Assembly: GCF_022484225.1 (NCBI RefSeq)
Contig: NZ_JAKVLT010000001.1
Coordinates: forward strand, 744,001 to 808,000
From: Pseudoramibacter sp.
GTDB lineage: Bacteria > Bacillota > Clostridia > Eubacteriales > Eubacteriaceae
Direction of reading: 5' to 3'
Length of the DNA stretch: 64,000 nt
A program made the position numbers and the translations under genes. The notes below the pieces were generated by a model. That model was not told the DNA's origin. It was given only the letters and a program-made list of their open reading frames with translations, and searched no databases. Positions within the stretch are counted from its first letter, which is position 1, and every line of letters starts with the position of its first letter. Below are positions 1 through 64,000 of this stretch, in pieces.

Positions 1-2
1 AT

Positions 3-896
3 ACCATTAATTTGACTGACAACTACTCCCCGGTTCACCCGAGAGTGCAGCTGTTCAAAAACGAATTCTACAACGGCGATCTCACAGGCAACCCCGTCGG
101 CGGCGCTTCATATGCCCTGTACCGGTACCGCTTGAAAGGATCGAAGTTAGCATTATTTGCCAACATGACCCGCGCCGACGTGCTGAACGCCAGCAACTGG
201 GAATACCTCGGTGAAGACAATACCGACGGCACCGGTTTTGTGTGCTCGAAAGACGAATTGAATGAAGGCGATATCGTCGCGGTTATGGAAATGAAAGCGC
301 CGGCGGGCTATCAGCGCACCGCCAATCCGGCAATCGTTCAGGTTCACGCCAATGCCAATCCGACACTGCTCGCCGATGCAGACGGCGCAGTCTCTCTCGA
401 TAAAGACGGCAATCTGCAGTGGAAAGAAACCGTCGTGCGCATCGGCATCAAGAAAGTTGACGCCAACGGCAACGCCGTCGTCGGCGCGAAGATGGCCGTC
501 CTCGACAAAGACGGCAAAGTCATCGATACCTGGACCACGACCAAAGACAATCTGGTTCACGAAACCGACAAGCTCACCGCCGGCGAAACCTACACCCTCC
601 GGGAACTCCAAGCGCCGGAAGGTTACGAAAAAGCCGCAGATGTCACCTTTACCGCAGAAGCGAAAGACATCAAAGGCACGGACGAATATGTCCAATCGGT
701 CACAATGATCGACCAGAAGAGTCAGCCGGCGAAACCGGGCACCCCGTCCAAGGGCACAACCGTTAAACCAGCACAGACCGTCGCACAGGGCGTCAAGACC
801 GGCGATCCGACCACGATTGGCGGACTGGTCCTTATGCTCGCGGCAGCAGGCGCAGTGCTCGTGCTCAGCGCGAAACATCTCAAAGCCATGCGTTAA
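3..896 (+). CDS. C-terminal part of a Cna_B/SpaA-type surface or pilin-like protein (5' end outside window)
   Basis: The frame is open from the first bases, so the start lies upstream of the window. What remains is about 298 residues. Two SpaA/Cna_B-like beta-sandwich repeats are visible: one ends in KAPAGYQRT and the second runs from IGIKKVDANGNAV to ELQAPEGYEKA. Both patterns are typical of isopeptide-stabilised pilin and adhesin domains. The C-terminus has a Pro/Thr/Lys-rich wall linker, then VKTGDP, a hydrophobic segment (GGLVLMLAAAGAVLVL) and a basic tail (KHLKAMR). That is sortase-signal architecture with VKTGD in place of a canonical LPxTG. Wall anchoring is inferred; no sortase gene is in view. 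Confidence 0.8.
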   Translation, partial: TINLTDNYSPVHPRVQLFKNEFYNGDLTGNPVGGASYALYRYRLKGSKLALFANMTRADVLNASNWEYLGEDNTDGTGFVCSKDELNEGDIVAVMEMKAPAGYQRTANPAIVQVHANANPTLLADADGAVSLDKDGNLQWKETVVRIGIKKVDANGNAVVGAKMAVLDKDGKVIDTWTTTKDNLVHETDKLTAGETYTLRELQAPEGYEKAADVTFTAEAKDIKGTDEYVQSVTMIDQKSQPAKPGTPSKGTTVKPAQTVAQGVKTGDPTTIGGLVLMLAAAGAVLVLSAKHLKAMR

Positions 897-928
897 AAAA
901 AGTTTAGCCACTTATTTATAATTTCACA

Positions 929-953
929 AAGGCTCCTTCGGGAGCCTTATTTT
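929..953 (+). terminator. Rho-independent terminator after the surface protein gene
   Basis: AAGGCTCC-TTCG-GGAGCCTT forms a perfect 8-bp stem on a TTCG tetraloop, followed by an AT-rich T tract. It lies 33 bp after the stop codon. Confidence 0.85.
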
Positions 954-1053
954 ATTGCCCGGGAAATAATCGCATGGCGAAATAACGGGCAGCCTTTGAA
1001 TTTCGGAACACGGTCTCTTATAATAGAAGCAAACACAGCGGAAAGGACATACG

Positions 1054-1833
1054 ATGAACCCGAAAATTGCATTCTTTGATATTGACGGCACCCTGATCGA
1101 TTTCGACGCGCCGAGCCTGAGCCCGGCCGTCGCTGACGCGCTGCGCCGCCTGCGCGCGAGAGGTACCAAGGTCTTTCTCGCCAGCGGCCGTCCGCCCTAT
1201 CTCCTGCCGAAGGTGAAAGGCCTGGCTTTCGACGGCGCCCTGTGTTTCAACGGGGCCTATGGCTTCGACCGAAAGGGACCCCTTTGCTCTGCCCCCATCG
1301 CCAAGACCGACATCAGGCGAATGGCCGAAAACAGCGAACGCATGGGTGTGCCGGTGCTGTTGGCGGGCGCAGAAACCATGGGCAGTAATTTTTATCAGAA
1401 AAACCTCGAAACCTACATGTCCTTTGCCGGCCATCCGAACCATGTCGTCGATCGCGAGACTTTTCAGCACCTCATGGCCGATGACATCTACCAGGTCATG
1501 GCCGGGACGAGGGCCGACCAGGACGCCGCCCTGCTGGCTGGCACCGCAGGCGTCCAGCCTCTGCGCTGGTGGGACTGGGCCTGCGACATCGTCGGGAAGG
1601 GCAGCGATAAGGCGGTGGGGGCGGAAAAAGTCCTGGCCGCTTACGACTTGCCCCGGGAAGCCTGCGCCGCTTTCGGCGACGGCGGCAACGACAAAAGCCT
1701 AATCGCCTTCGCGGGCATCGGCATCGCTATGGGCAACGCGACCGATGATGTCAAGGCCTGCGCCGATTACGTGACGACGCCATGCTCGGAAGACGGGGTC
1801 GCCGCAGCCCTCGCCCATTTCGGCTGGATTTGA
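1054..1833 (+). CDS. Cof-type HAD-IIB family phosphatase
   Basis: A 259-residue HAD-superfamily hydrolase, likely a cytosolic sugar-phosphate or nucleotide phosphatase of unknown substrate. The nucleophile motif DIDGTL is at residues 9-14, an SGRPP motif II follows near residue 48, and the C-terminal GDGGNDKSLI is the Mg-binding motif IV. Between them sits the C2-type cap that defines the Cof/IIB group. The start follows a GGAAAGGA ribosome site about 7 bp upstream. It stands alone between two terminator-bounded units. Substrate cannot be read from sequence. Confidence 0.85.
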   Translation: MNPKIAFFDIDGTLIDFDAPSLSPAVADALRRLRARGTKVFLASGRPPYLLPKVKGLAFDGALCFNGAYGFDRKGPLCSAPIAKTDIRRMAENSERMGVPVLLAGAETMGSNFYQKNLETYMSFAGHPNHVVDRETFQHLMADDIYQVMAGTRADQDAALLAGTAGVQPLRWWDWACDIVGKGSDKAVGAEKVLAAYDLPREACAAFGDGGNDKSLIAFAGIGIAMGNATDDVKACADYVTTPCSEDGVAAALAHFGWI

Positions 1834-1933
1834 CATCGCAAAGCGCAGTGATATTTACGGATTCAATTAAGCCTTTTTTGGGATGAAGGGAATAAAATAA
1901 CATCACAAAATGAAAACCCGCGAAGGAGAAAAT

Positions 1934-2437
1934 ATGAACGCATTATTTACCCGACACTCGGTCCGGCAGTACGCCGACCGGCCAGTTGAAGAAGAAAAAA
2001 TTGAAACCCTGATCAAGGCCGCTATGGCCGCCCCGACGGCGGGCAACCAGCAGGAATGGGAATTCGTCGTCGTCACCGACCCGGAAGTGAAAAAACAGGC
2101 CGCAGCCGCTTCACCCTACGCCGGCTGCGCGGCGAAGGCCGGCGTACTGATCGTGCCCGTTGGGGATCCGACGACGTGCCGCTTCCCGGACTGCTTCGAC
2201 GCCGACATGAGCGCCGCCATGGAAAACATCCTGCTCGAAGCGGTGCATCTGGATTTGGGCGGCGTGTGGCTTGCCATCGCCCCCTTTGAAGACCGTATTC
2301 AAAACCTTCAGAAGGCCCTGGACATTCCGGAAAACGTGGTGCCTTTCGCCATCGCATCCATCGGCTATCCGGCACAGCCCAATCGCGAAGACGGCCGAGA
2401 TTACGACTTTTCAAAGGTGCATCGGGATCGCTATTAA
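1934..2437 (+). CDS. nitroreductase family flavoprotein
   Basis: A 167-residue FMN-dependent nitroreductase-fold protein, near the short end for the family. The N-terminal RHSVRQYADRPVEEEKIETL matches the FMN-phosphate-binding start of the family, AAPTAGNQQEW follows at about 33-43, and GGVWLAIAPFEDR is the usual central helix. I chose the ATG at 1934 because GAAGGAG sits 7 bp before it; an in-frame ATG at 1910 has no ribosome site. Reduction of nitro compounds, quinones or a halide-type substrate is possible; the true substrate is unknown. Confidence 0.85.
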   Translation: MNALFTRHSVRQYADRPVEEEKIETLIKAAMAAPTAGNQQEWEFVVVTDPEVKKQAAAASPYAGCAAKAGVLIVPVGDPTTCRFPDCFDADMSAAMENILLEAVHLDLGGVWLAIAPFEDRIQNLQKALDIPENVVPFAIASIGYPAQPNREDGRDYDFSKVHRDRY

Positions 2438-2445
2438 ACTGCGAT

Positions 2446-2472
2446 AAAAAAGCGGCATTTGCCGCTTTTTTT
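2446..2472 (+). terminator. Rho-independent terminator after the nitroreductase gene
   Basis: AAAAAGCGGC-ATTTT-GCCGCTTTTTTT style hairpin: ten paired bases and a run of seven T, 9 bp after the stop codon. Confidence 0.9.
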
Positions 2473-2524
2473 GTGCCCGAAATAGATCATGCTGTGGCAT
2501 AATAAGAAAAGACAAGAATACAAA

Positions 2525-2563
2525 ATAAACAAAGAAGATAAACAAAGAAGATAAACAAAGAAG
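2525..2563 (+). repeat. three perfect tandem copies of a 13-bp unit in the leader of the aldo/keto reductase gene
   Basis: ATAAACAAAGAAG occurs three times without a mismatch (2525-2537, 2538-2550, 2551-2563). The last copy runs into the ribosome site AAGGAG at 2561-2566, 6 bp before the ATG at 2573. Each copy carries a weak GAAG Shine-Dalgarno-like core, so copy number could alter leader length or translation. Confidence 0.9.
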
Positions 2564-2572
2564 GAGAACACG

Positions 2573-3709
2573 ATGCAGAAAACAGAATGGGCCCAAGACA
2601 TTCCGAAGCTCGGCTTCGGCCTGATGCGCCTGCCCGGCACCCAGGGCGGCGGGAAAGTGGATCTGGACGCGGTCACGCAAATGGTCGACGCGTTCATGGC
2701 CGCGGGGCTGCGGTATTTCGATACCGCCTACGTCTACGACAAGGGCGGTTCGGAAGAGACCGTGAAGACGGTGCTGGTCGACCGCTACCCGAGAGAAAGC
2801 TTCATGCTGGCGTCGAAGCTGCACGCCACCATCGGCGTAAACAGCGCGGCAGAAGCAAAACGCGAGCTCGAGATCAGCCTTGAGCGCACCGGCGCCGGGT
2901 ATTTCGACTGCTACCTGCTCCATTCCCTGATGCTCACCAATTACAAAAAGTACGACGAATACGGCCTGTGGGATTTCGTGAAGGAACAGAAGGCGGCGGG
3001 GAAAATCCGCCACATTGGCTTTTCCTTCCACGGCACGCCGGAACTCTTGGAAAAACTCTTGACCGACCACCCCGAAGCGGAATTTGTCCAACTGCAGATC
3101 AATTACGCCGACTGGGACAATCCCGCAGTGGCGTCCAAGGCGTGCTACGACATCGCCCGGCGCCACAACAAGCCGATCATCGTCATGGAACCGGTGAAGG
3201 GGGGCTTCCTCGCCGATCCGCCGGCTCAGGTGAAGGCCCTGCTCACCGAAGCGAACCCGGACGCGTCGCCGGCGTCCTGGGCGATCCGCTTCGCGGCCTC
3301 CCTGCCCGGAGTGGTCACGGTGCTGTCGGGGATGTCGGACACAGATCAGATGCGGGATAATTTGTCTTACATGGCCGATTTCAAGCCCTTAAGTGAAAAA
3401 GAACAGCAGGTGATCGCGAAAGCCCAGGCTGTCATTGCCGGCCTCGATTCCATCGCGTGCACCGGCTGCCGCTACTGCGTCGCCGGCTGTCCGAAGCAGA
3501 TCCGGATTCCCGATATCTTCTCGGCGATGAACCGCCATTTGATGTACGGCCAGACTGAAAACGCCCGGGGCTATTACGCCAAGGCCGTGGCGGGAAACGG
3601 CAAGGCCTCGGACTGCATCGCCTGTGGTCAGTGTGAAAAGGCCTGTCCTCAGCATTTGCCCATTATCAACCTGCTTAAAGACTGTACGAAAGTGCTGGAA
3701 GCCAAATGA
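2573..3709 (+). CDS. aldo/keto reductase with C-terminal ferredoxin-type 4Fe-4S domain
   Basis: A 378-residue protein. Residues 10-270 form an aldo/keto reductase TIM barrel (LGFGLMRLPG, YFDTAYVYDKGGSEE with the catalytic Asp and Tyr, HIGFSFHG). The C-terminal third carries two cysteine clusters, CTGCRYCVAGCP and CIACGQCEKACP, which fit Fe-S binding. This fused architecture is common in anaerobic Clostridia, where reductant may come from ferredoxin as well as NAD(P)H. The substrate is unknown. The stop codon overlaps the next gene by 4 bp (ATGA), so the two are translationally coupled. Confidence 0.9.
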   Translation: MQKTEWAQDIPKLGFGLMRLPGTQGGGKVDLDAVTQMVDAFMAAGLRYFDTAYVYDKGGSEETVKTVLVDRYPRESFMLASKLHATIGVNSAAEAKRELEISLERTGAGYFDCYLLHSLMLTNYKKYDEYGLWDFVKEQKAAGKIRHIGFSFHGTPELLEKLLTDHPEAEFVQLQINYADWDNPAVASKACYDIARRHNKPIIVMEPVKGGFLADPPAQVKALLTEANPDASPASWAIRFAASLPGVVTVLSGMSDTDQMRDNLSYMADFKPLSEKEQQVIAKAQAVIAGLDSIACTGCRYCVAGCPKQIRIPDIFSAMNRHLMYGQTENARGYYAKAVAGNGKASDCIACGQCEKACPQHLPIINLLKDCTKVLEAK

Positions 3710-4095
3710 GCGCCTCGGTCATCGGCAACCCGTCTGAGGCGCTTAAAGCGCTGATTTCGGGGCGTATGCGCTTTGGAGAGGCAGAAGGACGGCTTAGCCT
3801 GCAACCCAGCGAGAAGGCGGGGAAAGGGTGCCAAATCCGAATTCGGCTGCGGCTTGAGAACCCGTCTTACGACGCGACGGTGCTTTCGGATTTTACCCTT
3901 GTCTGTTACGACGAAGGGGGGCAGGCCCTGAGCGAGACGCCGCTCCTCGAGGACACCACACCGCTGACGCTGCGGGCTTGGCAGCACAAAACCTTTGTCA
4001 TCGATGCGGTGGCAGCCGACGGCGCGCGGACGATCGCGGTCACCTGGCGCGATCAGCAGCAGAACCGCGGGCAGACGCCGGCAGTGGCAGTGTAA
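3706..4095 (+). CDS. hypothetical protein, coupled to the aldo/keto reductase
   Basis: A 129-residue protein beginning with ATG inside the preceding stop (ATGA overlap). From residue 25 on it alternates hydrophobic and polar residues (RIRLRLENPSYDATVLSDFTLVCYDEGG, then TLRAWQHKTFVID), which suggests a small beta-sandwich comparable to SLAP-type or late-embryogenesis-like domains. I cannot assign a family with confidence. No signal peptide or membrane segment is visible. Its role is presumably tied to the reductase with which it is coupled. Confidence 0.6.
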   Translation: MSASVIGNPSEALKALISGRMRFGEAEGRLSLQPSEKAGKGCQIRIRLRLENPSYDATVLSDFTLVCYDEGGQALSETPLLEDTTPLTLRAWQHKTFVIDAVAADGARTIAVTWRDQQQNRGQTPAVAV

Positions 4096-4119
4096 CTTGG
4101 ATATTGCAGCATCATACGA

Positions 4120-4154
4120 AAAACGCCCCAGATCTGAGCGTCTGGGGCGTTTTT
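4120..4154. terminator. bidirectional terminator between convergent units
   Basis: AAAACGCCCCAGA and TCTGGGGCGTTTT pair over 13 bp with an 8-nt loop. A runs on one side and T runs on the other let it serve both the rightward hypothetical gene and the leftward nrdJ. Confidence 0.9.
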
Positions 4155-4173
4155 TAATTGATAAAGCGACATA

Positions 4174-7116
4174 TCAGGAGCATCCAGTGGTGGAGCCGCA
4201 GTCGAGGCAGACTTTGCAGGTGCCGTTTCGGACCATGCGGTCCGAGCCGCAGGACGGGCACACTTCCCCGTAGAGGCGTTCGCCTTGTTCGGCGTCATCG
4301 TCTTCGGCATCATCGGCGTAGCTGAGATCCGCCATTTCCATCTGGGTTGGCTTGAATTCCGAGCGCTTGTAGTGATGGTCCGGCTTCACTTGGCACCGGG
4401 AGTAGTCGCCGCATTCGATATCGATGACCTTGGAAATCAGGTCCGAAATTGACGACGCGCTCTTGATGTACGGGTGGCGGAGTACCAGGCCCGAAGGTTC
4501 GTACTTCTGCCCCCGGAGCATCGCCGAAATGTCTTCGGGGTCGATGCCATACTGGAGCATGTGGGAAATCGACTTGGACAGGGAGGCGAGGAGCCCCTTG
4601 ACCACGGTGCCCTCCCGGTCGGTGGACACGAAGATTTCGCTGATCTTGTCGTTGTCGTAGAACGAAACCGTGATGTACAGCTCGATGTCGCCGATCTTGG
4701 CTGCGTGGGTGCGGCTGTTGCGGATGCCCTTGGGTTTTTTCCGTTCCAGCACCTTGCGGCCGTTTTCTGCCAAGTCGAGGAGTTCGTCGTAGCGCAATTC
4801 GTTCAAGGCGCGTTTGTGTTCCTTGTGGTCCCCGGTGGTCATGGGCTGGGACGCCTTGCACCCGTCCCGGTAGGTGGCGATGGCCTTGACTCCGGAGCGG
4901 TAGGCCAGCAGGTGAATGGCCGCAATATCTTCGACAGTGGCTGAGTGGGGCAGGTTGACGGTTTTGCTCACCGAGCCTGAAATCATTGGCGTGATGGCCG
5001 CGACCATGAGGACGTGGCCTTCGGGGCGGATGTCCCCGGCGCAGTCGAAAACCGGCAGATCTTCAGGTTTGAGATAGGGCGCCGACTTGAGATCCGTGTG
5101 GAGGAAATGGCCGTCATCGTCCTTTTCCAAAATATAATCCATGATGGCCTGGACCTGATCGTCCGGATAGCCCAGATGGCGCAGCCCTGTTTCCAGCACC
5201 GGGTTCACGATTTCCATGGCGCCGCCGCCGATGAGTTTTTTCAGGACGACATGGCTGTAAAACGGTTCGATGGATGTGGCGCCGCAGTCCATGGCGAAGG
5301 AAATCGTCCCCGTCGGGGCGATAACGGATACCTGGGCGTTGCGGTAGCCGTATTCCCGGCCGAGGGCTTCGGCTTCAAGCCAGGCGTTTTTGAGGGTGCC
5401 GGACCAGTCGGACAGCCCCAGTTCGGCGAGTTTGGCGTGATCGACGGTCATGGGCGCGACGTCCAGTTCTTCAAAGGCGTCGTCCCGGGCGCCGGCGACC
5501 CGGGCGTGGTTGCGGATGACCCGGCCCATGTAGGGCGCGTTGAGGCTGTAGCACGGGAAAGGCCCCTGTTTTTCCGCCATAAGGGCCGACGTCGCGTAGG
5601 ACACCCCGGTCATGATGCCGGCGAGAGACGCGGCAACGGCCCGGGCTTCGTCAGAGTCGTAGGGCAGCCCCATGGACAGGAGCAGGGAGGCCAGGTTGGC
5701 CAGCCCCAGCCCCGTCGTGCGGAACTGATAGGTTTTGCGGGCCACTTCTTCGGTGGGAAACTGTCCCCAGTGGATCGACGCTTCGAGGACAAGCTGAGTC
5801 AGGGCGACGAGGTGGGTGAAGCCGGTGAGGTCGTAGCTGCCGTCTTCTCCCGCAAAACGGTAGACGTTAATCGACGCCAAATTGCAGGCGGTGTCGTCGA
5901 GAAAGGCGTATTCCGAACACGGGTTCGTCGCGTTGATGCGGTTGTGCTTTGCGCCGACCTGGCCGTCTTCGCCGGCGGGACAGGTGTGCCAGTCGTTGAA
6001 GAGGTTGTCGAACTGGAGCCCCGGGTCCGCGCAGGCCCAGGCCGCTTCGTTGATTTCCCGCCACAGTTTGCGGACGGGGACTTTCCGGTTGACCCGGTCA
6101 TCCACCCGGCCGGTCAGTTCGATTTCAGCGTCGGGGTCGTCGTCCAGGTGCATGACCTTTTCGACAAAATCCCGGTTCAGGCGCACCGAGTTGTTGGCGT
6201 TCTGGCCGGAGACCGTCTGATAGGCTTCCCCGTCCATGCTCGTGTCGTAGCCCATTTTGCCGAGGTCCCGGACCTTCTGTTCTTCGTGGGCCTTCCAGTT
6301 GATGAAGGATTCGATTTCCGGATGGTCGATGTCGACGATAACCATCTTCGCCGCGCGGCGGGTCGTGCCGCCGGATTTGATCGCACCGGCGTTGCGGTCG
6401 AGCCCCTGGAGGAAGCTCATCATGCCCGAGGATTTGCCCCCGGAGGACAGTCCTTCCCCTTCGCCTCGGAGCGGAGAGAAGTTGGATCCGACCCCGGAGC
6501 CGCCCTTAAACAGCTTGGTTTCCGAGACGTAGTGGTCGGAGATGGAGCCTTTGCCCAAAAGCTGATCTTTGATGGACAGGATGAAGCACGCCGAGGACTG
6601 GGTTCTCGTGTAGCGGTCTTTGGACTGCACGACCCTGCCCGCCTTTTCGTCGTAGTAGTACAGGCTGTCGGAGTCCGCATCGATGCCGTAGTTGCGGCGG
6701 ATGCCAGTGTTGAACCACTGGGGGGAGTTCGGCGCCCACATCTGGCTCAGGAAGGCGAAGACCATTTCGTCGTAGAAGATCTGCCACTGTTCGTCGGTTG
6801 CGATGAGACCTTCGTCCCGGAGGGCGTCAGCCCAGAAGCCGACCATGCGGTCAGCCACCTGGCGCATCGAGGATTCGTGGCCGCCTTCGGGCACCCCTTC
6901 TTTTCTGAAATACTTGCTCGCGATGATGTTGCAGGCGTTCTGGGAATAGCCCTTCGGGAATTCCAGATCGTGCATTTCAAAGGAAATTTTGCCGGTCCGG
7001 TAATCGGTCAGGGAGACGTCGACGCGCTGCCAGTCGAAGAGATCGTAGACCGTCTGGTCGCTGCCTTCGAGGGACTTCGTGAAGACGCGGGTGAATAATT
7101 GGGATAGATGTTTCAA
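4174..7116 (-). CDS. nrdJ: adenosylcobalamin-dependent (class II) ribonucleoside-diphosphate reductase
   Basis: A 980-residue class II ribonucleotide reductase. It makes deoxynucleotides by a B12-derived thiyl radical and needs no oxygen. Visible are SSACFILSIKD (substrate-site Cys region), the catalytic NPCSEYAFLDDTACNLASIN motif, PTGTISFAMDCGATSIEP, and a C-terminal zinc-ribbon-like tail (CPSCGSDRMVRNGTCKVCLDCG) that carries the redox-active cysteines. The length fits the long NrdJ form. The start is a TTG with GGAGAAG 6 bp upstream. It lies 24 bp downstream of the deacetylase gene on the same strand. No B12 riboswitch is visible upstream. Confidence 0.95.
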   Translation of the reverse strand: MKHLSQLFTRVFTKSLEGSDQTVYDLFDWQRVDVSLTDYRTGKISFEMHDLEFPKGYSQNACNIIASKYFRKEGVPEGGHESSMRQVADRMVGFWADALRDEGLIATDEQWQIFYDEMVFAFLSQMWAPNSPQWFNTGIRRNYGIDADSDSLYYYDEKAGRVVQSKDRYTRTQSSACFILSIKDQLLGKGSISDHYVSETKLFKGGSGVGSNFSPLRGEGEGLSSGGKSSGMMSFLQGLDRNAGAIKSGGTTRRAAKMVIVDIDHPEIESFINWKAHEEQKVRDLGKMGYDTSMDGEAYQTVSGQNANNSVRLNRDFVEKVMHLDDDPDAEIELTGRVDDRVNRKVPVRKLWREINEAAWACADPGLQFDNLFNDWHTCPAGEDGQVGAKHNRINATNPCSEYAFLDDTACNLASINVYRFAGEDGSYDLTGFTHLVALTQLVLEASIHWGQFPTEEVARKTYQFRTTGLGLANLASLLLSMGLPYDSDEARAVAASLAGIMTGVSYATSALMAEKQGPFPCYSLNAPYMGRVIRNHARVAGARDDAFEELDVAPMTVDHAKLAELGLSDWSGTLKNAWLEAEALGREYGYRNAQVSVIAPTGTISFAMDCGATSIEPFYSHVVLKKLIGGGAMEIVNPVLETGLRHLGYPDDQVQAIMDYILEKDDDGHFLHTDLKSAPYLKPEDLPVFDCAGDIRPEGHVLMVAAITPMISGSVSKTVNLPHSATVEDIAAIHLLAYRSGVKAIATYRDGCKASQPMTTGDHKEHKRALNELRYDELLDLAENGRKVLERKKPKGIRNSRTHAAKIGDIELYITVSFYDNDKISEIFVSTDREGTVVKGLLASLSKSISHMLQYGIDPEDISAMLRGQKYEPSGLVLRHPYIKSASSISDLISKVIDIECGDYSRCQVKPDHHYKRSEFKPTQMEMADLSYADDAEDDDAEQGERLYGEVCPSCGSDRMVRNGTCKVCLDCGSTTGCS

Positions 7117-7140
7117 GAGAGCTTCTCCATTTCTTTTGGC

Positions 7141-7992
7141 TTAATTGGCAATGGGCTGATGGGGGGCGTAGGATTTCCAGGAAATCGGTTTAAAGGTGTA
7201 GCCCCGGGAGCGGTAGTTGTCGATGATGCGCTGAAGGGCCTGAACCGTCGTGCCCTTATGAGGCGCGTCATGGCACAGGAGCACCACGTTGTTGTCATTG
7301 CAGGCGGTGGCGTGGGCTACGAGATCGTCCACGTTGTCTTCGCTGTGGGCTGCGTCGGTGGAATCGGCGTTCCAGTCGTAATACTGGTAGCCCTTGGCGT
7401 TGAGATCCGAGGCGAGCTTGCCCATGATCCCCTGGGCGTAATTCCGGGAGACGGTGTTGGACGAGCCGCCGGGGAAGCGGACGTAGGCCGGGACAAAGCC
7501 GATTTCCGACTTCACCACCTGGGCGATCTGGTTCAGATCGTCAAAATACGCCTGTTCCGAACGGTAGATTTCGTATTTGTGAGAGGCGGTGTGCAGGCCG
7601 ATGGTGTTGCCTTCGTTGTAGGCTTTGCGGATCAGATGCTGATACTGGGAATACATGTTCGTGACGAAAAACGTCCCATGGATGTGATTTCGTTTGAGGA
7701 TTTCCAGAATCGCTTCGGTGTTTTCCGAAGGGCCGTCGTCAAAAGTCAGGTAGACGATTTTTTTGGACGACTCTTTGTCCGTTCCCGGCACGCTGCCGGG
7801 GGTCAGCTTGCCCCGGGGTTCGTCGACGAAATCGGTCTGGGTCAAAGTTCCGCCGGTCGCCTGGCAGAACGCGGCGTAGCTGTCGGCGTCGGCCGCGCGG
7901 ACAGGCCAGGCGGATATGAATGCGGCGCAAAAAATAAGCACCGCCGCCAATCCGATGCTTATGTAAAATATTTTATCATTCCCTATGGACAT
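7141..7992 (-). CDS. secreted or membrane-anchored polysaccharide deacetylase (NodB fold)
   Basis: A 283-residue protein with an N-terminal hydrophobic segment (residues 9-28, ending VRAADA) that reads as a signal peptide or anchor. The NodB domain shows all expected motifs: YLTFDDGPSE (general base and metal Asp), GLHTASHKYE (metal His pair), RFPGGSSNTV and a late LLCHDAPH. It probably removes acetyl groups from peptidoglycan GlcNAc or MurNAc, which can confer lysozyme resistance. I chose the ATG at 7992 because AGAGG lies 11 bp upstream and it precedes the signal sequence; the open frame continues to 8058. It is possibly co-transcribed with nrdJ. Confidence 0.88.
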   Translation of the reverse strand: MSIGNDKIFYISIGLAAVLIFCAAFISAWPVRAADADSYAAFCQATGGTLTQTDFVDEPRGKLTPGSVPGTDKESSKKIVYLTFDDGPSENTEAILEILKRNHIHGTFFVTNMYSQYQHLIRKAYNEGNTIGLHTASHKYEIYRSEQAYFDDLNQIAQVVKSEIGFVPAYVRFPGGSSNTVSRNYAQGIMGKLASDLNAKGYQYYDWNADSTDAAHSEDNVDDLVAHATACNDNNVVLLCHDAPHKGTTVQALQRIIDNYRSRGYTFKPISWKSYAPHQPIAN

Positions 7993-8131
7993 TTCAATAG
8001 GACCTCTTTGTGATGAATTTGTAAAATTTATTATATCACAGAAATTTTGCACGTCCACCTCTCTTTTATTTAATTCAATAATGACGTATAATAGCAGAAG
8101 TTTAAAAGATTAAAAGACAGAGGAGGAGCTT

Positions 8132-8917
8132 ATGCGCCCGGCATTTAAAAATTACATCGGCGTCATGGATTCGGGGCTCGGCGGCATTTCCGTGCTTCAG
8201 GAAATGACCCGGGAGCTGCCCAACGAACGGTATGTGTTTTTCGGCGACTCGGCGCATGCCCCCTACGGCGAAAAATCGGTGGAGACGGTTCAGCAGCTCA
8301 CGTTGAGCATCGCGGAAAAAATGGCGGCTGAAGGGGTGAAGGCCATTGTCATCGCGTGCAACACGGCGACGAGCGCCGCGGCGGGGCTTTTGCGCAAAAC
8401 CTTTGACATGCCGATCATCGGCATCGAGCCGGCGCTGAAACCCGCGGCCACGTCGGCAGACAGCCACCGGGTCCTCGTCATGGCGACGCCGGTGACCCTG
8501 TCCCTCAAAAAATACCACGATTTATGGGAAAAATACGCCGGCTACGCCGACTGCGCCTCCCAGCCCTGCCCGGGGCTGGCCCGGCGCATCGAACAGGGGA
8601 ACCTCGACGCGCCGGACGTCATCGAAATGCTGACCCGGTTTCTCGGGCCTTACCGGGGCAAAATCGACAGCCTCGTCCTCGGCTGCACCCACTATCCCTT
8701 TGTGAAAAAGCAGATCCGTCAGGTCCTCGGCGACGGGGTCAAGCTGTACGACGGCGGCCGGGGCACGGCCCGGGAACTGCGCCGGGTGCTGGCCAGCCGC
8801 CATGTCCTGCGCAGGCCGGAAGACGGCCCCGGCGGGGTCGTGTTTAAGTCGAGCATCGACACCCCCGAAGAGATTCAGCTGTACAAAATGTTCTACCACA
8901 TGAATTTAGAGGAATGA
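8132..8917 (+). CDS. murI: glutamate racemase
   Basis: A 261-residue cytosolic enzyme that converts L- to D-glutamate for peptidoglycan synthesis. The Asp/Glu racemase signature motifs are intact: GVMDSGLGGISVL at the N-terminus, VIACNTATSAA with the first catalytic Cys (about residue 76), and LGCTHYPF with the second (about 190). The ATG follows AGGAGGAG. It diverges from the deacetylase gene and converges on rho. Confidence 0.95.
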   Translation: MRPAFKNYIGVMDSGLGGISVLQEMTRELPNERYVFFGDSAHAPYGEKSVETVQQLTLSIAEKMAAEGVKAIVIACNTATSAAAGLLRKTFDMPIIGIEPALKPAATSADSHRVLVMATPVTLSLKKYHDLWEKYAGYADCASQPCPGLARRIEQGNLDAPDVIEMLTRFLGPYRGKIDSLVLGCTHYPFVKKQIRQVLGDGVKLYDGGRGTARELRRVLASRHVLRRPEDGPGGVVFKSSIDTPEEIQLYKMFYHMNLEE

Positions 8918-8937
8918 GCGGGGATTGAAGCAAAAAT

Positions 8938-8980
8938 AAAAAAGCTGGAAGCCTATCGATTATGCTTCCAGCTTTTTTGT
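8938..8980. terminator. bidirectional terminator between murI and rho
   Basis: A 15-bp perfect stem AAAAAAGCTGGAAGC / GCTTCCAGCTTTTTT around an 11-nt loop, with T tracts readable in both directions, sits between the convergent murI and rho genes. Confidence 0.92.
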
Positions 8981-8990
8981 TTTTGTGAGC

Positions 8991-10565
<1,575 letters not shown>

Positions 10566-10633
10566 GTAAAAACTCCTGAAAAAAATTTAAAATCAAAAAA
10601 TAATTAGCTTTATTCTATCAAAAACGGGCATAA

Positions 10634-10659
10634 AAAAACAGCCGGTGAAGGCTGTTTTT
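10634..10659 (-). terminator. Rho-independent terminator for the leftward small-gene pair
   Basis: AAAAACAGCC and GGCTGTTTTT pair over 10 bp on a 6-nt loop. On the minus strand the hairpin ends in TTTTTTT. It lies 6 bp past the stop of the Cys-rich small gene and upstream of rho. Confidence 0.85.
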
Positions 10660-10665
10660 GAAATT

Positions 10666-10818
10666 TTACGCTGATTTCTGCTGACTGGCTTCCTTCGGCG
10701 TGACTTTTTTGTTGCCGCCGCAGCAGCACGTGGGCTTCCCGCCGTCAAAAGTCTGATTGTTTTCTCTTGCCAAGCGGTTTAAAAAAGCCTGCCATTTTTT
10801 CTTGAAGCTGAATGCCAT
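10666..10818 (-). CDS. 50-residue Cys-rich small protein (TCCCG motif, probable metal binder)
   Basis: The encoded protein starts MAFSFKKKWQAFLNRL and has a basic amphipathic helix followed by GGKPTCCCGGNKK and a polar tail. Layout and length resemble the small clostridial 'LDCC motif putative metal-binding' proteins, with TCCCG replacing LDCC. That assignment is by memory of the pattern and is tentative. Start choice: GGGAG lies 9 bp before the ATG at 10818. A second ATG at 10827 overlaps the upstream stop as ATGA and would add three residues. A terminator follows directly. Confidence 0.65.
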   Translation of the reverse strand: MAFSFKKKWQAFLNRLARENNQTFDGGKPTCCCGGNKKVTPKEASQQKSA

Positions 10819-10823
10819 TTTGG

Positions 10824-11129
10824 TCATCTCCCTATTTCGTCTTTCGTTTCCATGTCCACTTCGCCTTTTTCAAGGCCGAGGACCGGGCTGATGCTGCCGG
10901 CAAGGTCGTCGATGTCGTTGATGAGGTTCCGCTTGCTCACGTCCATGGCTTCGAGGGCATCGCTCCAGAAAGGATCTTCGATGGTTTCAAAATCGTACAT
11001 GCCGAGATAGCGGTCCAGCGCGTCGTCGAGACGGTCGGCCAATTCCGAAATCTCGGTCAAAAGGTCGTTTGCGGATTGAATCATGGCGGCGGATTGTTCG
11101 GACTGTTCGGCAAATTTCTTTGAATTCAT
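10824..11129 (-). CDS. hypothetical 101-residue acidic helical protein
   Basis: A short, acidic protein dominated by predicted helices with heptad-like spacing (SAAMIQSANDLLTEISELADRLDDALDRYL). It then has a conserved-looking YDFETIEDPFWSDALEAMD stretch. The family is not recognised; it has the size and feel of DUF4298-type clostridial proteins, but the match is not convincing. The ATG follows GGGAG. Its stop overlaps the next small gene (the Cys-rich protein), so the two are probably translated together. Confidence 0.7.
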   Translation of the reverse strand: MNSKKFAEQSEQSAAMIQSANDLLTEISELADRLDDALDRYLGMYDFETIEDPFWSDALEAMDVSKRNLINDIDDLAGSISPVLGLEKGEVDMETKDEIGR

Positions 11130-11216
11130 GTCGAGGACTCCCTTCTTGTCTGATCAGGATGATCAGCTTGTTAACTATATATTATAGAATGTCTGTCCCC
11201 TTTTTTCAAATTTTTT

Positions 11217-12638
11217 TCAAAAATTATGGCTGGTCTGATGCTTGAGATGCCGGCGATGATGCTGCCGCGGGGATTTACCGTAGTGGCGCAGGTTGTAATA
11301 GACGCTGCCCTTTCCGATGCGGGAGGCGGCATGGGCGCCGAAGCGGCCGAGCCGGGCCAGTACCGCCAGGCCAAACCGCCGCCAGCCGTATTCTTTCCCG
11401 AAAAGTTTTCCGATGGTCCGGGCTGATTTGAAGTCGTAGAAATAGCAGGCTTCCTGGTAAAAGGCGTCCTGGAGTTCCCATGGGGTCATGTTTTTAGGCT
11501 TGAAGGTGGCGTTCATCATGTCGAAATCGGCCCAAGTCTTTGAGATCAGGCGGTTTTCTTTCACCATCTGGTCGTAAACCGGCGTGCCCGGATAAGGGGT
11601 TAAAATGGCCGGCTGGAGCTGGTAGGCGTTGAGGTGTTTGGCGAACTGGACGGTCCGGTGAATGTCAGCCCGGGAGTCGTCGTCGAGGCCCAGGACCACG
11701 CTGGCGATGAGGCGGATGTGGTGGCGGGCGCAGGCTTCTGCGGCAGCCCAGATGTTGTCGATGTTCTGGCCTTTGTGAATGGCATCGAGGGATTTCTGGT
11801 TCAAAGACTCGATGCCGATGAGCACCCGGGTCAGGTGGGCGTCGTGAAGCAGGGTGAGGAGTTCCTCGTCTTCGGCCAGGTCCGTGCGGCCGAAGAAAAA
11901 TGTTTCTTTAAATGTGAGGTTTTCGGCGATCATCCGGCGGCAGATTTCCTTGGCCCGCTCTTTGTCGGCTGTGAAGTTGTCGTCTTCGAAGTTTAAGTAC
12001 GCAAAGCCCATTTTTTTGTACATCCGGATTTCTTCGATGACGCTGTCGACGGAGCGTTTGCGGTAGGGCGCGAACATCCGGGACGTGGTGCAGAATGTGC
12101 AGCGGTAGGGGCAGCCCCGGGTCGAAATGACGTTGGCCGCCTTGCACGGTGTCTTGAGAATCGAATAGTCGGGAAAAGGAATGGCGTCGAGGTTTTTAGG
12201 CTGGATGCCGCGGACGATGGGGTCGGTGAGGCGGCCTTCGATTACGTCGAGGATGACATTTTCCCCTTCGCCGACGATGACCTGGTCGGCGTGTTCGAGG
12301 GCTTCTTCAGGCATGGCGCTCGGGTGCATGCCGCCGAAAATGACCCGGGCGCGGCTCTGTTTGTGGATTTTGTCCGCAAGGGCGTAGCCCCTTGGGGCGT
12401 TGGATGTCATGAGGGAAAAGCAGAACACATCGACGGACGGGTCAGCGATGAGGCGGTCAGCGTGGATGTTGGCGTTCAGCTCTTCGTAAACTTCGACCTC
12501 GTGGCCGGCCCGCTTCAAAATGCCGCCGAGAATCAAAGGCCCCGTGATGCTGTTGGACTGGCCGTAGATTTTGCCGCCCCATCGGTAGACGGCCAGCCGG
12601 CGCAGGGCCGAGGTCGGGGTAATCATCACAATTTTCAT
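11217..12638 (-). CDS. B12-binding-domain radical SAM enzyme
   Basis: A 473-residue protein. Residues 1-140 form a cobalamin-binding-like Rossmann domain of the kind found in radical SAM methyltransferases (VFCFSLMTSNAPRGYALADKI, VIFGGMHPSAMPEEAL, VIVGEGENVI). The radical SAM core begins near residue 172 with STRGCPYRCTFCTTSRMF (CxxxCxxC), then YLNFEDDNFTADKERA and GIESLNQKSLDAI. The C-terminal 80 residues are helical and basic. Related enzymes act in lipid, phosphonate or antibiotic methylation and in hopanoid-like pathways; no substrate clue is adjacent. AAAGAGAG precedes the ATG. Confidence 0.9.
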   Translation of the reverse strand: MKIVMITPTSALRRLAVYRWGGKIYGQSNSITGPLILGGILKRAGHEVEVYEELNANIHADRLIADPSVDVFCFSLMTSNAPRGYALADKIHKQSRARVIFGGMHPSAMPEEALEHADQVIVGEGENVILDVIEGRLTDPIVRGIQPKNLDAIPFPDYSILKTPCKAANVISTRGCPYRCTFCTTSRMFAPYRKRSVDSVIEEIRMYKKMGFAYLNFEDDNFTADKERAKEICRRMIAENLTFKETFFFGRTDLAEDEELLTLLHDAHLTRVLIGIESLNQKSLDAIHKGQNIDNIWAAAEACARHHIRLIASVVLGLDDDSRADIHRTVQFAKHLNAYQLQPAILTPYPGTPVYDQMVKENRLISKTWADFDMMNATFKPKNMTPWELQDAFYQEACYFYDFKSARTIGKLFGKEYGWRRFGLAVLARLGRFGAHAASRIGKGSVYYNLRHYGKSPRQHHRRHLKHQTSHNF

Positions 12639-12722
12639 GGCGTTTCTCTCTTTCTAAAACCCTTGTCAATTTCTTTATATGATTGTATAATAAAGAAACA
12701 TAATCAACGTTTATGTTAATTA

Positions 12723-12762
12723 AAATTCTAATTTTATTTATACAGAAATAAAATTAGAATTT
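12723..12762. promoter_or_regulatory. perfect 17-bp inverted repeat, candidate operator of the TetR-type regulator
   Basis: AAATTCTAATTTTATTT (12723-12739) and its exact complement (12746-12762) are separated by 6 nt. The element lies in the 181-bp AT-rich gap between the divergent radical SAM gene and the TetR gene, 57 bp before the latter's start. A smaller inverted repeat AACATAA/TTATGTT lies at 12697-12717. The length, symmetry and position fit an autoregulatory TetR-family operator; binding is inferred. Confidence 0.6.
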
Positions 12763-12819
12763 CAATGACAGTTTATCAAATATGTTTAGTTAATAAAAAT
12801 AAATGAAATAAAAGATAAA

Positions 12820-13389
12820 ATGGATAAGCGAATCATCAGAACTCAAAACAATTTAAAAAAGACGCTGCGGCAGATGGTCATGGAAAAGCCCTTTGAAAAA
12901 ATTTCCGTCACGGAATTGTGCAAGCGGGCGAAGACCAGCCGGATCACGTTTTACACGTATTACAGCGACAAATACGACCTGCTCAACCAGTGCTTCGAGG
13001 ACATCCAGAATGAAGCGCTGCAGCGCTACGAAGAGCTGGAGGCGGAAAATCCGGAACACCAGCTTAACATTGCGTGCCAGCATTTCATCATGGTGCTCAT
13101 TGAAATCATGGGGCCCTTTGTGGATGCGTCAGCTCAGGAGGATTCCAAGACGGCGGTGACGCTGTTTTATCACTTTACTACTCAAAATCTGAAGATGTTC
13201 AAGGAAGCCAACGCGGAGCAGTTAAAAACCCACTACAATGCGGATCAGCTGGACGCCTTCATCAGTTACGGTCTGTGGGGCTTCGTCTTTGCCAATAAGG
13301 ATAAATACGATCGGGAACAGACCGTAGAGGATACCAAGCGCCTCATTGACGATTTGCTCGCCAGCCCGATTTTTGAAAGAGAGCATTAA
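12820..13389 (+). CDS. TetR/AcrR family transcriptional regulator
   Basis: A 189-residue one-component regulator. Residues 5-50 hold the TetR DNA-binding domain: NNLKKTLRQMVMEKPFEKIS, then VTELCKRAKTSRITFYTYYSDK with the recognition helix and the family's FYxYxxDK turn. The rest is a helical ligand-binding domain of unknown specificity. The ribosome site is weak (AAGATAAA before ATG). It diverges from the B12 radical SAM gene, whose promoter region includes the large palindrome, so self-regulation and control of the radical SAM gene are plausible. Confidence 0.88.
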   Translation: MDKRIIRTQNNLKKTLRQMVMEKPFEKISVTELCKRAKTSRITFYTYYSDKYDLLNQCFEDIQNEALQRYEELEAENPEHQLNIACQHFIMVLIEIMGPFVDASAQEDSKTAVTLFYHFTTQNLKMFKEANAEQLKTHYNADQLDAFISYGLWGFVFANKDKYDREQTVEDTKRLIDDLLASPIFEREH

Positions 13390-13414
13390 AAAGCCGCTGC
13401 CTTTCGGCAGCGGC
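13388..13414 (-). terminator. terminator for the leftward small membrane protein gene
   Basis: GCCGCTGC-CTTTCG-GCAGCGGC forms an 8-bp GC stem followed on the minus strand by TTTTT. It overlaps the end of the convergent TetR gene but has no T run on the plus side. Confidence 0.75.
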
Positions 13415-13440
13415 AGGGGCAGAAAATAAAAGATGAAAAA

Positions 13441-13647
13441 TTATGCCGGTAAAATCTGCAGGTAGCAGACGGAAGTGGTGACCACGACGGTCATCACGGC
13501 GCAGAGAAGGGTGAGGGCCGCTTTGACAGCCTTCGGCCACGGTGCGTACGTCCACATCAAAATCACGCCCATGGGCCAGACGAGCAGCAGCATCAAAATC
13601 ACGAGAAACATTTGAAAAACATCGTTGTGTTTTCTTAGCGCAGTCAT
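13441..13647 (-). CDS. hypothetical small membrane protein (68 residues, two membrane segments)
   Basis: Residues 11-32 (VFQMFLVILMLLLVWPMGVILM) and 40-62 are hydrophobic and can span the membrane, joined by the short loop TYAPWPK. The ATG has GAGGAGG 8 bp upstream and a terminator follows, so it is a real, independently expressed gene. The family is not recognised. Confidence 0.7.
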   Translation of the reverse strand: MTALRKHNDVFQMFLVILMLLLVWPMGVILMWTYAPWPKAVKAALTLLCAVMTVVVTTSVCYLQILPA

Positions 13648-13914
13648 TGTGTGCGACCTCCTCTATTAGATTTACCCGTATCCTACGCGGATTGTTTTCA
13701 AACTTCAAGGAAATCGCAAAATATTATCTTTTCTTGTATTTTTTTCAGAACAATATTAAGATTACATTTTACTTCAAATTTATCATTTTGTTTTACATTT
13801 TTAAGCATATTAATTCAACAGATTATGTTATAATGTAAAGGTTCCATTTATTAGGATAAAGTGGCAAAGCAGTATTTTAATAAATTGAAATAATGAAACA
13901 ATTTGGAGGCGTTT

Positions 13915-14406
13915 ATGACAATTACAATCAAGCAATGGAATGAAAAAGCGGTCGGCGGCATGGTCCGGATCTGGAATCAGGTCGTCGCGGAAGGGAATGC
14001 TTTTCCTCAGACGAAGCTGCTCTCTTACGAAGAAAGCAAGACCTTTTTCGCCGCTCAGGACTACACGGGAATCGCCTGCGAAGAAGAAACCAGCCGGGTG
14101 GTCGGGCTGTACATTCTCCACCCCAACAACGTGGGGCGTTGCGGCCACATCGCGAACACCAGCTACGCGGTGGACCGGGAACTCCGGGGCCAGCACATCG
14201 GACGCCGGCTCGTCGAAGATTCCATTGCACAGGCCCGGGAACTGGGCTACGGCATCATTCAGCTCAACGCCGTGGTGGCGACCAACAAGACGGCGCTGAA
14301 ACTGTATCAGGATATCGGCTTCAAGCCTCTGGGCGAAATTGAAAGGGGCTTTCGGATGGATGACGGCCATTACGAAACGATCATTCCTCACGTGTATTAT
14401 TTGTAA
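13915..14406 (+). CDS. GNAT family N-acetyltransferase
   Basis: A 163-residue GCN5-type acetyltransferase. Motif A, the acetyl-CoA pyrophosphate site, is ELRGQHIGRRLVEDSIAQAREL (R-x2-IG-R/L pattern). The later NAVVATNKTALKLYQDIGF is the family's motif B, and the protein ends with the typical GF-x-LGEI strand region. The ATG at 13915 has GGAGG 7 bp upstream; a TTG at 13903 would place that site inside the gene. Substrate unknown. Confidence 0.88.
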   Translation: MTITIKQWNEKAVGGMVRIWNQVVAEGNAFPQTKLLSYEESKTFFAAQDYTGIACEEETSRVVGLYILHPNNVGRCGHIANTSYAVDRELRGQHIGRRLVEDSIAQARELGYGIIQLNAVVATNKTALKLYQDIGFKPLGEIERGFRMDDGHYETIIPHVYYL

Positions 14407-14432
14407 AATTTGCAGGAAAAGAGAGGCAGACA

Positions 14433-15156
14433 ATGCGCATTACAGATTTAGGCACGGATTTTGTGCACAAGCTGGTGTCTTGAAAAAGACGGCCTTAAGG
14501 TGCTGGTGGACACCGGCTACGCCGAAGACTGGCCCCATTTTACACAAAAGGCGGAGGCCGCCGGCATCGACTGGCGCGCGCTGGATTTTCTGTTTCTGAC
14601 CCACGCCCACGACGATCACGCCGGGTTTTTAAACGCCCTGCTGGAACAGGCGCAGAACCTTCGGGTGATCGCGTCGCACAAGGCTCTTGGGGGCCTGCGC
14701 AGGGGACAGAACGGCCCCGGCGGCGGGGTGCCTGACGCCGACGCGGCAGCTGTCTGCCGGCAGATGGTCAAAGCAGGCCGGGGACGGCATTTATTCCCGA
14801 AACTCGACGAAAATTTTTTACCTCGTTTTCTGTGGCTCGAAGACATCGATCTCGATGCTTTTCTGCCCGGAGCTCAGGGCCTTTTTCTGCCCGGCCACAC
14901 CGATGACAGTGTCGGTCTGCTTTGGGAAGGCCTGCTCTTCTGCGGCGATGCGGCCCAGAACCGGCCGGATTATCCCTTGAAGACCACCATCTGGATTCAG
15001 GATATGGCGATTTATACAAAAAGCTGGCAGACTATGATCGGCGCGAAGCCGGCGCGCATTTACCCCGGGCACGGCGATCCTTTCGGGCCCGAAGCCCTCG
15101 AAGCCGGACTCGGCGCGTTGTCCCAAATCCGCCTCAACCCTTCGATTAAAGCATAA
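14433..15156 (+). pseudogene. metallo-beta-lactamase-fold hydrolase gene with a 5' frameshift
   Basis: A good ribosome site (GAGAGG) and ATG at 14433 encode MRITDLGTDFV, a normal start for this fold, but that frame stops at 14481-14483. The body of the protein continues in another frame from about 14461 (SWCLEKDGLKVLVDTGY). It carries the metal motif THAHDDHAG, the later LPGHTDDSVG, FCGDAAQ and IYPGHGDP. Removing a single base near 14465 joins the two halves into one sensible protein of about 240 residues. The alternative is initiation at a TTG at 14461 with no ribosome site. Natural pseudogene, sequencing error or programmed shift cannot be told apart here. Confidence 0.7.
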
Positions 15157-15556
15157 AAAAACGCCCCGCAGCAGCTGCCGCGAGGCTTTGAATCAATTCC
15201 GCCAAACCGATTCTCTTTTACGTCTTTACAAGATAATATTATCTTTATGGTTATTATAGGTGGATCCGACTAAAAAAGCAAGCGTTTTCAAGAATAATCT
15301 CAGGTGCGTTAAGATTGGCCTAAGATATAGTTTTAATCCTAATTTTACATTTGATTTTATCAAAACCAGTTTTATCTTTTAATTTTTAAGAGCGTCTAAG
15401 CGTTTTCACCTTTATTTTTTTTATTTTACAATTCGTTTTTTATTTCATCAATTTCTTACAGACTTTTACAAAAGCACGATAGCGGCCTTTTTTTAATTAT
15501 TGTTTACTAAGAGATGTTCACAATTTAAGCAGAATAAATTTGAAAGGGGAATGTGC
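15157..15556 (+). promoter_or_regulatory. 400-bp AT-rich leader upstream of the aminoethylphosphonate operon
   Basis: There is no credible gene in this stretch. It holds an imperfect GC-rich hairpin just after the upstream gene (15168-15190, weak terminator), a perfect 16-bp palindrome AAGATAATATTATCTT (15230-15245), and two copies of AAGCGTTTTCA (15280-15290 and 15398-15408) 118 bp apart. The repeats and palindrome are reasonable regulator sites for the operon starting at 15557; no regulator gene is adjacent. Confidence 0.5.
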
Positions 15557-16318
15557 ATGCTTCAGCTCAAAGGAATTTCAAAAAATTTTGACGGCGTTGA
15601 GGTATTAAAGCAAATCGATATGGATGTGGGAGACGGCGAGATCGTGTCGATCCTTGGGCCTTCAGGGAGCGGCAAGACCACGCTTTTGAACATCATCCTG
15701 GGGATTCTCGATCCCGATGACGGCGCGATTATCTACAACGGCGAAGATCTGACCCACGTGTCCATGGAACAGCGGGGATTCAACATTGTCTTTCAGGACT
15801 ATGCCCTGTTTCCGAATCTGAACGCCTACGGCAACATCACCTACGGCCTGAAAAACAAGCCCGACGTTTCTTCGCCAAAAGAGGTGGAGGATCTGATCGA
15901 CCTGCTGGAACTCAGAGATCACCTTCAGAAACCCATCGACGAACTCTCCGGGGGGCAGAAGCAGCGGGTGGCCATCGCCCGGACCCTGGTGATGAAACCG
16001 GCGATCCTCCTCATGGATGAACCCCTTTCCGCCATGGACGGGATCATCAAAGAATCCATCAAGGAAAAAATCAAAGAAGTGGCAAAGCGCTTCAACTTGA
16101 CGACAATCATCGTCACGCACGATCCCGAAGAAGCCCTGAGCCTTTCGGACCGTGTGATGATTCTCGGTAAGGGCACCGTCGAACAGTACGACAAGCCAGA
16201 AAACATCATCCACCATCCGGCCAACGCCTTCATCGAAGATTTTATTCTGAGTCAGCTCAAGATCAAGCGGCGTAACATCCGGACACTTTTTAACACCCCG
16301 AAAGCGGCGGAGGCGTAA
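15557..16318 (+). CDS. phnT: ABC transporter ATP-binding protein, 2-aminoethylphosphonate type
   Basis: A 253-residue ATPase subunit on the cytoplasmic face. Walker A GPSGSGKTTLL, the Q-loop VFQDYALFPNL, signature LSGGQKQR, Walker B ILLMDEPLSAMD and the switch His in VTHDPEEAL are all intact. I used the ATG at 15557 because AAAGGGG lies 8 bp upstream; the open frame reaches back to 15500. It begins an operon with a permease, a binding protein, phnW and phnX, which defines the likely substrate as 2-aminoethylphosphonate. By domain type alone it could be a spermidine/iron-type ATPase. Confidence 0.85.
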   Translation: MLQLKGISKNFDGVEVLKQIDMDVGDGEIVSILGPSGSGKTTLLNIILGILDPDDGAIIYNGEDLTHVSMEQRGFNIVFQDYALFPNLNAYGNITYGLKNKPDVSSPKEVEDLIDLLELRDHLQKPIDELSGGQKQRVAIARTLVMKPAILLMDEPLSAMDGIIKESIKEKIKEVAKRFNLTTIIVTHDPEEALSLSDRVMILGKGTVEQYDKPENIIHHPANAFIEDFILSQLKIKRRNIRTLFNTPKAAEA

Positions 16319-16320
16319 TC

Positions 16321-18060
16321 ATGCAGATCACATCCACACTTTCAGCGGGGGGCACGAACCTGTCGGACCGCGCTGAAAACAAGCTCAAAACCGGAAGACG
16401 CCGGTCCAAGACGCCCCTTTCGGTCGTCTCCAAGCGCCAGATGCGCGGCGTCTTCATCGCCATCGCCGTGCTGTTTTTGATTTTCGCGTGTTTCCCGATG
16501 GTCATGGTGTTCATCAAGAGCCTGTCCGTCGGCGGCAAAGCTTCTGTTGCAGCCTACCGGGACGTGTTTTCCTCTAAAGAAGTGTTCGTGGGGATGCGCA
16601 ACAGTTTCGGCGTCGCCGGGCTGTCGGCCCTGATTTCCACGGGTCTGGCTTTTGTTTTGGCCTATACCTTGAACTTCACCGCGGCGCCCAAGGGCCTGAA
16701 GCATTTCATCAGCGTGTTTGCGATGCTGCCGATGCTCATCCCGACGATCACCTACGGCTTTGCGCTGATTTATTCTTTTGGGAAGCAGGGTTTTCTGACC
16801 CGGCTGTTTCACCATCAGTTCTTTTCGATTTACGGCACCCGGGGGCTGGTCATCGGCTTTGTCATCTACACGACGCCCATCGCCTTCATGCTCATCGAAA
16901 ACACGATGCATTTCATCGACAAGAAATACCTCATCGTTTCGAAAATCATGGGGGACAATCCCGGACGGCGCTTCATGAACACCGTGGGCATTCCCATGCT
17001 CGGCACTTTGGCGACGGCCTTTATTCAGAGCTTTACCCTGGCCTTCACCGATTACGGTATTCCCATGTCCATCGCCGGCAACATGGACCTGGCGGCGACT
17101 TTGCTCTACGGGCGGATGCTCGGCACCTTCCCGGACTTCGCGGCGGGCTCGGTCATCGCCATTCTCATGCTTATTCCCGCGGTGATCAACGTGTCCCTGA
17201 TTCAGTACCTCAAGCGCTTCAACGTCCGCTATTCGTCGACCTCGGACATGAAGATGCGCCGGGATCCGGTTCGGGACGGCGCTTTCTCGGCAGCTTCCCT
17301 TGCGATTCTGATCTGCATGCTCATGATCTTCGCGGTCATCTTCGTGGTGCCTTTTGTGAATCAGTGGCCCTACAACGTGGCCTTTTCTATGAAGCATTTC
17401 AAGGCGGTCTTTTCGGATCTGGAACTGTCCCAGGTCGTGAAGAATTCCCTGACGGTGTCCCTGCTCTCGGCGCTGATCGGCACCGTGGTCGCCTATGGCG
17501 CGGCGCTGTTTTCCGGCCGGACCGAAGGCAGCCGCCTCGAAGGACAGACCATGGACACCATCGCCTTAACCATCAACACCATTCCAGGCATGGTCATCGG
17601 CGTGGCCTACATGCTGGCCTTTAAAGGGACGGCGATTCAGAACACTTTTGCCATTCTCATCATCTGCAACATCGTGCACCTGTTCCCGTCGCCGTACCTG
17701 ATGATCAAAAACGCCCTGGAAAAGCTCAACCCCCAGTGGGAAAAGACCGCGGCTCTGATGGGCGATTCGTGGCTGAAGACCATGGGCCGGATCATGACGC
17801 CGAACGTCTGGCCGGCGCTGCTCGAAGCCTTTTCCTTTTACTTCATCAACGCGATGGTGACGGTGTCCGCCGTGATCTTCGTCGCCGGGGCCCACACCAT
17901 GGTCATGACGGTGAAGATTCAGGAACTCCAGCATTTTGCAGATTTTGACGACATCTTTGTGCTGTCGGTGCTGATTTTTATCTTCAACATCGCCGCAAAA
18001 GGCATCATCAGCGCCATAAAACACGTTACGGCCCATCGCCGTCTTGCTATAAAATCTTAA
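16321..18060 (+). CDS. ABC transporter permease, two fused permease domains (PhnU-PhnV type)
   Basis: A 579-residue membrane protein with two complete binding-protein-dependent permease halves, about residues 45-300 and 320-575. Each carries the cytoplasmic EAA-type loop: IVSKIMGDNPGRRFMNTVGIPML in the first and KTAALMGDSWLKTMGRIMTPNVWP in the second. A basic N-terminus precedes the first helix. The fused layout is that of iron(III)/2-aminoethylphosphonate permeases, whereas Salmonella splits the function into phnU and phnV. It starts 2 bp after the ATPase gene. Confidence 0.85.
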   Translation: MQITSTLSAGGTNLSDRAENKLKTGRRRSKTPLSVVSKRQMRGVFIAIAVLFLIFACFPMVMVFIKSLSVGGKASVAAYRDVFSSKEVFVGMRNSFGVAGLSALISTGLAFVLAYTLNFTAAPKGLKHFISVFAMLPMLIPTITYGFALIYSFGKQGFLTRLFHHQFFSIYGTRGLVIGFVIYTTPIAFMLIENTMHFIDKKYLIVSKIMGDNPGRRFMNTVGIPMLGTLATAFIQSFTLAFTDYGIPMSIAGNMDLAATLLYGRMLGTFPDFAAGSVIAILMLIPAVINVSLIQYLKRFNVRYSSTSDMKMRRDPVRDGAFSAASLAILICMLMIFAVIFVVPFVNQWPYNVAFSMKHFKAVFSDLELSQVVKNSLTVSLLSALIGTVVAYGAALFSGRTEGSRLEGQTMDTIALTINTIPGMVIGVAYMLAFKGTAIQNTFAILIICNIVHLFPSPYLMIKNALEKLNPQWEKTAALMGDSWLKTMGRIMTPNVWPALLEAFSFYFINAMVTVSAVIFVAGAHTMVMTVKIQELQHFADFDDIFVLSVLIFIFNIAAKGIISAIKHVTAHRRLAIKS

Positions 18061-18086
18061 AACCGAAAATCAGAGAGGAGAAAACG

Positions 18087-19106
18087 ATGATTTCAAAAAA
18101 ATTCAAACGGATTTTCGCGGGCGTTCTGTCCGCAGCCATGCTGGCCACCTGCGGCCTCGCCGCACTGCCGGCTAAACAGGTGCACGCCGCATCGAAGAAC
18201 AGCGACAAAATCGTCATCTATTCCAACGCTGACGACGAAGCAGTGACCTCGATCAAGAAGACTTTGGACGAAAATGGCTACAAGGGCCAGTACATCTTCC
18301 AGACCTACGGCACCAACGAACTGGGGCCGAAGCTTATCGCCGAAGGCAAGGACATCGAAGCGGATATGGTGACCATGTCGTCTTATTATTTGGACAGTGC
18401 CCAGAAGAAGAACAACATGTTCGTCAAATTGGGCTTCAAACGGGAACCCCTGCAGAAGTATCCGAACTATTACGCGCCGTTTTTGGCCAACCAGGGCGCC
18501 ATTCTCATGAACACCAAAGTCATGAAAGAAAAGAACCTGCCGACGCCGAAATCCGTCGCCGATCTGGCAAAGCCGGTCTACAAGGGTCAGCTGTCCGTGG
18601 TCGACATCAAAGGTTCTTCCACCGCCTGGCTCATGGTGCAGTCCCTGTTAGACAACTACGGCACGAAGAAAACCAAGACCATCCTCAAGGGCATTTACAA
18701 AAACGCCGGGGAAAATCTGGAACAGTCCGGTTCCGGTCCGATCAAGAAGGTGCGCGCCGGTGAAGTGGCCCTCGGCTTTGGCTTGAGACATCAGGCGGTC
18801 GCCGACAAGAATAACGGCCTGCCGGTGGACTACGTCGACCCGACCGAAGGCAACTACACCCTCACCGAATCCCTCGCCGTCGTCAAACATTCAGACAAGA
18901 AAAAGGTCGCCAAGGCGAAGAAAATGGTCCAGACCATTATTCAGAAAGGCCGTCCGGATCTCCAGAAGACCTATCCGATGCCGATTTACAAAGGCGAACA
19001 GGAAGACGCCAACGGCTCCAAAAACTCAAAAGTCTATCCGAAGAAGCTCACCGTCAATTTGCTGAAGCAACACATTAAACTGTCAGAAAGCTGCAAGACC
19101 AAATGA
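18087..19106 (+). CDS. ABC transporter substrate-binding protein, 2-aminoethylphosphonate type
   Basis: A 339-residue exported solute-binding protein. The N-terminus has a signal sequence (KKFKRIFAGVLSAAMLATCGLAALPAKQVHA). It contains LATCG, which is only a poor lipobox, and AxA-type VHA that would fit ordinary cleavage, so lipid anchoring is uncertain. The mature part looks like the iron/aminoethylphosphonate binding-protein class (IVIYSNADDEAV, ADMVTMSSYYLDSAQK, GSGPIKKVRAGEVALGFGLRHQA). It is translationally coupled to phnW (ATGA overlap at 19103), which supports the substrate assignment. Confidence 0.82.
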   Translation: MISKKFKRIFAGVLSAAMLATCGLAALPAKQVHAASKNSDKIVIYSNADDEAVTSIKKTLDENGYKGQYIFQTYGTNELGPKLIAEGKDIEADMVTMSSYYLDSAQKKNNMFVKLGFKREPLQKYPNYYAPFLANQGAILMNTKVMKEKNLPTPKSVADLAKPVYKGQLSVVDIKGSSTAWLMVQSLLDNYGTKKTKTILKGIYKNAGENLEQSGSGPIKKVRAGEVALGFGLRHQAVADKNNGLPVDYVDPTEGNYTLTESLAVVKHSDKKKVAKAKKMVQTIIQKGRPDLQKTYPMPIYKGEQEDANGSKNSKVYPKKLTVNLLKQHIKLSESCKTK

Positions 19107-20206
19107 TCGATTACAAATTATTGACCCCGGGGCCGCTGACCACCAGCGACACCGTCAAGCGGGAAATGCTTGTGGATCACTGCACCTGGGACGACGACTA
19201 CAAACAGATCACCCAGATGATCCGCAAGAAGCTTTTGGAACTGGCCCACGTGAGCCGGGACGCCTACACCGCCGTGCTCATGCAGGGCAGCGGCACCTTC
19301 GGCGTCGAATCGGTGATTACCAGCGCCGTGGGGCCCGATGACAAGATGCTCATCTGCGTCAACGGCGCCTACGGCGAACGCCAGGCCGACATCTGCGAAC
19401 ACGCGGGCATCGCCTACGAACTATACCGCTGTCCCTACGACGAAATGCCGAACCCCGGCGTCATTGAACATTACCTGCGCTCAGACGAAACCCTGACCCA
19501 CGTGTCCATGGTTCACAGCGAAACCACCAGCGGCATTTTAAACGACATCGCATCGGTGGCCGAAGTGGTACGCCGCTATCACAAGACCTTTATCGTCGAC
19601 GCCATGTCCAGTTTCGGCGGCGTCGACATCGAAGTGGGCAGACTGGGTATCGACTTTATCGTGTCCTCGGCGAACAAATGCATCCAGGGCGTGCCGGGAT
19701 TTTCCTTCATCATCTGTAAAAAGACGGCCCTGGACGCCTGCAGAGGCCAGGCCAGAAGCCTGTCTCTGGATCTGTACGACCAGTGGCGGGTCATGGATAA
19801 GGACGGCAAGTGGCGGTTCACGTCGCCGACTCACGTGGTTCTCGCCTTTGCCCAGGCCCTTCGGGAACTGGACGATGAAGGGGGCATCCCCGCGCGGTAC
19901 AAGCGCTACCGGGGCAACAACCGCCTGCTCATCAGCCGCATGAAGGCCATGGGCTTTAAGACCTACATCGACGAAAAGGTGCAGGGGCCGATCATCACGA
20001 CGTTCTACTGCCCGGACATTCCGCATTTTGATTTTGAAGCAATGTACGCCTACATCAAAAAGCGGGGCTACGCGATTTATCCGGGCAAGGTGACCGACGC
20101 CGATACCTTCCGCATCGGCAACATCGGTGAAATTTACCCCGGAGACATGGTGAAGGTGACGGACATCATCGGCGAATACTTGGAAGAATTGAGGAAAAAA
20201 GGATGA
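19103..20206 (+). CDS. phnW: 2-aminoethylphosphonate--pyruvate transaminase
   Basis: A 367-residue PLP-dependent class V aminotransferase. It moves the amino group of 2-aminoethylphosphonate to pyruvate, giving phosphonoacetaldehyde and alanine. Family landmarks: LLTPGPLTTSDTVKREML, GSGTFGVESVITS, HSETTSGILND, VDAMSSFGG and SSANKCIQGVPGFSF with the PLP lysine near residue 192. Length matches PhnW. It overlaps the binding-protein gene upstream and phnX downstream by 4 bp each, so all three are coupled. Confidence 0.93.
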   Translation: MIDYKLLTPGPLTTSDTVKREMLVDHCTWDDDYKQITQMIRKKLLELAHVSRDAYTAVLMQGSGTFGVESVITSAVGPDDKMLICVNGAYGERQADICEHAGIAYELYRCPYDEMPNPGVIEHYLRSDETLTHVSMVHSETTSGILNDIASVAEVVRRYHKTFIVDAMSSFGGVDIEVGRLGIDFIVSSANKCIQGVPGFSFIICKKTALDACRGQARSLSLDLYDQWRVMDKDGKWRFTSPTHVVLAFAQALRELDDEGGIPARYKRYRGNNRLLISRMKAMGFKTYIDEKVQGPIITTFYCPDIPHFDFEAMYAYIKKRGYAIYPGKVTDADTFRIGNIGEIYPGDMVKVTDIIGEYLEELRKKG

Positions 20207-21000
20207 AACAGGGAATAAAAATGGTCGTATTCGACTGGGCCGGCACCACCGTCGATTACGGGTCGATGGCGCCCATGGACGTCTTCGACGAAGTGTTTAA
20301 GAACGCCGGCGTGAAACTGACGCCGGAAGAAATCGCCGGGCCGATGGGGCTCGACAAGCGCATGCACATCAAGCGCCTGCTCGACCTGGACAAGACGAAA
20401 GCCATGTGGCAGAAACGGTATCACCGGGACACCGACGAAGGGGATGTGACCCGGCTGTTCAAACGCTTTGAAGCCCGCCTCGACCAGGTGGTCGGGGAAT
20501 ACAGCACGCCCCTGGACGGGGTGGTCGAAACGGTGAAAGCCTTAAGAGATGCCGGCGTCCGCGTCGGCTCGACCACCGGCTACACCTCGGACATGATGAA
20601 GCGGGTGCTGCCGGCCGCCGAAGCGGGCGGCTACCGCCCGGAATGTGTGGTGACGCCGGACGTCGTGGGCTCGGGCAGACCCCGCCCCTTCATGATTTAC
20701 GAATGCATGCGCCAGCTCGACGTGTACCCGCCGGCCCACGTGCTCAAAGTCGGGGACACCATCGCAGATATTCAAGAAGGCCGCAACGCCGGCGTCTGGA
20801 CCTGCGGCGTCCTCGAAGGGTCGAGCACCCTGGGGCTGCGGAAGGAAGAACGGGACGCCCTCGACGATGACGCCCTGGCGGCGCGCAAAGCCGAAGCCGA
20901 AGCCCGCTACAAGGCAGCGGGGGCCGACTTTGTCGCCGATTCCATCCGGGACATTCCGGAAATCGTCAAAGCCCTCAATCAAAAGCTGTCAGACCTGTAA
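20203..21000 (+). CDS. phnX: phosphonoacetaldehyde hydrolase (phosphonatase)
   Basis: A 265-residue HAD-superfamily enzyme that cleaves the C-P bond of phosphonoacetaldehyde to acetaldehyde and phosphate, using a Schiff-base lysine. Visible are VVFDWAGTTVDYGS (nucleophile Asp), GPMGLDKRMHI with a candidate Schiff-base Lys (the usual GLLK region), GSTTGYTSDMMKRVLP, and VKVGDTIADIQEGRNAGVWT for Mg. It completes the PhnWX route. A 22-residue Ala/Glu-rich helix near residue 225-245 is typical. A terminator follows. Confidence 0.93.
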   Translation: MKQGIKMVVFDWAGTTVDYGSMAPMDVFDEVFKNAGVKLTPEEIAGPMGLDKRMHIKRLLDLDKTKAMWQKRYHRDTDEGDVTRLFKRFEARLDQVVGEYSTPLDGVVETVKALRDAGVRVGSTTGYTSDMMKRVLPAAEAGGYRPECVVTPDVVGSGRPRPFMIYECMRQLDVYPPAHVLKVGDTIADIQEGRNAGVWTCGVLEGSSTLGLRKEERDALDDDALAARKAEAEARYKAAGADFVADSIRDIPEIVKALNQKLSDL

Positions 21001-21019
21001 ATGATATCAACGAGACACC

Positions 21020-21057
21020 AAAAAAGAGACCTGAATACCATTCAGATCTCTTTTTTT
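21020..21057. terminator. bidirectional terminator after phnX
   Basis: AAAAAAGAGACCTGAAT and ATTCAGATCTCTTTTTTT pair over 17 positions (one G-U) with a 3-nt loop. It serves phnX and the convergent flavin reductase gene. Confidence 0.9.
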
Positions 21058-21066
21058 GATGGGTGA

Positions 21067-21639
21067 TTATTTCATGAATTTTTTCCCGTCGTCCCAGGCG
21101 GTGCCGACCCGGCTGCCGATGGCGTAATAGCCGTTTTGGTCGCCGTCGAAAGCGAAGGCGCCGAGTTTTTCCACGTCGACCTTGCCGTCAGCGGTGAGCA
21201 CCGATTCGTCGGCGACGATGCTGACCACCTTGCCGAGAACCCGGAGGCCGTAGGGCTGATCCTGGAATTCCACCACTTCACATTCGAAGGTCAGGGGGTA
21301 TTCGGTGATAACCGGCGCGTCGACCTTGGCACTCTTTTCGGCGTGGAGACCGGTTTTCGCGAACTTGTCCGGCACGTCGTTGGCGGAGACGATGCCGAAA
21401 TAATCGGATTCGGCGAGGGTGTCCGTCCCTGGAACGGCAAGGGTGAACGCCTTGCGCCTGCGCAGGTTGGCCGTGGTTTTGTGGCGTTCTCCGATGTTCA
21501 GGGCGACCATGTCCCGGGCGCAGACGCCGCCCCAGGCCATCATCATGAGATCGACAGAATCGTCGTCATTGTAGGTGCCGATCATGTACGTCGGCTGTGG
21601 AAATAAAATCGGCTTAGCACCGAGATCTTTAAAAGCCAT
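21067..21639 (-). CDS. flavin reductase family protein (flavoredoxin-like)
   Basis: A 190-residue FMN-binding split-barrel protein. The start MAFKDLGAKPILFPQPTYMIGTY and the MMMAWGGVCARDMVALNIGERHKTTANLRRRKAF segment match the clostridial flavoredoxin/flavin-reductase group, which handles FMN and may pass electrons from NAD(P)H or ferredoxin. A strong AAAGGAGG precedes the ATG. It is monocistronic and convergent with phnX. Its partner is unknown. Confidence 0.85.
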   Translation of the reverse strand: MAFKDLGAKPILFPQPTYMIGTYNDDDSVDLMMMAWGGVCARDMVALNIGERHKTTANLRRRKAFTLAVPGTDTLAESDYFGIVSANDVPDKFAKTGLHAEKSAKVDAPVITEYPLTFECEVVEFQDQPYGLRVLGKVVSIVADESVLTADGKVDVEKLGAFAFDGDQNGYYAIGSRVGTAWDDGKKFMK

Positions 21640-21704
21640 ATGAGAACCTCCTTTATGTCACGAATATTCGATCTTTATTATAAAAAGTTTATGTTGAATT
21701 TTCC

Positions 21705-22283
21705 TTAAAGGGTTTTGAGGTAGTTTTGAGTGCGGGTCATGACGTCCTTGAGAATGTCGAGATCTTTTGAAAGATCGCCGGTCTCGAGGGAGTGGTTGGC
21801 GCCGGGGTAGATGGTCAGGGGCAGCCGGCGCTTTTGGGCGCCGGTGACGATCGTTTCCTTTCCGACCCAGGGATCAGCGTCACCGTAAAAGGCGATGCCG
21901 CCCCGGTCTCGGGCGAAATCAAAGGTCTCTTTGAGGGGCGTGTAGAAGACGCCGCGGACATCCCGGTCTTTGAAGACATTCGCTGAAAGGTAGGCGGCGA
22001 GGATGGTGCCGATGCTCTTGCCGATGAACAGGTAGCGTTCAAAATCGGGAAAGGCTCGGAGCTGCCCTTCAACGGAAGTCAGGGCCTGATAGAAAGCCCG
22101 TTCCCGGCGGCTCTGGTCCTGGCGCATGTCGGAAATGGCGGCGCTTTTAAATTCGGGATAGCCGACGGCGTACAGAGACCAGCCCGCCTGTTTCGCGAGT
22201 TTGGCGCTGTAGTACAAAAGGGGGCGGTCAGTGCTGTAGCCGACGCCCGGGAAGAGAATGACGCATTTTTTAGAGGTTTTCAT
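21705..22283 (-). CDS. alpha/beta hydrolase (serine hydrolase, lipase-like)
   Basis: A 192-residue small alpha/beta hydrolase. It begins CVILFPGVGYSTDRPLLYY and has a nucleophile elbow YLFIGKSIGTILAAYL (GKSIG, catalytic Ser near residue 95). The acid is probably in FYGDADPWVG, and the base in YPGANHSLE (His near 170). The ATG at 22283 is chosen for its AAAGGA site; upstream in-frame DNA to 22385 has no start signal. Substrate unknown. Confidence 0.8.
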   Translation of the reverse strand: MKTSKKCVILFPGVGYSTDRPLLYYSAKLAKQAGWSLYAVGYPEFKSAAISDMRQDQSRRERAFYQALTSVEGQLRAFPDFERYLFIGKSIGTILAAYLSANVFKDRDVRGVFYTPLKETFDFARDRGGIAFYGDADPWVGKETIVTGAQKRRLPLTIYPGANHSLETGDLSKDLDILKDVMTRTQNYLKTL

Positions 22284-22305
22284 GGGGGAATCCTTTCTTG
22301 TTTTT

Positions 22306-23043
22306 TCATTCAGAAGGCCAGACTTGAATGCAGGGATGATTTTGCTGTTGGACGAAACCGCCGGTGAAATTGACCCAGCTCTCACAGCGGTCGAGAATGC
22401 CGGAATCGGCGGTGAGGATGGCGCCGTGGGCGGAAAGTTCGGCGTCGACGCCCCGGATCAGCGGCACGGCCAGGGGAAGCTGAACACTTTCATTGGCCTT
22501 TAAAATCGCTTCCCGGAGGCGCCCGGAATTGGACACCGGCGCGTCGAGAAGGAGCACGACGCCGGCGGGATGTACGGATTTTAAAAAACGGAGCAGGGTG
22601 CGGATGGCGAAGTCCGTTTCGGGAATGAGGCGGTAGGTGCCCCGGAGCGCGGCCAGATCCCGGACGGCGCCGTCCATGCCGAGAAACAGCGGCCCGCGGC
22701 AGGCCATGACTTCCAGGGTGATGATCTGATTGAAGCCGTCGACCCACAGGGTTTTGCCGGCCAGATCCTCCGGCGCAAGCTGCTTTTGGAGCCGCGCCTG
22801 CTGCTTGGCGGCAGAGGTGACGCTGCGCATGATGGCCAGGCGCTGGCGCTTGGACAGCTGGTAATGGTTGCCCACAAAGGTCAGGGTCTGGGTCATGGCG
22901 TAGCCCCGGTTCAGCAGATGATGGCAGTCGGCGGCGGCTTCTTTTAAAATTTTCAGGGCCGATGCCGAAAAATTTTTAGTGTCTTCGGGAACGAACCCTC
23001 GTCTGGCGCAGGGGGTAGCTTTAAACAAGATGGGGTCTGACAT
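22306..23043 (-). CDS. DUF434-family protein with PIN/NYN-like C-terminal domain
   Basis: A 245-residue protein of a family spread through archaea and Firmicutes. The N-terminal helical DUF434 part includes LLNRGYAMTQTLTFVGNHYQLSKRQR. The C-terminal part reads like a DUF5616 nuclease-type domain, with an acidic strand WVDGFNQIITLE, then FLGMDGAVRDL, VVLLLDAPVSNSGRLREA and ILTADSGILDRC; the spaced Asp residues resemble a metal site. Function is unknown; RNA or nucleotide cleavage is a guess from fold. The start at 23043 has AAAGGAG 9 bp upstream. Confidence 0.72.
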   Translation of the reverse strand: MSDPILFKATPCARRGFVPEDTKNFSASALKILKEAAADCHHLLNRGYAMTQTLTFVGNHYQLSKRQRLAIMRSVTSAAKQQARLQKQLAPEDLAGKTLWVDGFNQIITLEVMACRGPLFLGMDGAVRDLAALRGTYRLIPETDFAIRTLLRFLKSVHPAGVVLLLDAPVSNSGRLREAILKANESVQLPLAVPLIRGVDAELSAHGAILTADSGILDRCESWVNFTGGFVQQQNHPCIQVWPSE

Positions 23044-23145
23044 GGAAAGCGCTCCTTTCAATACGCCTATTATAGCATACGCTTTATTGACAGCTGAAAA
23101 GGACAAGGGTAAAATCAAATGAGAATATAGATTTGAGGTGAAACG

Positions 23146-23448
23146 GTGATTACCATAAAACCACTTAAGATTGACGGCAAAGAAAGCAACGGTCTGCTGA
23201 TTCAGTCGCCGGGGGGCGAAGGCCATCCGAACATGATTCTGATCCAATGTCAGAAGGGCTACCTCATGTGCGGCTACCTCAATCTCGAAGCCGCAGACAA
23301 ATTCGGCGACGCTGCTGTGCTCGTAGGGGGCGCAGACTTTGACGCGGTCCTCAAGAACCCGATCAAAGGGATGACTTCAGCCGCCAAAGCCCTCGGCGTT
23401 CGGGACGGCATGACCGGGGAAGAAGCCGCAGAAATTTTAAACCGATAA
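23146..23448 (+). CDS. DUF1805 (YunC-like) protein
   Basis: A 100-residue protein. The sequence GEGHPNMILIQCQKGYLMCGYLNLEAADKFGDAA and the later GVRDGMTGEEAAEILN match the YunC/DUF1805 family, small proteins of unknown function found in Bacillus and archaea. The start is GTG with GAGGTG upstream. It is divergent from the DUF434 gene with a 102-bp gap, and a hairpin terminator follows. Confidence 0.8.
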   Translation: MITIKPLKIDGKESNGLLIQSPGGEGHPNMILIQCQKGYLMCGYLNLEAADKFGDAAVLVGGADFDAVLKNPIKGMTSAAKALGVRDGMTGEEAAEILNR

Positions 23449-23457
23449 GGGTGCAGC

Positions 23458-23486
23458 AAAAAAAGACCGAAAACCGGTCTTTTTTT
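23458..23486 (+). terminator. Rho-independent terminator after the DUF1805 gene
   Basis: AAAAAAAGACCG and CGGTCTTTTTTT pair over 12 bp with a short A-rich loop. It ends in seven T. Confidence 0.88.
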
Positions 23487-23568
23487 AGTGAAATTACAGC
23501 CAAAATCTGATAAAATGATGCAATAAGTTTGTTGACAAATAAAAAGTAAAAATACAGAGGAGGCAGAC

Positions 23569-24003
23569 GTGCAAGTTTCAACGAAGTTTACCATCGCGAT
23601 CCATGTGCTGACCGCGACGGCTTATTTTTCAAAAGACCACAAAATCACCAGTGAAATGCTCGCAGCCAGTGTGGGATGCAACCCGGTGATCATCCGCAAC
23701 ATCATGGGCCAGCTCAAAAAAGCCGGTCTGATTCAGGTGAAGCGCGGCCCCGGCGGAATGGCCCTGGCCAAATCCCTGGACGACATCACCTTTCTCGACG
23801 TGTACCGGGCGGTGGAAACCCACGGCAAAGACGAATTGTTCCGCTTCCACAACAATCCCAATCCCGACTGCCCGGTGGGCAGAAATATTCACCGCGCCCT
23901 GGACGACGATCTGCTCGAAATCCACTGTCATTTCGAAGAGGACCTCGCGCGGCACACCCTCGCGGAAGTTTACGACAACACGGAAAAAGCCGTCGCGGGA
24001 TAA
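23569..24003 (+). CDS. Rrf2 family transcriptional regulator
   Basis: A 144-residue winged-helix regulator. The opening STKFTIAIHVLTATAYF, the recognition region SEMLAASVGCNPVIIRNIMGQLKKAGLI and the wing VKRGPGGMALAKSLDDITFLDVYRAVE are textbook Rrf2. It lacks the three-cysteine Fe-S cluster of IscR/NsrR (only a Cys near 37 and one in NPDCPVGRNI), so it is closer to YwnA-type regulators. The GTG start has GAGGAG. It lies 11 bp before an acetyltransferase gene with which it is probably co-transcribed. Confidence 0.88.
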   Translation: MQVSTKFTIAIHVLTATAYFSKDHKITSEMLAASVGCNPVIIRNIMGQLKKAGLIQVKRGPGGMALAKSLDDITFLDVYRAVETHGKDELFRFHNNPNPDCPVGRNIHRALDDDLLEIHCHFEEDLARHTLAEVYDNTEKAVAG

Positions 24004-24014
24004 GGAGAGGACCG

Positions 24015-24554
24015 ATGAACGTTTTTGAAAGACTCAAACGCGGCGAAGCAGCAGATCCCAAAGCCGAAAAACTGCTCGCCGACGAAATCGCCCGGGCCAG
24101 ACGGGCCTGCGATCTGTTAAACCTCGCAGAACCGGGAACCAAGGATTACGAAAAGGGGTGGATGCGTCTTTTCGACGGACGGACGCCCAAGGGCATTTCG
24201 GCCCAGACCCCGTGCTGGATCGATTTTCCGAAGCAGATTACCTGGGGAAAGGACATCGTCATCGGCCGGGGGTTCACGGCCCTGTCCGCCGCCGGCATCG
24301 CAGTTGAAGACGGGGTGCGCATCGGGCCCCAGGTGACCATTGTGACTGAAAAACCCGACATGAATCAGCCGGACTTCATCCAGGGCGAAGGGGTCGTGAT
24401 CGGCGAAGGGGCTTTCATCGGGGCCCGTGCCGTGATTCTGCCGGGCGTGCACATCGGCGCCCGCGCCGTTGTGGAACCGGGATCCGTCGTGACCGCAGAT
24501 GTGCCGGACGGCGTCACCGTGATCGGCAATCCGGCACAGCCAGTCCAGCTTTAA
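24015..24554 (+). CDS. maltose/galactoside-type sugar O-acetyltransferase (left-handed beta helix)
   Basis: A 179-residue hexapeptide-repeat acetyltransferase. The N-terminal MNVFERLKRGEAADPKAEKLLADEI is the helical Mac cap. The hexapeptide region follows (IVIGRGFTALSAAGIAVEDGVRIGPQVTI, then VVIGEGAFIGARAVILPGVHIGARAVVEPGSVV) and ends VIGNPAQPVQL. The family's catalytic His (usually NHP) is not seen in its usual spot, so activity is uncertain. It follows the Rrf2 regulator by 11 bp. Confidence 0.82.
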   Translation: MNVFERLKRGEAADPKAEKLLADEIARARRACDLLNLAEPGTKDYEKGWMRLFDGRTPKGISAQTPCWIDFPKQITWGKDIVIGRGFTALSAAGIAVEDGVRIGPQVTIVTEKPDMNQPDFIQGEGVVIGEGAFIGARAVILPGVHIGARAVVEPGSVVTADVPDGVTVIGNPAQPVQL

Positions 24555-24642
24555 GGCTGGATTTTTTGCGTATTTCCCGGGAAATACAGGATCTGATTTT
24601 ACATTTATGATGTGAAAAACAGAAAGGAAATAGAGCGTATTT

Positions 24643-26021
24643 ATGGCAGACACAGCAACTGCAAAACAAGAAGAAAAAACGGATTTCACCCGGGGCAGCA
24701 TCGCGGGCAAACTCCTGCGGTTCATGATCCCGGTGTTCGGCGCCTTGGTCCTCCAGGCGATGTACGGCGCCGTGGACTTGCTCGTGGTCGGGCGGTTCGG
24801 ATCGAAGGCGGGACTGTCCGGGGTTTCCACAGGCAGCAACGTCCTCAACCTCGTGACCTTCGTGGTCACGGCGCTGGCCATGGGACTGACGGTGGTGATC
24901 AGCCGGGATCTCGGAGAACGCAAGCCGGAAAAAATCGGCCCGGTCATCGGCGGGGGCGTCCTCGTTTTCGCGGTCATCGCCGGAGTATTGTGTGTGGTGA
25001 TGACCTGATGACCGTTTTTGCGAGAAACATCGCCACCTGGATGATGGCGCCGAAAGCCGCCCTCGCGCTGACGACCCAGTACATCCGCATCTGCGGCGCC
25101 GGCATTTTCTTCATCGTGGCGTACAACGTCATCGCCGCGATTTTCAGAGGCCTTGGCGATTCCCGGATGCCGCTGCTTTTCGTGACCATTGCCTGCTGCT
25201 GCAACATCGCGGGGGATTTGCTTTTCGTCGCGGGCTTTCATATGGACGTGGCCGGCGCGGCCCTGGCGACAGTCATGGCCCAGGCCATCAGCGTGGTGCT
25301 GTCCCTCATCATCATCCGGAGAAAAAACCTGCCCTTTCACATGAAGCGTCAGGATTTTTCCTTTAATCCGGAAGTGCGGCGTTTTCTGAAAGTCGGCCTG
25401 CCTTTGACCCTCCAGGAATTTCTGACCCAGATTTCATTTTTGATTATCTGTGCCTTTGTGAATCATCTGGGGCTGTCCGCCTCTTCTGGGTACGGCGTGG
25501 CGAGCAAGCTCATCAGCTTCATCATGCTCGTGCCCAGCGCGATGATGCAGTCGATGTCGGCTTTCGTTTCCCAGAACGTCGGCGCGGGCAAAGAAGACCG
25601 CGCGAAGAAGGGTCTGAAAATCGGCATCGCTTTCGGGGTCTGCGTCGGTCTGGTGATCATTGTTTTGGTGCAGCTTTTCGGCGGCGCCGCATCGTCACTG
25701 TTCACGACTCGGGCGGCCTTTATCCGGGACAGCTGGGCCTATCTCAAGGGTTTCTGCCCGGAAGCCGTCGTTACGGTCTTTCTGTTCAGCCTTTACGGCT
25801 ATTTTAACGGCCACGGCCGTTCCACCGTCGTGATGGTGACGGGGATTCTCCAGACCTTTCTGGTCCGGCTTCCGGTTTCGTACTTCAGAAGCGTTCAGGC
25901 TCATCCGTCTCTGACCAAAATCGGGCTGGCCTGCCCGACGGCGACGGTCTTCGGCATCGTCATCGCGTGGCTTTACTATCTGCACATGAATCAAAAGATG
26001 CGTCAGTTCAAAGCACAGTAG
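24643..26021 (+). pseudogene. MATE family multidrug exporter gene broken by an 8-bp tandem duplication
   Basis: Codons from the ATG at 24643 encode a normal MATE N-terminus (GSIAGKLLRFMIPVFGALVLQAMYGAVDLLVVGRFG) but stop at 25006-25008. The rest continues in another frame (TVFARNIATWMMAPKAALALTTQYIR through the last helices) to 26021. At the junction TGATGACC is present twice in tandem (24998-25013). Deleting one copy restores a continuous frame reading VVMTVFARNIATW and a full protein of about 457 residues with 12 membrane helices. So the gene is off as written, and could be reversible by slippage or recombination. Confidence 0.9.
24998..25013 (+). repeat. 8-bp tandem duplication inside the MATE gene
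   Basis: TGATGACC x2, perfect and adjacent. The second copy shifts the frame by +2 and creates an immediate TGA stop. It is a clean duplication, not a general decay: both flanking coding halves are intact. Confidence 0.95.
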
Positions 26022-26033
26022 GCGCAAAAAAAT

Positions 26034-26064
26034 AAAACCTGCCGGTTTGATATCGGCAGGTTTT
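26034..26064. terminator. bidirectional terminator between the MATE gene and trxA
   Basis: AAAACCTGCCG pairs with CGGCAGGTTTT around a 9-nt loop; T runs flank on both strands. Confidence 0.88.
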
Positions 26065-26093
26065 TGGTTTTTTGATGAAAAGATTTGTCTGGA

Positions 26094-26402
26094 TTAATCG
26101 ACGAGGGCGACGATGCGGTCCTTGGGAACGGCGCCGACCTGTTTGTTGGTGACTTCGCCGTTTTTGAAGACCATGAGGGTCGGGATGCTCATGATGCCGT
26201 ATTTCTGCGCGATGTCCGGCTGTTCGTCGACGTTGACCTTGCCGACGATGAAGTCGTCGTGTTCTTCGGCGATCTGGTCGACCATCGGGGACACCATTTT
26301 GCACGGGCCGCACCAGCTGGCCCAGAAATCGACGAGCACTGGCTTGTCCGCCTGAAGCACTTCTTTTTCAAAATTATCGGTTGTAATGGTAATGACTGCC
26401 AT
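26094..26402 (-). CDS. trxA: thioredoxin
   Basis: A 102-residue cytosolic dithiol oxidoreductase. The active site WASWCGPCKMV is at residues 28-38, with the cis-Pro loop MSIPTLMVFKNG and the buried Asp in VDFWASW. Length and motif order are standard. The ATG has AAGGAGG. It stands alone between a terminator and a 159-bp AT-rich promoter region. Confidence 0.95.
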   Translation of the reverse strand: MAVITITTDNFEKEVLQADKPVLVDFWASWCGPCKMVSPMVDQIAEEHDDFIVGKVNVDEQPDIAQKYGIMSIPTLMVFKNGEVTNKQVGAVPKDRIVALVD

Positions 26403-26561
26403 TTTGGACCTCCTTATAAGCTTAGAATCTTAATTTTTTAGCTAATACATTATTCTATTCATTTTTACTTTAAAATGCCTTTAATTTAGACTAACAGAAA
26501 GCGCCGGATTATGGTAGAATAAAAAACGAATTTCAAAAAACATTAAGAAAAGAGCGGAAAG

Positions 26562-27944
26562 ATGACCAATTCTACAGAACCTCAGGAAAAATTTTCCAGC
26601 CGGCTGGGTTTTATTCTGACCTCAGCGGGCTGCGCCATCGGCCTCGGCAACGTGTGGCGCTTTCCCTACATCACCGGGAAGTACGGCGGCGGCCTTTTCG
26701 TCGTCATCTACATTTTGTTCCTTCTGATCCTCGGCATTCCCATCGTCACCGCCGAGCTTTCGGTGGGTCGGGCGAGCCGCAAAAGCGTGATGCGCTCCTT
26801 CGACGTGCTGGAGCCTGAGGGGAAGAAGTGGCATGTCTACAAATGGATCGCCATGGCGGGCAATTACCTGCTCATGATGTACTACACCACCATCGCCGGC
26901 TGGATCCTGCTGTATTTTTTCAAGACGGCCAAAGGGGATTTTGCCGGGCTGTCCAGCGCCGGCGTCGCAAAGGCCTTCGCCTCGACCACGGCGAACCCGG
27001 CGGTTTCGGTCATCTTTATGGCTGTCGTGGTAGCGCTGGGCTTTTTCATCTGCGCCGGGGGCCTTCAGGGCGGCGTCGAGCGCATTTCGAAAATCATTAT
27101 GGTGGCGCTGTTTATTTTAATGGTAGCCCTCGCCCTGCACGCCCTGCGGCTGCCGGGGGCCAAAGCCGGTATGGCTTTTTATTTAAAGCCGGACCCGGCC
27201 AAGCTGACGGCCCATTCTTTGCCCGAGACGATTTACGCGGCCATGGGCCAGTCATTGTTCACCCTTGGGGTCGGCATCGGCTCCATGGGCATTTTCGGTG
27301 CCTACATCGATAAAAAGAAGCGCCTCTTCGGCGAAGGGGTGACCATCGCCGTGCTGGACACCATCATCGCAATCCTCGCCGGGGTCGTGATCTTTCCGGC
27401 GTGCTTTTCCTACGGGGTGCAGCCGACGTCGGGGCCGCCGCTGATTTTCATCACCCTGCCCAACGTGTTCAACCACATGCCCCAGGGGCGGTTCTGGGGC
27501 GCAGCCTTCTTTTTGTTCATGACTTTCGCGGCGCTGTCCACGGTCATCGCGGTGTTCCAGAACATCATCGCCAATTTCAGGGAAGTGACCGGTATGTCCC
27601 TCAAAAAGAGCTGCGGGATCAACGCGGTGTTGCTGATTTTATTGTCCCTGCCTTGTGCGTTGGGATTCAATGCCCTGTCATTTATTCAGCCGTTGGGTGC
27701 CGGCTCGACGATTCTCGATCTCGAAGATTTCCTCGTGTCGAGCAACATCGTCCCGTTGGGGTCGATCATCTACGTGCTGTTCATCACGTCCCGGGCCGGC
27801 TGGGGATTTGACGGTTTTCTGTCGGAAGTCAACACCGGAGAAGGGCTGCAGTTTCCAGAAAACAAGGCCAGTCGCTTTTACATGGGCGTGATTCTGCCGA
27901 TCCTCATTGCCGTGATCATGATCGGCGGTTATCTTGGGTCATAA
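26562..27944 (+). CDS. sodium-dependent transporter of the NSS (SNF) family, copy 1
   Basis: A 460-residue inner-membrane Na+-coupled symporter, LeuT fold, likely for an amino acid. The first helix has the family signature SAGCAIGLGNVWRFPYITGKYGGG; later helices show AMAGNYLLMMYYTTIAGW, QSLFTLGVGIGSMGIFGAYI and FFLFMTFAALSTVIAVFQNI (Na+ site region). It is followed 34 bp later by a close paralogue. The pair could differ in substrate or affinity. Confidence 0.92.
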   Translation: MTNSTEPQEKFSSRLGFILTSAGCAIGLGNVWRFPYITGKYGGGLFVVIYILFLLILGIPIVTAELSVGRASRKSVMRSFDVLEPEGKKWHVYKWIAMAGNYLLMMYYTTIAGWILLYFFKTAKGDFAGLSSAGVAKAFASTTANPAVSVIFMAVVVALGFFICAGGLQGGVERISKIIMVALFILMVALALHALRLPGAKAGMAFYLKPDPAKLTAHSLPETIYAAMGQSLFTLGVGIGSMGIFGAYIDKKKRLFGEGVTIAVLDTIIAILAGVVIFPACFSYGVQPTSGPPLIFITLPNVFNHMPQGRFWGAAFFLFMTFAALSTVIAVFQNIIANFREVTGMSLKKSCGINAVLLILLSLPCALGFNALSFIQPLGAGSTILDLEDFLVSSNIVPLGSIIYVLFITSRAGWGFDGFLSEVNTGEGLQFPENKASRFYMGVILPILIAVIMIGGYLGS

Positions 27945-27978
27945 TCAATGGAATATATTCTAAAGGAGAAATAAATTT

Positions 27979-29355
27979 ATGCGTGAAAAGAAAAGAGAAA
28001 CATTTTCGAGCCGCCTCGGCTTTATTCTCGTCTCGGCGGGGTGCGCCATCGGCCTCGGCAATGTGTGGCGGTTCCCTTACATTACGGGGAAGTACGGCGG
28101 CGGCGCCTTCGTCCTTTTGTATTTGTTCTTCCTGCTGATTCTCGGCATCCCCATTATGACCGTAGAATTTGCTGTGGGCCGGGGCAGCCGGAAATCCACA
28201 GCCCTATCTTTTGAGCAGCTGGAACCGGCGGGGAGCAAATGGCATATCTACAAGTATTTTGCGATGGCGGGCAATTACCTGCTCATGATGTACTACACGA
28301 CGATTTCAGGTTGGATGATTTTGTTTTTCATCAAGATGATCAAAGGGGATTTCGCCGGCATGAACAGCGCCCAGATCGCCCAGGCCTTTGCGGCGGTGAC
28401 GGCAAACCCGAAGCTGTGTGTGGGCTTTATGATCCTCGTGGTGCTCATCGGCTTCGGCATCTGCGCCGGGGGCCTGCAGGGCGGCGTCGAACGGATCGTG
28501 AAAGTTATGATGGTGGCGCTGATCCTGCTGATGGTCGCCCTGGCGGTGAACTCCCTGTTTCTGCCCGGCGCGTCCCGGGGCTTGTCCTTTTACCTGAAGC
28601 CGAACCTGCACCATATGGTCCAGAATGGGATCACCAAAACGGTGTTCGCTGCCATGGGCCAGGCGTTCTTCACCCTGAGCATCGGCGTCGGCTCGATGGC
28701 CATTTTCGGCTCTTACATCGGCAAGGAAAAACGGCTCCTTGGAGAATCGGTGACCATCTCTGTGCTGGACACCATCGTGGCGCTGCTCGCCGGGCTGATC
28801 ATTTTCCCGGCCTGCTTCGCCTACAACGTGACGCCGACAGCGGGACCGTCCCTGATCTTCATCACCCTGCCCAACGTGTTCAACCACATGCCCCACGGCC
28901 AGTTCTGGGGCGCGGCTTTCTTCCTGTTCATGACCTTCGCGGCCATGTCCACGGTCATCGCGGTGTTCCAGAACATCGTGTCCTACGCGACGGACCTGAC
29001 CTCTATTTCCGTGAAGAAGGCCTGCCTCATCAACACCGTCGCGGTGATTTTGCTGTCCCTGCCGTGCGCGATGGGCTTCTCGGTGCTGTCCGGGGTGCAT
29101 CCCATGGGCGCCGGCACGACGATCCTCGATTTTGAAGACTTCATCATGAGCAACAACCTCATGCCGCTTGGGTCCCTCGTCTACTTGCTGTTCTGCGTGT
29201 CGAAAATCGGCTGGGGCTACGACGGCTTTATTCACGAAGTCAACACCGGAGAAGGCCTGCGCCTGCCGGAAACTTCGTTTACGAAAGTGTACCTGCGCTA
29301 CATCCTGCCGCTGATCGTGCTGTGCGTGTTCTTCGGCGGCTATCTCATTAAATAA
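27979..29355 (+). CDS. sodium-dependent transporter of the NSS (SNF) family, copy 2
   Basis: A 458-residue paralogue of the preceding transporter, with the same signature (SAGCAIGLGNVWRFPYITGK) and the same helix pattern; well over half of the positions appear identical by eye. Ribosome site AAAGGAGAAATAAATTT precedes ATG. The two genes form one transcription unit that ends at a strong hairpin. Tandem duplication is the simplest origin. Confidence 0.92.
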   Translation: MREKKRETFSSRLGFILVSAGCAIGLGNVWRFPYITGKYGGGAFVLLYLFFLLILGIPIMTVEFAVGRGSRKSTALSFEQLEPAGSKWHIYKYFAMAGNYLLMMYYTTISGWMILFFIKMIKGDFAGMNSAQIAQAFAAVTANPKLCVGFMILVVLIGFGICAGGLQGGVERIVKVMMVALILLMVALAVNSLFLPGASRGLSFYLKPNLHHMVQNGITKTVFAAMGQAFFTLSIGVGSMAIFGSYIGKEKRLLGESVTISVLDTIVALLAGLIIFPACFAYNVTPTAGPSLIFITLPNVFNHMPHGQFWGAAFFLFMTFAAMSTVIAVFQNIVSYATDLTSISVKKACLINTVAVILLSLPCAMGFSVLSGVHPMGAGTTILDFEDFIMSNNLMPLGSLVYLLFCVSKIGWGYDGFIHEVNTGEGLRLPETSFTKVYLRYILPLIVLCVFFGGYLIK

Positions 29356-29364
29356 CGGCTTCTC

Positions 29365-29395
29365 AAAAAAGTTCCGGATCTCCGGAACTTTTTTT
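29365..29395 (+). terminator. Rho-independent terminator after the NSS pair
   Basis: AAAAAAGTTCCGGA-TC-TCCGGAACTTTTTT: a 14-bp perfect stem with a 2-nt centre and a T tract. Confidence 0.92.
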
Positions 29396-29430
29396 GTGAC
29401 AAAGATTAGAAAATAGAAAGGAATCTGCGT

Positions 29431-30588
29431 ATGAACGAAAATACCAAACAGCCGCTGTCATTTATGGGCGTTTTCGCCATCATGCTCGCGAGCAGCCTGA
29501 CCATCATGGTCGGGGAGGCGCTGACCTCGGCGCTGCCGGCCATCGGCCGCCATTACGCCATGCCGTTTTCCACAAGCTGGCTCATCACCGTGCCGTCCCT
29601 CGGCGTCGTGTGCGGGGCGTTGGGAACGGGGAAAGTGCTCAACCGCTTTGGCGCGTACAAGACGATGTGCGTCGGACTGTTCTTTTACGCCCTGTTCGGG
29701 GTGTCCGGCGCGGTGATGCCCAACATCGGCGTCGAACTCCTCGACCGGTTTTTGCTGGGCATGGCCTGCGCAGCCGTCATGACCTCGTCCACGAGTCTGA
29801 TCTCGGAATTCTATCACGGGCAGGCGCGCCTGAAGATGATCGCCGTGCAGGGCATGGCCATTGAAATGGGCGGGGTCATCTTTTTGAGCCTCGGCGGGGT
29901 GCTGACCGAAATCGCGTGGAACGCGTCTTATCTGATCTACCTGATCGCGGCGGCGGCTTTGATTTTGATTCTGGCCTTTGTGCCGAAACAGGCCCCGGCT
30001 TACGACGGCGAAGAAATCGACCAGACCAAGGCGCTCAAATCCGGGCAGAGCGGCATTTCCGTGGTCCTCGCCCTGGCGTTTATCAGCATGCTGACGTTCT
30101 TCATCGCCATCGTCTCCCTGCCGGTCTACATCCAGACCGATATGGGCTATTCCGCCGCCTTCAGCGGGATTTACCTGGCGTCCATTTCGGTGGTGGCCGT
30201 GATCTTCGCCGGCTTCATGCCGAAATTCGTCGGCAGAACTTCCGCAAAATGCTCCCTGACCGTTTCGGCGGTCTGCTTTACCGCGGGGCATCTGCTGTAT
30301 TTCGCGGCCCTGCATCATCACGGCCTGCTGTTTGCCGCGGCGCCGATCATGGGCGTCGGCTTCGGGTTCTCCACGCCTTTGATCAACAACCTGACCGTCG
30401 AGCGGAGCACGCCGGAGACGAAGGCGCGCAATCTGAGCGGCTACTCCATTGCCCAGTTCTCCGGCCAGTTCGTTTCGTCCCTCGCAGTCTCGGCAGTGGC
30501 CGGGAGCCGGACCTATCTGCTCGCGGCAGCGCTGGGTCTGGTGAATCTGGCCGTGGCGGCGCTGGTGTTTGATCGGAAAGCCAAATAG
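29431..30588 (+). CDS. MFS transporter (drug/proton antiporter type)
   Basis: A 385-residue major facilitator with 12 predicted helices. After helix 2 comes GTGKVLNRFGAYKTMCVGL, a variant of the GxLxDRxGRK loop. AAVMTSSTSLISEFYHGQARLKMIAVQGMAIEMGGVIFLSLGG covers helices 4-5 and is typical of the DHA1 drug-efflux class. Substrate unknown. The ATG follows AGAAAGGAATCTGCGT. No regulator is adjacent. Confidence 0.85.
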   Translation: MNENTKQPLSFMGVFAIMLASSLTIMVGEALTSALPAIGRHYAMPFSTSWLITVPSLGVVCGALGTGKVLNRFGAYKTMCVGLFFYALFGVSGAVMPNIGVELLDRFLLGMACAAVMTSSTSLISEFYHGQARLKMIAVQGMAIEMGGVIFLSLGGVLTEIAWNASYLIYLIAAAALILILAFVPKQAPAYDGEEIDQTKALKSGQSGISVVLALAFISMLTFFIAIVSLPVYIQTDMGYSAAFSGIYLASISVVAVIFAGFMPKFVGRTSAKCSLTVSAVCFTAGHLLYFAALHHHGLLFAAAPIMGVGFGFSTPLINNLTVERSTPETKARNLSGYSIAQFSGQFVSSLAVSAVAGSRTYLLAAALGLVNLAVAALVFDRKAK

Positions 30589-30630
30589 TTTATGCTATAA
30601 TGAATTTAAAAATGATTTAGAGAGGAAAAT

Positions 30631-30993
30631 ATGGATAAATCACAGAAAAAAGCGCTGCGCGCCCAGTACGACCGGCGTCACCCGGAAATGGGGATCGTGT
30701 GCTGGTCCAACGGCAGCGACATGTGGATCGCAAAATCGACAGACACGAAGGCGGATTACAATGGCTCCGCCTTCCAGCTTCAGCTGGGCTCCTGGCCGAA
30801 CCGGGAAATGCAGGAAGCCTACACCGCTGAGCCTTCAGCGTTTCAATGGTCCGTGCTGAAAACCTTGGATTACGAAGAACGGGAAGACGACCACAGCGAC
30901 GACCTGGCGCTGCTGTACATGATGGTCAAGGAAGCGCACCCCGAAGCGAAGCCAATGCGCCCGGGCAAGCGCTATGTGAATGAAGACGCGTGA
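30631..30993 (+). CDS. GIY-YIG nuclease-related protein
   Basis: A 120-residue protein. It follows the pattern of a clostridial family annotated as GIY-YIG nuclease related: KALRAQYDRRHPEMGIVCWSNGSDMWIAKSTDTKADYNGSAFQLQLGSWPNREMQEAY, then FQWSVLKTLDYEER. The motif tyrosines of active GIY-YIG enzymes are replaced here (GIVCW and WIAKS), so nuclease activity is doubtful. AGAGAGGAAAAT precedes ATG. A terminator hairpin follows at 31004-31047. Confidence 0.6.
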   Translation: MDKSQKKALRAQYDRRHPEMGIVCWSNGSDMWIAKSTDTKADYNGSAFQLQLGSWPNREMQEAYTAEPSAFQWSVLKTLDYEEREDDHSDDLALLYMMVKEAHPEAKPMRPGKRYVNEDA

Positions 30994-31003
30994 GAACGCG
31001 AAA

Positions 31004-31047
31004 ACCCCCGTCTGCTGCGGAAATGCGGCAGGCGGGGGGTATTTTTT
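31004..31047 (+). terminator. terminator after the GIY-YIG-related gene
   Basis: CCCCCGTCTGC pairs with GCAGGCGGGGG (one G-U), with a 12-nt loop, then ATTTTTT. Confidence 0.8.
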
Positions 31048-31056
31048 GTCAGCCTT

Positions 31057-31866
31057 TTATTTTTTTAACAAGGCAGCGACGCGGTCCGCGACCGCGGACA
31101 GAATCGGGGAGGTGCTGACCTCGGCTTTGCCGGCTTTGATGAGCACCCGGTCGACGCACGACGTCAGCTTCGTATCGTCTGTCAAAAAGGACATGTGTTT
31201 GCCGCCTGGGATCGTCACGACGTGGCTGTTCGGAATCGCCGACTGCAGGTGCTGGATTTCCGCCGCCGGCACAAAGGGGTCGGCGCCGCCTTCTAAAATT
31301 TCAACGGGGACTTGAATCCGCCTGAGATCCTGCCGCACATCGATGCGTTCATCAATGCGCCAGTCCTGAATGGCGACGGCGTCCGGTTCGATTTCGGCCA
31401 GGGCGCGCTGCACCTTTGGATGCTGGACGTGGCCGCAGCCGCGGATCACGAAATCCATGTCGAGGATGCCGGCGTGAATTTTTTCGTAAAAAGCCGGATC
31501 GATCTGATCGAATGCTGAGGCGCCGTTTAAGACCACGCCGCCGATGACGTTCTCCGGATGCGCTGCCAGTGCGGACAAGATCAGCGCGCCGCCGAGGGAA
31601 TGGCCCAGCAGCACCGCGTTTTGAAACCGCGAAAGCACAGCCCGAATGGCATTCACATAAGCATTTTTTGAAAACACCCCGCCTTTTGAATCGCCGTGTC
31701 CCGGCAAATCCAGGAACACGTTTGAAAAAGCTGAAAGCGCCGGCCGAACCGCTTCCATGAAGCGTTTGTTTGCGCCTGTGCCGTGGACCCAGACGAGGGT
31801 GATGTCCTGCCGCTTTTCGCCTTCAAAAAAATCGTAAGCGATGCCGTCGATCATTTCGGATTGCAT
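31057..31866 (-). CDS. alpha/beta hydrolase
   Basis: A 269-residue alpha/beta hydrolase. Visible are WVHGTGANKRFM (oxyanion region HGTG), FLDLPGHGDS, the nucleophile elbow LLGHSLGGALIL (catalytic Ser near residue 95), a candidate acid in EGGADPFVP and the base His in IPGGKHMSF. That is a complete triad of the proline iminopeptidase/esterase type. The start at 31866 has AAAGGAG. The open frame extends to 32025, but the leader has no other start signal. Substrate unknown. Confidence 0.85.
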   Translation of the reverse strand: MQSEMIDGIAYDFFEGEKRQDITLVWVHGTGANKRFMEAVRPALSAFSNVFLDLPGHGDSKGGVFSKNAYVNAIRAVLSRFQNAVLLGHSLGGALILSALAAHPENVIGGVVLNGASAFDQIDPAFYEKIHAGILDMDFVIRGCGHVQHPKVQRALAEIEPDAVAIQDWRIDERIDVRQDLRRIQVPVEILEGGADPFVPAAEIQHLQSAIPNSHVVTIPGGKHMSFLTDDTKLTSCVDRVLIKAGKAEVSTSPILSAVADRVAALLKK

Positions 31867-32047
31867 GGTGGTCTCCTTTGGAAAATTAGAAAAATCTGAT
31901 GTTAAATCTATTATATTTGAAAGAGATGAAAACGTCAAAATCATAAATTTATGAGTTAGAGATCTCAAGAATGGCCTTCCGCCCAACAAACAGTCTGAAA
32001 TTTGGTATAATAAAAACAACATCATTCAGGAAAAGAGGCAGGCAGCG

Positions 32048-32266
32048 ATGAAAAAGCAGATTCAGGTCCGCATTTTCCCGGACGGGAAGATCAAAGCGGA
32101 GACCCAGAACATGAAGGGGAGCGCGTGTTTGAAGTACATCAAGCCCTTAGAGGAGATGCTTCAGGCGAAGACCGTGGACTCTCATTTTACGGACGAATAT
32201 TACGAAACGGAAAGCCAAATTGAAGAAAATAATCAGGAAAAGGAGACCATCAGAAATGAACAATAA
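32048..32266 (+). CDS. DUF2997-like small protein, first gene of the Ycf46-like operon
   Basis: A 72-residue protein (MKKQIQVRIFPDGKIKAETQNMKGSACLKYIKPLEEML, then DSHFTDEYYET). This reads as the DUF2997 pattern known from cyanobacteria and Firmicutes, where such genes lie near DUF1257 and Ycf46-type genes. The N-terminal half is a beta hairpin with a conserved-looking Cys; the tail is acidic and Gln/Glu-rich. AAAGAGGCAGGCAGCG precedes ATG. It overlaps the next gene by 11 bp. Function unknown. Confidence 0.65.
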   Translation: MKKQIQVRIFPDGKIKAETQNMKGSACLKYIKPLEEMLQAKTVDSHFTDEYYETESQIEENNQEKETIRNEQ

Positions 32267-33038
32267 TCATGCGGGGATCACCGGCCGGGGCCGGTCGTGG
32301 GAGGTGCTCAATTCCTGGTGGATTGCCCTTTCTTTTGTGAGTTTTGCGTGGATCGGCTTTTTCTATATCGGCGCGAAGGCGAAGCAGAAGCGCTGGATTT
32401 ATTTTGGGGTATTGTTTTTTATCCTGCAGTTTATCGGCTTTATCGCCGTGGGCGCGACGAAGGGCAGCCTTCAGCAGGTGTTTATATACGTGTGGATTGC
32501 GAGCTGGGGCGCAGGCATCGTCCTGTCTTTTACGGAACGCAGGCGCTATTTGATCAGCCTGGACCTTTTGCTGAACACGGACGCACCCCAAAAAGAAAAT
32601 CAGAAAATTCGGGACGACGTGATTTCGGATTACCAGAGCGAAGGCATTGAGATTCGCCATCAGGAAAATCAAGACGCGGTGAAACCGGCTGAAGATTTCA
32701 AGGCGGAAGAAATTCAAACAGAGGTCGATATTCAGCATGCCGCATCAAAAGTGATCGATATTAACAACTGTTCGGAGCTCGATTTTATCAACCTGCCGGG
32801 ATTTAACACCGAAACGGCGAAAACGGCAGCGGACTACCGGACGCGCCACAACGGTTTTTATTCGGCGGATGAGTTTCTGGCCATCACCCAGGTCAAGCCC
32901 CATTTGATCGAGGACGTCAAAGCGCACATCACCTGCGGGCCTTACGGCGCAAAACAGCCGGTGCCGCACAAATCGGACGAGCCGGATGAAAAACCAAAAG
33001 CCGCGGATCAGCAGCCCAGCCGGAAGCTGGATTTCTGA
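32256..33038 (+). CDS. membrane protein with C-terminal helix-hairpin-helix domain
   Basis: A 260-residue protein. Three hydrophobic segments (about residues 21-41, 46-64 and 68-88) anchor the N-terminus. A charged linker of about 70 residues follows, and near 165-220 comes a ComEA-like helix-hairpin-helix: VIDINNCSELDFINLPGFNTETAKTAADYRTRHNGFYSADEFLAI. The HhH may bind DNA or a protein partner at the membrane. The tail is Pro/Lys-rich and ends in KLDF, very like the last residues of the AAA ATPase (MLDF). AAGGAG lies 10 bp before ATG; the stop overlaps the next start (TGATG). Confidence 0.75.
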   Translation: MNNNHAGITGRGRSWEVLNSWWIALSFVSFAWIGFFYIGAKAKQKRWIYFGVLFFILQFIGFIAVGATKGSLQQVFIYVWIASWGAGIVLSFTERRRYLISLDLLLNTDAPQKENQKIRDDVISDYQSEGIEIRHQENQDAVKPAEDFKAEEIQTEVDIQHAASKVIDINNCSELDFINLPGFNTETAKTAADYRTRHNGFYSADEFLAITQVKPHLIEDVKAHITCGPYGAKQPVPHKSDEPDEKPKAADQQPSRKLDF

Positions 33039-33610
33039 TGAACGTCTATCAGATCATCTGCGGCACGAAGGCCGAAGGCCCCGGCAAACGGACGGCCATC
33101 TGGATGCAGGGCTGCAGCCGGCACTGCAGCGGGTGCATGCTGCCCGAGACCTGGTCTTTTGTACCCCGCACCCTGATTGCGCCGGAGACCGTGATTGAAA
33201 ACGTGCCGGCGGACAACGAAGGCATCACCGTCCTCGGCGGCGAGCCCTTTGAACAGCCTGAAGCGCTGGCGGCGCTGCTCAGGGCAGCGAAGGCGCGGGG
33301 TCTGTCGACGATCGTGTTTTCAGGCTATACCTACGGGGAACTCAAGGCCCTGCCGGCGGTACAACGCCGCCGGATTTTTGAATCTGTCGATGTTTTGATC
33401 GACGGGGCTTACGAAAAAGACAAGCGGAGCTTTGCGGTGCCGATGATCGGCTCCAGCAACCAGCGGTTTTATTTTTTGTCGGACCGCTACACGATGGCCG
33501 ATATCCCGGCAAATAAAATCGAGGTCCGGATTCAAAAGGACGGCACGCCGATGTTAAGCGGCATGGGGGATTTTGAAAAGCTCGTGAGAAAGTTGAGGTG
33601 TGAACATTGA
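33038..33610 (+). CDS. NrdG-like radical SAM (4Fe-4S single-cluster) protein
   Basis: A 190-residue radical SAM protein of the activase type. The cluster motif CSRHCSGC is at residues 26-33 (CxxxCxxC). AIWMQGCSRHCSGCMLPETW and ITVLGGEPFEQPEALAALL (the GGEP SAM-binding motif) look like the NrdG/PflA-like 'anaerobic RNR activating protein' branch. However, no class III reductase is present nearby and the gene sits inside the Ycf46-like operon. It is therefore more likely to modify or activate a partner encoded there. It is coupled on both sides (1-bp and 4-bp overlaps). Confidence 0.85.
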   Translation: MNVYQIICGTKAEGPGKRTAIWMQGCSRHCSGCMLPETWSFVPRTLIAPETVIENVPADNEGITVLGGEPFEQPEALAALLRAAKARGLSTIVFSGYTYGELKALPAVQRRRIFESVDVLIDGAYEKDKRSFAVPMIGSSNQRFYFLSDRYTMADIPANKIEVRIQKDGTPMLSGMGDFEKLVRKLRCEH

Positions 33611-35265
33611 AATTTAAGCCGGAACTGCAGCAGGCCCTGGCCAATCTGTTTAAGGCGCGGTTTCCCTACGTCTACATGCCCACGTGGGAAGAACTCCGGG
33701 CCGAGGCCTTTGTCCAGTCCATCGCGGAAGATGAAGCTCTGATCCGCCACGTCCGGACGGTTTACACCTGGACCCAGACCGACGGCCTCGTCCGCAAGGG
33801 CGACGGCCAGAAAATCGCCGGAACCGCCGATCCCATCAAGGCCCTGGAATGGATCGAAAAGTGTGACGAAAACGCGGTGTTCGTCATGAAAGACATGCAC
33901 ATTTATTTCGGCGTGCCCGGCCGGCCGGTGGCGACTGACCTCGTCCGGAAGATGCGGGACCTCATCCCGTCCCTGCACAACTCTGAGGCCCGGAAAAACG
34001 TCGTGCTCATTTCGCCCCATCTGGTGATTCCCGGGGACATGGAAAAAGAAATCACCGTGTTCGATTTTCCCCTGCCCGACGTGGCGGAAATCGAGGACAT
34101 GATGGACCGGATCGTGGCGGAAAACGCCCTGGACCCTCACTGCATCACCCCGGAAGAAAAAGAAAAGCTCGCGAAGTCGGCCCTGGGACTGACTTTGCAG
34201 GAAGCGGAAAACGCCTTTTCCCGGGCGATCGTGGCCAATCACGGCCTGGACATCAACGCCCTGCCGGTCATCTTTGACGAAAAGAACCAGGTCATCAAGA
34301 AGACGGGCATCCTCGAATTTGTCAAAAGCGACCTGACAATTGATGACATCGGCGGTCTGGACAACCTCAAGAGCTGGCTGCTCAAACGGAAAAATTCGTG
34401 GCTCGACGCCGCGAAAAAGTACAACATCCCGGCGCCGAAGGGGGTGCTCATCACCGGAATTCCCGGGTGCGGCAAGAGCCTGACCGCGAAGGCCATGAGC
34501 ACGATCTGGAACCTGCCTTTGTTGAAGCTCGACATGGGCAAGATTTTCAGCGGCATCGTCGGCAGCTCCGAAGAGAACATGCGCCGGGCCATCGAGACGG
34601 CCGAGGCGGTGGCGCCGTCGATTCTGTGGGTCGACGAAATTGAAAAGGGGCTGGCCGGGGTCAACGGCAATGGCGATTCCGGCACGTCGACCCGGGTGTT
34701 CGGGACCTTCCTCACGTGGATGCAGGAAAAAACCGCCCCAGTATTCGTGGTGGCGACGGCGAACCAGATCAGCACCCTGCCGACGGAACTTTTGAGAAAA
34801 GGCCGCTTTGACGAAATCTTTTTTGTGGATCTGCCGACGGCGTCGGAACGCAAGAAGATTTTCGAAGTGCATTTGAACAAGCGGGTCGCCCATTCCGAAG
34901 TGGGCCGGGACCTGCCGGTTGACGACGCCCTGCTGACCCGGCTGAGCCAGGCCTCGAGAGGCTTTGTGGGGGCGGAAATCGAACAGGCGGTGATCACGGC
35001 TTTGTACGAAGCCTTTTTCCACCAGCGGGGTCTCAAAGAAGAAGACCTCATGTACGCCATTCGGGGGACGGTGCCCCTGTCGGTGACCCAGAAAGAGCAG
35101 ATTCTGGCCCTGCGCAGATGGGCCGATGTCCGGGCCGTCTCGGCGACCCCGAAGGAAGATCTGGAAACGTACAAGCAGCCCCTGCCGCCCGATGACGACA
35201 CGGAAGCGCCGCCTAAAAAAGACGATGTGAACGCCCAGCGCGGCGGCCGGATGCTCGATTTTTAA
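33607..35265 (+). CDS. AAA+ ATPase, Ycf46-like
   Basis: A 552-residue ATPase. The N-terminal 240 residues form a Ycf46-type recognition domain (VYTWTQTDGL, then FVMKDMHIYF and VVLISPHLVIPGDMEKEITVFDFPLP). The AAA module has Walker A GIPGCGKSLTAKAM near residue 285, GGIVGSSEEN-like SGIVGSSEENMRRAIETAEAVAP, Walker B ILWVDEIEKG near 338, GDSGTSTRVFGTFLTWMQEK, sensor 1 VATANQ and GRFDEIFFVDLP with the arginine finger. All catalytic residues are present. Ycf46 is known from plastids and cyanobacteria, where it has been linked to CO2 use. Start: TTG overlapping the previous stop. Confidence 0.85.
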   Translation: MKFKPELQQALANLFKARFPYVYMPTWEELRAEAFVQSIAEDEALIRHVRTVYTWTQTDGLVRKGDGQKIAGTADPIKALEWIEKCDENAVFVMKDMHIYFGVPGRPVATDLVRKMRDLIPSLHNSEARKNVVLISPHLVIPGDMEKEITVFDFPLPDVAEIEDMMDRIVAENALDPHCITPEEKEKLAKSALGLTLQEAENAFSRAIVANHGLDINALPVIFDEKNQVIKKTGILEFVKSDLTIDDIGGLDNLKSWLLKRKNSWLDAAKKYNIPAPKGVLITGIPGCGKSLTAKAMSTIWNLPLLKLDMGKIFSGIVGSSEENMRRAIETAEAVAPSILWVDEIEKGLAGVNGNGDSGTSTRVFGTFLTWMQEKTAPVFVVATANQISTLPTELLRKGRFDEIFFVDLPTASERKKIFEVHLNKRVAHSEVGRDLPVDDALLTRLSQASRGFVGAEIEQAVITALYEAFFHQRGLKEEDLMYAIRGTVPLSVTQKEQILALRRWADVRAVSATPKEDLETYKQPLPPDDDTEAPPKKDDVNAQRGGRMLDF

Positions 35266-35285
35266 AGGAGGAAAAAGGAGGAAAA

Positions 35286-35750
35286 ATGTCAGCCTGTTTA
35301 TTTTTAGTGCCCCTGGCCGTGGGGCTGATCACGTCGGCGGTCGAAGGCACCGCTGCCGTGGTGTACGCCTGCGAACACAGCAGGCGGGGGAAAAGCGCGC
35401 CGATCCAGACGAAGTTCTGCGACACGGCCATTCTCGAAGAAACTCTCAAAGAACACGGGGTGCCTTACAAAATCAAAAGCGACGGAGAAATCACCGCGGA
35501 TTTTACGTCCGGCAAGATCCGGTATTTCAGAACGGCGGCCGATCAGCCGTTTCAGATGCAGGTCTTCGGCGTGAAAGACATGGACGCGGTGGTGTGCAAT
35601 GTGCAGGCGATCGAGAAAGAATACGGCAGCAACGTCCAGCAGTACACGTACAACCGCCTCAAAGAAAATCTGCCTGAGCACATGTCCGTCGCGTCGGAAG
35701 AAATTTTAGAGGACGATTCGATTTTATTGACCCTAGAGGTTGAAGATTAA
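35286..35750 (+). CDS. DUF1257 (Ycf35-like) protein
   Basis: A 154-residue protein. The N-terminal 30 residues are hydrophobic (CLFLVPLAVGLITSAVEGTAAVVYA). The remainder (FCDTAILEETLKEHGVPYKIKSDGEITADFTSGKIRYF, then YGSNVQQYTYNRLKENLPEHM) follows the DUF1257/Ycf35 pattern. In photosynthetic genomes DUF1257 keeps company with DUF2997 and Ycf46, as here. The hydrophobic N-terminus suggests membrane contact. It is preceded by two tandem AAAGGAGGAAA ribosome sites. Confidence 0.68.
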   Translation: MSACLFLVPLAVGLITSAVEGTAAVVYACEHSRRGKSAPIQTKFCDTAILEETLKEHGVPYKIKSDGEITADFTSGKIRYFRTAADQPFQMQVFGVKDMDAVVCNVQAIEKEYGSNVQQYTYNRLKENLPEHMSVASEEILEDDSILLTLEVED

Positions 35751-35767
35751 GGAACAGGAGAACGGCA

Positions 35768-37078
35768 ATGGGATTCAGGTACCACAGATCCGTCACCATC
35801 TGCAAAGGGGTGCGGGTGAATTTTTCAAAATCCGGGCCGAGTCTGTCCATCGGCGGCCGGGGCCACACGGTGAACATCGGCAGCCGGGGCGCCAGGGAAA
35901 CTTTTTCGATTCCCGGGACGGGGCTGTCCTACAGCCGCCAGATCGGCGGCGGGAGCCGGGGCAGCCGGTCCGCGCCGCGGCGGACGGTGCAGGTGCCGAG
36001 CCATATCACGATGCACATGGACGACGCCAGCGGCGCCGTGCGGATTGCAGACGGCAGCGGCCGAACCATCACTGATCCCTCGGTCTTGAGAAAGATCCGC
36101 GCCACGGACGCGTACAAAGCACAAAAGGCGAAGCTTCAGGAACAGCGTCTGGAAAAAGCCGAAGCGGCGGTGGAGAGCAGCGAAGCGGAAAACCGCAAAT
36201 TTTTGGAAATCTATAAACTGTCGGCCAACGTCAAACCCCGGGCCGCCTTTGAAAAAGCACTCCAAAATATTAAACCGGCAGAAGATGTCCAGGCCGCATA
36301 CCCGACGCCGATGCCAAGTCAGGAAGAAATTAAAGCGGCCCTTGAGGCCGAAGCCAAAGCAAAAGTCAAAGCCTCGGTGTTTAAGACCGGAAAACTCCGG
36401 AAAGCCTATGTGGCCGAACACTTCGGGCCGGCCTACGCCGCGGCCGTCGAAAAATGGCGCGACGCAAAAGACGCCTTTGACGCCAAAGAGACGAAAAGGC
36501 ATCTCACAGCGGTCCTGAAGAATCAGCAGGTTTGCGAAGAACGCCGGGCTTTTTTAAAAAAGCTGACGGCGGGAGACGACGAAGCGGTGTGCGCCGCCTT
36601 TGATCATTGGATCGCGTCCTGCGAGCTGCCCGTCGAGATCCACATTCAGTACGACTGGCAGCGGGAAAACGGCCTCATGTGCCTCGACGTCGATCTGCCG
36701 GAAATTGAAGACCTGCCGGACACGAAGATGACCGCCACGTCGACGGGCAAATTAAAAGAAAAGAAGCGGACTCAGACCGAACTCCGGGAAACCTACGCGA
36801 CCCTCGTGTTCGGGCTCGCGGTGTTCATCGCGTCCCACACCTTTAATCTTTCGCCGGCGATTGAAAAGATTCTGATTTCCGGCTACACCCAGCGGCGCAA
36901 CCGGGCCGGCGAAATTCAGAACGATTATATTTATTCACTGAAGTTCCCGAGAGACCGCTTTGAAAAGACGCCGGTGTCCCACGTTGAACCCCGAAACTTC
37001 TGTCTGGATGCCGAAAGCCGGTGCATCTTGACGGTGACGTCGTTATTTAAATCGATTGAACCTTACGAAATCTATTAA
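35768..37078 (+). CDS. DUF4236 protein with long coiled-coil region
   Basis: A 436-residue protein. Residues 1-58 are the DUF4236 domain (MGFRYHRSVTICKGVRVNFSKSGPSLSIGGRGHTVNIGS, then PGTGLSYSRQI), a small beta domain often found at the start of bacterial proteins of unknown role. A Gly/Arg-rich linker, a charged coiled coil (about 115-165) and a larger C-terminal domain follow. That domain holds hydrophobic strands (TLVFGLAVFIASHTFNLSPAIEKILISGYTQR) and ends in a DYIYSLKFPRDRF segment. It closes the six-gene operon, 17 bp after the DUF1257 gene. Confidence 0.72.
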   Translation: MGFRYHRSVTICKGVRVNFSKSGPSLSIGGRGHTVNIGSRGARETFSIPGTGLSYSRQIGGGSRGSRSAPRRTVQVPSHITMHMDDASGAVRIADGSGRTITDPSVLRKIRATDAYKAQKAKLQEQRLEKAEAAVESSEAENRKFLEIYKLSANVKPRAAFEKALQNIKPAEDVQAAYPTPMPSQEEIKAALEAEAKAKVKASVFKTGKLRKAYVAEHFGPAYAAAVEKWRDAKDAFDAKETKRHLTAVLKNQQVCEERRAFLKKLTAGDDEAVCAAFDHWIASCELPVEIHIQYDWQRENGLMCLDVDLPEIEDLPDTKMTATSTGKLKEKKRTQTELRETYATLVFGLAVFIASHTFNLSPAIEKILISGYTQRRNRAGEIQNDYIYSLKFPRDRFEKTPVSHVEPRNFCLDAESRCILTVTSLFKSIEPYEIY

Positions 37079-37162
37079 ATTTTACAAGACGGCCTCTTAA
37101 ATATGAGGGGCTGTTCTTTTTTCTGTACGCTTATTTCAAATTGAAAGAAGAAAGGAGTCTGC

Positions 37163-38467
37163 ATGCGTAAGAATCAGCATCTTGGAAGACGGTTTGCCAG
37201 TTATCTTTTTGGCTTGTTTATCATGACCATCGGGATCGCGGTCTCGGTGAAGTCAGATCTCGGGGTTTCCCCAGTGAGTTCCATTCCGTACACGATGACC
37301 TGCGTTTGGGGCATCGAAATGGGACGGGCGACCATCATCTTTCACTGCTTTCTGGTGCTGTTTCAGATTGTCCTGCTGCGCCGGCATTTCAAGATCAAGA
37401 ACCTGCTGCAGATTGCCGTAGGGGTCGTCTTCGGGTATTTTACGACTTTCGGAAATTGGACGATGCATTTTCTGCCGGCTCCGTCGAATCTCGTGATCCG
37501 CCTCGTCATGGTGGGCATCAGCTCGGTGATCGTCGCCGTAGGGATTTTCTTTTACCTGCCGCCGGACATCATGCCTCTCGCCGGAGAAGGGGTCATGAAG
37601 GCCGTCTCTGATGTGACCGGCATCGAATTTTCAAAAGTTAAGATCGGCTTTGACGTCTCGATGGTGGTGATTTCTTTCGCCACATGCATGGTTCTGCTTC
37701 ATCAGTTGGGCAGCGTCGGCATCGGCACAGTGATCGCTGCTTTTCTGGTGGGCAACGTTTTAGGGGTGGTCAACCGGCATTTTGGCGCCAAACGGGACCG
37801 CTGGCTCTATCCGGAAAAAACGAAGACAGCCGCAAGTCCGAAAACAGAACCGCAGAAAAGCTGGGCGATCACCATCGCCCGGGAATACGGCAGCGGCGGC
37901 CGGACGATCGGGAAGCAAATCGCCGAAGATCTGGGCATCGCCTATTACGATTTAGAAATCATTCACGAAGCGGCCAAAAGAAGCGGGATGACCGAAAAAA
38001 TTTTAACGGACAACGATCAGATCATCGACAGACCCTTGGCTCACTCCCTGTATTTCTGGGCGGCGGGGACGACTCAGGAAGATGAGCTGCCCGTCATCGA
38101 ACGGATTTTTGACATCCAGGAAAAGATCATCCTCGAGCTCGCTGAAAAGGCGCCCTGCGTCATCGTCGGCCGCCTCGGCAATTTCATCTTGAAAGACAAG
38201 GTGCCGAGCTTCAATGTGTTTGTCAGCGCTTCACCGGGCGCCAAGATCAAAACCGTTGTGGAACGGGACAGTCTGGACGAAAAGGCGGCCCGGGCGAAAA
38301 TTGAAAAGGTCGAGCGGGAACGGGCGAATCACTGCCAGTATTTTACCCATCAGCATTGGAAAGACCTGTCCCATTACGATCTGGCCATCCGTTCTGACGA
38401 AATGGGCCTGGCAGAAACAGCAGGCATGATCGAAACCGCGGCGAAAGCCAAACTTCACCTCGCGTAA
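37163..38467 (+). CDS. fusion of a YczE-type membrane domain and a cytidylate kinase-like domain
   Basis: A 434-residue two-domain protein. Residues 1-210 form a YczE/YitT-like membrane domain with about five helices (SYLFGLFIMTIGIAVSVKSDLGVSPVSSIPYTM is its hallmark start). Residues 235-434 form a soluble cytidylate kinase-like P-loop domain (AITIAREYGSGGRTIGKQIAEDLGIAYYD, CVIVGRLGNFILKD). The nucleotide kinase-like part may sense or phosphorylate a nucleotide and gate the membrane part. Both domains are known separately and as fusions in some Firmicutes; function unknown. A weak GC hairpin (37091-37122) lies upstream. Confidence 0.8.
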   Translation: MRKNQHLGRRFASYLFGLFIMTIGIAVSVKSDLGVSPVSSIPYTMTCVWGIEMGRATIIFHCFLVLFQIVLLRRHFKIKNLLQIAVGVVFGYFTTFGNWTMHFLPAPSNLVIRLVMVGISSVIVAVGIFFYLPPDIMPLAGEGVMKAVSDVTGIEFSKVKIGFDVSMVVISFATCMVLLHQLGSVGIGTVIAAFLVGNVLGVVNRHFGAKRDRWLYPEKTKTAASPKTEPQKSWAITIAREYGSGGRTIGKQIAEDLGIAYYDLEIIHEAAKRSGMTEKILTDNDQIIDRPLAHSLYFWAAGTTQEDELPVIERIFDIQEKIILELAEKAPCVIVGRLGNFILKDKVPSFNVFVSASPGAKIKTVVERDSLDEKAARAKIEKVERERANHCQYFTHQHWKDLSHYDLAIRSDEMGLAETAGMIETAAKAKLHLA

Positions 38468-38584
38468 AAAATCAAAACTGTTGTCATAACCACGGAAATA
38501 TGCCGGCCCGGGGACTATAATCAAACCGTCCAGGAAAAAGAGAGAGATTTAAGCTCGATAATTTTATATAAGGAGACAGGACGG

Positions 38585-39970
38585 ATGAGGAAACAGGTTA
38601 AAAACAACGTGAGCTGGGTCGGCTACATGGATTGGGAACTGAAGCAGTTCCACGGCGACGAATATTCGGTGAAAAACGGGTCGAGTCAGAACGCTTATCT
38701 GATCGAAGAAGACAAGACCATTTTGATCGATACGGTGTGGATGCCCCATCGGGACGCCTTTATCAACAACCTCCGGAAAGAACTCGGCGGGGATCTGTCG
38801 AAAATCGACGCCATTGTCATGAATCACGGCGAACAGGATCACTCGGGCTCCCTGCCGGCGCTCATGAAGGAAATTCCGGGCACGCCGATTTACTGCACTG
38901 CGGCGGCGGTGAAGAGCATCGAAGGCCAGTACGGCAAGCGGGGCTGGGACTTCCACAAAGTCAAAACCGGCGACACCCTGTACGTCGGCAATGGCAAGCA
39001 GCTCATCTTCGTGGAAATGAAGATGCTCCACTGGCCGGATTCCATGGCGACCTATCTGACAGAAGACAACATCCTGTTCTCCATGGACGCCTTCGGCCAG
39101 CATTTCGCCGTCGAAGAAATGTTCAACGACAAGGCGAACCAGGCCATCTTGTATAAAGAAGCGATGAAATACTTCGCCAATATCTTAAATCCCTTCGCGC
39201 CTTTCGTCACCCGCAAGCTTGCCGAAATCGCGAAGCTGAACCTGCCCATCGACATGATCGCGCCGGCTCACGGCGTCATCTGGCGGGATCATCCGGAACA
39301 GATCGTTAAGAAGTACGCCGAATGGGCGGACGCCTATCAGGAAAACCAGATCACTGTCGCCTATGACACCATGTGGAACGGGACCAAGACCCTGGCTCAC
39401 GCGGTGGCCGACGAAATCCACAGACAGAGCCAGGACACCGTGGTCAAAGTCTACAACATCGCCGAAACCGACAAAAACGAACTCATGACCGAAGTGTTCA
39501 AGTCCAAGGCCATCGCCGTGGGTTCCCCGACCTGCGTGAACGAAGTGCTCACCAGCGTCAGCGCCTTTCTCGCCTTCGCGAAAACTCTGAAGTTTAAAAA
39601 CAAAAAGGCCGCGGCTTTCGGGTGCTACGGCTGGAGCGGCGAATCGGTGAAACTCTTGAAAGAACGCCTTGCCGCCGACGGCTTTGACGTCGTCGACGCG
39701 AGTGTCCGCTCCCTGTGGAATCCGGAAGACGGCGACTTCGCAGCCATTCCGGAAATGGTACAGGAACTCCTCGCCGGAGAAGAAGCGGCAGAACAGCCGG
39801 CCAAAGCCGAAAGCAAAGTCTACGTCTGCAACGTGTGCGGCTGGACCTACGACGAAGCCAAAGGCGATCCGGAACACGGCATCGCTCCGGGCACCAAATG
39901 GGAAGATCTTCCCGACGATTTCAAATGCCCGGTGTGCGGTGCGCCGAAATCGGATTTTTCGGTGCAGTAA
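38585..39970 (+). CDS. flavodiiron protein with C-terminal rubredoxin (oxygen/NO reductase)
   Basis: A 461-residue protein that reduces O2 to water or NO to N2O, protecting anaerobic enzymes. Domains: a metallo-beta-lactamase-like diiron domain (NHGEQDHSG with the HxExDH ligands, [25 protein letters not shown]), a flavodoxin domain ([52 protein letters not shown]) and a rubredoxin tail ([25 protein letters not shown]). The fused rubredoxin is the usual electron entry. The ATG follows AAGGAGACAGGACGG. An unrelated island begins just downstream. Confidence 0.93.
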
Positions 39971-40001
39971 AAAATCATATAATCTCAAACAATTAAAGCA
40001 A

Positions 40002-40042
40002 CACCCCTGCGTCATATGGCGCGGGGGTCGTAAGAAAGTAAT
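40002..40042 (+). repeat. left copy of inverted end sequence; also acts as hairpin terminator
   Basis: ACACCCCTGCGTCATATGGCGCGGGGGT plus CGTAAGAAAGTAAT. Read on the complementary strand it aligns with 44089-44130: ATTACTTTCTTA is identical over 12 bp, then the GC hairpin follows, then GGGGTGTT. The internal ACCCCTGCG/GCGCGGGGGT stem may terminate the flavodiiron gene. Confidence 0.75.
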
Positions 40043-40074
40043 ATCACATTTTTGTAGGAACGGCATGGCTTTGG

Positions 40075-40454
40075 TCATGCCGTTTCCTCTTTCATCAGTT
40101 CATTCAGTGGGATAAAGCCCACAAGGTCATAGGAAATGCGGATGTTCTGCCGCCGTTTGCCGCTGCTCTTGTCAGGGGCTTCAATGTAGATCGCCTTGAC
40201 AAGCTCCCGCAGAGCATAAGGGGTAAGCTCGTCTAAATCCTCATATTTGTGTACCCGTTGGATAAACTGTTCCAAATTCTCAATCTGTCGTTCCTGTACT
40301 TCGATTTCCTGCTGTAAGCTCTGGATTTCCACTTTGAGCTGCGTCTACTCGTCCTCGTAAGTCCTGCTCATCATGGAAAACCGTTCATCCGTAATACGCC
40401 CAGCCACGTTGTCCTCATAGATGCGGATAAACAGACGGTCAAGTTCCGTCAATT
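40075..40454 (-). pseudogene. C-terminal remnant of a large serine recombinase (DUF4368 type)
   Basis: The minus-strand frame reads LTELDRLFIRIYEDNVAGRITDERF, then MMSRTYEDE, an in-frame TAG at 40345-40347, and then TQLKVEIQSLQQEIEVQERQIENLEQF and ELVKAIYIEAPDKSSGKRRQNIRISYDLVGFI. That is the coiled-coil and C-terminal tail of Tn-type large serine recombinases. The catalytic and zinc-ribbon domains are absent upstream, where a stop ends the frame. So it is a truncated, stop-bearing relic that shows how the island may once have moved. Confidence 0.85.
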
Positions 40455-40474
40455 ACAGCATATCCTGTTGAGAT

Positions 40475-41605
40475 TCACTGTGTATTCTCCGGCAGTATTG
40501 CTGCTTTCAAACGGAACATGATGTACTCTACGGCATGTGCTTTCGGAAACAGATACTCTATTCTTTTACAACGATCCAACACCCATTTGTCACGGGAATG
40601 CTTCATTTCTTCCGTGATAACAGGCAAGTCCAATCCTTTGCGAACGTAATTCATTCCTCGCCATGCGTCCTTGTCCAAGAAACCATGTACTATGAGATAG
40701 TGGAATATATCATCACGAAAAGCAATCAGTTCCGACGGAGCATAATCGAGGTAGCGATTCATAAAAACTGCCTCATCGTCCCATGCCCCGGTTGCGTAAA
40801 TAATTCCTGAAAATGAAATCAAGTCAGCAAAAGTGTTCGTGCCAAGAATACTCTGCTCATTATAACCATCATAGTAATCCAAAAGCGTTTGCCATGCGCT
40901 CAACGATATATTGACGCACGATGCATCCACTGTTTTGCTATGAAAAGTTTTATGAATAGACGAGCACTCCAAGCGAAACACAAAGCTGATATTAGAAAGG
41001 GATGCACTGAGTTTTTCAGAATTCATTTTCAGTGAAACGGAAACATCTGATTCTTTTTTTCGCAGCCAGTGATTTTTCAATATAACAAGAAAATCATCGC
41101 GCAAATTTTTCGGCAAGACAATATCAAATTCTGGAACATGCTCTCCATATCCCCATAGAGTCTGCCACGGAACATTGTGCCCATCCGGAATAAGAGTGGC
41201 TTTGTCCTGTTCGCAGGTTTTCTTTTTCGACAAATCAAAACCGTCAAGATAGTCTGTTTCCCACTGAACAGAATGACACACAGGACAATGGTAATGGGGT
41301 GGAAGTGGATTGCCAAAGGTGATTCCCAAAAGATATAGGATAAAGCTGGAGCCGGCACATCCGCGCATCCAATATGGATGATTGTTCTTTTTGAGCCAGA
41401 CTGCCAGCTCATATAAGGCGGCAACATCAAGCACCGTATCGCTGCGCTCCATAGCCGCCCATTCGTCGATGATCCGCTTCTTAATCAGTTCATCAGGCTT
41501 GTCACCATATTTTTGATAGAGGGCGTTTTCAATAATCTGCCGGAGCTTACACTCGACTTCGAAAGCAGATAAGCCGCTAAACATATATTCAAAATCCATC
41601 AGCAT
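40475..41605 (-). CDS. PolC-like protein missing much of the polymerase catalytic core
   Basis: A 376-residue protein that lines up with separate stretches of Gram-positive DNA polymerase III PolC. Residues 15-75 match the helical lead-in; residues 78-110 are the unmistakable MRGCAGSSFILYLLGITFGNPLPPHYHCPVC; then GFDLSKKKTCEQD, DGHNVPWQTLWGYGEHVPEFDIVL. After a gap, residues 258-370 match the fingers region (TFADLISFSGIIYATGAW, CRDDIFHYLIVHGF, MNYVRKGLDLPV, KRIEYLFPKAHAVEY). The palm motif PDxD reads PEFD, and the third catalytic-Asp segment is missing. It therefore probably binds DNA or a partner without polymerising. It is coupled to the gene upstream. Confidence 0.75.
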   Translation of the reverse strand: MLMDFEYMFSGLSAFEVECKLRQIIENALYQKYGDKPDELIKKRIIDEWAAMERSDTVLDVAALYELAVWLKKNNHPYWMRGCAGSSFILYLLGITFGNPLPPHYHCPVCHSVQWETDYLDGFDLSKKKTCEQDKATLIPDGHNVPWQTLWGYGEHVPEFDIVLPKNLRDDFLVILKNHWLRKKESDVSVSLKMNSEKLSASLSNISFVFRLECSSIHKTFHSKTVDASCVNISLSAWQTLLDYYDGYNEQSILGTNTFADLISFSGIIYATGAWDDEAVFMNRYLDYAPSELIAFRDDIFHYLIVHGFLDKDAWRGMNYVRKGLDLPVITEEMKHSRDKWVLDRCKRIEYLFPKAHAVEYIMFRLKAAILPENTQ

Positions 41606-41606
41606 A

Positions 41607-42317
41607 TCAACCCCTTCCCGTTGCGGTTTTCAAAAACAGTTCCCTTATATAAAGCATATCTCGGTACAGCGGAATAAATAGTTTTTCATGCCCTCTGAAA
41701 CCGTCAAGATTTGTGACCTGCGGATGGCAAAAGCTGATAACCGGCACTTGCTTTTCGTTGATCTCAGTGAAGTAATACCACCAATCCCGGTCAAAAGTCT
41801 TGGATCGAAAAGATTCCCATTTCGTTGAAATCGGTAACACATACTCTTTGAGCAAAGTCGCATTTCCAGTAATTCCAGATGCGGTTAGTCCGCAGCAAAT
41901 GATAATACCCGGATTGCACAAGCAGATTTCTTCGTAAATCATTTCATGCTGTGCTTGCACCGCTTTCAGAAGCTCATTTCCGGCGGTACGGCTAACACCG
42001 CCCTCTTTCTTCAAGTTCATAACAGCAATGCGTTTTAGCTGCTCCACCCGTTTTGCTGTGGACATATCCTGCGGATATTCCTCGTCACCATCCAACAGAG
42101 CTTTTGTCCACCTGCCGATGTTGTTCCAAGTTTTCCACCCACTTCCGTCATTACGCAGGTCGGCGCACAAATCCCGCTCGGATTGGCAGTTCATATCTCG
42201 AAGAACAAATAGAATATGCGGGCTATCGTAGTGTTCAGAATCAACAATTCCATCCCGAATAAACGCATTAAAGTCATACTTGCTTTTCCATTTTATAAAC
42301 AGCGCATCAAAATTCAT
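41607..42317 (-). CDS. possible uracil-DNA-glycosylase-fold protein, coupled to the PolC-like gene
   Basis: A 236-residue protein. The order of motifs resembles the UDG superfamily: ILFVLRDMNCQS near residue 35 (place of the GEAPG/GMNP motif), RIAVMNLKKEGG near 95, PGIIICCGLTASGI near 137 and ISFCHPQVTN near 195 (place of HPS). The similarity is by pattern only and the first motif lacks glycines, so activity is doubtful. The PolC-like gene starts 2 bp after its stop. Together they suggest a DNA-metabolism or defence pair. The alternative is an unrelated family. Confidence 0.5.
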   Translation of the reverse strand: MNFDALFIKWKSKYDFNAFIRDGIVDSEHYDSPHILFVLRDMNCQSERDLCADLRNDGSGWKTWNNIGRWTKALLDGDEEYPQDMSTAKRVEQLKRIAVMNLKKEGGVSRTAGNELLKAVQAQHEMIYEEICLCNPGIIICCGLTASGITGNATLLKEYVLPISTKWESFRSKTFDRDWWYYFTEINEKQVPVISFCHPQVTNLDGFRGHEKLFIPLYRDMLYIRELFLKTATGRG

Positions 42318-42372
42318 TCAGAAATCCCTCCTTTCCCATATAAACGGCTGCGTTCACATTTTGACTCCTGTA

Positions 42373-43011
42373 CTATTCATCTTTTAGATGATCTCCGAAC
42401 AAAACGGAAATACCAAATTGAAGCCGCCACCCTCTTTTGTAAGTATCATACTCAATCCATTCGCCTGCTGCCTGTAAGGCGGAAATATACCGTTGAATCG
42501 TCCTCGTCGGCATCTCCAACTTATCAACAAGCTCCTGTGTCTTGATACCGGGATGAGAACGAATCAGGGATAAAATCATCAAGCAGTCCGCCATTTTCTT
42601 GCTGAAATCTTTCGCTTTTTTAGATTTGCTGTGTGCCGATAAAAGGTGATATTGCAGATTAGTGGCAAGTTCTTCAAAATTTTCATAACACTTGAACTTT
42701 GCCCGCAAATGCCTTGGGGGCTTGGGAGAACCAAGCCAGAATACGGTTTCATCGGTACAGCCTCCGATCTCCGTGTAATAATCAATAATCATTTCTTTGC
42801 TGTCTGAATCCAAGGCAGCTGCATTGATAATGAGCGCCGCCGCAGAAATGGCAATCAGATCGGTTGGAGCATCGGTGTCAAGCAGTTCGTACCCCTTTGC
42901 TGGCAAAGCGTTTTTGACCAATTCATTCTGTTCTTTGCTGAGTCCGAATGTTGTCACTCTGCCATCCGGGATAGTGATATACTCCCCGTTCGGGGCAAGA
43001 AATGTTTTCAT
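42373..43011 (-). CDS. HTH-domain protein, probable regulator of the island operon
   Basis: A 212-residue protein. The C-terminal 75 residues hold a winged-helix/HTH_11-like domain: MADCLMILSLIRSHPGIKTQELVDKLEMPTRTIQRYISALQAAGEWI, the DeoR/YafY-like two-helix signature. The N-terminal 130 residues (LLDTDAPTDLIAISAAALIINAAAL, then GGCTDETVFWLGSPKPP) are not recognised. AGGAGG lies 6 bp before ATG. It is leftward, 55 bp upstream of the UDG-like gene, so it may control that unit. Confidence 0.7.
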   Translation of the reverse strand: MKTFLAPNGEYITIPDGRVTTFGLSKEQNELVKNALPAKGYELLDTDAPTDLIAISAAALIINAAALDSDSKEMIIDYYTEIGGCTDETVFWLGSPKPPRHLRAKFKCYENFEELATNLQYHLLSAHSKSKKAKDFSKKMADCLMILSLIRSHPGIKTQELVDKLEMPTRTIQRYISALQAAGEWIEYDTYKRGWRLQFGISVLFGDHLKDE

Positions 43012-43087
43012 ATACCGTCCTCCTGCCGTGTGAATAAACAGATTATATCATATCATCACGACAACAGTGTGGCACGTTGAAAACTTT

Positions 43088-43825
43088 CTCAAAATTTTAG
43101 TCCATTCTTTTTCGCCCACTCACTCGCTGCCTGTTTCCGCTCCTCGCTGTACGGCGCAGTTAGCCGGAAGCTCAGTCTGCCTTTTTCAATCTCAAAGGTC
43201 AGTCCGCCTTGTTCATCATCGTCAATCTGCCGGCAGCACTCCGGGTACTTCGCCGCAAATGCCGATTTTCCCAGATAGCATCAATCACAGGCTGCCAGTT
43301 CTGTTCTGAAACAACCATATCGGTAACATTGCCGATCAAATTACTGAACTGCTGATATGTCAGCCACGGTACTTCCACACCCTGTGGGATGTTGTAAAGG
43401 TTTTGGAAGCCAAGCCCGTTCTGCTCAAACTTCATTCGGATGTAAGAAATAATGCTGTACGGCAATCTCCACAGGGGGAAATATCCTGCATACTGCGTCC
43501 AGTTGCCGGGAATGTCACGATAATTGCCCTTGCGGTCTTTTACTTGGAAAAACTGCCATGCGCTCCATGCGTAGCAGTCCCACACAAGCAACTTGAACAT
43601 ATCGTCACATACGATGTGGTCGTACTTGTCCGTCCTCAAAACTTCATAGGGGCAACGGGGCAGTTCATAGGCAGGCTTCCACTTTTCCGCAAGTTCCCTC
43701 GGTAGGCTATAAAACAGGGTCAGCCATGACTTGTCGCTGTCCTGCGGTACCTCGATGACCTCACCGGGCAGCACTACAATGAAACCTTTCGGGCTTTTCC
43801 GATTCTCTATAAGCGTCACCTCCAA
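43088..43825 (-). pseudogene. hypothetical island gene with a frameshift near its 3' end
   Basis: The first 195 residues (GFIVVLPGEVIEVPQDSDKSWLTLFYSLP, then CPYEVLRTDKYDHIVCDDMFKLLVWDCYAWSAWQF) read well. Then the frame runs into a short nonsense tail ending at 43199. Shifting frame near 43270 gives a sensible continuation (SAFAAKYPECCRQIDDDEQGGLTFEIEKGRLSFRL, then QAASEWAKKNGLKF) to a stop at 43088. So the intact protein would be about 245 residues. The family is not recognised. The start is a TTG or GTG around a GGAGGT and remains uncertain. Confidence 0.65.
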
Positions 43826-43997
43826 TCGTTTTGAAATAACCCTCTATTATATATGGCATGAGAAAGGCTGAATTGTTCCGATGTTTCCAAATTTTTTTGA
43901 GATTTTTTGAAAAAATCTCGGAATGGAAAGGATGGGAATGATATGAATTAATTATACTCGAAAAGTGTGAATAAATTTATTGCTTCCACGCACAGGC

Positions 43998-44040
43998 AAA
44001 AAAATAACGGGTACTCGGCTTTCACCGAATACCCGTTATT
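43998..44040 (-). terminator. strong hairpin terminator read leftward
   Basis: AATAACGGGTACTCGG (44003-44018) pairs with CCGAATACCCGTTATT (44025-44040), 15 of 16 positions, with a 6-nt loop. The minus strand then reads TTTTTTT. It lies in the 320-bp gap between the cupin gene and the frameshifted island gene. Apart from this hairpin and the right repeat, the gap holds nothing I can support. Confidence 0.82.
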
Positions 44041-44088
44041 TCGTTTACCAACCCCTGTCTGACAGATGCCATAATCGTAATTTCTGGA

Positions 44089-44130
44089 ATTACTTTCTTA
44101 TGAGCACCCGTGTATATGGCGCGGGGGTGT
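44089..44130 (-). repeat. right copy of the inverted end sequence of the island
   Basis: ATTACTTTCTTATGAGCACCCGTGTATATGGCGCGGGGGTGT. Twelve identical bases at the inner end and the hairpin-forming outer part match the complement of 40002-40042 with a few changes and small gaps. Because the hairpin is near-symmetric, ATATGGCGCGGGGGT also appears as a direct repeat at both ends. Confidence 0.72.
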
Positions 44131-44146
44131 TTGTTTGCGGCCTGGT

Positions 44147-44503
44147 TTATTTTTTGTGGTCGATGTCGTAATAGATCAGGGCCATGAACACCAGATCGGC
44201 GTTGTAGGGATTGCTCATGCCGTGGCATTCTCCAGGCTTGATCAGGCAGCAGTCCCCGGGGACCACCGGCGTGACCGAGCCGTCATTGTCCCGGAAATCG
44301 CCAACCCCTTCGAGGATGTAATAGGGTTCCGTTTCCCCGGTGTGGGTGTGGACGCCGATAGAAGCGCCCGGCGGAATCGTGACCTTGGCGTACATGCGTG
44401 CAGCGCCGAGGAGTTCATTTTCATCAATAATATGTTCAATTTTAACCGTGCCTTTGCCTCCGGCAAGGTGTTCCACGTGTTTGACTTGTGTTTTGCGAAT
44501 CAT
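44147..44503 (-). CDS. cupin domain protein
   Basis: A 118-residue single-domain cupin. Motif 1 is VHTHTGETEPYYILEGVGDF (metal ligands His, His, Glu), and motif 2 is VPGDCCLIKPGECHGMSNP (His). Enzyme or metal-sensing function cannot be read from sequence. The start at 44503 has AAGGGGTG 7 bp upstream; the longer open frame to 44635 has none. A TATAAT lies close upstream on the minus strand, and the hairpin at 43998-44040 may terminate it. Confidence 0.85.
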   Translation of the reverse strand: MIRKTQVKHVEHLAGGKGTVKIEHIIDENELLGAARMYAKVTIPPGASIGVHTHTGETEPYYILEGVGDFRDNDGSVTPVVPGDCCLIKPGECHGMSNPYNADLVFMALIYYDIDHKK

Positions 44504-44769
44504 AAAATCACCCCTTATTTCGATAGAATCTCCTTTATTATAACATGATTCCTCAATTAAAACTCGGAATCTGCACGATTCAAAACCCGGAAGCGTGGTC
44601 TTAAGCGGATGCTTCAGCAGCGGAAGCTCAAGCAAATTATCGGAAGCTCTTCTTTACGAACATCCAAAAGTGCTGGGCACGATCAACGCAATGTGGAAGT
44701 TTCCAAGGGATACGAATCGGTTCATTCCGGCCATGCTTATACGGCAGATGAAGTAGACGCCATATTGGA
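44504..44769 (+). other. intergenic segment with a possible antitoxin-like remnant
   Basis: This gap between the cupin start and the defence module holds one short rightward frame (44609-44800, 63 residues). Its end, VSKGYESVHSGHAYTADEVDAILDDAFE, has the look of the C-terminus of small antitoxins. There is no ribosome site and no toxin partner, and another frame here also reads protein-like. It is best treated as degraded DNA. Confidence 0.35.
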
Positions 44770-44881
44770 TGACGCGTTCGAACTATCATCGAGTGCGTAA
44801 CGGACAGTTTAATCGCTGTCCGTTTTTTCTTTGCCGCAAAGCGCCGAATAAAATATGGTAAAATAAGATACAACGATTGAA
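44770..44881 (+). repeat. left copy of ~112-bp direct repeat (terminator plus promoter of the R-M gene)
   Basis: The copy runs from GACGCGTTCGA to CAACGATTGAA and aligns with 50466-50582 at roughly 80-85 percent by eye. It contains a hairpin terminator (ACGGACAG/CTGTCCGT at 44800-44823, then T6) and the AT-rich stretch AAAATATGGTAAAATAAGATACAACG, the likely promoter region of the R-M gene. Confidence 0.85.
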
Positions 44882-44900
44882 GACAGGGGAGGACACGGCA

Positions 44901-47711
44901 ATGACAGACGCAGAACAGCGCGAAGCAGCACGACAATTTATCAATCGATGGCAGGGCAAGGGCAACGAAGACGAAGACGGCCGGTCCTATTGGATCGAAC
45001 TGCTGCACGACGTGCTCGGGATGGAAGATGTGACCCAGCATGTCAATTTTGAAAAGAAGGTTTATGTCGACGGCAATAAAAAGCGCATTGACGCCTACTT
45101 GCCAGAAACAAAGGTTATCATCGAGCAGAAGAGCCTGGGCAAGGCACTGGATCAAAAAATTCACAACTCCGGCGATATTGACTTGACGCCCTACGAGCAG
45201 GCGAAGCGCTACAGCGATAACTTGGATTTCTCGGAGCGAGCGCGGTGGATCGTGACCTGTAATTTTGCAGAAATCTGGATTTACGATATGAACCAGGTGA
45301 ACACGAAGGATTTTGAGCCGACGAAGATCCGCCTGCCGGAGCTGCAGGACAAGTACCCGATGCTGGATTTTCTGATCAAACAGGACGTGAAGCAGGTCTC
45401 TCCTGAAATGAAGGTGTCGATCGAAGCCGGGAACATCGTCGGCAAGCTCTACGACGCTTTTGCCAAGGAGTTTGGCCTGCCGGAGGGAACGCCGAAAAAA
45501 GAGACGCCCGAAGAAAAGGCACAGCGCGAAGCGGATTTAAGAAGTCTGAACGCGTTGTGCGTCCGCCTGGTCTTCTGCCTGTACGCGGAGGACGCGGGGA
45601 TTTTCGATCGGGCGTCTTTCCACGATTACGTCGCGAGCTTTGAGCCGCAGCGGCTCCGCGGCGCGTTGAAGGAATTGTTTAAAATCCTCGACACGCCGAT
45701 CGTGGAGCGCGACCGTTTTCTCGCCGACGATCTCGCCGCCTTCCCCTACGTCAACGGCGGACTTTTTGCAGACGAGTCCCTTGAGATTCCGCCCTTTACC
45801 GAAGAACTGAAGCATGTGCTCTTGATCGACGCGTCGGAAAATTTCGACTGGCGGGGGATTTCCCCGACGATTTTCGGCGCAGTGTTCGAATCGACCTTGA
45901 ACCCGGAAACACGGCGCAAGGGCGGGATGCACTACACGAGCATCGAGAACATTCACAAAGTCATCGATCCGCTGTTCCTCGACGATTTGAAATCCGAATT
46001 TGCCGAAATCAAAGCCGAGCAGGTTTGGAAGACGAAGAAGCGTCAACTCGAAGCGTTCCAGCGCAAGCTGGCGTCGCTTAAATGGCTGGACCCGGCCTGC
46101 GGCTCCGGCAACTTCCTAACCGAGACCTATTTGTCGGTGCGGCGAATCGAAAACGAGGTGATCTCCGAGTTGCAGCACGGGCAGATCATGTACGCGCTCG
46201 AAGGGATGCGCAACCCGATTCAAGTCTCGATTTCGCAATTCTACGGGATCGAAATCAACGACTTCGCCGTCACCGTCGCCAAGACCGCGTTGTGGATCGC
46301 CGAAAGCCAGATGATGCAAGAAACTATATCTATCATTAAGATGGACCTCGATTTTCTGCCGTTGACCACTAACGCCAATATCGTCGAAGGCAACGCCCTA
46401 CGGATCGATTGGAATGACGTCGTGCCAGCAAGTGAGCTCAACTATATTATGGGGAATCCGCCGTTTGTGGGATACGCTTATCAGAGTCAAGAACAAAAAA
46501 ATGATTTAAAAAATATCAAGGCTATAACGAAAAAAAGTATCGATTATGTCGCTGGATGGTATTACAAAACGGCAGAATATTTCAATCATACAAATATACG
46601 CGCGGCGTTTGTTTCAACGAATAGTATCTGCCAAGGTGAACAAGTTGTTAATGTATGGCAGATACTTTTCGAGCATTATCAGGTTCACATTGACTTTGCT
46701 TATCGCACCTTTAGATGGGATAGTGAAGCCAATGAAAAAGCACACGTTCATGTCGTTATTGTTGGATTTAGTCAAACAGCTAATGAAAAGAGAAAAAGGA
46801 TCTTTGATAATGATAATGTAAAAGAGGTTGATAATATCAGTGCATACCTTGTTGGATCAGATAATGTTTTTATCAGTCGCAGGACCAAACCCCTTAGCAA
46901 TGTTCCAGCCATGACACGGGGCAGTCAGCCGACAGATAATGGTAATTTAATTCTTACAGAAGAAGAGAAAAATGAATTGATAAAAGCAGAGCCACAAGCC
47001 GGCGTTTGGATTCGTCCGTTTATGATGGGTAAAGATTTTATCAATCGAAAACCGCGCTACTGTCTGTGGCTTGTCGATGCAGATCCGAAAGTTTTGCGGA
47101 AGTGTCCGTTAGTTTTAAAACGCATTGAAGCTGTCAAGACGTTTCGGTTGAACAGTAAAAAAGCCGCAACGCGCAAGAAAGCGGAAACACCGCAGTTATT
47201 TGATGAGATCAAAGCCGTTAATACAAATTATGTTGCGATTCCTGTTGTTTCTTCAGAACGGAGACGATATATCCCGATTGATTTATTATCTTCAAAAATA
47301 ATAGCGGGAAATAAATTATTTATGATGCCAAACGCAACGCCTTACGAATTTGGCATTTTAACTTCAAACGTCCATATGGCATGGATGCGAACAGTTTGTG
47401 GAAGATTGAAATCAGATTATAGTTATTCCAATACCATTGTTTACAACAATTTCCCTTGGCCAACACCTACTGACAAACAAAAAGCGCTGATCGAAAAAAC
47501 GGCGCAGGGGATTCTCGACGCCCGCGACCTTTATCCGGACAGTTCCCTAGCCGATCTTTACGACCCGCTGACGATGCCGCCGGAACTTCGCAAAGCACAT
47601 CAGATGAACGACCGCGCGGTGATGCAGGCTTACGGCTTTTCGACGAAGATGAGCGAATCGGATTGTGTCGCGGAACTCATGAAGATGTATCAAAGGCTGA
47701 CGGAAAAATGA
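44901..47711 (+). CDS. type IIG (MmeI-like) restriction-modification enzyme
   Basis: A 936-residue single-chain endonuclease/adenine methyltransferase. The N-terminus has the MmeI-type helical start and PDDEXK-like nuclease core (RIDAYLPETKVIIEQKS, residues about 62-78). The methyltransferase has LDPACGSGNFL near 397 and NPPF near 518 (N6-adenine type), then a target-recognition domain and a conserved C-terminus (YNNFPWPTPT, DLYDPLTMPPELRKAHQMND). DNA from about 46440 to 47460, covering the recognition part, is AT-rich while both flanks are GC-rich, which points to domain exchange. I chose the ATG at 44901 with GGGAGG upstream. Confidence 0.9.
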   Translation: MTDAEQREAARQFINRWQGKGNEDEDGRSYWIELLHDVLGMEDVTQHVNFEKKVYVDGNKKRIDAYLPETKVIIEQKSLGKALDQKIHNSGDIDLTPYEQAKRYSDNLDFSERARWIVTCNFAEIWIYDMNQVNTKDFEPTKIRLPELQDKYPMLDFLIKQDVKQVSPEMKVSIEAGNIVGKLYDAFAKEFGLPEGTPKKETPEEKAQREADLRSLNALCVRLVFCLYAEDAGIFDRASFHDYVASFEPQRLRGALKELFKILDTPIVERDRFLADDLAAFPYVNGGLFADESLEIPPFTEELKHVLLIDASENFDWRGISPTIFGAVFESTLNPETRRKGGMHYTSIENIHKVIDPLFLDDLKSEFAEIKAEQVWKTKKRQLEAFQRKLASLKWLDPACGSGNFLTETYLSVRRIENEVISELQHGQIMYALEGMRNPIQVSISQFYGIEINDFAVTVAKTALWIAESQMMQETISIIKMDLDFLPLTTNANIVEGNALRIDWNDVVPASELNYIMGNPPFVGYAYQSQEQKNDLKNIKAITKKSIDYVAGWYYKTAEYFNHTNIRAAFVSTNSICQGEQVVNVWQILFEHYQVHIDFAYRTFRWDSEANEKAHVHVVIVGFSQTANEKRKRIFDNDNVKEVDNISAYLVGSDNVFISRRTKPLSNVPAMTRGSQPTDNGNLILTEEEKNELIKAEPQAGVWIRPFMMGKDFINRKPRYCLWLVDADPKVLRKCPLVLKRIEAVKTFRLNSKKAATRKKAETPQLFDEIKAVNTNYVAIPVVSSERRRYIPIDLLSSKIIAGNKLFMMPNATPYEFGILTSNVHMAWMRTVCGRLKSDYSYSNTIVYNNFPWPTPTDKQKALIEKTAQGILDARDLYPDSSLADLYDPLTMPPELRKAHQMNDRAVMQAYGFSTKMSESDCVAELMKMYQRLTEK

Positions 47712-47756
47712 ATAAAATTAGCATCAGACCAGAATTGATCTGATGCTAATTTTATT
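47711..47756 (+). terminator. perfect 18-bp hairpin after the R-M gene
   Basis: AATAAAATTAGCATCAGA and its exact complement are separated by 10 nt, starting on the last base of the stop codon. The right arm ends in TTTTATT. Confidence 0.88.
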
Positions 47757-47816
47757 TGTGAAAAGTTTGCCCAATTTATTTCTAAATAATCGGTATCGAT
47801 ATTGATAGATTTTTTA

Positions 47817-48179
47817 TTAATTCTTTTTTGGCAACAAATCATCATTTATAGTTGTTTGATCTTTTGAAAAATTATCTCTCATCCAATTCTGAATATTAGC
47901 TGATTTGTCAAAACAACTAGTAAATATTTTTTGCAAATTCGCAAAATGTTCTCTATTTGTTGGAAAACTATTCAAAACACTCGCAATGTTAAAATATATC
48001 CCCATCGAAAGTTCAGCGATTGCATGTAACCAGTTGTACAACTCTGTAATTTTTAAAAAATTATTCGGGTCTTGATGTAATTCACTGACAATATTATTCC
48101 AATAGTAATAATCTATATCAGAATATGAGTCGGCCATGTCAGTCTTAGAAAAATCATTTAATGAAACAATATTTTTCAT
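47817..48179 (-). CDS. hypothetical protein (120 residues) in AT-rich defence block
   Basis: The family is not recognised. The protein is helical, rich in Asn, Asp and aromatic residues (YSDIDYYYWNNIVSELHQ, LYNWLHAIAELSMGIYFNIASVL). Its ATG has no ribosome site of its own. It lies inside a small upstream frame (48154-48243) that does have AAGGAGA, which suggests either coupled translation or a frameshifted longer gene. Confidence 0.45.
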   Translation of the reverse strand: MKNIVSLNDFSKTDMADSYSDIDYYYWNNIVSELHQDPNNFLKITELYNWLHAIAELSMGIYFNIASVLNSFPTNREHFANLQKIFTSCFDKSANIQNWMRDNFSKDQTTINDDLLPKKN

Positions 48180-48243
48180 TTATAAATTCCGAAAAAGTTT
48201 GAATTTGTTGATCTAATTCGATCATTTTATTTTCACTAGTCAT
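48154..48243 (-). CDS. 29-residue leader frame overlapping the 120-residue gene
   Basis: ATG at 48243 with AAGGAGACTTT directly upstream encodes MTSENKMIELDQQIQTFSEF and nine more residues, then a TGA. It overlaps the start of the next frame by 26 bp. It may be the true start of the downstream protein, disconnected by a frameshift, or a coupled leader peptide. Confidence 0.35.
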   Translation of the reverse strand: MTSENKMIELDQQIQTFSEFINEKYCFIK

Positions 48244-48311
48244 AAAGTCTCCTTTTCCTTATCCACTAGATTTTTATAATTTTATTTTGCCAGGATTTTT
48301 AACATCATGCA

Positions 48312-48554
48312 ACGATTAACTTTTTATTTCTTTATATCAGTATCAAAACCTATGTTAATGCAACTAAATTGAGCGAAATAATTATACCGTTCCCACCACT
48401 CGCTGAACAGAAACGCATTGTTGCGAAGATTGAAGAATTAATACCCTTTGTTAAATCATGCAGGAAAAAGGCACCTTCTTCTAAAATGCAAGAAAGGATC
48501 AAAATGAAAAAGTTCCATAATACGATGAAAAGTTCAGGTTCTACTTATGAATAA
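48312..48554 (+). pseudogene. type I restriction specificity (HsdS) C-terminal remnant
   Basis: The reading frame contains TKLSEIIIPFPPLAEQKRIV and AKIEELIPFV, the signature end of an HsdS target-recognition domain and conserved helix, with some HsdS-like residues before it (LYISIKTYVNA). There is no start codon with a ribosome site, and no hsdM or hsdR nearby. It is a fragment left by recombination. Confidence 0.8.
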
Positions 48555-48610
48555 TCAAAAAAATTTATCACTATTTTTCTGTATTTATATAATCACAACT
48601 TAAGAAACAA

Positions 48611-48675
48611 AAAAATGAAATACTATTGAGAATTTTTCTGAATAATAGTAAAATTCTCAATAGTATTTCATTTTT
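48611..48675 (+). promoter_or_regulatory. perfect 26-bp inverted repeat just before the ATPase gene
   Basis: AAAAATGAAATACTATTGAG plus AATTTT (48611-48636) and its exact complement (48650-48675) are spaced by 13 nt. The right arm ends in TTTTT only 1 bp before the AGGAG ribosome site of the ATPase gene. It could be an operator, a transposon-derived end or an intrinsic attenuator; which one is not clear. Confidence 0.85.
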
Positions 48676-48688
48676 AGGAGAACATACA

Positions 48689-49876
48689 ATGATTTTACGT
48701 GAAAAATACCTTTCAGAAATCAGAGGATTTTATAATAGCGATCTAATTAAAATTATTACTGGCGTCAGGAGATGCGGAAAATCAATTATTTTGACACAAA
48801 TTATGGATGAAATTCGTTCTTTTTCAGAGAATATTATCTATCTTGACTTCGACGATCGTTCTGTAACCAGATTCATCACAAAATGGGAAGATATTTGTGA
48901 TTATGTCAATGCTCACAGATCAAAAGAAAAAGCTTATATTTTTCTCGATGAAGTTCAGGAAATCGATGGATGGGCTTCTGCATGTAGATCTTTAAGACGT
49001 GAAAATTGCTCAGTTTTCATTTCCGGATCAAATTCGAAATTACTTTCCAGAGAATTTACTAAAGAATTGTCTGGTCGCTATGTAGCATTTCGTATACGCC
49101 CATTTATCTTCCAGGAATTACAAGCTTATGGAAAAGAACTTGGAAAAGAAATCACTATTCTTGATTATCTGAAATGGGGTGGTTTTCCAAAAAGAATCGA
49201 ATTTAATACAGAAGAAGATCAACGCCGATACCTAAATGACCTTGACAGTACCATCGTTCTGAACGATATCATCAATCGATACCATATTAGAAAAACAAAG
49301 GAATTTCAAAAAGTAGTCGATTATATTTTGATATCCAATGCAAGATCTTATTCTGCCAAAGGAATTGCCGATTTTATGCGATCCAATAGTGTAACCGTTA
49401 GTGCCAATACCGTACAAAAATGGATCTCATACATGGAAGAAGCTTACGTGATCGATAAACTTCCGAAATATTCAAGAAAAGCGAAACAAAAACTTGCTCA
49501 AAGTAAAAAAATCTATGATTGCGACGTGGGTCTGAATTCTTTACGCGTAACAAACGGCCGCTACGATCTGACACACAATCTTGAAAACATTGTTTTTAAT
49601 GAACTAATTTACATGGGATATACGGTCTTTGTTTATGACAATGCAGGACGAGAAATAGATTTCCTCGCAGAAAAGGATAATAAACGCTATTTTATACAGG
49701 TTGCTTATTCTGTTGTAGAAAATAAAGCCTATGACCGAGAATTCTCAGCTTTTAAAGGCCTTTCTCAAAATGATCGAAAAATTCTGATTACCATGGATGA
49801 GAATGATTATTCTACATCCACTGTAGAACATATTCCCTTTAAAAAATTTTTGATGATGAAAAATCTTCAGCAATAA
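48689..49876 (+). CDS. AAA_14/DUF4143 ATP-binding protein
   Basis: A 395-residue protein. Walker A is ITGVRRCGKSIILTQIM near residue 25, Walker B YIFLDEVQEIDGW near 90, then SGSNSKLLSREFTKELSGRYVAFRIRPFIFQEL, the hallmark of this family. The C-terminal DUF4143 part has VLNDIINRYHIRKTKEF and a PDDEXK-like GREIDFLAEKDNKRYFIQVAYS. Such proteins are common in anaerobes and often lie in variable regions. The role is unknown. The ATG at 48689 follows AGGAG. The gene is AT-rich, unlike the chromosome, so acquired. Confidence 0.88.
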   Translation: MILREKYLSEIRGFYNSDLIKIITGVRRCGKSIILTQIMDEIRSFSENIIYLDFDDRSVTRFITKWEDICDYVNAHRSKEKAYIFLDEVQEIDGWASACRSLRRENCSVFISGSNSKLLSREFTKELSGRYVAFRIRPFIFQELQAYGKELGKEITILDYLKWGGFPKRIEFNTEEDQRRYLNDLDSTIVLNDIINRYHIRKTKEFQKVVDYILISNARSYSAKGIADFMRSNSVTVSANTVQKWISYMEEAYVIDKLPKYSRKAKQKLAQSKKIYDCDVGLNSLRVTNGRYDLTHNLENIVFNELIYMGYTVFVYDNAGREIDFLAEKDNKRYFIQVAYSVVENKAYDREFSAFKGLSQNDRKILITMDENDYSTSTVEHIPFKKFLMMKNLQQ

Positions 49877-49952
49877 CAAAACCAATAATAGCAAGGAAGC
49901 ATTCAATAAATATCGCTTTATTTTAGGATGATTAGTATCAAAACTTAAAAAT

Positions 49953-50237
49953 ATTGTCTACAACAATTTCCCCTGGCCAACACCAACTGACAAACAAAAA
50001 GCACTGATCGAAAAAACAGCGCAGGGGATTCTCGACGCTCGCAATCTTTATCCGGACAGTTCCCTGGCTGATCTTTACGACCCGCTGACGATGCCGCCGG
50101 AACTTCGTAAGGCACATCAGATGAACGACCGCGCGGTGATGCAGGCCTACGGGTTTTCGACGAAGATGAGCGAATCGGACTGTGTCGCGGAACTCATGAA
50201 AATGTATCAAAAACTGACGGAAGCGGAAGGAAAATAA
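49953..50237 (+). pseudogene. second copy of the 3' end of the type IIG R-M gene
   Basis: The frame reads VYNNFPWPTPTDKQKALIEK, TAQGILDARNLYPDSSLADLYDP, LTMPPELRKAHQMND and so on to TAA at 50235. It matches the last 90 codons of the R-M gene (47436-47711) almost base for base. The 5' remainder is absent; AT-rich ATPase DNA sits upstream. The GC-rich end is intact, which suggests recent duplication or a donor cassette. Confidence 0.9.
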
Positions 50238-50264
50238 GGCGGAATAAAATGGAGCGTGTGAACG

Positions 50265-50488
50265 ATGAATAATCCAATCGAAAGCGATATCCAGCGTTTT
50301 CTTTTAGAACTTGGAACTGGTTTCACATTCCTTGGACGGGAATATCGCCTCGCTGCTGGAGAAACGGAACAGTTTTTAGATATGCTTTTTATAATGTGAC
50401 GCTTCATTGCTATGTGGTCATAGAGGTAAAGACCAGAGCATTTGAACATGGAAGATTTTTACTAAATGACGCGTTCGACTTATTATAG
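50265..50488 (+). pseudogene. YhcG/DUF1016 PDDEXK nuclease remnant
   Basis: The ATG at 50265 encodes NNPIESDIQRFLLELGTGFT, FLGREYRLAAGETEQFLDMLF, then a 1-bp deletion in a T run breaks the frame. After the shift NVTLHCYVVIEVKTRAFEHG follows, the end of the DUF1016 catalytic core (ExK). It stops at 50486-50488. The N-terminal winged-helix part and the tail are missing. DUF1016 proteins are often associated with restriction loci. Confidence 0.8.
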
Positions 50489-50582
50489 TCAAATGCATAA
50501 CGGACAAGTCTAATCGCTGTCCGTTTTTTATTTGCCCTAAAGCGCCGAACAGAATATGTTAAAATAAAACACAACGATTGAA
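50466..50582 (+). repeat. right copy of ~112-bp direct repeat
   Basis: The copy runs from TGACGCGTTCGAC to CAACGATTGAA, with the same terminator core (ACGGACA/TGTCCGT, then T6) and AT-rich promoter region as 44770-44881. Here it lies ahead of the DUF3784 gene, which may use the repeat's promoter. Confidence 0.85.
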
Positions 50583-50624
50583 CGGGAGACGTCAATAAAA
50601 AATAGAAAGGCATGATAAGATATA

Positions 50625-50954
50625 GTGACGAAAGAAATCTGCATTATTTTTGATTTGATAATGGCCTCCATTTTCTTATTGATTGGAATCTTATTTTATA
50701 GATCAAACGGAAAAGCGGCAGACTTTTTGACGGGATATAATACGAAGTCCGCTGAAGAACGCAAGAAGTACGATGAGAAGAAAATGTGCAAGGATTACGG
50801 GAAGCGGATGATGTTATGGCCGATCCCTTTCACAATTGGAGCTGTTATTGACTTTGTCTTTCCCATGAAGGGAACGCTGACTGCATGGATCATATGGGCA
50901 GTGATGTTAATGTTATTGTTGCTCGAAAGACATAAGAGAGAAAAAGTTAATTAG
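50625..50954 (+). CDS. DUF3784-like small membrane protein
   Basis: A 109-residue protein with one N-terminal helix (IIFDLIMASIFLLIGILFY), a charged central segment GKAADFLTGYNTKSAEERKKYDEKKMCKDYGKRM, and two more helices. This is the DUF3784 layout common in Firmicutes; function unknown. The start is GTG at 50625 with only a weak AAAGG further upstream, so it is uncertain. Confidence 0.72.
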   Translation: MTKEICIIFDLIMASIFLLIGILFYRSNGKAADFLTGYNTKSAEERKKYDEKKMCKDYGKRMMLWPIPFTIGAVIDFVFPMKGTLTAWIIWAVMLMLLLLERHKREKVN

Positions 50955-50973
50955 AATTTGAAGGAGAATCCCA

Positions 50974-51069
50974 ATGATTGCAATTCGCAAGGCAGAACTG
51001 TCCGATGCGAAAAGACTGGTGGAGATATACGATTATTCCGTGAAAAATACGGCAATTACCTTGTATTGA
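50974..51069 (+). pseudogene. N-terminal fragment of a GNAT acetyltransferase
   Basis: GAAGGAG and an ATG are followed by MIAIRKAELSDAKRLVEIYD and YSVKNTAITLY, then a TGA. These are the first 31 residues of a PAT/bar-type acetyltransferase; the acetyl-CoA motif is missing. The next 60 bp read like the end of another protein, so this is a deletion junction. Confidence 0.75.
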
Positions 51070-51216
51070 TAGAATGCTGGCGCGATGAATTAAAGGGACA
51101 GGTGGGATTCAGTTTCCACCTTGATTTTTTCCAGACGCATCACTTCTGTTAAAATGGATAATCATAAAGCAGAGAATGAACGTTTTTCGCAATACGCGGA
51201 AGGAAAGGATAAACAC

Positions 51217-51999
51217 ATGCATCTCATTATTTTTCAAGGATTGATGATCCCATTTATCGGCACGACCCTTGGGGCGGCCTGCGTCTTTTTAATGAAAGAG
51301 CAGATGTCAGAGGGACTGCAGCGCGCGCTGACCGGTTTTGCTGCCGGCGTCATGGTCGCGGCTTCAATTTGGAGCCTTTTGATCCCGGCGATGGAACAAA
51401 GCGCCCATCTCGGCCGGCTGGCTTTTCTGCCGGCCGTCGGCGGATTTTGGGGCGGCACCGCCTTCATGCTGCTCCTCGACGAGCTGATCCCCCATCTGCA
51501 TCTCGACGAAGACCAGCCCGAGGGCCTCAGGAGTCATTTGGCCAAGACGACGATGATGGTCCTCGCCGTGACCCTTCACAACATTCCGGAAGGAATGGCC
51601 GTCGGTGCCGTTTACGCGGGGCTGCTCCTCGGCAGTAAAAGCATGACCGTGTCAGGGGCGATGGCCCTTTCTCTCGGCATTGCCATTCAAAATTTCCCGG
51701 AAGGCACGATCATTTCGATGCCTCTGCGCGCAGCGGGGCAGTCGAAGGCCAAGGCTTTTTTATCCGGCACTGGCTCCGGCGCTGTGGAACCGGCAGCGGC
51801 ACTGCTGACCATTCTCTTCGCCGATCTCGTCGTGCCGGTGCTGCCGGCGCTTTTGGGGTTTGCCGCCGGCGCGATGCTTTACGTCGTCGTCGAAGAACTG
51901 GTTCCGGAAATGTCCGTCGGCGCCCATTCAAATGTCGGCGTCATGATGTTCGCCCTGGGTTTTTCGGTGATGATGGTCTTGGACGTCGTGTTTGGGTAA
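51217..51999 (+). CDS. ZIP family metal transporter
   Basis: A 260-residue membrane protein of the ZIP (GufA-like) family, importing Zn2+ or similar divalent metals. It has eight predicted helices. The metal-site helices are clear: ALTLHNIPEGMAVGAVYA-type VTLHNIPEGMAVG in helix 4 and ALGIAIQNFPEGTIISMPLR in helix 5. A His/Asp-containing loop (ELIPHLHLDEDQPEG) is present between helices 3 and 4. Start at 51217 with AAGGAAAGGAT. A strong terminator follows. Confidence 0.93.
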   Translation: MHLIIFQGLMIPFIGTTLGAACVFLMKEQMSEGLQRALTGFAAGVMVAASIWSLLIPAMEQSAHLGRLAFLPAVGGFWGGTAFMLLLDELIPHLHLDEDQPEGLRSHLAKTTMMVLAVTLHNIPEGMAVGAVYAGLLLGSKSMTVSGAMALSLGIAIQNFPEGTIISMPLRAAGQSKAKAFLSGTGSGAVEPAAALLTILFADLVVPVLPALLGFAAGAMLYVVVEELVPEMSVGAHSNVGVMMFALGFSVMMVLDVVFG

Positions 52000-52009
52000 G
52001 GAAGAGCAT

Positions 52010-52038
52010 AACAGGCCCGGTGCGGGCCTGTTATTTTT
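52010..52038 (+). terminator. Rho-independent terminator after the ZIP gene
   Basis: AACAGGCCCG-GTG-CGGGCCTGTT, then ATTTTTT. Confidence 0.92.
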
Positions 52039-52081
52039 TGCTTTATTTATTGGTGGACAGCAATATAATTGAGATTTAGCG

Positions 52082-52110
52082 TTGACAAGAGAAATTAGAT
52101 TTGATAAAGT
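52082..52110 (+). promoter_or_regulatory. sigma-A-type promoter of the nitroreductase/Rrf2/oxidoreductase operon
   Basis: TTGACA at 52082-52087 and TAAAGT at 52105-52110 are spaced by 17 bp, 48 bp before the operon's first start codon. Confidence 0.65.
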
Positions 52111-52157
52111 ATCTGCATTAAATACAAATACAAATAAAATGAGAAAGCGAAAACAAG

Positions 52158-52970
52158 ATGAATACAAAAGTAATAAGAGAAAGAAAAAGTGTACGCACCT
52201 ATCGAAAACAAGATATTCAAGAGCAGACGCTGAACCAGGTAAGAGATTATCTGAAACAAGATACAGGCCTCTTCGATGTACCCATTACTTTTTCAATTTT
52301 GAATGCCCAGGAAGATCACGTCGGCAGCCCAGTGATTCTTGGCGCGGATACCTATGTTGCGGGTAAATACAAAAAGCAGAAAAATGCAGAACTTTCTTTT
52401 GGATATGCCTTTGAGAAATTTGTGCTTTACGCAACGTCCTTAGGGCTCGGAACAGTATGGCTGGCGGCAACCATCGACCGGAAAGCCTTCGAAAAGGCGA
52501 TGCGTTTAGAAGAGGACGAAGTGATGCCGGCGGTCACGCCCCTGGGATATGCGGCAGAGAAACGCTCAATCCGTGAAAATATGATGCGAAAGGGATTGAA
52601 ATCGGACAGCCGCCGCCCATTTGAAGATTTGTTTTTCTATGAAGATTTTCAAAATCCGCTCAAGGCGGCCGATGCCGGGAGATGGCAGCTGCCGCTGGAA
52701 GCGGTGCGGATTGCGCCTTCTGCCACAAACAAGCAGCCCTGGAGAGCCGTTGTCGAAAAGGAAAAGGTACATTTTTACGAAAAGAAGACGAAGGGGTACG
52801 CAAAGGAAGCGACCGGAGATATTCAGAAAGTGGACTTGGGAATCGCCCTTTGTCATTTCGAGATTGGCGCTGAAGAAAGCGGACTGAAGGGACGATGGAT
52901 TCAGGCAGATCCTGGCATCCCGTCCGCGGAGGATACCGAGTATATCGCCACCTATATGCTGGAGGTATAA
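52158..52970 (+). CDS. nitroreductase family protein (270 residues)
   Basis: A nitroreductase-fold protein of the longer 'putative TM nitroreductase' type. RERKSVRTYRKQDI opens the FMN site, LYATSLGLGTVWLAATIDRKAF is the central helix, and the C-terminal half repeats the fold's pattern with LEAVRIAPSATNKQPWRAVVEK (SNxQPW-type FMN residues) and DLGIALCHFEIGAEESGL. It is the first gene of a unit with an Rrf2 regulator and a quinone-oxidoreductase-like gene, suggesting a redox or electrophile response. Confidence 0.82.
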   Translation: MNTKVIRERKSVRTYRKQDIQEQTLNQVRDYLKQDTGLFDVPITFSILNAQEDHVGSPVILGADTYVAGKYKKQKNAELSFGYAFEKFVLYATSLGLGTVWLAATIDRKAFEKAMRLEEDEVMPAVTPLGYAAEKRSIRENMMRKGLKSDSRRPFEDLFFYEDFQNPLKAADAGRWQLPLEAVRIAPSATNKQPWRAVVEKEKVHFYEKKTKGYAKEATGDIQKVDLGIALCHFEIGAEESGLKGRWIQADPGIPSAEDTEYIATYMLEV

Positions 52971-52972
52971 CG

Positions 52973-53419
52973 ATGGATACAAAATTTTCGTCTGCTATCC
53001 ATACGCTGATCCTGATTTCTGAATCAGAGACGCCCATGAATTCCGAGCAGATCGCAGCGAGTGTCGGAACGAACGCGAGCTATATCCGCAAGCTGACAAC
53101 AAGGCTCAGCAAGGCAGGCATCATTGAAGGGCGCCGCGGTGTCAGCGGCTTTCGGATGCTCAAGGCGCCGGAGGTCATCTCGCTTTTTGATATTTATCAG
53201 GCAGTGATGGCGACCGATACGCTGCATCTTTTTGATATTCATCGCAACCCCAATGACACTTGCATCGTCGGGCACCATATTCGCCCGGTTCTTGGCGGAA
53301 TGTTTCGAGCAATGGAAGAACATGTAGAAGAAGAGCTTTCCGACATGACATTGGCGGATTGCATGCAAGCCATGCGCCAGCGCATCGATGAGAGCCAAAA
53401 TAAGGAGGAGCATGCATGA
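52973..53419 (+). CDS. Rrf2 family transcriptional regulator
   Basis: A 148-residue winged-helix regulator: SSAIHTLILISESETPMNSEQIAASVGTNASYIRKLTTRLSKAGII, wing GRRGVSGFRMLKAPEVISLFDIYQAV. As in the other Rrf2 protein in this window, the Fe-S cysteines of IscR are absent; a single Cys lies in NPNDTCIVGHHIRP. It starts 2 bp after the nitroreductase stop and overlaps the next gene by 4 bp, so it probably autoregulates the operon. Confidence 0.86.
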   Translation: MDTKFSSAIHTLILISESETPMNSEQIAASVGTNASYIRKLTTRLSKAGIIEGRRGVSGFRMLKAPEVISLFDIYQAVMATDTLHLFDIHRNPNDTCIVGHHIRPVLGGMFRAMEEHVEEELSDMTLADCMQAMRQRIDESQNKEEHA

Positions 53420-54423
53420 AGGCCGCAATACTCACACACTACGATAAAAAGGGAACGGATTTATCCGTTCAAGATCTTGCAATTCCCGTTCCGAAAAATG
53501 ATGAGGTCCTTGTAAAGATCAAAGCCGCAGGGGTCAATCCCTTAGATCATATGATCATTCGGGGCGAGGTGAAACTGATTGTGCCGTACAAAACGCCGCT
53601 TGTGATGGGCAACGAATGCGCCGGTGTGGTTGAAAAAGTAGGAAAAGATGTCGCGGGCTTTAAACCTGGGGATAGGGTTTACGGCAGGATGCCTTTGAAG
53701 AAAATCGGTGCTTTTGCAGAATACGCGGCGGTGCAAGCATCCGCACTGGCGCACATTCCAGAATATATGTCTTTTGAGGCAGCGGCAACGGTTCCGCTTA
53801 CTGCCCTTACAGCGATGCAAGCCTTTGAAATCATGCAGGCGAAAGCAGGTGAATCTGTGTTTATCTCAGGAGGAACCGGAAGCCTTGGCGCGATGGCCAT
53901 CCCCGTGGCAAAAAGTCTTGGTCTGCATGTGGCGACGAATGGGAGCGCGGCAAATGAGGAACGGGTCAGAAAACTGGGCGCAGAGACGTTCATTGACTAT
54001 AAGAAAGAAAACTACATCGACGTATTGTCCGACGTGGACCATGTTCTGGACACTCTTGGAGATCGCGAACTTCCCAATGAATTCAAGGTGTTGAAAAAAG
54101 GCGGCACGCTGGTATCGCTTAGAGGATTGCCAAATGGCAGATTTGCAAAAAGAAGCGGGATGCCGCTTTTTAAGAAAGCGCTCTTTCAGATCGCCGGGAG
54201 CAAATATGATAAAATGGCCGCGAAAAAAGATCAGACCTATGATTTTCTCTTTGTACATGAGGATGGCCGCCAACTGGAGAAAATCGGCAGGCTGTTTGAT
54301 GGGGATCATCCGCTGGAAACGTCTATTGACGCTGTCTTCAGCCTTAATCAGGTGAACGCAGCCCTGGCAAAGGTAAAGCGCGGCATTTCCAGAGGGAAGA
54401 CCATTATTAAAATAGAGGCATGA
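53416..54423 (+). CDS. zinc-independent quinone oxidoreductase / NADP-dependent MDR protein
   Basis: A 335-residue medium-chain dehydrogenase. VLVKIKAAGVNPLDHMIIRG and VMGNECAGVVEKVGKDVAGFKPGDRVYGRM form the catalytic domain without the structural zinc cysteines. VFISGGTGSLGAMAIPVAKSLGLHV is the NADP Rossmann motif. This group reduces quinones or enones. Its place in an operon with a nitroreductase and Rrf2 regulator fits detoxification. A perfect hairpin terminator follows. Confidence 0.88.
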   Translation: MKAAILTHYDKKGTDLSVQDLAIPVPKNDEVLVKIKAAGVNPLDHMIIRGEVKLIVPYKTPLVMGNECAGVVEKVGKDVAGFKPGDRVYGRMPLKKIGAFAEYAAVQASALAHIPEYMSFEAAATVPLTALTAMQAFEIMQAKAGESVFISGGTGSLGAMAIPVAKSLGLHVATNGSAANEERVRKLGAETFIDYKKENYIDVLSDVDHVLDTLGDRELPNEFKVLKKGGTLVSLRGLPNGRFAKRSGMPLFKKALFQIAGSKYDKMAAKKDQTYDFLFVHEDGRQLEKIGRLFDGDHPLETSIDAVFSLNQVNAALAKVKRGISRGKTIIKIEA

Positions 54424-54433
54424 TACGGATCTG

Positions 54434-54469
54434 AATAACAGGCACCGGAATGGTGCCTGTTATTTTTTT
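54434..54469 (+). terminator. Rho-independent terminator after the oxidoreductase operon
   Basis: AATAACAGGCACC and GGTGCCTGTTATT form a 13-bp stem on a 5-nt loop, followed by TTTTT. Confidence 0.93.
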
Positions 54470-54479
54470 GATTTATACA

Positions 54480-54526
54480 TTGACAATCATCAATATGTCT
54501 GCTACACTTTATACATAGATCAATAT
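54480..54526 (+). promoter_or_regulatory. promoter and putative ArsR operator of the ars operon
   Basis: TTGACA (54480-54485), 17 bp, TACACT (54503-54508). ATCAATAT occurs at 54489-54496, inside the spacer, and again at 54519-54526, just past the -10. These are suitable positions for repression by an ArsR-type protein encoded 29 bp downstream. Confidence 0.65.
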
Positions 54527-54554
54527 CAATGTGAGAGAAATGAGAGGTGACAGG

Positions 54555-54863
54555 ATGGAAACCATCGATACCGCATCGATTTGCAAGGCCCTTGGCGATG
54601 CCAATCGCTTGAAAATCGTGCAGACGCTGTCGGGCTGTGAAAAATGCGCCTGTGTCATTTTGGAAGCGCTGAATATCTCTCAGCCGACGCTGTCTCACCA
54701 TATGAAAATTCTGCGGGACTGCGGGCTGGTCAACGTCAGAAAAGCGGGCAAATGGTGTTATTATTCGCTGAACTGCGACACGCTCCGCGCCTTCCAGCGC
54801 TTTATCGCGTCGTTAGACTGCACGCCGGCCGAGCAGGAGTGTGTGGCGGGACAATGTAGCTGA
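54555..54863 (+). CDS. arsR: ArsR/SmtB family metalloregulator
   Basis: A 102-residue winged-helix repressor. The helix with CEKCACVILEAL is the alpha3-type As(III) site (paired Cys as in ELCVCDL), followed by the recognition helix NISQPTLSHHMKILRDCGLV and wing VRKAGKWCYYSLN. The C-terminus has extra cysteines (CTPAEQECVAGQCS). Binding of As(III)/Sb(III) should release it from DNA. I used the ATG at 54555 (GAGAGGTGACAGG upstream). Confidence 0.9.
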   Translation: METIDTASICKALGDANRLKIVQTLSGCEKCACVILEALNISQPTLSHHMKILRDCGLVNVRKAGKWCYYSLNCDTLRAFQRFIASLDCTPAEQECVAGQCS

Positions 54864-54943
54864 GCGGCGGAGACGGTCAAAGAGAAAAGCACGGTGCGTC
54901 GATCAATTTAATCGTTCAATGTGTTGAAGAGGAGGACAGAAGC

Positions 54944-55609
54944 ATGGCTGAAAACTGGTACCCGGTTATCGATCGGGACATTTGCCGTGAGTGCGGCGCT
55001 TGCATTGCGATGTGCGGCCACGGGGTTTACGACCGCGGCGCGGCGCCGACCCCGCAAGTGGTCAATCCTGCGGGATGCGTCGATCATTGCCACGGCTGCG
55101 GGACACGCTGCCCGGCCGGCGCGATCACCTATTTTGGGGAAGATACCCCTTGGGTGCCGCCAAAAGGAAAGGCCAATCAGGGAGAGACATTAACGGAAAA
55201 AACGGATATACATTTAGGAGGCAAAATCATGAAAAAACTGAAATTATTTGAACCGGCTATGTGCTGCTCGACAGGGCTCTGCGGCCCGTCGATCGATCCG
55301 GAACTGCTGCGGATTTCGACGCTGATTGACGATTTGAAAAAAGCAGGCGTCGAAGTGGAACGGTTCAACTTGAACAGCGCACCAGCAGCCTTTGCTGAAA
55401 CCGAAACGGTCAAAAACATGCTGGCGATCAGAGGCACAGAGGCGCTGCCGATTACGATGCTCGACGACACGGTCGTTTTGACCGACCGCTATCCGAGCAA
55501 CGCGGAAGTTTTCGGCTGGCTGAAACTCGACGGGCCGAAGTCGGACGAATCGGATTCGGACGACGACGCGGGCTCTGGCTGTGGATGCGGCGGAGGCTGC
55601 TGCTGCTGA
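54944..55609 (+). CDS. arsD: ferredoxin-like 4Fe-4S domain fused in frame to arsenic chaperone ArsD
   Basis: A 221-residue frame. Residues 1-94 form a ferredoxin-like domain (CRECGACIAMCGHGVYD, CVDHCHGCGTRCPAGAITY). From residue 96, MKKLKLFEPAMCCSTGLCGPSIDPELLRI begins a full ArsD with its As(III) cysteines (CC-x4-C) and a Cys-rich tail GCGCGGGCCC. A ribosome site (AGGAGG) and ATG at 55229 lie exactly at the junction, so free ArsD can also be made. ArsD passes As(III) to ArsA. The fusion may arise from a lost stop codon. Confidence 0.88.
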   Translation: MAENWYPVIDRDICRECGACIAMCGHGVYDRGAAPTPQVVNPAGCVDHCHGCGTRCPAGAITYFGEDTPWVPPKGKANQGETLTEKTDIHLGGKIMKKLKLFEPAMCCSTGLCGPSIDPELLRISTLIDDLKKAGVEVERFNLNSAPAAFAETETVKNMLAIRGTEALPITMLDDTVVLTDRYPSNAEVFGWLKLDGPKSDESDSDDDAGSGCGCGGGCCC

Positions 55610-55629
55610 CGAAAGCGAGAGGATGTAAA

Positions 55630-57366
55630 ATGAGATTATTTAATCCGGCGGAAGTCACGCAGACGCAGTACCTGTTCTTCACGGGAAAGGGCGGCGTCGG
55701 CAAGACTTCGACGGCCTGTGCTACAGCGGTATTCCTCGCCGATCAGGGAAAAAAAGTGTTGCTTGTCAGCACAGACCCGGCGTCCAATCTTCAGGACGTG
55801 TTTTCGGCAGATCTTGACAATAAAGGCACCGCGATTCCGGAAGTGCCCAATCTTTTCGTTGCCAATTTAGACCCGGTTGAGGCGGCCGCAGCGTACCGCG
55901 AGCGCGCAGTGGCACCGTATCGGGGGGTATTGCCGGAATCAGCCATTGAAAATATGGAAGAACAGCTGTCGGGGTCGTGTACGACAGAGATCGCCGCGTT
56001 TAATGAATTCACCGAATTTTTGACCGACCCTGCGGTTCAAGAAAAGTACGACCAGATTATTTTCGATACGGCGCCGACAGGGCACACCCTGCGCCTGTTG
56101 CAGCTGCCATCAGCCTGGGCGGGCTTTATTCAGCAGAGTAAGCACGGCGCGTCCTGTCTCGGGCAGCTCTCAGGCTTGGACGAAAAGAAGCAGGTGTATC
56201 AGCAGGCGGTGGCGACACTGGCGGATCCTGAGCAGACGACATTGGTGCTGGTCGCGCGGCCGGAAGAAACCCCGTTGAAGGAAGCGGCTCGGGCGTCCCG
56301 CGAATTGCGGGAGCTGGGCCTCAACCGGCAGGTGCTCGTCATGAACGCCGTCGCGAAAAAAGGCAGCGACCCGGTGTCCGAAGCGCTGTACGACAAACAG
56401 CAACGGGCCCTTGCGGAAATGCCGGAAGCCCTGCGGGACATGGACACCACTCAAATTCCGATGCGCACTTACAACATCACAGGAATCGACAACGTCCGCG
56501 CGATGCTGAGGAGCGACCACGCGGCAGCTGCAGAGCAGACGATTGACGTTTCCCATCTGTACCAGCTGGCGGATGTGGTCGACGACATCGCCGCCCATCA
56601 CCGCAAGGTGATCTTCACCATGGGAAAAGGCGGTGTGGGGAAAACCACTGTCGCGGCAGCCATTGCCCTTGATCTGTCGAAAAAGGGGAAAAAGGTGCAT
56701 TTGGCAACGACGGATCCGGCGGCCCATTTAAAATTTGTACTGGACGCCAACGATGGCGTGTGCATGAGTCATATCGACGAAAAGGAAGAACTGAAGCGAT
56801 ATCAGCGCGAAGTGATACAGGAAGCGCTCGCCACGGGGATTTCAGAAGATGATCTCGACTATATCAAAGAAGATCTCCGCTCACCCTGTACCCAGGAGAT
56901 TGCGGTGTTCCGTGCTTTTGCCGATTTAGTCGAACAGTCTGAAAATGAAATTGTCGTGATCGACACGGCGCCGACTGGCCACACTCTGCTGCTGCTCGAA
57001 TCGACAGACAGCTACGACAAGGAAATCAGGCGGACCCAGGGGAAAACGCCGGAAGCCGTGAAAAAACTTTTGCCGCGCCTCAAAAGCGATGAGACTGAAG
57101 TCATCATCGTGACCCTGCCGGAAGCGACGCCCGTATACGAGGCTGAACGGCTGGAGGATGATCTCAAACGCGCGCAGATCAGCGTGAAATGGTGGGTCGT
57201 CAACCAATCTTTCAACGGGCTCGACACGACCAATCCCTCCCTTCGCGCGAAAGCGGCTCACGAAGCGGCGTGGATCAACCGGGTTGATCGGCGCTCCGGC
57301 GGCCACGAAGCGCTGATCCCCTGGAAGACGGGAACTTTAAAGGGTAATACCCTGACAACATTATAA
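55630..57366 (+). CDS. arsA: arsenite-translocating ATPase ArsA
   Basis: A 578-residue ATPase with two homologous halves. A1 has FTGKGGVGKTSTACATA and DTAPTGHTLRLLQLP; A2 has TMGKGGVGKTTVAAAIA and DTAPTGHTLLLL. The three As(III)-binding cysteines appear in SGSCTTEI, GASCLGQL and RSPCTQEI. It starts at 55630 after GAGAGG. ArsA normally docks on the ArsB membrane channel, but no arsB or acr3 gene is present here, so its partner lies elsewhere or is missing. A terminator follows. Confidence 0.92.
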   Translation: MRLFNPAEVTQTQYLFFTGKGGVGKTSTACATAVFLADQGKKVLLVSTDPASNLQDVFSADLDNKGTAIPEVPNLFVANLDPVEAAAAYRERAVAPYRGVLPESAIENMEEQLSGSCTTEIAAFNEFTEFLTDPAVQEKYDQIIFDTAPTGHTLRLLQLPSAWAGFIQQSKHGASCLGQLSGLDEKKQVYQQAVATLADPEQTTLVLVARPEETPLKEAARASRELRELGLNRQVLVMNAVAKKGSDPVSEALYDKQQRALAEMPEALRDMDTTQIPMRTYNITGIDNVRAMLRSDHAAAAEQTIDVSHLYQLADVVDDIAAHHRKVIFTMGKGGVGKTTVAAAIALDLSKKGKKVHLATTDPAAHLKFVLDANDGVCMSHIDEKEELKRYQREVIQEALATGISEDDLDYIKEDLRSPCTQEIAVFRAFADLVEQSENEIVVIDTAPTGHTLLLLESTDSYDKEIRRTQGKTPEAVKKLLPRLKSDETEVIIVTLPEATPVYEAERLEDDLKRAQISVKWWVVNQSFNGLDTTNPSLRAKAAHEAAWINRVDRRSGGHEALIPWKTGTLKGNTLTTL

Positions 57367-57378
57367 TGATGATTTCAG

Positions 57379-57406
57379 CCGGTGTGCACAGCACACCGGT
57401 TTTTTC
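57379..57406 (+). terminator. Rho-independent terminator after arsA
   Basis: CCGGTGTGC-ACA-GCACACCGG, then TTTTTT. Confidence 0.92.
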
Positions 57407-57510
57407 GGATATTTGCCCTTTCCCGGCATTTCTCTGCCTGTACAAGTCGAGCCCCTGAGCAGTATAATAAACTAAAATAGCGATAGTAGGCACAGGCCAG
57501 GGGGAATAAC

Positions 57511-59085
57511 ATGAAACGGAAAATGAATCTCGTCAAAGAACCAGACTCGAGCATCAACGTGTGGCTCGGCCATCCGCTGTATCAGTGGGTGGATGTAGCG
57601 GGGCTGCCAGATTACTCAGACAGGCTGCGGGCGCAGGCGACATCGGACGCGATGGGCCGTCTGCTCATCCATGGGCCGGGGCTCTCCTTTCGCGGCGTGA
57701 CCTATTATCCGGCTGGGCAGTACACCGAGCCGGGCAAAGCGCCGCTGACCGCCCTCGGGCCTTTTTGGGAGGTGCGAATTGAACAGGACGTCGGCGACGG
57801 CCACACCGCTGCCTTCCGGGTTTACCTGCCGGCGAAATGGAATGGCTGTTTTATGGGGATTGCCGGCGGCGGCACCAACAATGAAATTGATTGGTACACT
57901 TCTGGCCGGTTTAACGTTTTGAGCTGGCCGGTCGCCTTGGCGAATGGCTATGCCTGCGCCGCGTCCGACAACGACTCAGGCACTCGGCTTAACTGCGATT
58001 GGGGCTTTAAGGCGGACGGCACTCCAGAATGGCATCACATTGAAAGCTGGATCGGCCGCGCGCTGCACGAGACAACGGTCTGGGGCAAGGCGGTAACCAC
58101 CCTGGCCTACGGCGAAGCGCCGAAAAAATCCTATCTGCAGGGAACGTCCGGCGGCGGCCGGCAGGTGCTGACCGAAGGGGTCTGCTATCCGGCGGACTAC
58201 GACGGACTTTGGGCCGACGCCCCGGCGATTTACCAATGGGATGTGGTATTTGCGAGCCTTTGGCCAGTGGTTGTCGAGGAAAATGAACATCATGTCGTGC
58301 CCCTTGAAAAATATCAGGCGGCCTACGCTCTGGCGCGGGCAGATCAAGCCATCGGCGAGCGCCCCTTTGACGAGGACGATCCGGATTTTAAAGCGTATCT
58401 CAATGGACTGGTCGGGGTCGCCACCACCGCCGGCCCTATCACACAGAGGGATTTCGAAGTCATGGTGAAGACGTGGCGCGGTCCCTTTACCCGGGACGGC
58501 AGGCGCATGGGACACAGTTTTGGACCGGCCATTCGCCAGTGGCCCCTGCCCTTTGGCAACCCGCTTTACGGCTATTTCAGACGCCGGCCCGACGGCCGCT
58601 TGCTTGTGATGCCAATTGCAGAGCAGATTCTGCGCTGGCTGGCGGCTGATCCGAAGATGGATATTCACGATTTGAGCTACGACGATTTTGAAGCCCTGTG
58701 GGTGAGGCGCCAGGAACATCCCGAATGGGATTTTGACCGGTCAGATCTCTCGGCCTTTGCGGCCCGGGGCGGCAAGCTCATCATCACCCAGGGCACCGGC
58801 GATCCGGTGGTGCCTTTTGTGAACACGTTCGCCTACGTCGAAGACATGGCCAAACATTTCGAGAGCGCCGACGCGATGGCCGACGCGTGCCGGCTGTACC
58901 GGATGCCCTACGCTGGGCACTCCATTCTCGACTGGAGCGGACCGGCCGTGAGCTTGGCTGACGGGATGGCGGCGCTGACGGACTGGGTTGAAAAGGGTGA
59001 GGCGCCGGACACCCTGCCGATTCAGCGCTACGACTTCGACCACGACATGGCGCTGATCACCGGAACGACAAATTATAAAAATTGA
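57511..59085 (+). CDS. tannase/feruloyl esterase family hydrolase
   Basis: A 524-residue alpha/beta hydrolase of the tannase family. The nucleophile elbow is LQGTSGGGRQVLTEG (Ser near residue 214), the acid TQGTGDPVVPF (near 430) and the base YAGHSILDW (near 470). FMGIAGGGTNNEIDW is the oxyanion strand. No signal peptide is seen, so it is cytosolic. It probably hydrolyses a phenolic or aromatic ester. AGGGGGAATAAC precedes the ATG, with a TATAAT at 57463-57468 upstream. Confidence 0.85.
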   Translation: MKRKMNLVKEPDSSINVWLGHPLYQWVDVAGLPDYSDRLRAQATSDAMGRLLIHGPGLSFRGVTYYPAGQYTEPGKAPLTALGPFWEVRIEQDVGDGHTAAFRVYLPAKWNGCFMGIAGGGTNNEIDWYTSGRFNVLSWPVALANGYACAASDNDSGTRLNCDWGFKADGTPEWHHIESWIGRALHETTVWGKAVTTLAYGEAPKKSYLQGTSGGGRQVLTEGVCYPADYDGLWADAPAIYQWDVVFASLWPVVVEENEHHVVPLEKYQAAYALARADQAIGERPFDEDDPDFKAYLNGLVGVATTAGPITQRDFEVMVKTWRGPFTRDGRRMGHSFGPAIRQWPLPFGNPLYGYFRRRPDGRLLVMPIAEQILRWLAADPKMDIHDLSYDDFEALWVRRQEHPEWDFDRSDLSAFAARGGKLIITQGTGDPVVPFVNTFAYVEDMAKHFESADAMADACRLYRMPYAGHSILDWSGPAVSLADGMAALTDWVEKGEAPDTLPIQRYDFDHDMALITGTTNYKN

Positions 59086-59094
59086 GAAAACCCC

Positions 59095-59202
59095 TTGACT
59101 CTAGTATATTACCAGTGTTTAAAATAGAGCTTGTAAAACAAAAGATAAAAAACGCAATGGAGCTGAAATGCCGCAAAAGCGGCGCGTCGGCTCCATTTTT
59201 TT
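59095..59202 (+). promoter_or_regulatory. promoter and hairpin leader ahead of the ornithine-cyclodeaminase/PII/APC operon
   Basis: TTGACT (59095-59100) and TTTAAA (59118-59123) are 17 bp apart. Downstream, AATGGAGC (59156-59163) pairs with GCTCCATT (59190-59197). A nested GCCGC-AAAA-GCGGC hairpin lies between, and the outer right arm leads into T7. The structure lies 48 bp before the first gene's start, so it is either an attenuator in the leader or the terminator of the upstream gene. Confidence 0.6.
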
Positions 59203-59249
59203 GTGTGGAAGATGATATAATGATGAAAAGCGAAAACAGGAGGACGCAA

Positions 59250-60392
59250 ATGGATACGAAAATTGATTTCTTGTATTTGTCAGAACCCGATATGATCAAA
59301 GCCGGCGTGAAGGACATGAGTGCCTGCATCGAATCGATGGAAGAGATGCTGTTGCTTCTTAAAAAAGGTGATTACCGCATGGGTGGGGAAAACCACAACT
59401 CTCACGGCTGCATGATCATGTTCCCGGACGAACCGACCTTCCCAGGGATGCCCGTCAACACCCAGGACCGCCGCTTCATGGCGATGCCGGCTTACCTTGG
59501 CGGCAAATACCAGATGGCCGGCGTGAAATGGTACGGCTCGAATATTGAAAATAAGGAAAAAGGCCTGCCGCGGTCAATTTTGATGATGACGCTGAGCGAC
59601 AAGGACACCGGCGCGCCGCTGGCCTTCATGTCGGCCAACCTGCTCTCCGCTTATCGGACCGGCGGCATCCCAGGGGTCGGGGCAAAGTATTTAGCCCGAA
59701 AAGACAGCGAAACCGCTGCGATCATTGGGCCAGGGGTCATGGGCAAAACGAGCTTGGCGGCCTTTGCGGCGACCTGCCCGAAACTGCATCGGGTGCAGAT
59801 CAAGGGCCGGGGCAAAAAATCCCTCGATGCTTTTGTTGAATTTGTTAAAGCGGAATTCCCACAGATCGACGACATTGTGGTTTGCGATACTGTCGAAGAT
59901 GCGGTGCGCGGCGCGGATGTGATCTCGCTGACGACGACGGCGATGACCGACGATGACCCCAACGTGGTCAACACCTACCCGTACATCAACGGCGATTGGG
60001 TCAAGCCCGGCGCCTTCATTTCGATGCCGAGTGCGGCCCGATTCGACGACGATTTCCTGACGACGTGTAAATTTGTCGTCGACAACAAAGAATTGTACGA
60101 TGCCTGGGAAGCGGAATACCCGTACCCGACTTACCCGAAGATGGGCATTATCGGCTGCAAGTTCACGGATTTGATTCACGAAGGAAAATCCAAGCCGGAA
60201 GATTTGATCGAAATGGCCGACATCATCGAAGGCAAAGCGCCGGGGCGGACCTCTGACGACGACATCATCGTCTACTCTGTCGGCGGGATGCCGGTGGAAG
60301 ATGTCGCCTGGGGCTGCAGCGTGTACAGAAAAGCGAAAGAACTGGGCATCGGTGTGAAGCTCAATCTTTGGGACAAGCCGGAAATGGCATAA
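59250..60392 (+). CDS. ornithine cyclodeaminase/mu-crystallin family protein
   Basis: A 380-residue NAD(P)-dependent protein. FLYLSEPDMIKAGVKDMSACIESMEEML is the N-terminal dimerisation part; KWYGSNIENKEKGLPRSILMMTLSD and LSAYRTGGIPGVGAKYLARKDSETAAIIGPGVMGKTSLAAF cover substrate residues and the Rossmann fold. The protein is longer than classical ornithine cyclodeaminase (about 330). It could cyclise a basic amino acid or act on tyramine or a related amine. It lies in an operon with a PII protein and an amino-acid permease. GGAGG precedes the ATG at 59250. Confidence 0.85.
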   Translation: MDTKIDFLYLSEPDMIKAGVKDMSACIESMEEMLLLLKKGDYRMGGENHNSHGCMIMFPDEPTFPGMPVNTQDRRFMAMPAYLGGKYQMAGVKWYGSNIENKEKGLPRSILMMTLSDKDTGAPLAFMSANLLSAYRTGGIPGVGAKYLARKDSETAAIIGPGVMGKTSLAAFAATCPKLHRVQIKGRGKKSLDAFVEFVKAEFPQIDDIVVCDTVEDAVRGADVISLTTTAMTDDDPNVVNTYPYINGDWVKPGAFISMPSAARFDDDFLTTCKFVVDNKELYDAWEAEYPYPTYPKMGIIGCKFTDLIHEGKSKPEDLIEMADIIEGKAPGRTSDDDIIVYSVGGMPVEDVAWGCSVYRKAKELGIGVKLNLWDKPEMA

Positions 60393-60413
60393 AAACAAGA
60401 AATGAGGGAAACC

Positions 60414-60764
60414 ATGAGCACAGGATTGTCAAAAATCGAAGTCATCTGCGACATGTCGAAATTTGCGGCGCTCAAGCGCCTGCTCAGCCACTTAAAAGTC
60501 GGCGGCATGACCTTTACCCAGGTGTTGGGGTGCGGTGTTGAAAAGGGCACTAAAGAATACGAAGTGGAAGAAAACTACGAAATGGAACTGCTGCCGAAGA
60601 TTCAGGTCTCGGTGGTCGTAAAAACGGAACAGGTTCGGGATATCGTGGAAGACATTAAAAAAGCACTGTACACTGGACATATTGGCGACGGCAAGATCTT
60701 CGTCTTCAGTTTGGACAATGTGATCCGCATCCGGACTGGTGACGAAGGCAGCGAAGCACTGTAG
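60414..60764 (+). CDS. PII family nitrogen-regulatory protein
   Basis: A 116-residue GlnB-type signal protein. The T-loop region is GCGVEKGTKEYEVEENYEMELLPKIQVSVVV and the second PII signature is intact (GDGKIFVFSLDNVIRIRTGDEGSEAL). ATP and 2-oxoglutarate binding are expected. The T-loop tyrosine that is uridylylated in GlnB is not at its usual place, though a Tyr lies nearby. Start at 60414 with GAGGG. The position between an enzyme and a permease suggests it controls one of them directly, as GlnK controls AmtB. Confidence 0.88.
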   Translation: MSTGLSKIEVICDMSKFAALKRLLSHLKVGGMTFTQVLGCGVEKGTKEYEVEENYEMELLPKIQVSVVVKTEQVRDIVEDIKKALYTGHIGDGKIFVFSLDNVIRIRTGDEGSEAL

Positions 60765-60806
60765 GGAACAGAGGCGCTAGCAGGTTAATAAGAGGAGGGA
60801 GCAGCT

Positions 60807-62213
60807 ATGCCTGAAGAAAAAAATCTTGGCTTGAAAGATGTGATCTCAGTCTCAGTGGGATTGGTTCTGGCGACCAGCTGCCTGATTTCCCTGGGACAGG
60901 GCGCTGGACAGGTGGGCGAGCTGTTCATCGTGGCGATGATCATCGCGATGGGCTTCAATATGATCACCATGGCGACGATGTCGGAGCTCAACGCGCTAAT
61001 GCCCGGGGTAACCGGCGGCCTCGCCCAATACACCTTGGCCGGGGTCGGCCCGGTGCCGACGATCGTCTTGATGGTCGGCGGCTACATGATTTCGAACATT
61101 TTGTCCTCCGGCGTGGAAGCGTCGATTTTCGCCTACGCCATGGGCGAGGTGCTCGGGCTGCCCATTCCCAATTACTGCTGGAGTGTTATGGCTTCGGTGG
61201 TCATTTTGATCGCCAATTTGCGCGGGGTTGACATGTTTGCCAAGATGCAGGACATCATCACCGATCTTCTCCTTGGCTCTCTTTTAATCATGGGGTTGCT
61301 CGGCGCTTTAAAGCTGGGGACCGGCACGGTGGTCCATCAGCCGGCAGTGATGCACCCGAAGGCCAGCGCGGTGGTGCCTATGGCGGCAACGGCTTTCTGG
61401 CTTTTCATCGGGGCGGAATACGCCATTCCCATTTCAAAAAACGTGAAGAACGCGAAGCGCAACGTCCCCCTTGGGATGTTTCTCGGTCTCGGGATCATTT
61501 GTCTGGTGCAATCGGTCCTTGTCTTTGGCTTTCACCACTACGCGAAGTGGGGTGCTCTCGCGAATTCCGCGGCGCCCCATCTGCTTTACGGGATGGCTCT
61601 CCTCGGCAAACCCGGTCAAATTTGGATGGCGCTGGTCTCGGCGATGGCTGTGCTCAGCGCGCAGAACTCGACGGTGCAGGGGCTGTCCAGCATTTTCTCG
61701 GGGATGGCCCGCACCAACCTCATGCCCCAGTTTTTTGGCAAGACGAACAAAAAAGGGGTACCGGTTTACGGCGTATGGTTTGTTTTCGTGGCCATTTTGA
61801 TCTGCGCCTACATCAGTCAGGATTCATCAGATAAGATTTCTTTCTTTATCTTAGTCGGTTCGGTGTTCTGGATGGCGTCTTACATCATGGCGCACATTGA
61901 TCTGCTGGTGTTTCGGCATCGGCTGCCAAAAGCGCCCCGAACTTTCAAGGTGCCTGGTGGCGTGGTGCTGTCAGTGATCGGCATCGCGGGCACAGCGTTT
62001 ATGATCGCCAATATTTCTACCGATCCTGTGGAACGGGTGCAAATTCTGGCCTTAACCGGCGTGATTTTCGCGATCCTTTTCGTATACGCGGTGATCTGGA
62101 CGAAGGTGAAGATGCGCATTCCGGTGTTCAAACCGGTACCCATGGAAAAAGTTATGGCGATGGAAAACACCTTGTACTACAGAATCCGCAAGCGCCGGGG
62201 CATCTGGAAATAA
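60807..62213 (+). CDS. APC family amino-acid permease
   Basis: A 468-residue membrane transporter with about 12 helices. GLKDVISVSVGLVLATSCLISLGQGAG is helix 1 with the unwound centre, and MSELNALMPGVTGGLAQYTLAGVG follows. Helix 6-8 features are AATAFWLFIGAEYAIPISKNVKNAKRNVP. This belongs to the amino acid/polyamine/organocation superfamily. Co-transcription with an ornithine-cyclodeaminase-type gene and PII suggests a basic amino acid. AGGAGG precedes ATG. It ends 2 bp from a convergent MerR gene with no terminator visible. Confidence 0.88.
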   Translation: MPEEKNLGLKDVISVSVGLVLATSCLISLGQGAGQVGELFIVAMIIAMGFNMITMATMSELNALMPGVTGGLAQYTLAGVGPVPTIVLMVGGYMISNILSSGVEASIFAYAMGEVLGLPIPNYCWSVMASVVILIANLRGVDMFAKMQDIITDLLLGSLLIMGLLGALKLGTGTVVHQPAVMHPKASAVVPMAATAFWLFIGAEYAIPISKNVKNAKRNVPLGMFLGLGIICLVQSVLVFGFHHYAKWGALANSAAPHLLYGMALLGKPGQIWMALVSAMAVLSAQNSTVQGLSSIFSGMARTNLMPQFFGKTNKKGVPVYGVWFVFVAILICAYISQDSSDKISFFILVGSVFWMASYIMAHIDLLVFRHRLPKAPRTFKVPGGVVLSVIGIAGTAFMIANISTDPVERVQILALTGVIFAILFVYAVIWTKVKMRIPVFKPVPMEKVMAMENTLYYRIRKRRGIWK

Positions 62214-62215
62214 AG

Positions 62216-63061
62216 CTACACCTCTTCTGATTTGTCGGCCACCGGCAGTTGGATTTCGGTGAGGTATTCGTCCTGATCGGCGGTTTCAAATCGGTCGATG
62301 TGACAGAATTCCATGGGGTCGCCGGTGACGTCGAGCCCCTGATCTTCGGCAGCTTTGAACAGTTTTGGCACCCAGTCCACACTCTGGTTAAACGCGCCCC
62401 GATAGCAGACGCTGAGGTAATCTCCGGCGGGCAGGGTGTAATTGGACGGCAGGTTGAGATAGGGTGAGTAGAAGAACACGTTTTTCGTCCGGTAGTCACT
62501 GCCGTCGGCGTTCATCGCCGAGGTGTCCAGGGTGTAGCAGTCGCAGCACCCGATCGAGGCGATTTTCTCGGGGAAGGACTCGCTGGCCCGGGCCAGTTCG
62601 TAGCTGATCATCTCGTCGGGCATCGGAGCGTCCTTGATCATCAGACACGGGCGCGCCGGCAGGGTGAGACGCTGGATTTTCCCTGAACAGTCTTTTGCGA
62701 GATCCTCCCGGATCGAAGTCAGCCTGGCGCTGAGTTCGGTCCGTGTTTTTTTGAGGGCGGCGATTTTGCGGTCCACCGCGGCGATTTCCTGGGTCAGAAG
62801 ATCCGTCACCGAATCCAGATTGCGGTTGGCCTCGAACTGGCGGATGTCATCGGTGTGAAAGCCCAGGGCGAGGAGTTCCCGGATGGTGTTCATGGCCCGG
62901 ATGTCGTCCAGGGTGTAGAGGCGGTAATTGCTCTTCGGGTCCCGCACCGGGTGCAGGAGTCCCAGGCGCTCGTAGTAGCGGATGGAATCGGCGCCGATGT
63001 GAAACAGCCGGGACAAGTCGCCGATTTTGAAGGTCTTTTTGAGTTTGGGCGGTGTCGTCAT
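62216..63061 (-). CDS. MerR family regulator with GyrI-like effector domain
   Basis: A 281-residue regulator. The DNA-binding part is KKTFKIGDLSRLFHIGADSIRYYERLGLLHPVRDPKSNYRLYTLDDI (residues 8-57), followed by a dimerisation coiled coil (VDRKIAALKKTRTELSARL). The C-terminal 150 residues resemble a SOUL/GyrI-like small-molecule domain (YLNLPSNYTLPAGDYLSVCYRGAF). It converges on the APC gene and diverges from amt, so it may respond to a compound related to either. The ATG has AGGAGGATTT. Confidence 0.87.
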   Translation of the reverse strand: MTTPPKLKKTFKIGDLSRLFHIGADSIRYYERLGLLHPVRDPKSNYRLYTLDDIRAMNTIRELLALGFHTDDIRQFEANRNLDSVTDLLTQEIAAVDRKIAALKKTRTELSARLTSIREDLAKDCSGKIQRLTLPARPCLMIKDAPMPDEMISYELARASESFPEKIASIGCCDCYTLDTSAMNADGSDYRTKNVFFYSPYLNLPSNYTLPAGDYLSVCYRGAFNQSVDWVPKLFKAAEDQGLDVTGDPMEFCHIDRFETADQDEYLTEIQLPVADKSEEV

Positions 63062-63103
63062 AAATCCTCCTGATAAAAATTTAAAAACCGGGGTGATTCT
63101 TCC

Positions 63104-63132
63104 TTGACAATTTCTGAAAATTCAAGTATAAT
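63104..63132 (+). promoter_or_regulatory. consensus sigma-A promoter of amt
   Basis: TTGACA (63104-63109) and TATAAT (63127-63132) with a 17-bp spacer: a perfect consensus promoter, about 200 bp before the amt start codon. Confidence 0.9.
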
Positions 63133-63156
63133 CATACCATAAATCAATAAAAAGTT

Positions 63157-63196
63157 AAGCAAAGGCGCTTCGAGATTTTTTCGAAGTGCCTTTTTT
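63157..63196 (+). terminator. leader terminator (attenuator candidate) in the amt 5' UTR
   Basis: AAAGGCGCTTCGA and TCGAAGTGCCTTTTTT pair over 12 bp (one G-U), then T6, only 25 bp after the -10 box. A second, weaker hairpin begins at 63224 with nearly the same sequence (AAGCAAAGGCGCTT versus AAGCAAAGACGCTT) and pairs with GCGTTTT near 63269. Transcription must pass the first hairpin to reach amt, so control by antitermination is likely. Confidence 0.75.
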
Positions 63197-63333
63197 GTTT
63201 ACTTTTTGTTGCATATTCTTTTAAAGCAAAGACGCTTTTTCTTCGTATTGGGATCCCGCGGAGGAAAGGCGTTTTGTTTTATCTGGTCTCATCTGAAATC
63301 ATTCAATGGATTTATTTGGTAAAGGAGGACTTC

Positions 63334-64000
63334 ATGAAATACAGCATGACGACAGTCTCTTGGGTGCTCATCTGTGCAGCTCTGGTCTTTTTCATGCAGG
63401 CGGGATTTGCCCTCTGCGAAGCGGGACTGACCCGGGCGAAGAACACCGGGAACATCCTGATGAAAAACATGATGGATTTCTGTATCGGCACTCCGTGTTT
63501 CTGGCTCGTGGGCTTCGGCCTGATGTTCGGCGGAACCGGGGCGCTCATCGGACATTTTGATCCGCTCATTCTCGGCAAATACACGGCAGCCAACAGTGTG
63601 GTGCCGCAGAACATGCCCTTATGGTGCTATGTGATTTTCCAGACGGTCTTCTGTGCCACAGCCGCGACCATCGTCTCCGGCTCTATGGCAGAACGGACGA
63701 ATTTTAAAGCGTATTGTATTTATTCTGCAGCGATTTCCCTTTTGGTCTATCCGATTTCCGGCCACTGGATCTGGGGCGGCGGCTGGCTCGGCCAGCTGGG
63801 CTTCCACGATTTCGCAGGGTCGACCTGTGTCCACATGGTCGGCGGTATCATCGCCTGCCTCGGCGCAGCGATGCTCGGACCCCGTATTGGGAAATACGGC
63901 AAAGACGGCAAGGCCCGCGCCATTCCGGGCCACAGCATGACGGCCTGTGCACTGGGCGTCTTCATTCTGTGGTTCTGCTGGTTCGGATTTAACGGCGGCT
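63334..64000 (+). CDS. amt: ammonium transporter (3' end outside window)
   Basis: The frame is open to the last base; 222 codons are visible. SWVLICAALVFFMQAGFALCEAGLTRAKNTGNILMKNMMDFCIG is the family's first helices. The gate and pore residues are in place: WCYVIFQTVFCATAATIVSGSMAERTNF, YPISGHWIWGGGWL, DFAGSTCVHMVGG and GHSMTACALGVFILWFCWFGFNGG. AAAGGAGG lies 6 bp before ATG. A GlnB-type partner would be expected downstream, outside the view. Confidence 0.95.
   Translation, partial: MKYSMTTVSWVLICAALVFFMQAGFALCEAGLTRAKNTGNILMKNMMDFCIGTPCFWLVGFGLMFGGTGALIGHFDPLILGKYTAANSVVPQNMPLWCYVIFQTVFCATAATIVSGSMAERTNFKAYCIYSAAISLLVYPISGHWIWGGGWLGQLGFHDFAGSTCVHMVGGIIACLGAAMLGPRIGKYGKDGKARAIPGHSMTACALGVFILWFCWFGFNGG

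Follow-up and report, generated by a model that had tools for sequence, protein, structure and literature searches.

The conserved core of the operon studied here comprises five genes, not six, and encodes a Ycf46-type AAA+ ATPase, a Ycf35/DUF1257-like protein, a DUF2997 protein, a membrane HhH protein and an NrdG-like radical SAM protein. We see about an even chance that this set is a membrane-linked variant of the Ycf46/Ycf35/DUF2997 machine, with docking through a C-terminal tail and a radical-SAM step.

Organization of the operon

An earlier note on this DNA had described six close or overlapping genes, and all six were present and tightly packed on the forward (+) strand of the window, the whole stretch of 64,000 nucleotides that was analysed. 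The first gene, coding for the DUF2997 protein (72 aa, positions 32048 to 32266), overlaps by 11 nt that of the HhH membrane protein (260 aa, positions 32256 to 33038), both having ATG starts. The latter overlaps by 1 nt the ATG-initiated radical SAM gene (190 aa, positions 33038 to 33610), which in turn overlaps by 4 nt the ATPase gene (552 aa, positions 33607 to 35265, TTG start). Gaps of 20 nt before the Ycf35-like gene (154 aa, positions 35286 to 35750) and of 17 nt before the DUF4236 gene (436 aa, positions 35768 to 37078) both contain Shine-Dalgarno-like sequences, and a terminator-like hairpin (positions 37088 to 37115) closes the unit after DUF4236.

The assignment of the last gene to DUF4236 was correct (Pfam, 5.8e-18), but this gene was found only in the window locus and was absent from the other loci searched. 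The proposal of a six-gene conserved unit was thus rejected, and a stoichiometric assembly of six proteins is not supported. DUF4236 is treated as a co-located gene outside the conserved core. Its 3' end persists in two congeners that have lost the module. The protein matches PHROG 38135 over its full length; however, a phage origin was not retained, IMG/VR having yielded no relative and the phage records matching only the first 53 residues. Full-length relatives are carried by plasmids, and the module is absent from the plasmid stretch examined.

Conservation and distribution of the five core genes

The grouping of the other five genes withstood a survey of genome neighbourhoods: they occur together in 33 of the 40 loci of a single AAA clade (SH-aLRT 100). 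Of the seven loci that lack a gene, most are close to the end of a contig; in one of them (L038) a tail-bearing membrane protein replaces the HhH protein. The clade extends over Bacillota, Actinomycetota, Bacteroidota, Planctomycetota, Melainabacteria and one methanogen, a wider distribution than the earlier description of DUF2997, DUF1257 and Ycf46 as known mainly from plastids and cyanobacteria allows for. The five-gene loci, some of which are on plasmids, show more than ten different gene orders, and such variety favours functional linkage over merely inherited synteny. The module is sporadic, being present in one of 67 genomes of its order (DUF2997 in 7 of 398 genomes of the phylum), and dispensable, as it was deleted in two congeners where scars were left behind. 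None of the open-access papers searched describes the five-gene set.

The ATPase has one active AAA domain

The ATPase (Pfam AAA, 1.2e-27) was confirmed as Ycf46-like by full-length similarity over both of its domains, D1 and D2, which defines membership of the type (phrog_8638, COG0464 neighbourhood): the match to phrog_8638 covers residues 7-517 with an E-value of 7.8e-147. It is 44-48% identical to cyanobacterial Ycf46-type AAAs and falls in the same tree. The active site, said to be complete, is so in D2, with the Walker A sequence GIPGCGKS (residues 284-291, positions 34456 to 34479), D343/E344, N386 and R397/R400, but a P-loop is missing from the first AAA-like domain. A single Walker A, in D2, was found in 124 of 125 homologues; the protein thus departs from p97/Cdc48, which is defined by two ATP-binding AAA domains. 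Profile comparison gave only 5.7% for homology between D1 and D2, and it is the AlphaFold2 (AF2) model (pLDDT 90.4) that identifies D1 as a predicted AAA domain, residues 1-510 matching D1+D2 of p97 with a Z-score of 28.2. Given the Ycf46 type and this p97-like predicted fold, the idea of an ATP-driven remodelling machine appears reasonable; the further suggestion of the note, that the machine acts on a partner activated by the radical SAM enzyme, is a hypothesis.

The Ycf35-like and DUF2997 proteins

For the gene announced as DUF1257, the Pfam gathering cut-off was not reached. The profile-profile comparison (hhalign) of the family of the window protein with DUF1257 proteins nevertheless gave a probability of 97.5% (E 5e-12), so the name Ycf35-like holds as distant homology. 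The N-terminus carries an extra hydrophobic segment that is typical of the five-gene type and is missing in cyanobacterial Ycf35. With the AF2 model (pLDDT 86), Foldseek returned no significant match, and the best arrangement in VIA-align was KA1-like with a modest Z-score of 9.5. Searches of PDB sequences with the Ycf35-like and DUF2997 proteins gave nothing significant.

The DUF2997 assignment was clear (57.6 bits against a cut-off of 24.1, 1.2e-15), and the G-x-x-C motif is present. In an alignment of 78 homologues, Gly13 is invariant (78/78), Cys27, whose codon is at positions 32126 to 32128, is near-invariant (77/78) and Gly24 is found in 75. DUF1257-DUF2997 fusions exist in some loci; their joint alignment was poor and the fusion model was dropped.

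The radical SAM protein is not the NrdG of the genome

The radical SAM protein (Fer4_12, 1.4e-28) has an intact cluster motif, as had been noted: it carries both the CX3CX2C motif of the superfamily, CSRHCSGC (positions 33113 to 33136), and GGEP. Essentially all homologues keep both motifs, although in three of the Bacillus type the spacing of CX3CX2C is longer. An NrdG-type activase, however, it is not, since it scores 91 bits against an equivalog cut-off of 126.1 for TIGR02491, and the genuine NrdG of the genome (168.3 bits) adjoins NrdD at a separate site, which argues against a role in ribonucleotide reductase activation.

The NrdG-like sequence with its intact motifs could also mean that the target of activation is an enzyme encoded elsewhere, glycyl-radical or other, which the AAA protein would reactivate or repair in the manner of CbbX/CbbQ for Rubisco. 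The lowered extracellular carbonic anhydrase activity upon inactivation of the Synechocystis Ycf46 gene, which is tied to carbon use (PMC7496141), would fit such a role. With a dedicated NrdG beside NrdD, and no glycyl-radical enzyme recurring next to the module in the scan of flanking genes, we hold this explanation to be quite improbable.

The HhH protein and other tail-bearing adaptors

The earlier call of a membrane HhH protein was borne out by the HHH_3 match (4.8e-10) and by three hydrophobic segments in the hydropathy profile (residues about 17-42, 45-70 and 72-94), followed by a linker, a C-terminal HhH domain and a tail. The positively charged loops KAKQKR and ERRR suggest that the C-terminus is cytoplasmic. 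The protein is not a ComEA DNA receptor: it scores 25.5 bits against a cut-off of 152.35 for TIGR01259, and the match is confined to the HhH domain and its flank. Tail-bearing adaptors exchange their N-terminal parts, which may be transmembrane (TM) segments, TPR-like repeats or other domains. One locus (L034) has an additional tail-bearing TM-Mrr nuclease and another (L028) seven tandem HhH paralogues.

Such domain exchange and tandem duplication would fit a mobile conflict or anti-phage system, in which HhH (or Mrr) membrane proteins would sense or cut foreign DNA under the control of the AAA and radical SAM proteins. The sporadic spread, the mixing of phyla inside one AAA clade, the presence on plasmids and phage-like contigs, the scarred losses in congeners and a gene for type IIG restriction-modification, which lies 8 kb downstream of the module, point the same way. 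Against it, no known anti-phage system was recognized by PADLOC, for which at least two components had to match one system at full length: the hits were to IetA, through the AAA domain, and weakly to viperin, and they reflect generic AAA and radical SAM domains. Nor did any defence gene recur in the neighbourhood, as judged from 97 flanking proteins; most module loci are without an evident effector, and in cyanobacteria and plastids the related genes have been kept and are connected with stress and CO2 use (PMC7496141, PMC5940233). We regard a conflict system as possible but rather unlikely.

A C-terminal tail common to the ATPase and the HhH protein

The AAA and HhH proteins were newly observed to have a common tail, R-x-hydrophobic-[D/E]-hydrophobic-COOH, which reads RKLDF in the HhH protein (positions 33021 to 33035) and RMLDF, within RGGRMLDF, in the ATPase (positions 35248 to 35262). 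It is present in 49 of 52 HhH-family proteins, against a background of 12 in 7293 ORFs for the strict pattern, and, in a generalised form, in 32 of 37 AAAs of five-gene loci; no Ycf35 or radical SAM protein has it, and of 90 DUF2997 proteins at most 1 does. When 30 matches to the pattern in the window genome were decoded, only three ended an ORF of at least 200 aa, two of them being the operon HhH and AAA genes. Where the AAA locus has no neighbouring Ycf35/DUF2997, the tail occurs in 1 of 16, an association of tail and Ycf35 that is confounded by phylogeny, and DUF1257 is wholly missing in 11 of 14 such genomes. The ATPase model places the tail on its own chain (last 12 residues at pLDDT 82-83, bridge at residue 548), a placement that might reflect contact in cis or might be noise. 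As judged from its sequence, a tail common to two parts suggests how the membrane protein might recruit the machine, and it gives the earlier proposal of membrane tethering through the HhH protein a concrete candidate.

The tail could instead be a client tag, the machine pulling on tail-bearing proteins with the HhH protein as a client. The diversity and duplication of HhH proteins would agree with this, as would the large phage contig G490, which is enriched in the pattern (22 matches versus 7 in the control) and where WGR-domain, DUF6744, membrane and lysine-rich proteins are among those whose ends were decoded. A general client tag in phages was nevertheless discarded, most of the 47 phage records other than G490 (48 in all) showing no enrichment; the window genome is not enriched either, and a tail on the ATPase itself would be odd unless it were autoregulated. 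We consider the client tag unlikely.

A model for the five-gene machine

The docking model that we prefer predicts that the ATPase assembles into a stacked ring like that of p97, where D1 would be a dead AAA domain and D2 would hydrolyse ATP and pull or remodel a client protein. The Ycf35-like and DUF2997 proteins, because they are fused in some loci, would act as one functional unit, adaptor or regulator, and the hydrophobic N-terminus probably takes the Ycf35-like protein to the membrane. As membrane adaptor we propose the polytopic HhH protein, its HhH domain lying in the cytoplasm according to the predicted topology; this domain and the tail may dock at a common receptor, located either on the ATPase ring or on Ycf35/DUF2997, and thereby bring the machine to the membrane. 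Within the five-gene set, the radical SAM protein, which is divergent, may introduce a modification, the best candidate target being the near-invariant Cys27 of DUF2997. No cellular client of the machine was found.

A bolder proposal, which we hold to be distinctly doubtful, is a modular, horizontally spread five-gene machine. Its C-terminal peptide code would bring exchangeable partners, either membrane proteins or proteins acting on DNA (HhH, Mrr nuclease, TPR), to a double ring of pseudo-AAA and AAA domains that the radical SAM protein would mature via the DUF2997 cysteine. If true, AAA systems addressed by such a tag would form a new class, with plastid Ycf46/Ycf35 as a reduced form.

Comparison with known systems

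The tandem AAA domains resemble those of p97/Cdc48, Drg1/AFG2, Rix7 and NVL (model Z-scores of about 25-28 over residues 1-510), but D1 of the operon ATPase lacks a Walker A, there is no p97-type N domain and the partners are unrelated. The proteasomal ATPases carry a C-terminal docking motif, HbYX. The operon ATPase, also an AAA protein, likewise ends in a short conserved peptide that plausibly serves for docking; however, the sequence is different, the tail is shared with a second protein and the module has no proteasome gene. Two Treponema contractile injection clusters (L006 and L085) have a Ycf46-type AAA and a radical SAM gene among baseplate genes, and L085 also has DUF2997, but no HhH or Ycf35 gene was recognized in either and their AAAs belong to a different clade.

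Ycf46, Ycf35 and DUF2997 are retained by cyanobacteria and algal plastids, where their mechanism is not known. The five-gene version points to likely partners and brings in a membrane adaptor as well as a radical SAM step; its short shared tail can be deleted or grafted, which makes a set of genes of unknown function testable in ordinary bacteria. In Synechocystis, DUF2997 and ycf35 form a cluster with fed7, encoding the ferredoxin Fed7 (PMC4284462), and in red algal plastids the losses of ycf35 and ycf46 are similar and habitat-linked (PMC5940233). Cyanobacterial and plastid Ycf46 belong to the same AAA family as the operon ATPase, and in cyanobacterial loci a DUF1257 homologue lies directly downstream of the AAA gene, as in the operon. 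The cyanobacterial AAAs also end in a tail, albeit a shorter one, R-[ML]-E-F (RMEF/RLEF). In contrast, Ycf35 is without the hydrophobic N-terminus and the AAAs of the five-gene loci form a clade of their own. The cyanobacterial and plastid system also has neither an HhH membrane protein nor a radical SAM neighbour, meaning that the machine as a general type does not require these two components.

Results

Within 32048-37078 of the window, six genes follow one another in one direction and almost without gaps, as the earlier note had stated: they encode DUF2997, a helix-hairpin-helix (HhH) membrane protein, a radical SAM protein, a Ycf46-type AAA ATPase, a Ycf35-like protein and DUF4236. Overlaps of 1-11 nt couple four of them; 20 nt lie before the Ycf35-like gene and 17 nt before the DUF4236 gene, both gaps with Shine-Dalgarno-like sequences, and a terminator-like hairpin (37088-37115) closes the operon. 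Pfam supports the family assignment of five genes. The sixth, previously labelled DUF1257, had no Pfam match, but its family did align with DUF1257 (97.5% probability, E 5e-12); we thus call it Ycf35-like. Elsewhere in the window, 8 kb from the operon, an MmeI-like type IIG restriction-modification enzyme (44877-47711) and, downstream, an AAA_14/DUF4143 ATPase matching PADLOC PDC-S01 (48626-49876) form a small defence-like region. At 54944-57366, the sequence indicates an ArsD-like protein that includes a ferredoxin-like part, and next to it the gene of a two-domain ArsA-type ATPase follows.

Searching with the ATPase as seed yielded 80 loci from genomes and 80 from viruses, in which each component was detected with a locally built profile, constructed iteratively from these same loci. 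The AAA, Ycf35-like, DUF2997, HhH membrane and radical SAM proteins co-recurred. The five-gene proteins group in a single clade of the AAA tree (40 rows, support 100), with members from Bacillota, Actinomycetota, Bacteroidota, Planctomycetota, Melainabacteria and one methanogen. The complete set was found in 33 of these 40 members, most of the other seven lying near contig ends (some loci are cut by MAG contig ends), so the five do stay together in other genomes, which the earlier note had made a test of its reading. Since gene order varies strongly, the five-gene content is under selection and more than a relic of shared synteny. The set is also carried by plasmids of Rhodococcus, Arthrobacter and Paenarthrobacter. 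DUF4236 occurred at the window locus and in none of the other loci searched; the core is therefore five genes and not the six-gene unit first suggested.

DUF2997 was detected in 1/67 genomes of the order and 7/398 of the phylum sample. In two congeners the operon-flanking genes are only ~600-900 bp apart. One join retains a 167 bp AAA-gene remnant, 96% identical to window 33960-34126, the other a 47-bp remnant of the DUF4236 gene, and the 3' end of DUF4236 is kept in both. Most simply, both congeners once had the operon and have since lost it through deletion. The operon is dispensable, and the locus already included DUF4236 before these losses. Compared with window 30676-37142, the scars at the congener loci L300 (G054) and L301 (G053) are AAA-gene or DUF4236-gene pieces; in both, the DUF4236 3' end is followed by a short gene that, by sequence, encodes a marR-like regulator and is absent from the window.

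The ATPase and the HhH protein end in RGGRMLDF and PSRKLDF, respectively. In the HhH family, 49/52 proteins end in R-x-[VILM]-[DE]-[FLIVMWY], with Arg at -5 in 48/51, Asp at -2 in 46/51 and position -7 freely variable. The generalised tail was present on 32/37 AAAs of five-gene loci, on 24/38 with Ycf35/DUF2997 but without HhH (QRMEF in cyanobacteria) and on 1/16 lacking both, related sequences being included in these counts. The strict form ended 12 of 7293 background ORFs, several of which were themselves neighbours with the tail in loci of this kind. Some N-termini are artificially long because of spurious ORFs in GC-rich genomes, but the C-termini scored for the tail are unaffected. In the window genome, the corresponding DNA pattern, restricted to Arg-type tails before a TAA or TGA stop, occurred 34 times versus 44 in the control. 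Among 30 matches decoded, only three end ORFs of at least 200 aa, and as two of these are the operon HhH and AAA proteins, the tail is close to private to the operon in this genome. The N-terminal part of tail-bearing adaptors is interchangeable: it can consist of TM segments, of TPR-like repeats (L034) or of other domains (L030, L053). One locus (L028) has seven HhH paralogues, all with the tail. Adjoining the module in L034 (7809-8549) is a TM protein that combines an Mrr restriction-endonuclease domain (3.4e-21) with the tail GRRLDV. The large phage contig G490 had 22 pattern matches versus 7 in the control, its extra tail-bearing proteins including WGR and DUF6744; most other phage records showed no excess.

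The AlphaFold model of the ATPase is confident (pLDDT 90.4) and matches p97 D1+D2 across residues 1-510, with E about 1e-22 in Foldseek; VIA-align superposed 470 residues at rmsd 6.3 (Z 28.2). Walker A is present in D2 only, as in 124/125 homologues, and D1 is therefore a pseudo-AAA domain. At pLDDT 82-83 and with residue 548 in a bridge, the C-terminal 12 residues are modelled in a way compatible with docking of the tail onto the ATPase itself. Phage Ycf46-type AAAs of L111, L112, L115, L125, L127, L129, L131, L133, L135, L137, L141 and L143-L146 have a different, acidic C-terminus (e.g. DEDDL, EEEDL) and no Ycf35/DUF2997 within the stretch examined.

Because CX3CX2C and GGEP are retained in nearly all homologues, the radical SAM protein probably uses radical chemistry. 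A role as ribonucleotide-reductase activase was ruled out: it scores below the NrdG cut-off, and the true NrdG adjoins NrdD at 391-394 kb of the genome. Besides NrdD/NrdG, the genome has a B12-dependent (class II) ribonucleotide reductase gene (by sequence; window 4174-7116). In Treponema, a Ycf46-type AAA and a radical SAM gene lie inside a contractile injection (VgrG/baseplate) cluster (L006 7351-9506; L085 6743-9785, the latter also with DUF2997).

In DUF2997, Cys27 (77/78) and glycines 13 and 24 are near-invariant. Natural fusions of the Ycf35-like (DUF1257) and DUF2997 domains in L010, L012 and L013 (1003-1671 in both), L097 (8188-8769) and L106 (10286-10927) are a strong hint that the two work together. 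The core predicted for the Ycf35-like protein resembles KA1 in its arrangement (Z 9.5, 77 residues), a modest match that is not informative on function.

Discussion

Sequence evidence for the gene set and the tail is strong; tail docking and radical SAM chemistry are what we infer. In the mechanism we consider most likely, the HhH adaptor would bring a remodelling ring of pseudo-AAA and AAA domains to the membrane, adaptor and ATPase both carrying the tail for one common receptor. Ycf35/DUF2997 would be an adaptor unit, and the radical SAM protein would perform a maturation step, for which Cys27 of DUF2997 is the best guess as target. The biological role may be that of a mobile conflict system or a stress or protein-quality function, the latter suggested for Synechocystis Ycf46 (PMC7496141). 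Sporadic spread, loss and adaptor diversity make us lean towards an accessory role. With no known defence-system matches and no recurrent defence neighbours beside the module, we lean away from a plain defence island.

Among the open-access papers to which our search was confined, none described the bacterial five-gene module or its tail. Ycf46 itself was previously known, as was the cyanobacterial DUF2997-ycf35-fed7 cluster (PMC4284462), and in red algae ycf35 and ycf46 show a similar loss pattern (PMC5940233). Most Ycf35-like proteins of the five-gene type start with a hydrophobic segment, which fits a membrane-linked variant, whereas cyanobacterial Ycf35 lacks this segment.

Follow-up and report, generated by a model that had tools for sequence, protein, structure and literature searches.

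The window analysed here, a stretch of 64,000 nucleotides in all, carries on its minus strand a set of three genes, P0003, P0002 and P0001. P0001 (376 aa; nt 40475–41605) is a catalytically dead derivative of PolC, as judged from profile and phmmer matches and from alignment. It is preceded by P0002 (236 aa; nt 41607–42317), a protein with a predicted UDG-superfamily fold (AlphaFold2 and Foldseek, together with a 35-sequence alignment), and directly upstream of P0002, where an earlier note on this DNA had placed an HTH gene, Pfam domains identify the HTH protein P0003 (nt 42373–43011). A single base separates the P0002 stop from the P0001 start, and a ribosome-binding-like stretch for P0001, GGAAGGGG (nt 41611–41619, minus strand), lies within the 3' end of P0002, which bears out the close coupling claimed for these two genes. 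At its other end P0001 is abutted by the C-terminal remnant of a serine recombinase (nt 40075–40461, minus strand), recognised by three-frame translation and a step in G+C content (0.42–0.46 in the cassette, compared with about 0.54 in the left flank), and this remnant marks the edge of an acquired cassette. The gene set is small and horizontally acquired. The last residues of P0001 may derive from the recombinase junction, and its C-terminus may have been cut there.

A few kb from the triad lies a gene for a 944-aa DNA methyltransferase-type restriction protein with weak matches to BREX PglX (nt 44877–47711, plus strand). A DUF4236-like gene and an AAA gene (nt 33607–37078) are also present in the window, and genes of the same two kinds occur near a P0002-family gene at locus L132 (nt 2687–8687).

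The PolC-derived protein

P0001 matches the NCBIfam PolC model (E = 3.5e-47; 160.7 bits, below the equivalog cut-off of 873), Pfam DNA_pol3_alpha (E = 1.4e-6) and, by phmmer, the solved PolC structures 9qpc (E = 1.7e-34) and 3f2b (E = 3.3e-33), the latter two in two blocks. Block A (residues 27–163; nt 41117–41527, minus strand) corresponds to the N-terminal part of the PolC palm and contains RGCAGSS, NPLPPHYHCPVC and DGHNVPW, while block B (residues 257–369; nt 40499–40837, minus strand) corresponds to the fingers and contains RDDIF, VRKGL and FPKAHA. The blocks are 93 residues apart, compared with about 196 in PolC. On the strength of these matches, the homology over palm and fingers is far above chance, and the PolC origin proposed in the earlier note stands.

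Alignment with 25 PolC sequences places PEFD (nt 41123–41134, minus strand) at the catalytic PDID site and NISFV at KLDIL, so that the altered palm motif and the loss of the third catalytic Asp, both read earlier from the letters alone, were recovered. P0001 thus does not have the three catalytic Asp (PDxD plus KxD) used as the criterion of membership. The exonuclease and PHP parts are missing, as had been claimed, and so are the OB part and the C-terminal HhH/clamp-binding end. As the catalytic columns are altered and these parts are gone, P0001 cannot be a polymerase. What it keeps is the N-terminal part of the palm, the dNTP-phosphate Gly-Ser motif (RGCAGSS), the fingers, FPKAH and three of the four zinc Cys (CPVC...CEQD). 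Retained clamp-binding residues, which the earlier note had hoped to map, are not among these, the clamp part of PolC being absent. An AlphaFold2 model of P0001, built from six sequences, was too poor for use (pLDDT 56.5).

The resident polC of the same genome (C1: 1.926–1.928 Mb) lies 1.1 Mb away and is only 32–36% identical to P0001. A recent, near-identical parent had been named as refuting evidence; at this distance P0001 is not a recent polC pseudogene, and a recent internal deletion was ruled out as its origin. It could instead be a functionless fragment of an old second polC, paired with P0002 by chance. The truncation at the recombinase junction would fit such decay, as would the lack of a close orthologue in the genomes, phages and plasmids searched: the middle segment (residues 164–256) gave only chance-level matches in 391 genomes, and among phages and plasmids P0001 matched only sites with ordinary PolC spacing. 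G+C content by codon position, entered on the same side, gives no signal either way. However, an open frame of 376 codons has persisted with identity to any PolC at about 33%, the PolC motif blocks are conserved, the start is placed one base past P0002 behind the ribosome-binding-like stretch, and purifying selection acts on dead relatives from operons of an equivalent kind (see below). Decay is therefore considered quite improbable.

The UDG-fold and HTH proteins

The AlphaFold2 model of P0002, built with 35 sequences, has a pLDDT of 92.9. In a Foldseek search of the PDB it was led by human TDG, Deinococcus MUG and viral and bacterial UDG (SAUGI/UDG), the best match having E = 2.8e-3, a probability of 1.00 and a TM-score of about 0.5. 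The model thus supports a UDG-superfamily alpha/beta fold, the likeness being one of fold level, and the guess originally made from motif order is upheld to that extent. Eight residues (D22, G23, N101, K103, K104, G107, H198 and P199) are invariant across the 35 sequences of the family, a pattern more suggestive of a working pocket than of decay. At the place of GxDPY the family has LKE or LRD, and N101 and H198-P199 occupy plausible UDG positions in the alignment.

The family was found at 38 loci in genome contigs from many phyla, often standing alone; the nearest relative of P0002 (L099, 58%) is such a solitary gene. A search of phages and plasmids returned one Vibrio cassette. Other members have defence genes as neighbours, among them GmrSD and KAP at L064 and SIR2 at L122. 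A paralogue in the same genome as the window (L059, nt 10276–16462; C1, about 1.840–1.846 Mb) adjoins an AAA ATPase, DUF6414, BREX BrxL and peptide deformylase.

Some further members deserve mention in their own right. Lone P0002-family genes occur in marine gammaproteobacteria (L122/L008, on a plasmid of Vibrio sp. HDW18, and L103 and L107–L111). That of HDW18, near the SIR2 gene in surroundings resembling an integron cassette array, is a candidate single-gene defence. At L100 (nt 1993–3611) the gene behind a P0002-family member (36%) also encodes a protein with UDG-like motifs (IGQDFG, YHPGA). At L134 (nt 6105–6905) the family member lies immediately 5' of a genuine polC in the ordinary uppS-cdsA neighbourhood, and this polC was left out of the derived copies.

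P0003 has only HTH domains in Pfam and no WYL domain. Its N-terminal domain adjoins WYL by itself in L162 and L163, and is fused to HTH in L136, L206–L208 and L211. Neither P0003 nor the FtsZ-like protein u311 had a match in viral contigs. Behind the P0003-like gene of L211 (nt 4461–6707) come a PD-(D/E)XK protein and, apparently, an HhH-GPD glycosylase (both by eye); here another glycosylase fold possibly replaces that of P0002.

PolC-derived proteins in other genomes

Searches of 398 and 101 genomes recovered short PolC-derived proteins in another class of the phylum (family f114). The copies whose sizes were recorded, those of the wider operon class included, are of 467 and 863 aa (L041), 354 aa (L042), 896 aa (L043), 555 aa (L117), 438 aa (L128) and 756 aa (L208), and further loci are L085, L086 (three genes in one operon) and L087–L090. 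Matches at L093, L096 and L097 proved to be contig-edge pieces of genuine polC and were rejected.

The neighbourhoods are conserved. In the f114 operons a WYL regulator and an HD protein are followed by a nuclease (PDDEXK_4 or Mrr), or by an FtsH-like and a UDG-like protein, then by an FtsZ-derived protein and finally by one to three PolC-derived proteins. A WYL gene lies within 10 kb at nine of the twelve f114 loci (L041–L043, L085–L092 and L095), compared with about 1.2% expected per locus from the 25 WYL genes of that type in about 41 Mb; since some of these loci come from related species, they are not wholly independent.

The catalytic triad is missing in 13 of the 19 copies of the polymerase core, P0001 among them, and all catalytic Asp are kept in the PolC copies of L043, L086_863, L087, L088, L092 and L208. 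Two pairs of dead short copies are free of stops and have dN/dS values of 0.19 (L086_503/L085_481) and 0.27 (L089/L090). With the triad lost and dN/dS this low, selection is acting on something besides catalysis.

In a tree of 40 sequences, in which P0001 was too long-branched to be placed, the PolC-derived copies nest among host PolC with at least two origins. One of them, L088_928, groups as sister (99/89) with the polC located about 5 kb away in its own genome. By this topology, resident polC genes gave rise to PolC copies on at least two occasions. Full-length second polC genes beside WYL fragments and HD genes (L189/L190 and L191) and a frameshifted copy (L095) look like early stages of such recruitment.

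Related operons and their other eroded proteins

The window is tied to a wider class of operons by several loci. One operon at L208, in a genome of the window's own class, encodes a WYL protein, two UDG-like proteins, a P0003-like protein, an RNase J-like protein, a PD-(D/E)XK protein and a PHP-PolC-derived protein; one of the UDG-like genes is a clear member of the P0002 family (E = 1.4e-8), and all three components of the window are thus found together, in P0002-family, P0003-like and PolC-derived form. Overlapping same-strand genes at L128 encode FtsZ-like, PolC-derived, SpoVK-type AAA, WYL, DnaQ-like exonuclease and P0002-family proteins. L117 has WYL, RNase J-like, P0002-family and DnaE-derived proteins, two that are DnaA-derived and one that is PolC-derived. 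In L136 a P0003-like gene precedes P0002-family, probable PD-(D/E)XK and RNase J-like genes, and in L206 and L207 a P0003-like gene precedes RNase J-like and PD-(D/E)XK genes. The class was defined by an HTH/WYL regulator together with a P0002-family protein or nuclease and a replication or division derivative, all on one strand, and this combination is present in the window, L208, L128 and L117. The exact three-gene set of the window is not conserved as a unit and recurs in looser form. The recurrence elsewhere that the earlier note had called for was therefore found, and its pairing holds in these related sets, but the two genes do not form the true unit, which is larger: modular WYL/HTH operons with several eroded proteins.

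According to NCBIfam and Pfam, these operons or their relatives also carry proteins derived from FtsZ, DnaE, DnaA, DnaG, DnaB and UvrD. The GTP loops are broken in FtsZ-derived proteins of L043/L085–L087, L160 and L161_329, and PDIDxD is lost in all three DnaE-derived copies of L162/L163 that span the site. DnaA-derived copies consist of the AAA domain only, DnaA-like members keeping their active-site or Walker motifs; the DnaG-derived protein is a weak match (E = 1.4e-4), the DnaB-derived copy has an internal deletion, and a UvrD N-domain copy has lost Walker A. RNase J-like and FtsH-like members have intact motifs. The ORF calls in these relatives are mechanical, and several of the PD-(D/E)XK nuclease assignments are motif readings by eye. 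The most frequent Pfam families in a set of 124 cluster proteins are DNA_pol3_alpha, WYL, PHP, HD, AAA, Bac_DnaA and PD-(D/E)XK, and the nucleases include PDDEXK_4 and Mrr. As a rough control, the same references were applied to 37 P0002-family loci (E ≤ 1e-8), where copies were found only in L117, L128, L132 (FtsH-like) and L136, in addition to the genuine polC of L134. At L161 (nt 457–12279) two FtsZ homologues, one with a broken GTP loop, have an apparent vWA protein and a kinase-like ORF as neighbours.

From sequence comparison, then, the hallmark of the class is a set of putative copies of host PolC, DnaE, DnaA, DnaG, DnaB, UvrD and FtsZ that were recruited from resident genes and shortened, many without their catalytic or nucleotide-binding residues. 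Beside them stand regulators of the WYL/HTH type and, usually, HD proteins and nucleases of the PD-(D/E)XK type, or else glycosylase-fold enzymes.

Such genes might interfere with or replace host replication for the benefit of a mobile element, with no role in defence. The cassettes are horizontally acquired, as the G+C step and recombinase remnant of the window, a recombinase in L206 and a relaxase-like ORF near L128 attest, and some copies keep their catalytic residues. Loss of active sites under purifying selection would, however, be of no use for replication; neither capsid nor terminase appears among the best 25 of the 66 Pfam families of the 124 cluster proteins, and BREX, GmrSD, Mrr and WYL contexts indicate defence. 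This is the least likely of the readings considered.

It is also rather unlikely that P0001 is a targeting scaffold, still binding primer-template or forks and directing its partner, a nuclease or a protein of glycosylase fold, to phage DNA that is being replicated and whose bases may be modified. The Gly-Ser motif and fingers that it retains would suit such a role, as would the gene set of L211 and the precedent of the UDG-fold protein Brig1, an antiphage glycosylase (PMC11078745). On the other side, P0001 lacks the HhH and clamp-binding parts, and fork targeting would make little sense for the FtsZ-, FtsH- and RNase J-derived proteins that these operons also encode.

Proposed role

The reading that we tentatively prefer is that the HTH–UDG-fold–PolC set is a small member of this modular, mobile, defence-like operon class and that its dead copy most likely serves as bait. 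Host DNA polymerase and FtsZ are both known targets of inhibition by phage proteins (PMC11237401), and because these are the kinds of protein copied, decoys or baits are favoured. P0001 would offer a PolC palm and fingers surface to whatever takes over or stops host replication, be it a phage protein or a small inhibitor. Binding to P0001, or the ensuing damage, would free P0002 and/or P0003, and P0002, its conserved pocket intact, would then act on nucleic acid. On this view the window triad would be a pared-down version in which P0001 is the single bait, P0002 the enzyme acting as effector and P0003 the regulator or sensor. Not every copy can be a dead bait, since several PolC-, RNase J-, FtsH- and DnaA-like members keep catalytic or Walker motifs. 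Counted against the bait reading were also the single bait of the window triad, the absence of a PD-(D/E)XK gene from its operon, the solitary state of the nearest P0002 relative, the P0001 C-terminus at the recombinase remnant, and the low pLDDT of P0001.

The main rival, in our estimate unlikely, is that the truncated proteins are dominant-negative toxins which, when released on infection, poison the host replisome, initiation or the Z-ring and bring replication to a halt, as abortive infection or dormancy. An AAA-only DnaA, an FtsZ without its GTP loop and a PolC of palm and fingers only are plausible dominant-negative forms, and origin from a resident gene equally suits an inhibitor of the resident protein. 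Most clusters, however, already have PD-(D/E)XK or Mrr nucleases as obvious effectors, the RNase J- and FtsH-like members have kept their active sites, and it is doubtful that P0001 could join the resident replisome, as it has diverged to 33% identity at best.

Taking the bait reading further, and with more reserve, the operons may constitute a new form of immunity or conflict: mobile and of WYL/HTH type, they would deploy eroded PolC, DnaE, DnaA, DnaG, DnaB, UvrD and FtsZ as decoys against phage takeover proteins and link these decoys to nucleases and enzymes of UDG fold. The window triad would then be a minimal example. The possibility of an undescribed defence system, raised in the earlier note, is supported, defence being a predicted function. 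If the copies are decoys, the sequences of these operons would amount to a natural catalogue of the essential host proteins that phages attack, and any one copy could serve to capture the phage factor directed against its host counterpart. Should they be dominant-negative effectors, they would be natural inhibitors of replication and division.

Comparison with known systems

With PolC (NF001688/TIGR01405; 3f2b, 9qpc), P0001 shares the two blocks, the Gly-Ser motif, most zinc Cys and the fingers motifs. Unlike PolC it has PEFD, scores 161 bits against 873, and is without exonuclease, PHP, the third catalytic Asp and the clamp/HhH end. P0002 resembles Brig1, whose defining activity is the excision of alpha-glucosyl-hmC, and the UDG-superfamily antiphage glycosylases (PMC11078745) at the level of the fold and in its defence-island context, and ADP-ribosylglycohydrolase and SIR2 neighbours are found with both Brig1-type genes and the P0002 family. 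The family differs from Brig1 in having its own motifs (DG, KE, NxKKxxG and HP), in its spread over many phyla, and in being partly tied to WYL/HTH, PD-(D/E)XK and mimic genes.

The WYL proteins BrxR and CapW regulate defence loci (PMC9122601, PMC9122588), and a WYL regulator in a defence-like operon is common to BrxR/CapW-type loci and most relatives of the window. The window regulator P0003 differs from BrxR and CapW in being an HTH protein without WYL. Of these WYL defence papers (PMC9122601, PMC9122588), that on BrxR makes no mention of DNA polymerase, FtsZ or DnaA.

PADLOC models gave no match for P0001, P0002 or P0004, and their matches to P0003 were confined to the HTH part of WYL/CARF models. 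No description of a system with eroded copies of replication and division proteins was found in the open-access literature searched. It is unexpected that mobile operons with nucleases should maintain catalytically dead PolC and FtsZ under selection.

In decoy or guard immunity, attack on a host target is sensed through a copy of it or through a guarded complex, as with the integrated decoys of plant NLRs and the retrons that guard RecBCD. What distinguishes the present operons from these is that a whole series of essential replication and division proteins is represented in eroded form.
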